IMG/VR virus record: IMGVR_UViG_3300009496_002427
Location: 1-20,753 of that record
Length of the DNA: 20,753 nucleotides
DNA from: a virus
Reading direction: 5' to 3' (one strand)
The notes under the pieces were generated by a model, which made no database searches, was not told where the DNA came from, and worked only from the letters and a program-made list of their open reading frames with translations. Below are positions 1-20,753 of this stretch, piece by piece. Positions within the stretch are counted from its first letter, which is position 1. Each line of letters begins with the position of its first letter. The position numbers and the translations under genes are program-made.

Positions 1-1
1 G

Positions 2-1486
2 CCAGGTGCAAGGTCAAGACAGATACAATCACTTTACATCGAAAACGAAGAAGGCGAGAGATTCAAGTATCCAATGACACACCTAGCAGGAGCGAGAGCC
101 ATGCAAAGACACGTGTCAAATGGCGGAAGACCGCATGATGAATTTGGACAGCACATTGTTTCAACATCAGAAGACATAGCCAAATTAAATTCATTCTCAA
201 GATACGTTACCAACAAAGATCAGTTAAATGATAATGCTGGTGACATCATTGAACAGACTAAATTGAAACTAGAGAACCTAAGAGGTTACATGAAAAACAT
301 AGCTAAACAAAGTCACTATGAAGCGGCATCTAAAGATTTCAAAACAGCAGACGAACAAGTACTAGACGACGAAACTGTTGCAAAATTAAGAGAGAAGTTT
401 ACTTTAACAAACCTAGACAACAGAGTGGAAGATGCACTACCACTTATCAATAGGATAATGAGTGAGTATGACGATGAGGACCAAATGAAGATAAAAGATA
501 CACAACCTACTGTGATACCAAAAGATACTGATCCTATCAAAGCAGAACCGGAACCACAGGTTGATCATGGTGCAATAGTACAATCATTCTTGACTGATCC
601 TGAATCAAAACTGATTCTAAGGAAAGATGCATCTGCAGACAAGATGTTGTCAGCAACAAAATTCAAAGACAAGAGCACAATGCTCGGAGCAATACTTTCG
701 GACATAGCATCGAGGATGCTTACAAAAACAGGTGAAGAAGACAGGGTGGCAAACTTTGCTTCAAGAGTGGCAGATGGCATTGAGTCAGAAGGTTCTGCTA
801 TGTTCAAACCAGGTCCAGACTACAACAGCAATAAAAAAATTGCAGTGCAGTTGGCAAAAAGATACATTGACGATTACAAGAAAATGCAATCAGATCCAGA
901 ATACGGAAAAGAAGTGAGAATGGATCCGGAAGATTATAATCCTAAGAAACATCCTAAACTGGACAAGAGAGCTAGGGGTGAAGCAACTGAATTTGAGGAA
1001 TGGGCAGAAGGTGTTGCCAATGAATACGCAGTAGCACCCAGAGACGAAGAGGACAGGAAAGAAAAATTAAAAGCATTACAAGACCTACAATCAAATCCAA
1101 AACTAAATGATCCTGAAACAACAGATGCAATCAAAAAAAGAAAACAAGAATTAACACAGAAAGAAGAAAATCAATTAGAGGGTTTAACTTTTGAGGACAT
1201 CAAACCTTACGTTTCGATGTACACAGACAAGGATGGTAAGAAAGTGAATGCCGTGCTAGACAAGGACGGTGAAGAAGTTTTCAAAACACATGACGCGAAA
1301 GCGGCAATGGCATACCTTTCACAGAACTACGACAAACTTAAAAAAGAAGACAATGCTCCAGACATGGTGATCAGAGATCCAGATGATGAAGCAGAGGACA
1401 AAGAACAAGAAATAGCTAAAGATCAAGAAGAAGCAGAAAAGATCAATACAGAACTAGATAGAATCAAACAACTAGCTAACATCTAA
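2..1486 (+). CDS. Conserved T4-like marine phage protein, 3' part (5' end outside window)
   Basis: The reading frame is open from the first complete codon at base 2, so the gene starts upstream of the window; an internal ATG at 74 is not needed as a start. About 494 residues are visible. The first 50 hold the only distinctive block (ERFKYPMTHLAGARAMQRH, then GGRPHDEFGQHI). The remainder is hydrophilic, rich in Lys/Glu/Asp and probably helical, with a very acidic stretch near the C terminus (DPDDEAEDKEQEIAKDQEEA) that suggests a coiled coil. No signal peptide, membrane segment or catalytic motif is seen. I associate this type of N-terminal block with large, often structural-annotated proteins of T4-like marine phages, but this is from memory and not secure. 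It ends 141 bp before gp32 and may be transcribed separately from it. Function unknown. Confidence 0.8.
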   Translation, partial: PGARSRQIQSLYIENEEGERFKYPMTHLAGARAMQRHVSNGGRPHDEFGQHIVSTSEDIAKLNSFSRYVTNKDQLNDNAGDIIEQTKLKLENLRGYMKNIAKQSHYEAASKDFKTADEQVLDDETVAKLREKFTLTNLDNRVEDALPLINRIMSEYDDEDQMKIKDTQPTVIPKDTDPIKAEPEPQVDHGAIVQSFLTDPESKLILRKDASADKMLSATKFKDKSTMLGAILSDIASRMLTKTGEEDRVANFASRVADGIESEGSAMFKPGPDYNSNKKIAVQLAKRYIDDYKKMQSDPEYGKEVRMDPEDYNPKKHPKLDKRARGEATEFEEWAEGVANEYAVAPRDEEDRKEKLKALQDLQSNPKLNDPETTDAIKKRKQELTQKEENQLEGLTFEDIKPYVSMYTDKDGKKVNAVLDKDGEEVFKTHDAKAAMAYLSQNYDKLKKEDNAPDMVIRDPDDEAEDKEQEIAKDQEEAEKINTELDRIKQLANI

Positions 1487-1515
1487 AAAAACACCCACTT
1501 TACCAATAATAGTAG

Positions 1516-1544
1516 TAGACAACTGATAAATATAGTTGTATATT
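1516..1544 (+). promoter_or_regulatory. Sigma70-type promoter candidate for gene 32
   Basis: TAGACA at 1516-1521 and TATATT at 1539-1544 each match the bacterial sigma70 hexamers at 5 of 6 positions and are separated by 17 bp. They lie in the 141-bp non-coding gap ahead of gp32. Transcription would start near 1551 and leave a leader of roughly 77 nt before the gp32 start codon. Confidence 0.55.
1525..1532 (+). promoter_or_regulatory. T4 late-promoter-like octamer upstream of gene 32
   Basis: GATAAATA differs by one base from the T4 late promoter consensus TATAAATA. It sits inside the spacer of the sigma70-type candidate. In T4, gene 32 is expressed at both early and late times, so overlapping signals would make sense. 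An 8-bp match in AT-rich DNA is weak evidence by itself. Confidence 0.3.
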
Positions 1545-1570
1545 ATGTACTATATGTCTAATATACATTT

Positions 1571-1590
1571 AGGCAAATTAAGGCAACTTA
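1571..1590 (+). repeat. Tandem decamer repeat in the gp32 leader
   Basis: Two adjacent decamers, AGGCAAATTA and AGGCAACTTA, are identical at 9 of 10 positions. A third AGGCA lies at 1605-1609, just before the ribosome-binding site. The surrounding leader (1571-1612) is A-rich with little obvious pairing. T4 gp32 represses its own translation by binding an unstructured leader cooperatively, so this repeat is a candidate operator. That role is inferred only from position and composition. Confidence 0.5.
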
Positions 1591-1612
1591 AAACTAACAA
1601 ACATAGGCACAC

Positions 1613-1619
1613 AAGGAGG
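1613..1619 (+). promoter_or_regulatory. Strong ribosome-binding site of gene 32
   Basis: AAGGAGG lies 8 nt before the ATG at 1628. It is the clearest Shine-Dalgarno sequence in the window, fitting an abundant stoichiometric protein such as gp32, and it fixes the start codon. Confidence 0.8.
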
Positions 1620-1627
1620 CTTACATT

Positions 1628-2608
1628 ATGGCATCATTAGCTGAAATAAGGGCGAAGTTAAAATCCCAAGAAGTGAATCGCTCCACTTCCTCAACAGGCG
1701 GAGACAACGCCATTTATCCACATTGGAACATAGCAGAAGGATCAGAAGCAGTAATCAGATTCTTGCCCGATAAGGATACAACAAATACATTTTTCTGGAC
1801 TGAGAGAAACATGATCAAATTACCTTTCGCAGGTATCAAAGGTCAGACTGATTCTAGACCAGTGCAGGTACAAGTACCGTGTATGGAGATGTATGGCAAG
1901 ACTTGCCCAGTACTAACGGAAGTTAGACCATGGTTCAAAGACAAGAGCATGGAAGACATGGGCAGAAAATATTGGAAAAAGAAAAGTTATATTTTCCAAG
2001 GTTTTGTTACAACAAATCCGTTGGCAGAAGACTCAACACCTGAGAATCCGATCAGAAGATTTATAATCGGTCCTCAGATCTTTAACATCATTAGAAGTGC
2101 ATTACTGGATCCAGAGATGGAAGAGATGCCTACTGATTATGTAAAAGGTGTAGACTTCAGAATCAACAAAACTACTAAAGGTGGTTACGCTGATTACTCA
2201 ACATCAAAATGGTCAAGAAGAGAAAGAGCTCTGGACGAAGCAGAAAGAGCCGCAGTAGAAACACACGGGTTACACAACCTGGGTGACTTCAGACCAAAAG
2301 AGCCAACTGACGCAGAAGTAAAAATAATTAAAGAATTATTTGAGAAATCTGTAGAAGGTGAAGCTTTCGATCTAGAGCAATATGGACAGTATTACAGACC
2401 TGCTGGAATGGCTTACCAAGCTAAACCGCAAGTGACTGTACCAACAGCAACTCCAGTAACTGAAACTGCCACAGCGACGGCACCAGTGACTGAATCTGCA
2501 CCAGCACCACAACCAACAGCGGCTCCGGTAACGGCGGCTCCTGCAGGTGACAGTGCCAAGAGAGCAGAGGACATCCTGAAGTTGATTAGATCAAGACAAG
2601 CAAAATAA
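1628..2608 (+). CDS. 32: Single-stranded DNA-binding protein gp32 (T4 type)
   Basis: This 326-residue protein coats single-stranded DNA during replication, recombination and repair. The N-terminal block (MASLAEIRAKLKSQ, residues 1-14) matches the basic arm used for cooperative binding in T4-like gp32. The core runs from about residue 28 to 255 and contains YPHWNIAEGSEAVIRFLPD (30-48), a Cys pair at C85 and C93, and the EVRPWFKD block (98-105). The T4 zinc site (one His and three Cys) is not complete here: C93 is followed by P-V-L where T4 has a CxxC. Residues 267-306 are a Pro/Ala/Thr-rich linker with repeated PVTE/PVTA units, followed by a short basic helix (KRAEDILKLIRSRQ). This differs from the acidic tail of T4 gp32 (about 300 residues). 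It is followed by uvsX and uvsY, the usual recombination partners. The identification is secure. Confidence 0.95.
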   Translation: MASLAEIRAKLKSQEVNRSTSSTGGDNAIYPHWNIAEGSEAVIRFLPDKDTTNTFFWTERNMIKLPFAGIKGQTDSRPVQVQVPCMEMYGKTCPVLTEVRPWFKDKSMEDMGRKYWKKKSYIFQGFVTTNPLAEDSTPENPIRRFIIGPQIFNIIRSALLDPEMEEMPTDYVKGVDFRINKTTKGGYADYSTSKWSRRERALDEAERAAVETHGLHNLGDFRPKEPTDAEVKIIKELFEKSVEGEAFDLEQYGQYYRPAGMAYQAKPQVTVPTATPVTETATATAPVTESAPAPQPTAAPVTAAPAGDSAKRAEDILKLIRSRQAK

Positions 2609-2618
2609 TCTGACATTT

Positions 2619-2654
2619 TACCTAGGCCCTGATATTGACGTTAGGGCCTAGGTA
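2619..2654 (+). terminator. Strong hairpin between gp32 and uvsX
   Basis: TACCTAGGCCCT (2619-2630) and AGGGCCTAGGTA (2643-2654) are perfectly complementary over 12 bp around a 12-nt loop. It begins 10 nt after the gp32 stop codon. There is no T-run after it, so it is not a textbook intrinsic terminator. It could attenuate transcription, protect the 3' end of gp32 mRNA, or be an RNA-processing site. The stem is certain; its role is not. Confidence 0.7.
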
Positions 2655-2663
2655 TGCTAATAT
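2635..2663 (+). promoter_or_regulatory. Candidate uvsX promoter with its -35 box in the hairpin loop
   Basis: TTGACG (2635-2640) lies in the loop of the preceding hairpin. TAATAT (2658-2663) follows at 17 bp and is preceded by TGC, an extended -10 element. Start would be near 2670, giving a short leader with AAAGGAT (about 2674-2680) before the uvsX ATG at 2686. The -10 matches only 4 of 6 positions, so confidence is moderate. Confidence 0.4.
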
Positions 2664-2685
2664 ATGATACACAAAGGATAAAATT

Positions 2686-3783
2686 ATGACAAAAGTATTT
2701 GACGCAACTAAATTTAGAAAGAGCATTACAAAATCAATCCAAGGTCTGGGCATAGGATTTAGCGATCCCACAGATTGGATATCAACGGGAAATTACGCAT
2801 TGAACTATTTGATGACTGGCGATTTCAACAAAGGAATTCCACTAGGTAAGGTAACTGTTCTTGCAGGAGAATCTGGAGCAGGTAAGAGTTACATAGCATC
2901 GGGAAACATTATCAAGAATGCACAAGACCAAGGCATCTTTGTTATATTAATCGATACAGAGAACGCACTGGATGAGAAATGGTTACAGGCACTGAAAGTG
3001 GACACATCGGAAGATAAACTTTTAAAATTAAGTTTATCCATGATAGATGATGTAGCAAAGACTATTTCAGAGTTCATGAAAGGATATAAAGACGCACACT
3101 CAGACGACAAAGAAGGTGCACCTAAAGTCTTATTTGTTATAGATAGTTTGGGTATGATGCTTACTCCAACTGATGTCAATCAATTTGAAGCAGGTGAAAT
3201 GAAAGGTGACCTAGGTAGAAAACCCAAGGCACTGACAGCACTTGTGAGAAACTGTGTCAACATGTTTGGTTCATGGAACGTAGGACTTATAGCAACCAAT
3301 CACACATATGCATCGCAGGATATGTTTGATCCCGATGACAAGATATCAGGTGGACAAGGCTTTATCTATGCCAGTTCAATCGTTATTGCTATGAAGAAAC
3401 TTAAACTGAAAGAAGATCTAGACGGTAACAAAGTAACAGATGTAAGAGGTATAAGAGCCGCTTGTAAAGTTATGAAAACAAGATACTCTAAACCCTTTGA
3501 ATCAGTACAGGTTAAGATTCCGTATGAAACAGGTATGAACCCATACAGTGGGCTAGTTGACCTATTTGAGAAAAAAGGTGTGCTAGTACAACAAGGAAAC
3601 AGACTGAAATACATCGATAAAGCAGGTAAAGAACATATTGACTTCAGGAAACAATGGATCGGTGATAAATTAGATATGCTAATGGCAGACTTCAAAGAAC
3701 CAACAGACTTTGCTGACAAAGAAGAAGAGCCAGAAGTTAAAACAAAAGCTAAAAAAATAGAACCAGTTAAAGAAACAAAATAG
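2686..3783 (+). CDS. uvsX: UvsX RecA-like recombinase
   Basis: The 365-residue product is the T4-type RecA/Rad51-family recombinase, which forms ATP-dependent filaments on single-stranded DNA and carries out strand exchange in replication restart and repair. Walker A is GESGAGKSY (residues 61-69), Walker B is VLFVID (148-153), the catalytic-glutamate region is DTEN (90-93), and ATNH (203-206) is the strand leading to the DNA-binding loop. SGGQGFIYASS further on is typical of the phage group. The C-terminal 25 residues are a charged Glu/Lys tail. Length is close to T4 UvsX (about 390). The next gene starts immediately after the stop codon, so uvsX, a small acidic gene and uvsY are almost certainly co-transcribed. 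No missing key residue is seen. Confidence 0.95.
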   Translation: MTKVFDATKFRKSITKSIQGLGIGFSDPTDWISTGNYALNYLMTGDFNKGIPLGKVTVLAGESGAGKSYIASGNIIKNAQDQGIFVILIDTENALDEKWLQALKVDTSEDKLLKLSLSMIDDVAKTISEFMKGYKDAHSDDKEGAPKVLFVIDSLGMMLTPTDVNQFEAGEMKGDLGRKPKALTALVRNCVNMFGSWNVGLIATNHTYASQDMFDPDDKISGGQGFIYASSIVIAMKKLKLKEDLDGNKVTDVRGIRAACKVMKTRYSKPFESVQVKIPYETGMNPYSGLVDLFEKKGVLVQQGNRLKYIDKAGKEHIDFRKQWIGDKLDMLMADFKEPTDFADKEEEPEVKTKAKKIEPVKETK

Positions 3784-4020
3784 ATGATAGACTTTACACA
3801 CGAAGACATTGAACGTTTGTGGAACTCAATTGTACATTACGTCCCTGAGAGACAGAAATTGGACATGGCCATTGATTTTATTAAGAGTTTAGAGGACATC
3901 GGTGTAGAGCATGACGAACTAAAAGCATCTGCAGAATACGATCCAAAACTTGAAGAAGCAATAGCAACTGTGTTTGAAGAAGAGGAAGTGGACGAAGATG
4001 GATATAGTGAGGATGAATGA
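3784..4020 (+). CDS. Small acidic protein between uvsX and uvsY, function unknown
   Basis: A 78-residue protein starts directly after the uvsX stop codon and overlaps the uvsY start by ATGA, so it is translationally coupled to both. The first 40 residues look helical (THEDIERLWNSIVHYVPERQ). The last 20 are almost entirely Glu/Asp (FEEEEVDEDGYSEDE). There is no membrane segment or known motif. Position suggests a role with UvsX/UvsY, for example as an accessory or inhibitor that mimics DNA through its acidic tail; this is inference only. I recognise no T4 homologue. Confidence 0.8.
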   Translation: MIDFTHEDIERLWNSIVHYVPERQKLDMAIDFIKSLEDIGVEHDELKASAEYDPKLEEAIATVFEEEEVDEDGYSEDE

Positions 4021-4475
4021 TAAACTGGTACAACGAAGTAAGTAGGAACCTAGCTAAAATACCCGATTGTGTAGCGTACTTTGACCAAGAATTAATAGAA
4101 GCAAAGAAGCAGTGTAAGATATACGGCAATCTAGAAAAAGCGGCCGCTTCATTGCCTGGTATAGTTGAGGAGAGGTTTGGACAACTGCAACAGCTAGAAG
4201 CCATACTAGAATACTTAAACATAGAATTAAGAAGATTAAGATCCAAGACTTTCAGAAAATTCCTTGAAAACTACAACAGAGCATTGAGTAGTAATGACGC
4301 AACAAAATATGTTGACGGGGAAGATGATGTTGTTGACATGACAAAAATAATAAACGACTTTGCACTGATAAGAAATCAATGGCTATCCATCACCAAAGGC
4401 TTGGACCAAAAACAATGGCAGATAACAAATATTGTTAAATTGAGAGTGGCGGGCATGGAAGATGCCGACATCTAA
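4017..4475 (+). CDS. uvsY: UvsY recombination mediator protein
   Basis: This 152-residue protein corresponds to T4 UvsY (137 residues), which loads UvsX onto gp32-covered single-stranded DNA. Supporting signs are its size, its predominantly helical charged composition, its place directly downstream of uvsX, and its C-terminal half (ALSSNDATKYVDGEDDVVDM at about 99-118; QWQITNIVKLRVAGMED near the end), which resembles UvsY of T4-like marine phages. The N-terminal half (residues 1-80) is likely a helical bundle. Its last codons overlap the next gene by 14 bp. The assignment rests on motif memory plus gene order and is fairly sure, though UvsY sequences diverge widely. Confidence 0.85.
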   Translation: MINWYNEVSRNLAKIPDCVAYFDQELIEAKKQCKIYGNLEKAAASLPGIVEERFGQLQQLEAILEYLNIELRRLRSKTFRKFLENYNRALSSNDATKYVDGEDDVVDMTKIINDFALIRNQWLSITKGLDQKQWQITNIVKLRVAGMEDADI

Positions 4476-5082
4476 TAGAATCATACTCACAGACGTAGAC
4501 GGAGTGTTGTTGGAATGGGAACACCATTTCACCAAATGGTTACAGCTACGGTCATATTTTGACAAAAAAGGATTAAGAAATTATCCTTACAAGTTAGTAG
4601 ACACTGGACAAGACGACTACGAGATGGCTAACAGATTTGGTGTAAGCAAAGACACAATCCGACAAGAGATCAGAGAATTCAACAGGAGTGCTTGGATGGG
4701 AACACAACGACCTATGTTAGAATCGCAAACTTGGGTAAAACTTTTAGCGGCAGAAGGATGGACGTTTGTTCCAATTACATCGCAGACATCTGACATACCA
4801 GCACAGTGTCTACGTAAGAAAAGACTAGGTGAATTGTTTGGTGACCATATCTTCACAAATTACCATATACTAGGTACAGGAGCAGACAAAGATTCAGCAT
4901 TAGCCGAGTTTCACGACACCGGACTGTATTGGGTCGAGGACAAACCTAAGAACGCTTTAGCCGGGCTCAATTACGGTTTAAAGCCCATATTAATCGACCA
5001 TCCATACAACAGAAATTTTAATCACCCCGAGATCATACGTGTAAATAATTGGAAACAAATACACGAGATATTATCCAAATGA
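4462..5082 (+). CDS. HAD-superfamily phosphatase, possible 5'-nucleotidase
   Basis: The 206-residue product has the haloacid dehalogenase catalytic set. DVDGV (residues 11-15) supplies the nucleophile D11 and acid/base D13. ITSQT (105-109) is motif II. K143 is in the motif III region, and VEDKP (158-162) is motif IV for magnesium. The insertion between motif I and motif II forms a cap of about 90 residues. Such phage proteins are often described as 5'(3')-deoxyribonucleotidase-like, which would place it in nucleotide recycling; a sugar-phosphate substrate is also possible because glycan genes follow. The ATG lies inside uvsY and the stop overlaps the next start by ATGA, tying it to both blocks. 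The family is secure; the substrate is unknown. Confidence 0.85.
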   Translation: MPTSNRIILTDVDGVLLEWEHHFTKWLQLRSYFDKKGLRNYPYKLVDTGQDDYEMANRFGVSKDTIRQEIREFNRSAWMGTQRPMLESQTWVKLLAAEGWTFVPITSQTSDIPAQCLRKKRLGELFGDHIFTNYHILGTGADKDSALAEFHDTGLYWVEDKPKNALAGLNYGLKPILIDHPYNRNFNHPEIIRVNNWKQIHEILSK

Positions 5083-5756
5083 AGATTTATGTAGGCTGGG
5101 ATTCAAGAGAAGACATTTCATACCAAGTGTGTGAACACTCTATCAAACGCAGAGATCCCGAAGCAGAGGTACAACCACTCAAACAGAACGAGATGAGACA
5201 GCAAGGCATCTACACTCGCGAAGTAGACAAGTTAGCAACAACAGAATTCACGTTCACAAGATTCTTTGTTCCTCACCTTAACAACTACAAAGGGTGGGCG
5301 GTGTTCTGTGATTGCGATTTCCTTTGGAAGATACCAACAAAAGAACTAGAGCAGTACTGCGATGACTCCAAAGCGGTAGTTTGTGTGCAACACGATTACA
5401 CACCGGAAGAAGGATCAATCAAGATGGACGGACAGGTGCAAACAGCATATCCAAGGAAAAATTGGTCAAGCATGGTGCTCTGGAATTGCGGACATGAGAA
5501 GAATAAAATATTGACTCCGGAGTTCCTGAATAAACAGACTCCAAAATTCCTACACAGATTCAGCTGGCTAGAAGATTCAGATATTGGATCACTACCACAT
5601 GAATACAACTGGTTGGTGGGTTGGTATAAAGAACCAAAGGATGGTGTACCAAAAATACTACACTACACAGAGGGCGGACCATGGTTTGATGGTTACAGAG
5701 ATTGCGAGTACTCCGACGATTGGAAGAAGGAAGTCATCAACTTGTTCAGTGCATAA
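5079..5756 (+). CDS. GT-A fold glycosyltransferase, GT8-like
   Basis: The chosen ATG at 5079 overlaps the HAD gene stop (ATGA) and gives 225 residues; an in-frame TTG at 5049 is less likely. The first strand MKIYVGWDSRED is typical of small phage and bacterial GT8-like proteins. DCD at residues 78-80 is the metal-binding DxD motif, in VFCDCDFLW. NWSSMVLWNC (128-137) and HYTEGGPWF (195-203) are the acceptor-side and C-terminal His motifs seen in this family. No membrane segment is present, so it should act in the cytosol on a nucleotide-sugar donor. It is the first gene of the glycan island, yet it lies in the same transcription unit as uvsX and uvsY. Donor and acceptor are unknown. Confidence 0.85.
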   Translation: MKIYVGWDSREDISYQVCEHSIKRRDPEAEVQPLKQNEMRQQGIYTREVDKLATTEFTFTRFFVPHLNNYKGWAVFCDCDFLWKIPTKELEQYCDDSKAVVCVQHDYTPEEGSIKMDGQVQTAYPRKNWSSMVLWNCGHEKNKILTPEFLNKQTPKFLHRFSWLEDSDIGSLPHEYNWLVGWYKEPKDGVPKILHYTEGGPWFDGYRDCEYSDDWKKEVINLFSA

Positions 5757-6202
5757 TGGAATTTTTCAAAAGACTACACAAAAAATATTATCATACAGAT
5801 CCAGTAGAACACATCATTGGACAACAGATACTTAAATTGGCCGAGTACGATGACCTGTATGAGAATCAAACACGTTTCGATGGCACAATCTGGACAAAAT
5901 TTAAAGAGACACACAAATTAACTTGTCAGTTTTATGATGACCTAACAGAGATAGATCTTTCAAATGACATCACATGCTTATGGTTCTTCCGAGAACGGGC
6001 TGATAGATCTTCCGGTAATGATGATATATTATTAAAAGATAAAACGATAACCTACAATCCAAATGCAATTTTTATTACAGCATCAAAAGAAATTAAAATT
6101 GGCAAACGAAAGAGATTCTTTCCTAGGAGACCATGCGTACAAATAGACATAAACAACGAGATGTATTTAAATATAAAAAAAGGATTGGACATAAATGAGT
6201 GA
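5756..6202 (+). CDS. Hypothetical protein, orphan in the glycan island
   Basis: A 148-residue protein whose ATG overlaps the previous stop (TAATG) and whose end overlaps the next gene by 8 bp. It starts MEFFKRLHKKYYH and contains CLWFFRERADRSSG in the middle and the basic/aromatic block KRKRFFPRRPCVQID near the C terminus. It has no signal peptide, membrane segment or motif I can assign. Tight coupling to the GT8-like gene before it and the oxygenase-like gene after it suggests it works with one of them, possibly as a binding partner. I do not recognise the family. Confidence 0.75.
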   Translation: MEFFKRLHKKYYHTDPVEHIIGQQILKLAEYDDLYENQTRFDGTIWTKFKETHKLTCQFYDDLTEIDLSNDITCLWFFRERADRSSGNDDILLKDKTITYNPNAIFITASKEIKIGKRKRFFPRRPCVQIDINNEMYLNIKKGLDINE

Positions 6203-6815
6203 AGGTGAACGATTTGTAGAGAAATGTTTACAAACTGAGGTGCAGTTGCAACCATGGCCGTACCAGGTAATTGATAACACCCTGAGTAAGAATGCTTTTA
6301 CAAAGTTACAGGAAGGTTGCGATAAAAATTTAAAATTTGTTACAACAGAACTACATCATATATTTCCAGATCAATACAAAGATTGGGACATAGATTTCTA
6401 CGACGAGACCGTAGACATATGCACTAACCTGTTGAGAAATATAAAGAAACTTGTTGGAGTATATCCTGCCAGTAGATCATATGAAAAACTTGGAGTGAAC
6501 GCACACGTTTCAATTACTCCAAAGTTGCCATACAAATTCCATGTACGCCAAGAGGGACTAGAAAAAATATGGAGTTCTGTCACATACATTACACCTGAAA
6601 AAAATGTAGGGACAAAAATGTATAAGACAAATAACTCAGTATCGTTTGTTAAAGAAGCAGAATGGAAAAGGAATAGCACATTTATATTCTGTGGACAGGA
6701 GAATAAAACATGGCATTCATATGAAAGTGATCAAGATTGTAACAGGATCACATTGAATCTTTTCATACAAAAGACACGTAAAAATAAATGCTTTATGGAG
6801 TTTGCTGATCTTTAA
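6195..6815 (+). CDS. 2-oxoglutarate/Fe(II) oxygenase-like protein, metal site altered
   Basis: The 206-residue protein has the layout of phage 2OG-Fe(II) oxygenases. PYQVIDNTLSKNAF (22-35) is the typical N-terminal strand-turn. KIWSSVTYITPEKNVGTKMY (124-143) is the jelly-roll core with the GT(x)xY signature. WHSY carries the distal His (H174), and CNRITLNLF carries the Arg (R184) expected to bind 2-oxoglutarate. The usual HxD/E motif just before the core reads H116-V-R118, so the acidic iron ligand appears to be missing. Either the site uses another residue (E120 is near) or the protein is not an active oxygenase. It is the last + strand gene of this run and overlaps the convergent gene by 23 bp. 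The fold is likely; activity is uncertain. Confidence 0.7.
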   Translation: MSEGERFVEKCLQTEVQLQPWPYQVIDNTLSKNAFTKLQEGCDKNLKFVTTELHHIFPDQYKDWDIDFYDETVDICTNLLRNIKKLVGVYPASRSYEKLGVNAHVSITPKLPYKFHVRQEGLEKIWSSVTYITPEKNVGTKMYKTNNSVSFVKEAEWKRNSTFIFCGQENKTWHSYESDQDCNRITLNLFIQKTRKNKCFMEFADL

Positions 6816-7512
6816 TAAAATCCTGCAGTGCTTTGATGTCTGTATTGAGGTGTCTCTGCTTTACCTTGTCCCAAACAAAGTTATCCCTGTTATTGATGTT
6901 TAGGTGTGTACGCACTTGTTCACCCGTGTCATCGAACATCTTCTTTGCTTTAAACACAACAGTTGGCAGATAGAGACATCTTCCCAACTTACGTGCAACT
7001 TTTTGTGTGTACGAATCAACGTGCCAGTGCCAGAAGAAAGGCGGTGCTAGATATCCCAGCGTATTGATCCAGTTCTTGTGTACAGCAAAATGTGCCGCAG
7101 GCAATGGTTTGTCAGACCACAAATTAGGTTTATCCATGTTATACTTTAACGTACCTTTCATTCTTCCATCGCTGGGCACAACCATTAAGATTCTGTCTTG
7201 ATACCTGTTGAATTCGTTTACAATTATGTTGTCCCACCCTTGTGTTTGTATTTGCACATCATCACCCATGAGCATTACTATGTCATGTTTGGCCTTACGA
7301 GCCATTAGATTCCAACTGTAACAAGTGGACTGGTTTGGGCCGACTGTGTAGTGTTTCTCATCTAACAGATCTTTGTACTTTTCTAACGTGGTATCGTCTT
7401 CGTTTAGGTAGAATAAAAATTCAGTCTTACCTGTTTGTGTAGCTGTTGCTGTATCAACTAAACGTTTTGCTAAATCGGGTCTGCCTCTTGATGGTATGCA
7501 AAACGAAATCAT
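6793..7512 (-). CDS. GT-A fold glycosyltransferase, GT2-like
   Basis: The 239-residue protein starts MISFCIPSRGRPD, the first strand and loop of GT2-type transferases. It has the nucleotide/metal motif MGDDVQ with D84-D85 (residues 82-87). AAHFAVHKNW (139-148) and FFWHWHVDSYTQ (159-170) fit the acceptor-side part of the domain. No membrane segments are seen, so it is a soluble enzyme using a nucleotide sugar. It is the last gene of the six-gene minus-strand operon and its start overlaps the epimerase stop (ATGA). Its 3' end runs 23 bp into the convergent oxygenase-like gene. The sugar and acceptor are unknown. Confidence 0.85.
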   Translation of the reverse strand: MISFCIPSRGRPDLAKRLVDTATATQTGKTEFLFYLNEDDTTLEKYKDLLDEKHYTVGPNQSTCYSWNLMARKAKHDIVMLMGDDVQIQTQGWDNIIVNEFNRYQDRILMVVPSDGRMKGTLKYNMDKPNLWSDKPLPAAHFAVHKNWINTLGYLAPPFFWHWHVDSYTQKVARKLGRCLYLPTVVFKAKKMFDDTGEQVRTHLNINNRDNFVWDKVKQRHLNTDIKALQDFIKDQQTP

Positions 7513-8513
7513 ATTAATTTATTCTTCCAGGTCTCTGGAGTCTTGTCGTTTATGATCTCCAACGGTAAGTGATATTGAAATTTCTTTGTGCCTCTGGTCC
7601 TTATGTATTCTGCAGTCTTTTTGACCGACTGTCGCATGTTTGTTGCTGTGCTGTAACCTAATAGTTCTCTTGCTTTGTCTGACGAACACACCGCTAGTTT
7701 GACTTCCTTGGGTCTGTCTTTATGATGTATGGGATCTAAATTAATTCCTGTTTCATTGGCACAAGCTTCTGCTAACTCGTTGATTGTTATAGGTTCTTCG
7801 TCTGGTCCAATATTGATTACTTCTCCAATAACATTATCTTGGAATGCAAGTGCGTTCAAACAGTACAAGCAATCATCGATGTAACTGAAACACCTTTGCT
7901 GTTCTCCATCTCCGTATATGATAGGTTGTTTGCCTTGTAACATCCTGTTCAACATTATGGACATCACATTTCGGAACGGGTCATCATACTTCTGTCTTGG
8001 TCCAACGATGTTGTGTGGCACAGCGATCACATAATCTACCCCGTGTGTTTCGCATAAATTTCTCAGCACATCCTCACCGGCCTTCTTTGCGATACCATAT
8101 GGATCCTGTGGACGACACTCGTAATCTTCCTTGTACGGCATATTGTCATGGTGTCCATACCTTGCCATGCTCGAACAGTACACAATACGTTTTACCTTGT
8201 TCCTTATTGCCGCTGTGATTGTTGTGACTGACGCTTCAAAAATATTTCTCGTGACAAGCACTGGGGAGAACACAGACAGTCCTTCGTATGCAGTAGCGGC
8301 GGTGTGATACACTATGTCACAACCTTCCATTGCTTTGGTCATGTTCTCTAGATCACAACAGTCTACTTGATGGAACTCCACATCCTGTGGCACGTTGTCT
8401 GTGTACCCACCGATCATGTTGTCATTGCCGGCAACAGTGTGACCCTCTGATAGCATTAGATCTGCTAGGTGCGAACCTAAAAATCCTGCCACACCTGTTA
8501 TGAAAATCTTCAT
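7509..8513 (-). CDS. NAD-dependent epimerase/dehydratase (extended SDR, nucleotide-sugar type)
   Basis: The 334-residue protein has the usual length of nucleotide-sugar epimerases such as UDP-glucose 4-epimerase. The NAD-binding glycine motif is TGVAGFLGSH (G7, G10, G13). An Asp follows the second strand (GNDNM), suiting NAD over NADP. YHTAA (69-73) is the third nucleotide-binding segment. The catalytic residues are Ser in CSSMARYG (113-120) and Y139/K143 of the YxxxK motif. RCFSYIDDC and VINIGPDEE further on are typical of the sugar-nucleotide half. It most likely makes an activated sugar in the cytosol for the neighbouring transferases. Whether it is an epimerase, dehydratase or decarboxylase cannot be read from the sequence. 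Four bases separate it from the methyltransferase upstream. Confidence 0.9.
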   Translation of the reverse strand: MKIFITGVAGFLGSHLADLMLSEGHTVAGNDNMIGGYTDNVPQDVEFHQVDCCDLENMTKAMEGCDIVYHTAATAYEGLSVFSPVLVTRNIFEASVTTITAAIRNKVKRIVYCSSMARYGHHDNMPYKEDYECRPQDPYGIAKKAGEDVLRNLCETHGVDYVIAVPHNIVGPRQKYDDPFRNVMSIMLNRMLQGKQPIIYGDGEQQRCFSYIDDCLYCLNALAFQDNVIGEVINIGPDEEPITINELAEACANETGINLDPIHHKDRPKEVKLAVCSSDKARELLGYSTATNMRQSVKKTAEYIRTRGTKKFQYHLPLEIINDKTPETWKNKLI

Positions 8514-8517
8514 ACGT

Positions 8518-9156
8518 CTATTTACTGTTACCTTTCTTACGCCACACTACATCCGGCCAAACCTTGATCATGATTTCAAATCCAGTTTTTCTTAGATGTT
8601 TTTCAATTTCTAGATTACTGCTTCCATATTTCTTTGAATTATTATTAAGTTCTATCATTAGATAGTCAACATTTTTCAATGTATTCTCAGCACCTTTTAG
8701 CACTTCCATTTCAAAACCTTCAACATCGATCTTGATCAAATCAACATCATCGAGATCCAAACTGTCTATGGTTACCATGGGTATGATGCCATCTCCTACT
8801 ACACGTTTCGCCTGTGTGAAATTGTCTTCCGACAATGATATCATTTTTTCTTCATTGCCCACTGCGAGTTGATGTGTTTCAACATCTTCGGGACAATTCT
8901 TCACAAGGCATTCGTAATGAACGGGGTCTGGTTCAAAAGCTATCACTCTCCCACAAAACCCATTCATGGCCATCGTCCATGTGCCCACCCATGCTCCGAT
9001 GTCTAGCACATGATTGAACTTTATATCGTTACTTTTGCAGTGGGTGATAAGTTTTCCGAGACACTTGTTCTGTGTAAAATTTTTATCTTTTTTCCAATCC
9101 TCGATGTGTACATCATTTGACGGAACCCAAAATCCATTTATTTTTTCAATCGACAT
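8518..9156 (-). CDS. FkbM-family SAM-dependent methyltransferase (first copy)
   Basis: The 212-residue protein has the FkbM motif order. The SAM-binding loop is LDIGAWVG (residues 51-58). AFEPDP (73-78) ends the second strand with the acidic ribose ligand. VTIDSL (128-133) and IKIDVEGFEMEVLKGAE (141-157) are the family hallmark. FkbM enzymes typically O-methylate sugars or polyketides, so here a sugar hydroxyl is the likely target. The start overlaps the upstream SGNH hydrolase by 11 bp. A more divergent FkbM gene lies at 14130-14948 in the opposite operon. Family secure, acceptor unknown. Confidence 0.9.
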   Translation of the reverse strand: MSIEKINGFWVPSNDVHIEDWKKDKNFTQNKCLGKLITHCKSNDIKFNHVLDIGAWVGTWTMAMNGFCGRVIAFEPDPVHYECLVKNCPEDVETHQLAVGNEEKMISLSEDNFTQAKRVVGDGIIPMVTIDSLDLDDVDLIKIDVEGFEMEVLKGAENTLKNVDYLMIELNNNSKKYGSSNLEIEKHLRKTGFEIMIKVWPDVVWRKKGNSK

Positions 9157-9916
9157 TCCATATGTCCTTTACAAGAGGTTGTAGTTCAGATGCCCATGCC
9201 TTTTGTCCATACACATTTGGATGTTCGTCTAAATCCGAAACAACGAATTTCTTTTTGAGACACCAGCCATGTTGGGTTTCATTAAAACTACCTTGTAGTT
9301 TATAAAAATATTTTTGGTCCACTTTTTCCAACAGCCTTCTACACTCATTGGTTAGTGGTCTATCAAATCCATTGTGCAGTGCGTTGAACATCAAGTATGG
9401 AGTCTTGTTTAGTTTTAGAAACGACTGCATGTAGAGTATTTGCAGAGCGGTTCTGATCTGTCCATCTGCCTCCAGTGCCGGTGAGTAGTGCGTTTCTCCG
9501 TCATGTATCCATGGAGTGAATGGTAGATCCTTGTACTTGGGAGGCGATACCGGATCAACCATCTTCCATGTGTGCCAGTGTGTGTTATTACGAGAGGTTG
9601 TCAGTGCCTCACGCCTGTTCGAACTGGTAAGTCCTATCAACACAAAGGCTTTACGTAATTTAGTTTGTGGCAATTTACGTGCTATCATCTCGTTACTGAT
9701 ACCGTTCTCTGCAATTTTAAAAAAATCAACACCTAGTTTCTTGGCCAGCACTGATCCACACGTGTGAGGATACTCGGCATGTACTCCGTATTGCTTTTTA
9801 AAAGTACTTCTGTTTGTAACATTAGTCGCACGTGCACCAGATTCAATTCCCTTGATATAATCCGGGACACCATTGCCCATTGCGAAAGAACATCCAAAGT
9901 GTATTAATTTTTGCAT
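9146..9916 (-). CDS. SGNH/GDSL-like hydrolase (copy 1)
   Basis: The 256-residue protein has the SGNH block order. HFGCSFAMGNG carries the putative nucleophile S10. AENGISNEM (residues 69-77) is the Gly/Asn oxyanion region. FVLIGLTSSNRRE (91-103) is the strand holding a block III-like segment. SDLDEHPNVYGQKAWA (227-242) holds the catalytic D230/H232 pair as DxHP. Members act as esterases or acyl transferases; in glycan clusters they often add or remove O-acetyl groups. No signal peptide or membrane segment is seen, so the substrate should be cytosolic. It shares stop-start overlaps with both neighbours. A second, shorter SGNH gene lies upstream at 10703-11410. The substrate is inference. Confidence 0.75.
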   Translation of the reverse strand: MQKLIHFGCSFAMGNGVPDYIKGIESGARATNVTNRSTFKKQYGVHAEYPHTCGSVLAKKLGVDFFKIAENGISNEMIARKLPQTKLRKAFVLIGLTSSNRREALTTSRNNTHWHTWKMVDPVSPPKYKDLPFTPWIHDGETHYSPALEADGQIRTALQILYMQSFLKLNKTPYLMFNALHNGFDRPLTNECRRLLEKVDQKYFYKLQGSFNETQHGWCLKKKFVVSDLDEHPNVYGQKAWASELQPLVKDIWNVD

Positions 9917-10728
9917 TACAATATCCCCTTGTCCATTAGTATCTCAACTGCCTTACCGTTCTCAAACTCCTCCGGCGTGAACTGCTGATATGCAAGGCTG
10001 TACAACCATTCTTCAGCCCCAACAAAAAACGGATCCTCTATGTCTGCCAGTTCCTGTCCTGCAATCTCCTTGGCAAAACTCTTGTTATCAGCAATAGTCG
10101 GTATACCCATACACTGTGCTTCTATGGCCGCTATTGAACAACTTGTAACCAAACACCAGGCATCCTTCAGGTCTTCCGCCAATGGTACCTTTGCCTCACT
10201 GGGTCCTGAGGTTCCTCTGCCACGTGGTTTATACCGTATCCTTATAGGCCTGTCTGTGTATCTTTTGAGCTGTTCGATCGTTTCCTCTAACCAATTGGGT
10301 CTGTCTAAGTAGTTGTTTATGCTGTCCGAGCTCGGACACACCAGTACGTAAGATCCCTTGAAGTTTGGTGCTTTTATTTTCATACCAAACTTCTCAAATC
10401 TATCAGACTTACAGTCTCTGATGTAGCTGGCATGTATCTTGTTCCTACATATACGCCAGTAATGATTATCTGGCTTAAGATTATTATTGTCAAATCTGCC
10501 AAAGTAGGGAGTATCGGTGAACCAATATTGATGCTTACGTGCTTCCAGCTTCTTGATCATCTGCATGTTGTTGTTTACAAATCCCCAGTACATCGAATTG
10601 GGCATGGGCTCTGTTGCGATACTGTTATCAAGAATCTTCACTTGTTCGGGCCATGACTGCTTGACGCCGTCAAACACTTCCCATGCCTTGCTCTTCTTGT
10701 TGTTAAATGGTGCGTAAATCGTTAGCAT
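9916..10728 (-). CDS. GT-B-like glycan transferase, paralogue A1
   Basis: The ATG at 10728 gives 270 residues; a TTG one codon earlier is possible. It is one of four related proteins in the window. Shared features are an aromatic block (YWFTDTPYFGR, 68-78), a strand KGSYVLVCPSS (124-134), W-L-E-E-T followed by YTDRPIRIRYKP (157-168), a loop CLVTSCSIAAIEA followed by MGIPT, and a C-terminal LAYQQFTPEEF. This pattern resembles GT-B transferases of the capsule (KpsC/KpsS) or CDP-glycerol transferase type, in which RPHP followed by a Ser loop forms the donor site. Here RPHP is replaced by RYKP. The start overlaps the upstream gene by 26 bp. It is probably a cytosolic sugar or polyol-phosphate transferase; the acceptor is unknown. 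Confidence 0.7.
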   Translation of the reverse strand: MLTIYAPFNNKKSKAWEVFDGVKQSWPEQVKILDNSIATEPMPNSMYWGFVNNNMQMIKKLEARKHQYWFTDTPYFGRFDNNNLKPDNHYWRICRNKIHASYIRDCKSDRFEKFGMKIKAPNFKGSYVLVCPSSDSINNYLDRPNWLEETIEQLKRYTDRPIRIRYKPRGRGTSGPSEAKVPLAEDLKDAWCLVTSCSIAAIEAQCMGIPTIADNKSFAKEIAGQELADIEDPFFVGAEEWLYSLAYQQFTPEEFENGKAVEILMDKGIL

Positions 10729-11410
10729 CAATAAATTCCTTTAGCTGTTTTGCCCAGTCCTTATGTCCTTCAGGAGATGGGTGTATGTCTCCAGGAGAAC
10801 ATTGTTGATTATTATCTACCGTGTAATCCTTGTGTGATGTTTCTGGTCTGAAGTATCTCGTCTTGTCTATCAAGTTCCATAATGCTTTTACATCCTTGGA
10901 CTTGTGATCAATTTTAATATCAGGATCTGAGATTGTTTTGTACATCACATAAGGGTATTTTTTAATCTTGAAATAGTGCTGTAGATTCAATGTGGCCTCT
11001 ATGGACTCGTACTGTATCATCTGATCAAGATCCAATTTCATTGTAACAAAAAGATGTCGGAAAAACTTTTCAGCTTCCGCAGGCACTTGCGGCTTATATG
11101 TTTTCCATGCCGTTGCCAACTCTGGAAATTTATGTTTTTTGTATTGGTCAGTTGTAGGATAATCAAATCGCTGTCCCGATGTTATACCAATCACAAAGAA
11201 ACATTTCTCTGCCAACTCCGGGTTCTTCTCACACCAGACCTTTGTTGTTATGCTACATCTCTTGTTGCCGCGGCCTCCACCACCAAGATGTAGTGCTGTT
11301 TCCAAATTCATCAGTTTTGCCAGTTCTGCTCCAACGTGAGTGTCAACTCTTTGTTTGGGTCTTGTCGTGAGGAATGAACAGCCGTTGGTAAAAATATGAG
11401 TGGGTTGCAT
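10703..11410 (-). CDS. SGNH/GDSL-like hydrolase (copy 2)
   Basis: The 235-residue protein is the first gene of the minus-strand operon. TNGCSFL carries the putative nucleophile S12. GGGGRGNKR (43-51) is the Gly/Asn region. FFVIGITSGQRFD (71-83) corresponds to the same segment in the 9146-9916 protein. SPGDIHPSPEGHKDWA (205-220) provides the D208/H210 pair in the same DxHP spacing. The two copies are clearly related in motif order but weakly alike elsewhere, so they probably have different substrates. The ATG at 11410 lies 13 nt beyond the palindromic promoter candidate. The likely role is esterase or O-acyl transfer on a glycan intermediate; this is inference. Confidence 0.75.
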   Translation of the reverse strand: MQPTHIFTNGCSFLTTRPKQRVDTHVGAELAKLMNLETALHLGGGGRGNKRCSITTKVWCEKNPELAEKCFFVIGITSGQRFDYPTTDQYKKHKFPELATAWKTYKPQVPAEAEKFFRHLFVTMKLDLDQMIQYESIEATLNLQHYFKIKKYPYVMYKTISDPDIKIDHKSKDVKALWNLIDKTRYFRPETSHKDYTVDNNQQCSPGDIHPSPEGHKDWAKQLKEFIDANDLRTI

Positions 11411-11415
11411 AATAA

Positions 11416-11429
11416 TATAATTAATTATA
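11416..11429. promoter_or_regulatory. Palindromic bidirectional promoter candidate between divergent operons
   Basis: TATAATTAATTATA is a perfect 14-bp palindrome in the 33-bp gap between the minus-strand operon (start 11410) and the + strand operon (start 11444). Each strand reads TATAATTA, one base from the T4 late consensus TATAAATA and with a perfect sigma70 -10 hexamer. No convincing -35 box is found at 17 bp on either side, which favours a late-type promoter. One element could thus serve both operons. Confidence 0.55.
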
Positions 11430-11443
11430 CACTAAAGACATCC

Positions 11444-12538
11444 ATGGCGCAACTTGTAAAAAATATTACCAGCATAAAGTATTTCTTGGACAGACATGAT
11501 ATCATAGACAATTCCTATGATATCAACATGCAATATCATCCAACTGTACCAAACAAGTTCACCAGCAATCCAACATTCGTGGCGGAATTTAACAACTGTT
11601 CCGTGAACAGTTTACCAATTTTGATCACCGAGGATAGACACATGATCACAGAACACCTGTGGTCCATGCTGGATCGTTACAAGAACAAACCAAACAAGCA
11701 TCACGGAATGTGGCACTCGTGGGGTGAGGAGATCAACATCGAGATGCCACCAGTGACCAAACAGTTTGATGGAACAAACAAGTATGTTTGGTTGCCAATA
11801 GACAAACACAGCACAGGCAATCCATGGCACATATGGATTGATGTTATCAGTAAGTTTAGGCTAATGGAAAAAAGGTGGTCCACTAATTTTACAAAATACA
11901 TTTACATACTAGCTAACCCTAGTCCATACTTTGACAAGGTGGCAAAAGAATTATTCCCCAACTTAAAATATTATGTGATGCCGGAGGGAGAGACTTGGAG
12001 ATTCCAACATCTACTGGCACCATCTATGAGCAACTGCAATGACGGGGTTGTCACACCACACTTGCCGCCATGGCTACGTCACTTCAAGGGATCGTTTGGA
12101 ATACCAGAGAATCAGCAACCATTTAGGAAAATATTTGTATCACGTGACAAAGCACACACCAGGAAATTAAACAATGCCAGCGAACTTTTGATGGCACTTA
12201 AAGGATGGGAGTCTGTAACACTTGAGGACCTGCCAATAAAAGAACAAGTCAAAGTGTTTGCAGAAGCATCACATGTCCTAGCAACACACGGAGCAGGTAT
12301 GGTCAATGCCCTGTGGTGTAGAGAAGGAACAAAGATAGTAGAGATACAAGACGAGAGGATGTTACACAAAAAAGTGTATCCGTTGCTATCAAACAGCTTG
12401 AAACTGAAGCACGAAGTTTTTGTTGCAAAGACAACGCCAATAGCAACAGATGGTAAAAAACCAAAGGGTGTGAAAAGACGAAATGATCTAATCAATTTTG
12501 ACGTTGACGTTCCTAAATTAATTAGACATTTAGACTGA
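11444..12538 (+). CDS. GT61-family (DUF563-like) glycosyltransferase
   Basis: I chose ATG 11444 (364 residues). An in-frame ATG at 11396 would lie upstream of the promoter candidate and inside the divergent gene. The C-terminal half carries the GT61 signature: RKIFVSRDKAHTRKL (228-241), then ESVTLEDLPIKEQVKVFAEA (256-275), then LATHGAGMVNALWCREGTKI (279-298), and finally VEI. The THGAG motif near a Glu/Ile-rich strand is the donor-binding region. The N-terminal half contains many aromatics and His and should form the acceptor domain. No membrane segment is seen. It heads the nine-gene + strand operon; the gap to the next gene is 19 bp. Family assignment is strong, sugar specificity unknown. 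Confidence 0.88.
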   Translation: MAQLVKNITSIKYFLDRHDIIDNSYDINMQYHPTVPNKFTSNPTFVAEFNNCSVNSLPILITEDRHMITEHLWSMLDRYKNKPNKHHGMWHSWGEEINIEMPPVTKQFDGTNKYVWLPIDKHSTGNPWHIWIDVISKFRLMEKRWSTNFTKYIYILANPSPYFDKVAKELFPNLKYYVMPEGETWRFQHLLAPSMSNCNDGVVTPHLPPWLRHFKGSFGIPENQQPFRKIFVSRDKAHTRKLNNASELLMALKGWESVTLEDLPIKEQVKVFAEASHVLATHGAGMVNALWCREGTKIVEIQDERMLHKKVYPLLSNSLKLKHEVFVAKTTPIATDGKKPKGVKRRNDLINFDVDVPKLIRHLD

Positions 12539-12557
12539 TATCATTTATAATATAACC

Positions 12558-13325
12558 ATGTATTCATTGTTACAGAAAAAACCAACAGTACAGACAGATC
12601 CCTACCCACATGTGATCATAGAGGAGGCCTTACCATGGGATCTCTACGAGGCACTGGAAAACAGTTTTCCGGAAGGCATGGTCATGCAAAAACACAATGC
12701 CTACGACAATGGAATCTGTTTTAGGCTGAAAGCAGATAAACTACTGGATCCAACAGGTAGTGTGCCCGGAGTATGGAAAGAATTCACACGTTATCACACA
12801 TCTGCAGAATGGTTCAACGAAGTGAATGAGCTTTTCAGACCTTATATGCCAAGTGTCCTACACAAAACATTCACAGAGGATGATTTGGGTGCAAGGGGTT
12901 GGGCGGACGAAAATAAAAACATATGGACTGATTGTCAATTGGTCATGCACAGACCCATAGAAGAAATAACCACACGTACACCTCACATAGACAATCCAAT
13001 GGAGATGTGGGCAGGATTGTTGTACATGCCATGTCCAAACGATCAAAGCACAGGTGGAGAATTCCAAATTTACTCGACACAGTCCAGTGTGCAGAAAGTT
13101 GACAAGAAAGCAGGAAGGCAAATTTACGACAGTGATCTCGGCACGGTGATCAAGACAATACCTTACAAGAGGAACACGTTTGTGATGTTTGCAAACAATT
13201 CACCAAACACTGTACACGGTGTATCTCTGAGGCAAGATGCAACACTCAACAGGAGAAGTGTCAACATCATTGGAGAATTCAAAAGAGGCTACGCAACAAT
13301 GTACAACGTACAGGAAGTGAAATAA
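12558..13325 (+). CDS. 2-oxoglutarate/Fe(II)-dependent oxygenase (intact metal site)
   Basis: The 255-residue protein starts with PYPHVIIEEALPWDLYEAL (residues 15-33), the N-terminal element common in phage 2OG oxygenases. The iron-binding facial triad is complete: H143 and D145 in TPHIDNP, and H220 in NTVHGVSLR. An Arg pair (R232-R233) near NIIGEF can bind 2-oxoglutarate. GGEF (166-169) lies in the core strand. Related phage proteins are annotated as prolyl-4-hydroxylase-like. In this setting it may hydroxylate a sugar, lipid or protein acceptor in the cytosol. Its stop overlaps the next start (TAATG). It contrasts with the 6195-6815 protein, whose acidic ligand is lost. The substrate is unknown. 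Confidence 0.85.
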   Translation: MYSLLQKKPTVQTDPYPHVIIEEALPWDLYEALENSFPEGMVMQKHNAYDNGICFRLKADKLLDPTGSVPGVWKEFTRYHTSAEWFNEVNELFRPYMPSVLHKTFTEDDLGARGWADENKNIWTDCQLVMHRPIEEITTRTPHIDNPMEMWAGLLYMPCPNDQSTGGEFQIYSTQSSVQKVDKKAGRQIYDSDLGTVIKTIPYKRNTFVMFANNSPNTVHGVSLRQDATLNRRSVNIIGEFKRGYATMYNVQEVK

Positions 13326-14140
13326 TGAACTACGCTGTGAGGACCGAAAGGGCCAACACTGAAAAATATGTTGAGAGTGCGTCGAGGGGTATGGCAAACT
13401 GTAAACTCACTAACTACGAGACAGTGTTAAGCACGACCAACTTTGATAAAGTTGTGTTCATGGGGGTGTTACGTGGTACCCATTTGGTTTACAAACATTG
13501 TCAAAACAATAAAAAAGATTTCTATTACATAGACAGACCTTACTGGGGAGAAAGCAGGGCAACCCCTTACTGGATGAGGTGTGTGAAGAATCAACATGTC
13601 AAGACATTCGTTGATCACAGGCCAGATGATAGATTCAAACAACAGTTCAAAGACCCCATAACACCTTTCCACAAGAATGGATCGTATGTGTTGGTGGTAC
13701 CACCAAGCCATGCCATGGCAGAGATGTTTGACGGCAAGGACTGGCTAGACAACACAATGAAAGTATTAAAAGAGAACACAGACAGAGAGATTATTGTGAG
13801 AGAGAAACCTTACAATCCCAAGGCAGTGATAGACGGAGAGGGAAAAATGATTCCTGGCACAAGTGCAAACAACAAACCACCTAAGCCATTTGAATGGGAC
13901 AGGGTACATGCTGTTGTGACCTTCAACAGTTCTATATCGATCAAGGCACTAACTAACGGCGTTCCTGCATTTGCCAACTTTGACAATCCTTGTATGCCCG
14001 TTTGCGAACAGGACTTCTCAAAGATAGAAACCCCGAGATACGAGGATCCAAGACCTGTGTTGAACAGTCTTGCCTACAACCAATTCACACAGGATGAATT
14101 CAGGAGCGGATACTACATGGAGATTCTAGATGGCAGATAA
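13325..14140 (+). CDS. GT-B-like glycan transferase, paralogue A2
   Basis: This 271-residue protein is the closest relative of the 9916-10728 protein. Both have an aromatic block (FYYIDRPYWGE, 66-76), YW-R/M-x-C shortly after, DDRF (101-104), NGSYVLVVPPS (118-128), WLDNTMKVLKENTDREIIVREKP (within 140-162), AVVTFNSSISIKA with NGVPAF, and LAYNQFTQDEF at the C terminus. The donor-site motif is REKP where two other family members have RPHP. The A1/A2 pair thus forms a subgroup with Lys before Pro. It is cytosolic by sequence and is directly followed by an FkbM-type gene with an 11-bp overlap. It is probably a glycosyl or polyol-phosphate transferase; the exact reaction is not readable. Confidence 0.7.
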   Translation: MNYAVRTERANTEKYVESASRGMANCKLTNYETVLSTTNFDKVVFMGVLRGTHLVYKHCQNNKKDFYYIDRPYWGESRATPYWMRCVKNQHVKTFVDHRPDDRFKQQFKDPITPFHKNGSYVLVVPPSHAMAEMFDGKDWLDNTMKVLKENTDREIIVREKPYNPKAVIDGEGKMIPGTSANNKPPKPFEWDRVHAVVTFNSSISIKALTNGVPAFANFDNPCMPVCEQDFSKIETPRYEDPRPVLNSLAYNQFTQDEFRSGYYMEILDGR

Positions 14141-14948
14141 GATTAAACCTCACACGGTCGAGAGAGTAAAGAAAATAAGAGCGTGGGAACTAAAGAACAA
14201 TTACAGCGAAGCCCAACACATCAAAGGGTTCAAGAAATACAAAAATTATTTTGTGCCGGAGACCATTGTGAAAAGTAGTAAGACTGTTTTAAGTTTTGGT
14301 GTTGGCGGCAATGTTGGGTTTGAAAAGGAAATAGCATTTGACAACACAGATTTACAAATTGAATTGTTTGACCCCACTCCCAGGAGCGTGACCCTTATAG
14401 ATGACATTATAAAGGCATCTAGCCACAAGCTGATAGCAAAAAGATCTGACCACACAGAAAACATACAGGCCTGCAAAAGAATACATTTTAATCCAGTCGC
14501 ATACAGCAAGGAGAACGGAACGCTACCTTTCTACTTTGACCCCTCACGTGAGGAACAGAATATCACAAAGGCAGTACAGGCCAAACAAAGCTTCTCGCTA
14601 GTAAAAAAATACGAACACTACAAATCAGTAGACGTAGAAACTAAAAATTTAAAAACAATAATGAGAGAACTTGACTTGTCTAAGGTTGACATGCTCAAAG
14701 CAGACATAGAAGGACTCTGGTGGGAGTTTGGCAACGAAGTGTTAGACAATAAAATTGATTGTAAGTTTGTGGCAATTGAACTTGAATTAAACTTTGAGGA
14801 AGGTGAGAAGATAGAGCCAGCACTAGACAAGGCACAACTGCTGTGTGACAGATTTAAAGCAAACAACTATGATGTTGTCATCAACAGGAGACGAGACAAG
14901 CTGATGTTGGAAATGCTTTTCATAAGGAAAGATGCATATGAAAGTTGA
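14130..14948 (+). CDS. FkbM-like SAM-dependent methyltransferase (divergent second copy)
   Basis: The 272-residue protein keeps the FkbM plan with changes. FGVGGNVG (56-63) is the SAM loop, where Gly replaces the usual Asp/Ile start. ELFDPTPRSV (78-87) ends the second strand. NPVAYSKENGTLPFY (121-135) and VDMLKADIEGLWWEF (186-200) match the family hallmark, with KADIEG for KIDVEG. An N-terminal extension of about 50 basic residues precedes the domain. It overlaps the gene on each side (11 bp both times). It should methylate a sugar or related small group; whether activity is retained with the altered SAM loop is uncertain. The pairing with A2 mirrors the A1/FkbM group in the opposite operon. 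Confidence 0.8.
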   Translation: MADKIKPHTVERVKKIRAWELKNNYSEAQHIKGFKKYKNYFVPETIVKSSKTVLSFGVGGNVGFEKEIAFDNTDLQIELFDPTPRSVTLIDDIIKASSHKLIAKRSDHTENIQACKRIHFNPVAYSKENGTLPFYFDPSREEQNITKAVQAKQSFSLVKKYEHYKSVDVETKNLKTIMRELDLSKVDMLKADIEGLWWEFGNEVLDNKIDCKFVAIELELNFEEGEKIEPALDKAQLLCDRFKANNYDVVINRRRDKLMLEMLFIRKDAYES

Positions 14949-15921
14949 GATATTTAGAAGGACAGTAAAGGACAGACGTAGGGGTGCCAGTTGGGATCTG
15001 TTACAACACATGGCCACGGGTATAAGGGCATGTGGCGATGAACCTGTTATTGTCAATGAAAACAAAGTTGGTCCATGGGATAAAAATGAGATGGAGCCCA
15101 CTGCACCTATCGGTTGCATGTTTGGATATGGCGGTACTAATCAAATGCATCACACCAAAGGGAGAAGAAGAGATCTAGTGGAACGTGCCAAGAAGAAAGG
15201 CATACACATAATAACATTTGACGGTGGAATACTTTCTAGCTTTGGCAACACTATAACTGATCCAAATCATCACTGGCGTGTAGCACTGTACTCACCCATG
15301 AACAACGGAAACTTCCTGAGCGACAACAGTCCTCCTGACAGATGGCAACGTATGAAAAAGCTATGGAACATAAACTATGCCCCATGGAGAAAGTCAAACC
15401 AAGATGATCCAATACTGTTTGTGCTACAACCACAGGACAACTGGAGCATGAACGAACTAGATCCCATCAAGTGGTTCAATGATGTGTATGATAAACTGAG
15501 ACCCGCTACCGACAGGAAATTCATAGTGAGGCCACATCCTAACCATGTTGCCGCAATGGAGAAAAGAATAGATGAATTCCCCGCAGATGTACAGGTGGTG
15601 ATAGGACAGAAATTTTTCAAGGGAGATGAGAAAAAGCATTACAGATTCAATTACCAAGACGCATTAAATAATTGTCATGCTGTTGTTACTCACAATTCTA
15701 CTGCCTGCATCGACTCTTGCGTTCGTGGAATACCTACCTTTTGTACCTCAGATCTTGCACTCGCTTGGCCTGTAGCAAACAAAGATCTTAATAATATAGA
15801 AACACCAGAATATCCTGACAGGGATCAGTGGGTGTACGATCTCGGATACAAACAATGGACAGAGGCAGAGATAAAAGATGGTACCGTATTCAAGAGATTT
15901 AAAAAGAAATTAGGATTATAA
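14938..15921 (+). CDS. GT-B-like glycan transferase, paralogue A3
   Basis: ATG 14938 (327 residues) is preferred over ATG 14932: it leaves 9 nt after AAGGA and aligns with the MKV start of the 18540 protein. Motifs in order: MFGYGGTNQMHH (61-72) and IITFDGG (91-97), which look like the end of an N-terminal Rossmann half; LFVLQPQDNWS (160-170); ATDRKFIVRPHPN (190-202) with an intact RPHP; CHAVVTHNSTACID followed by RGIPTF (246-268); and LGYKQWTEAE near the C terminus. RPHP plus the Ser/Thr loop is the feature of capsule and CDP-glycerol-type transferases. It lies between the FkbM-like gene and asnB. Donor and acceptor are unknown. Confidence 0.75.
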   Translation: MKVEIFRRTVKDRRRGASWDLLQHMATGIRACGDEPVIVNENKVGPWDKNEMEPTAPIGCMFGYGGTNQMHHTKGRRRDLVERAKKKGIHIITFDGGILSSFGNTITDPNHHWRVALYSPMNNGNFLSDNSPPDRWQRMKKLWNINYAPWRKSNQDDPILFVLQPQDNWSMNELDPIKWFNDVYDKLRPATDRKFIVRPHPNHVAAMEKRIDEFPADVQVVIGQKFFKGDEKKHYRFNYQDALNNCHAVVTHNSTACIDSCVRGIPTFCTSDLALAWPVANKDLNNIETPEYPDRDQWVYDLGYKQWTEAEIKDGTVFKRFKKKLGL

Positions 15922-15922
15922 T

Positions 15923-17677
15923 ATGTGTGGCATTTATGGAATAACAGCAAAGGATCCAGAGTTTATACAAAGCTTCATAGATATTTGTAAGCACAGAGGA
16001 CCAGATGGAGAAAGTGTTTGGACATCTGACACAGTAACTTTAGGACACAATCTTTTAAGTATAATGGCATCACCGGACCAGTCACAACAGCCGTGGAAGA
16101 CACCCAAGGGCAACATGCTTGTGTATAATGGGGAAATATTCAACTATTACGAATTAAAACAGAAACACACAAACTTTGTGGACACGACAGGATGTGACAC
16201 AGAATTACTTGCATGGGGATTAGATACATTTGGTTTAAACTTTATTGATGAGATAGATTCAATGCATGGTTTCGCATACTACGAAGTGGCCAAAAAACAA
16301 ATCACTCTGAGTAGGGATCATGCCGGTATCAAACCTGTGTACTATGCAGAAATAGACCAAGGACTAGTGTTTGGATCCGAGATAAAAGGCATGCTTGATA
16401 AAGTTCCGGGCTCACACACAGTTGATAAACTGGCCATGAGTTGCCTTGCATACACGGGGATCAATGCCACACGTAACACTTGTTTTAGTGGGATAAAAAA
16501 ACTGTTGGCTGGTGAGACTAAAGTTTACAACATAGCAAATAAAAAATTTATAGAAACAAAAAGAATATTCATAAAGCCAACAAGCGATCATTACTTTGCT
16601 CCTATTGAGTTTAAGAAAATGGCAAAGAAGACTGTGGAGATGTGTAGCATAGGACAAAGGAAGATAGGTGTGTTCTTAAGTGGTGGTCTAGATTCAAGTC
16701 TAATTGCACATGAGCTAAACAAATTAAAAAAGCCTGCTGTAACATTTACGAATATGATGAGACCAAATATCGTAACAGAGGAAGATTTCAATAGCGATGC
16801 GAATGCGGCCGGGGAGCTGGCAAAGGTAGAAGGCTATCAACACCTGGTGGTTAAAGTCACACCAGATACTGTCGTAAACAGTTGGAATGATTCAATATAC
16901 TACATGGAGCAACCCATGTACAACCAGAGTGTTGCCATGTACTACTACACGAACAAAGTTCTGCACGACAACAGTATAGTGGTCACAATGGCCGGCGACA
17001 TGGGGGACGAAATACTGGGCGGATATCCCAAGTACTGGAAACTAAAGCAGGCAGAATATCTTGAAAGAATGATTGGCAAGAAACAAATAGAATCGTGGGA
17101 CGATGTGTTAACATTATGGATGCAGAGAATTAAACGTCCACTGGCAGGATTCATGATGGGTGGTACCCTCTCAAAGAAAGATGTATTTGAAGAACTAAAG
17201 AAATGTTATCCGGATGACTTGTGGAATCCCAAAGATCCTGTAGCTTCTTACATGGCACTGGACTGTGTCACACAGGTACCGGAGGAGTTCTTTATGAGAA
17301 ATGATAAATTTGGAATGGCATTTGGCATGGAAGGCAGATTCCCTTTGGCAACAAAGATGTTTATGCAGTACTGCATGAGTATACCTAGTTTCCAAAAAAT
17401 TGGGATTGAAAAATTTCAAACAAAATTGCCTACTAAAAGAGCCTATGAAAATGTATTGCCAGAGATAATAATTAAAAAGGAAAAAACAGGTTGGACAGTG
17501 CCGCTGGGCTATTGGTTAGCAAAAGGCCGAAGCACAAGGCTAACTGATTTTTACAACAATGCATTAAAAGATAAGGGCGGCCTGGGTATTATAAAGGCCA
17601 GTGCCAAAGCAGGGAAGTCGTTGGTGCCATCGTGGATAGTAAGTGATTGGATAAAAAAATATAAAATGAAAATATGA
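15923..17677 (+). CDS. asnB: Asparagine synthase-type glutamine amidotransferase
   Basis: The 584-residue protein has the full AsnB architecture. The N-terminal glutaminase domain has the nucleophile Cys2 (MCGIYG), HRGPDGE (24-30), NGEIFN (69-74) and CDTE (91-94). The synthase domain has the ATP-pyrophosphatase loop FLSGGLDSS (251-259) and a later GDMGDEILGGY segment. It uses glutamine and ATP to amidate a carboxylate. In free metabolism that makes asparagine. In O-antigen clusters AsnB homologues make sugar uronamides or amidate aminoacyl groups, which would fit its place between two GT-B-like/GT-A genes here. The ATG cannot lie further downstream because Cys2 must be exposed after Met removal. 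The stop overlaps the next gene (ATGA). Family secure; substrate open. Confidence 0.92.
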   Translation: MCGIYGITAKDPEFIQSFIDICKHRGPDGESVWTSDTVTLGHNLLSIMASPDQSQQPWKTPKGNMLVYNGEIFNYYELKQKHTNFVDTTGCDTELLAWGLDTFGLNFIDEIDSMHGFAYYEVAKKQITLSRDHAGIKPVYYAEIDQGLVFGSEIKGMLDKVPGSHTVDKLAMSCLAYTGINATRNTCFSGIKKLLAGETKVYNIANKKFIETKRIFIKPTSDHYFAPIEFKKMAKKTVEMCSIGQRKIGVFLSGGLDSSLIAHELNKLKKPAVTFTNMMRPNIVTEEDFNSDANAAGELAKVEGYQHLVVKVTPDTVVNSWNDSIYYMEQPMYNQSVAMYYYTNKVLHDNSIVVTMAGDMGDEILGGYPKYWKLKQAEYLERMIGKKQIESWDDVLTLWMQRIKRPLAGFMMGGTLSKKDVFEELKKCYPDDLWNPKDPVASYMALDCVTQVPEEFFMRNDKFGMAFGMEGRFPLATKMFMQYCMSIPSFQKIGIEKFQTKLPTKRAYENVLPEIIIKKEKTGWTVPLGYWLAKGRSTRLTDFYNNALKDKGGLGIIKASAKAGKSLVPSWIVSDWIKKYKMKI

Positions 17678-18543
17678 GATACAAAGTAATAACAACATTC
17701 AAACCTGGTGATTGGGACAGATACGCAAGACGCATGGTGCAGTCTGTTATAGACCGATGGCCCGACGTTGACCTCACAGTATACTACGAAGGGCAAGGAC
17801 CGTATTTCGATCACCAAAGAGTCACATGGGTAGACATAGACAAAGCAAACCCAAAACTGCATAAGTTTAGAGAGCATTACAAAAACGATCCTGTGGCCAT
17901 GGGCAAACTTGATGAGATCCCGGGCGGTGTGAGACGTTCGGCTAGGCTTGCGACAGAGGGTGGTCTCGATGCAAAGAAAGAATCATACCTGTGGAACGCT
18001 GTTAAGTTCAGTTACAAGGTATCCTGTGTTACACACGCAGTCAAGACGTATACCGATTACGATTACGTGATATGGATAGATGACGATACATACACATTCC
18101 GAGATATACCTATGCAATTCATAGAAAGCATATGTCCTAACGATACACTGGTAACATACCTAGACAGAGAAAATGATCGTGGCAGTAACAAATATCCAGA
18201 GTGTGGACTGGTATGTTACAACATGAAACACAAATTGATACAAAATTTTGTTAACGACTGGGAACAACTTTACACGTCGGCTGATATATTCAAACTGTTG
18301 GAATGGCATGATTCATATGTGTTCTGGCACCTGACAAAGGAATACAGGCAGAAGCATTCAGCAAAAGTACACGACATAGGATATTCAAAAGGTGTAAAAG
18401 GACATCATGTGTTTGTAAACAGCGAGCTCGGACAATACATAGATCACTTCAAGGGTGATCGAAAAAGGGCTAGAAGTTCCAAGGGAGAAGACATCAGGAA
18501 GACACCAGACATGCAAAAGATCGACTACTGGAGTAAGAAATGA
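17674..18543 (+). CDS. GT-A fold glycosyltransferase-like protein
   Basis: The 289-residue protein begins with the strand YKVITTFKPGDWDRY. It holds a DxD-type motif in VIWIDDDTYTF (residues 132-142, D136-D138), preceded by YTDYDYV as in GT-A enzymes that use nucleotide sugars. YPECGLVCYNM (174-184) and EWHDSYVFWHL (210-220) resemble the conserved acceptor-side blocks of phage and eukaryote-like GT-A transferases. GHHVFVN and QYIDHFKGDRK near the C terminus supply the usual His. No signal peptide or membrane segment is seen. Both ends share ATGA overlaps with neighbours, so it is translationally coupled to asnB and A4. The GT-A class is likely; the numbered family is not assigned. Confidence 0.8.
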   Translation: MRYKVITTFKPGDWDRYARRMVQSVIDRWPDVDLTVYYEGQGPYFDHQRVTWVDIDKANPKLHKFREHYKNDPVAMGKLDEIPGGVRRSARLATEGGLDAKKESYLWNAVKFSYKVSCVTHAVKTYTDYDYVIWIDDDTYTFRDIPMQFIESICPNDTLVTYLDRENDRGSNKYPECGLVCYNMKHKLIQNFVNDWEQLYTSADIFKLLEWHDSYVFWHLTKEYRQKHSAKVHDIGYSKGVKGHHVFVNSELGQYIDHFKGDRKRARSSKGEDIRKTPDMQKIDYWSKK

Positions 18544-19412
18544 AAGTAAGTTGCTTTACAGATCATGGACCACTGAACTCCAAACCTGTGTTCGAGGCGT
18601 TTATAAAAAGTATGAGGCAGGCCGGAGACACTGTGTTTGAGAACAAGGACGACGGACAGTGTGACGTGGCAGTGATATGGTCAGTGCTGTGGCAGGGCAG
18701 GATGGCCAAGTATCGTAACATATGGGACACTTACAGGAAAAAAAATAAACCTGTTGTTGTGCTAGAAGTAGGTGGCATAAAAAGAAATGAGACTTGGAAG
18801 ATAGGAATCAATGGTATAAACAGAGAAGCCGACTTCCACAATGACAACGTGGGAGGAGAACGTTGGGGGAAATTTAATGTGGAACTGAAGCCATGGAAGC
18901 AGACGGGCGAAGACATAATCATTTGTGGACAACACACCAACAGTCATCAATGGAGGAACAATCCACCGATGTCGGCATGGTTCGATCGACAGATCACGGA
19001 GATCAGGAAGTACACGGACAAGCCCATCATCATCAGGCCGCATCCTAGGAATCACGTTGCAATAGACACTACAAAATACAAGGATGTAAAAATAGTAGGA
19101 CCTAAAAGGGATAGGAACACATACGACGACACAGACCTTGCAGAGAGATTGAAGTCAGCATGGGCAGTGGTCAGCCATTCAAGCAACCCTGCCATGACGG
19201 CAGTGTTCTCAGGCATACCTGTTTATGTTTCTGAGGCCAGCCTGAGCTACGACGTTGGTAATAAAACATTTGAAAACATCAACAATCCTGACATGCCTGA
19301 TAGACAAAACTGGGCAAACAAGCTATCATACACTGAATGGTGGACAGATGAAATAGAGCGGGGACTGCCATGGAAGAGAATTAGAAAGAGACTGGAGGAG
19401 AAATATCTATAA
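18540..19412 (+). CDS. GT-B-like glycan transferase, paralogue A4
   Basis: The 290-residue protein is the fourth member of the paralogous family. It starts MKVSCFTDHG, has DVAVIWSVL (42-50) and VVVLEVGGIKRN (72-83) in the N-terminal half, then EDIIICGQHTNSHQW (124-138), KYTDKPIIIRPHPR (157-170) with intact RPHP, SAWAVVSHSSNPAMTA followed by SGIPVY (207-229), and LSYTEWWTDEIERG near the C terminus. It pairs best with the 14938 protein in motif content, since both keep RPHP and a free EVGG/FDGG segment. It begins inside the preceding stop (ATGA) and ends inside the next start (TAATG). It is likely a cytosolic glycosyl or polyol-phosphate transferase. Confidence 0.75.
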   Translation: MKVSCFTDHGPLNSKPVFEAFIKSMRQAGDTVFENKDDGQCDVAVIWSVLWQGRMAKYRNIWDTYRKKNKPVVVLEVGGIKRNETWKIGINGINREADFHNDNVGGERWGKFNVELKPWKQTGEDIIICGQHTNSHQWRNNPPMSAWFDRQITEIRKYTDKPIIIRPHPRNHVAIDTTKYKDVKIVGPKRDRNTYDDTDLAERLKSAWAVVSHSSNPAMTAVFSGIPVYVSEASLSYDVGNKTFENINNPDMPDRQNWANKLSYTEWWTDEIERGLPWKRIRKRLEEKYL

Positions 19413-20173
19413 TGACTATTTTAAGAAACTTGCCTGGTGCAAGACAATCGTTGGATCCCATTGAATGGAAACCCTACGAGGGAGAGACAGTCAACACACA
19501 CCTAACAATACGTAAGGGAAAGAAGATCCAGGAGACTGCCTACTATGAGGACCGAGTCAAGGCAGTGCCACGTGGCAATGCATACTGCATAGGAAATGGT
19601 CCTTCACGTAAAGGATTTGATCTTAACAGATTGAAGGCAACAGGACAGACGTATGGATGTAATGCACTGTACAGAGATTTCATTCCTGACTTTATTTTTT
19701 CAATAGACTCACCGGTGACATTAGAAATGGTCAAAGAGAAAGTTTATGAGAAGTGTATACACTACACCCCCTCGCTGGAAGTCAATCGTTATCCAAAGGG
19801 TGGCCCATCACACCTACACCTGATCCCAAACAATCCACACTGGATATGTGGTAACCAGGCCATATGGACAGCGGGTGTCCATGGACACAAGAACATATAT
19901 CTACTGGGATTTGACTTTAGGGAGTTTGGCAAGGATCAATTGAACAACATCTACCAAGGCACAGAGAACTACGGCGAGAGACACAACGACACAGTGTTCT
20001 CTGGTTGGCTGAAACAGTTTCGTGACATGTTGAAGCTAAGACCATATGTCAACTACATCATGGTACACGACAACCCACCGGAGTATATGCACAACGTACA
20101 GACAGGCACCGACTTAGGCAACAGTAAAATTATAAGTTACAAAGAGTTTGAAAAGGTATTAGCACCTAGCTAA
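19412..20173 (+). CDS. GT42 sialyltransferase / DUF115-like Rossmann protein
   Basis: The 253-residue protein has the motif order of GT42 sialyltransferases and related DUF115 proteins. CIGNGPSRKGFDLNRLK (59-75) is the nucleotide-binding loop. TYGCNALYRDF (80-90) matches the CN-x-x-Y segment. ICGNQAIWTAGVHGHKNIYLLGFDF (within 145-169) matches the region that in Campylobacter Cst-type enzymes precedes the IYLxGIDF strand. H191, in the ERHND segment shortly after, stands where the catalytic His of those enzymes would fall. An N-terminal stretch of about 50 residues is extra. The upstream GGAGGAG before the ATG is a good ribosome-binding site. It ends the operon, overlapping the convergent gene by 15 bp. 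The donor could be CMP-activated, but no CMP-sugar synthase is in the window. Confidence 0.65.
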   Translation: MTILRNLPGARQSLDPIEWKPYEGETVNTHLTIRKGKKIQETAYYEDRVKAVPRGNAYCIGNGPSRKGFDLNRLKATGQTYGCNALYRDFIPDFIFSIDSPVTLEMVKEKVYEKCIHYTPSLEVNRYPKGGPSHLHLIPNNPHWICGNQAIWTAGVHGHKNIYLLGFDFREFGKDQLNNIYQGTENYGERHNDTVFSGWLKQFRDMLKLRPYVNYIMVHDNPPEYMHNVQTGTDLGNSKIISYKEFEKVLAPS

Positions 20174-20635
20174 ACGTAATCCTGCACGTCTAAATTTTTC
20201 TTTCCAAGCAAAGAAATTAGCGTTGTGATTAGAATAGGGATCCTGCAACCAAGCCATCTGATATAAGTGTACCATCTCGTGTGCTAATGTTTCTATAAAG
20301 TCTTTCCATTTAGGAAACCTATTGTTTATTTCAATGTAGTAGTCAACTTCTATATGATATGGAATTACCCTCTGATCGAACTTCCCTTTGGGTGTTTTCC
20401 TGTTATCCCAATTGGCCACACATCTGCCCCAATCACAGTGTAATCTCTTTACCAACAATGGTACCATTGGTAATCTATTGTTGAAGAGACCATTGTTCAT
20501 GACTTTGAACCAGTGATATGCCTGTTGTTCTGTAGGTCTGAAATCAACTATATTTTTGTGCCTAGTCTGGGTGTTTTCCAACCTGACCTTTAGTTGTTTC
20601 CTAACATTTACCTTTTTATTTTTATACTTTTTCAT
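20159..20635 (-). CDS. SprT-like zinc metallopeptidase
   Basis: I chose ATG 20635 (158 residues); a TTG 18 bp upstream is in frame. The catalytic motif is LAHEMVHLYQ with HEMVH at residues 119-123. The third zinc ligand is probably H137 in DPYSNHNANFFAW, the usual SprT spacing. The N-terminal 35 residues are strongly basic. The C-terminal zinc ribbon of bacterial SprT is missing: the protein ends about 20 residues after the third ligand. The eukaryotic relative Spartan removes DNA-protein crosslinks, which would suit a phage replication region, but the target here is unknown. It converges on the glycan operon and diverges from the gene at 20690. Confidence 0.85.
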   Translation of the reverse strand: MKKYKNKKVNVRKQLKVRLENTQTRHKNIVDFRPTEQQAYHWFKVMNNGLFNNRLPMVPLLVKRLHCDWGRCVANWDNRKTPKGKFDQRVIPYHIEVDYYIEINNRFPKWKDFIETLAHEMVHLYQMAWLQDPYSNHNANFFAWKEKFRRAGLRLARC

Positions 20636-20637
20636 GG

Positions 20638-20665
20638 TTGACAGTATTACCAATTATGCTATACT
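20638..20665 (+). promoter_or_regulatory. Strong sigma70-type promoter candidate
   Basis: TTGACA (20638-20643) is a perfect -35 hexamer. TATACT (20660-20665) follows after 16 bp; a perfect TATAAT overlaps at 20665-20670 but would give a 21-bp spacer. It begins 3 bp behind the SprT start codon and points rightwards to the partial gene at 20690. It looks like a host-polymerase (early) promoter. Confidence 0.65.
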
Positions 20666-20689
20666 ATAATAATAATTATCTAAAATCAC

Positions 20690-20753
20690 ATGGACAATAT
20701 GCACACAGATTTGCCAAAAACAATTAACGAAGCACTTAAAATACTAGCATATA
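20690..20753 (+). CDS. Start of a further gene, cut by the window end
   Basis: An ATG at 20690 opens a frame that remains open to the window end (21 codons; MDNMHTDLPKTINEALKILA). A second in-frame ATG is at 20699. It lies about 20-25 bp beyond the -10 of the promoter candidate, so the transcript leader would be short. No clear Shine-Dalgarno sequence is seen. Too little is visible to suggest a function. Confidence 0.45.
   Translation, partial: MDNMHTDLPKTINEALKILAY

Follow-up and report, generated by a model that had tools for sequence, protein, structure and literature searches.

The retaining glycosyltransferases KpsC, WbbB and KrkA are the best documented enzymes of their class that form a covalent sugar-enzyme adduct, and their origin has been called unclear (PMC10148158). 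The roles of their QXXXD, (K/R)xHP and Glu base motifs have been described (PMC12887879, PMC10148158, PMC9587256). Among marine phages, pelagimyophages and jumbo cyanophages are known to carry islands in which transferases, methyltransferases and 2OG oxygenases, some of them paralogous, lie together, and the accessible parts of these descriptions mention no KpsC-like family (PMC7029224, PMC7824862). Our literature search, which covered mainly papers outside subscription journals, turned up no description of a KpsC-like family encoded by phages.

Here we analysed a window of 20,753 nucleotides from the record of a marine virus of bacteria (IMGVR_UViG_3300009496_002427, positions 1 to 20,753), in which the original prediction had recognised four paralogous GT-B-like proteins, termed here P1 to P4 (Table 1). 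The four open reading frames lie where they had been placed, in agreement with the ORF listing. Positions 10728 and 14938 are internal ATGs, and the frames open one TTG (P1) or two codons (P3) earlier. The predicted starts are nevertheless reasonable because most P3 orthologues begin at the second Met (query residues 3-329). A search for a fifth family member in the window found none.

Table 1. Positions of the four paralogues, two P3 motifs and the neighbouring island genes in the window.
Feature	Positions	Strand	Remarks
GT-A-like glycosyltransferase	5085..5756	+	in phage Mosig and Caulobacter phages its homologue lies next to family members
Glycosyltransferase family 2-like	6793..7512	-	Pfam E 8e-5, just under cut-off
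NAD-dependent sugar epimerase/dehydratase	7509..8513	-	Pfam
FkbM methyltransferase	8518..9156	-	Pfam
DUF6071-like, possibly SGNH hydrolase	9146..9916	-	sub-threshold 2e-4; SGNH read from sequence
P1, GT-B glycosyltransferase-like	9916..10728	-	270 aa (271 from TTG at 10731)
Second SGNH-like protein, common module member	10703..11410	-	module synteny; putative function
GT61 glycosyltransferase	11396..12538	+	Pfam E 7e-19
2OG-Fe(II) oxygenase-like, accessory	12558..13325	+	Pfam/PHROG and synteny
P2	13325..14140	+	271 aa; closest paralogue P1
Second FkbM methyltransferase, accessory	14130..14948	+	Pfam and synteny
P3	14932..15921	+	329 aa (327 from ATG at 14938)
P3 codons 166-170, Q-P-Q-D-N, nucleophile-motif site	15427..15441	+	register from sequences
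P3 codons 200-203, R-P-H-P, CMP-phosphate motif of Kdo transferases	15529..15540	+	motif conserved in clade
Asparagine-synthetase-type amidotransferase, accessory	15923..17677	+	Pfam and synteny
GT-A-like (from sequence reading), module core	17674..18543	+	synteny; Pfam without match
P4, GT-B-like family member	18540..19412	+	290 aa
MptE/DUF115-like or sialyltransferase-like, module core	19412..20173	+	Pfam/PHROG and synteny

The ordered sequence blocks on which the paralogy had been proposed are confirmed. Each of the six pairs shows significant similarity, both by blastp (E values of 3e-26 for P1-P2, 2e-27 for P3-P4, 1e-19 for P1-P4, 6e-14 for P2-P3, 1e-12 for P1-P3 and 1e-8 for P2-P4) and by profile-profile comparison (probability 98.6-100%, E 8e-16 to 2e-40), which supports that P1 to P4 are paralogues whose likeness is not due to chance. 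The TDR or TDK block is followed by RYKP in P1, REKP in P2 and RPHP in both P3 and P4. The Ser loop and the GIP/GVP of the next block are present as described, but P1 reads CLVT where AVVT had been stated. The C-terminal blocks read LAYQQFTPEE, LAYNQFTQDE, LGYKQWTEAE and LSYTEWWTDE in P1, P2, P3 and P4, respectively. Pfam and PHROG scans assigned none of the four to a family.

AlphaFold models were built for P1 and P3 (pLDDT 91.0 and 90.6), while the folds of P2 and P4 were placed by homology. The two confident models and the fold searches agree on a GT-B-like fold and, rather than showing different folds, share one modified GT-B fold, that of KpsC, WbbB and KrkA, which extends to P2 and P4 via homology. 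KpsC and WbbB, two retaining beta-Kdo transferases, are the best matches of both models among solved structures. The P3 model matched KpsC best (6mgd_A, VIA Z 14.5, rmsd 3.7, 242 residues), with Kdo transferases at Z 12.8-14.5 and the following group at 11.2. The top match of the P1 model was also KpsC (6mgc, Z 11.5, rmsd 4.9, 228 residues), with KpsC/WbbB at Z 10.1-11.5 and the following rows at 8.3. These matches are remote, with 10-13% identity and rmsd of 3.7-4.9. Proteins of Tetraselmis virus 1 whose annotation is capsule polysaccharide biosynthesis also matched the P1 model. A profile search against PDB sequences yielded nothing beyond chance matches (E 0.4 and above).

At the sequence level, the link from the P1-P4 clades to KpsC, as read from the profiles, runs via intermediates. 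The direct profile match of these clades to KpsC was not significant (probability 0.1-5%). The profile of the relatives carrying QXXXD, however, matched rhizobial KpsC-type modules, cut around their own QxxxD/HP, at E 4e-5 with QXXXD, HP and the Ser loop in register. Capsule_synth (PF05159), the Pfam family of KpsC/KpsS, belongs to the same fold group and has a distant profile link to P1-P4 through intermediates; it had no match in P1-P4 even at E 1, nor any match in two large marine records and phage Mosig. The putative glycosyltransferase family DUF6716 (PF20471) weakly matched about 35 residues over the Ser-loop region of P1 and P3 (E 0.018 and 0.006; 14.5 and 16.1 bits, below the curated cut-off of 27), and was matched by 7/23 members of set A1.

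The active-site signatures are nearly fixed inside each clade and differ among the four clades. At the QXXXD site, P1 has CPSSDS (clade PSSxx), P2 PPSHA (clade PP[ST]xx), P3 QPQDN (clade QPxDN) and P4 QHTNS (clade QHxxS). QXXXD with its Asp nucleophile is thus missing in all four clades, P3 having an invariant Asn at the position of the Asp, where a reading shifted by one residue may apply. The HP residue is Lys in the P1 (36/36) and P2 (37/37) clades, and His in the P3 (27/27) and P4 (25/25) clades. At the putative base position, equated with KpsC Glu66 by reading of the motif, the P1, P2 and P3 clades have Asp (Asp73, Asp70 and Asp97), and P4 has Glu76 (Glu in 25/25). QXXXD together with RPHP was read in twelve outside relatives (L118, L120-122, L128-132 and L134-136), among them a fifth copy (L120) that belongs to marine phage records which also hold the quartet. 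Because QXXXD is missing from P1-P4, Kdo chemistry cannot be assumed for them. An ancestor bearing QXXXD is a state that we infer, since the family members of Mosig and Caulobacter phages also lack the motif.

P3, and perhaps P4, might instead be ordinary retaining transferases of Kdo or another CMP-nonulosonate, with the nucleophile of P3 shifted by one residue to Asp169 and only P1 and P2 changed in chemistry. Asp169 and Asn170 are both invariant in the P3 clade (27/27 each), RPHP is retained, and the top fold matches of P3 are Kdo transferases. However, QPQDN lies in ungapped register with QVPQD of L118, as read from the sequences, and Asn170, not Asp169, falls at the nucleophile position because the strand-Gln-Ser(+2) stretch aligns gap-free to the QXXXD proteins. 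For P4, only 15/25 members have an Asp at the closest acidic position, and the P4 of the window has Thr there. We therefore consider this alternative unlikely and favour altered sites in all four copies.

All 16 of the 16 marine viral records tested hold the four clades, with one copy each per contig, and three of them carry an additional fifth, divergent copy. With dN/dS of 0.035-0.32 where computable, the quartet is an old module under purifying selection. Decay to pseudogenes is ruled out by dN/dS well below 1 together with invariant motifs, and a recent duplication by the four clades with a single copy each per contig. The expansion was not a recent burst, as the quartet is older than the split among all the marine contigs sampled. 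The proposed duplication, taken as an event within phages, is supported for P1 and P2. In the tree of the family with Pelagibacter phage Mosig, P1 and P2 group together (98/93), the two Mosig proteins split one per side, and the two genes are adjacent in divergent contigs, supporting a P1/P2 duplication that predates the split from Mosig. For P3 and P4, which may have arisen in phages or been acquired, the data point neither way (AU test for one clade of all four with Mosig, p = 0.13).

What could be the acceptor of these enzymes? One possibility is that the island remodels a host surface glycan, LPS or capsule, and thereby blocks superinfection, as the reports on pelagimyophage and cyanophage transferase islands propose (PMC7029224, PMC7824862). 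An Agrobacterium vitis relative located close to GT25 and GT4 genes would fit this idea. On the other hand, no island product has a membrane segment, and among the island genes we recognised no flippase, no polymerase and no enzyme that starts synthesis on a lipid phosphate. Moreover, relatives in a podovirus, a prophage and Caulobacter phages adjoin tail, terminase or capsid genes, a gene neighbourhood that makes capsid or tail proteins candidate acceptors. We consider host-glycan remodelling rather improbable. Glycosylation of phage DNA, instead of protein or lipid, by P1-P4 is very improbable: virus-encoded transferases that add diverse glycans to DNA are known (cited in PMC12619734), but no gene for base hydroxymethylation or another modified nucleotide was recognised within the window.

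We thus prefer to see P1-P4 as four soluble glycosyltransferases of one family with the fold of KpsC (GT107), WbbB (GT99) and KrkA (GT140). The site of the family ancestor was probably of the double-displacement type, with a Glu base beside the QXXXD nucleophile and the (K/R)xHP motif for phosphate. An old duplication in phages would have given rise to P1 and P2, the QXXXD Asp would have been lost in each copy in its own way (QxxDN, QxxxS, PSSxx and PP[ST]xx), and the HP histidine would have become Lys in P1 and P2. As the QXXXD and HP residues are altered copy by copy, each copy probably has a separate donor or mechanism, and, with active sites specific to each clade, the substrates or linkages are likely to differ. 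P3 and P4 may retain CMP-type sugars, presumably supplied by the host; no CMP-sugar synthetase (PF02348) is encoded in 12 phage records. For P1 and P2, nucleotide-diphosphate sugars are possible donors. In concert with the GT61, GT2-like and further transferases, the epimerase, the FkbM methyltransferases and the amidotransferase, the four proteins could assemble a decorated oligosaccharide on an acceptor in the cytoplasm, a phage protein being somewhat more likely than an exported polymer. Most likely, the copies are soluble glycosyltransferases that differ in donor or linkage and make a methylated, possibly amidated glycan, to which each might plausibly add one residue, as first suggested. 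We regard this explanation as a whole, with altered sites on a Kdo-transferase fold, as reasonably probable. More tentatively, and with clearly less confidence, the four paralogues may have separately dismantled the nucleophile of the KpsC/WbbB fold for other chemistry, by single-step retention or inversion and with another nucleotide class in P1/P2, while relatives keep the ancestral site.

Natural members of the family occur at several degrees of divergence, part of them retaining the complete site and four lineages lacking it, all under purifying selection, so that the rise or loss of the mechanism becomes directly testable and the quartet offers a natural experiment on changes of chemistry in such enzymes. 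Our analysis also assigns a widespread set of unannotated marine phage genes to a family, and does the same for an island whose gene core is fixed.

Compared with the pelagimyophage and jumbo cyanophage islands, the locus shares the clustering of transferases, methyltransferases and 2OG oxygenases in marine myophages but differs in location, lying between the UvsX side and SprT rather than between VrlC and gp14. Compared with KpsC, WbbB and KrkA, the four window clades differ by having no QXXXD, by Lys in place of the HP histidine in P1 and P2, by Asp in place of Glu at the putative base position in P1-P3, and by the lack of a significant direct sequence or Pfam match. They resemble these enzymes in the RPHP motif and Ser loop of P3 and P4, in the Glu at the candidate KpsC-type base position of P4, and in the QXXXD motif kept by their twelve outside relatives.

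The four proteins P1 to P4 are genuine paralogues and form a conserved family that has the fold of Kdo transferases and departs from the catalytic site in a copy-specific manner; their donors, mechanism and acceptor are what we infer. All four open reading frames were found where the original prediction had placed them, and the proposed paralogy was borne out by significant similarity in all six pairs (blastp E 1e-8 to 2e-27) and by profile similarity among the four clades (hhalign probability 98.6-100%, E 8e-16 to 2e-40). The models of P1 and P3 have one fold, in agreement with the predicted GT-B-like fold. No PHROG or Pfam model matched P1 to P4 above threshold, and no further family member was found among the other open reading frames of the window, an IMG/VR virus record of 20,753 bases.

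Coordinates of the features discussed, with the outside relatives bearing QXXXD and RPHP (L numbers denote other loci or records)
Feature	Record	Coordinates	Strand	Remark
gp32 and UvsX genes	window	1628-3783		
GT_5085	window	5085..5756	+	GT-A-like glycosyltransferase gene
P1	window	9916..10728	-	
SGNH-like gene	window	10703		
phrog_274-matching protein	window	12558-13325		
P2	window	13325..14140	+	
P3	window	14932..15921	+	
GT-like gene	window	17674		
P4	window	18540..19412	+	
Fifth copy	L120	5769-6704		QXXXD, RPHP
Fifth copy	L121	654-1589		QXXXD, RPHP
Fifth copy	L122	769-1728		QXXXD, RPHP
Relative	L118			podovirus; QXXXD, RPHP
Relative	L128			planctomycete; QXXXD, RPHP
Relative	L129			Rhodospirillaceae; QXXXD, RPHP
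Relatives	L130, L131			MED657; QXXXD, RPHP
Relatives	L132, L134-136			rhizobial; QXXXD, RPHP
Member pair	L156	near 7650-9200		prophage-like region

Each of the four proteins forms one clade in a 130-protein tree and again in a careful tree of 42. The predicted expansion by duplication held for P1 and P2, which are joined with support of 98/93. Of the two proteins in Pelagibacter phage Mosig, one groups with P1 (98/86) and the other with P2 (99/97), so the P1/P2 duplication predates the split between the two phage lineages, even if the long Mosig branches make the exact attachment point less certain than the support values suggest. Adjacent P1 and P2 genes on the same strand in the most divergent contigs (L036 and L127) are as expected for a tandem duplication. 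For P3 and P4, duplication within phages is one possibility: they lie among bacterial and other phage relatives in a branching order that lacks resolution, and the AU test rejected neither a single group of all four with Mosig (p = 0.13) nor one of P3 and P4 (p = 0.42). Whatever the origin of P3 and P4, the expansion is old. All four genes are maintained, with orthologue dN/dS of 0.035-0.32 in pairs without synonymous saturation; most remaining pairs are saturated at synonymous sites and have low dN.

Family members occur at more than 100 viral loci, and all 16 marine records searched (largest 196 kb) carry the P1 to P4 types once each in a single cluster. The module is bordered on its UvsX side by uvsX, a HAD-like gene and GT_5085, and on the other by an SprT gene. 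P1, GT61, P2, P3, the GT-like gene at 17674, P4 and a DUF115-like gene are its most constant genes; the SGNH-like gene is present in most modules, the AsnB, 2OG oxygenase and FkbM genes are variably present, and gene order and orientation are altered in divergent contigs. A fifth, divergent copy with QXXXD and RPHP retained stands outside the island in three marine phage records. Caulobacter phages carry one or two members and a podovirus one, and single or paired members occur in Agrobacterium vitis, Allorhizobium, a Rhodospirillaceae genome and a planctomycete. Bacteria rarely carry the family: among 385 sampled genomes of one bacterial class, 8 had a match, several of them weak. Members or the entire phage module also appear in MAGs of Verrucomicrobia TMED56, Pelagibacter and Rickettsiales MED657 (L125, L126, L127 and L130), most likely phage contigs binned into bacterial MAGs. 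The window itself probably derives from a marine relative of jumbo T4-like phages, because its gp32 (49% to Pseudomonas PA5oct-type phages) and UvsX (68% to Sinorhizobium phage Phosso and Agrobacterium phage Atu_ph07) are nearest to these and not to cyanophages.

The neighbouring genes encode GT61, GT2-like and other GT-like proteins, a sugar epimerase/dehydratase, two FkbM methyltransferases, a 2OG oxygenase and a glutamine amidotransferase. The protein at 12558-13325 matches phrog_274 (E 1e-7), which carries the label DNA endonuclease V, and, below threshold, Pfam 2OG-Fe(II) oxygenase; the endonuclease label looks wrong. Relatives of GT_5085 directly adjoin family members in Mosig and Caulobacter phages, a transferase pair thus recurring across unrelated phages. 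Stepwise glycan assembly on a soluble acceptor is favoured: none of the island's products has a membrane-like segment, and the island showed no recognisable flippase, polymerase or initiating lipid transferase. Gene neighbourhoods of relatives hint at virion proteins as acceptor: downstream of tail and upstream of lysis genes in Caulobacter phages, near terminase and portal genes in the podovirus, and beside HK97-type capsid and prohead protease genes in the L156 prophage. The hint is tempered because late-expressed cargo of any sort would show the same neighbourhoods. Remodelling of the host surface by the island is a serious alternative; PMC7029224 and PMC7824862 propose it for comparable islands of marine phages. 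A search of 12 phage records for a CMP-sugar synthetase (PF02348) gave none, so any CMP-sugars used would come from the host.

The models of P1 (pLDDT 91.0, pTM 0.87) and P3 (pLDDT 90.6, pTM 0.88) are confident, and both had the retaining beta-Kdo transferases KpsC, WbbB and KrkA as top solved-structure matches. P3 matched these (VIA) at Z 12.8-14.5 (top 6mgd_A, rmsd 3.7 over 242 residues), followed by UDP-GlcNAc 2-epimerases from Z 11.2 at rmsd ~7. P1 reached Z 10.1-11.5 with KpsC and WbbB, and 8.2-8.3 with KrkA, equal to the next GT-B proteins. In the viral library, the P1 model matched other phage proteins, a CcrColossus protein and several proteins of Tetraselmis virus 1, of which two carry the annotation capsule polysaccharide biosynthesis.

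In the Kdo transferases of this group, the nucleophile is the Asp of QXXXD, (K/R)xHP contacts the CMP phosphate and a Glu is the base (PMC12887879, PMC10148158, PMC9587256). The nucleophile site reads PSSxx in P1, PP[ST]xx in P2, QPxDN in P3 and QHxxS in P4. Judged from sequence, absence of the nucleophile is firm for P1 and P2 and well grounded for P4. The commonest P4 reading, QHDAS, also fits an alignment in which two residues are deleted and the Asp is kept, but that Asp is present in only 15/25 members and is Thr in the window protein. The nucleophile may be missing in P3 as well, where D169 and N170 are each conserved in 27/27 and the register was taken from the ungapped stretch ILFVLQPQDNWS versus IVLCGQVPQDAS, as automatic alignment shifts P3 there. 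The HP residue is Lys in P1 (36/36) and P2 (37/37) and His in P3 (27/27) and P4 (25/25); the base position is invariably Asp in P1, P2 and P3 and Glu in P4, and the loop Ser (P3 S256) is invariant across the four clades.

QXXXD and RPHP were present in 12/12 outside relatives listed, representing about five independent lineages, as L130 and L131 are mutually close and so are the A. vitis entries. The bacterial relatives were retrieved with patterns built on RPHP and the Ser loop rather than on QXXXD, which makes their QXXXD a separate observation. Members of Mosig and Caulobacter phages and two alphaproteobacterial pairs lack a clean QXXXD; the loss is thus not unique to the window lineage, and an ancestral QXXXD is accordingly something we infer. 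The L156 pair, in an alphaproteobacterial genome, comprises adjacent HP-type and KP-like members. A profile of the QXXXD relatives matched KpsC-type modules of rhizobia with E 4e-5 at 70% probability, a somewhat favourable comparison as the modules were trimmed around their own QxxxD/HP, and the QXXXD, HP and Ser loop all fell in register with those of the KpsC type.
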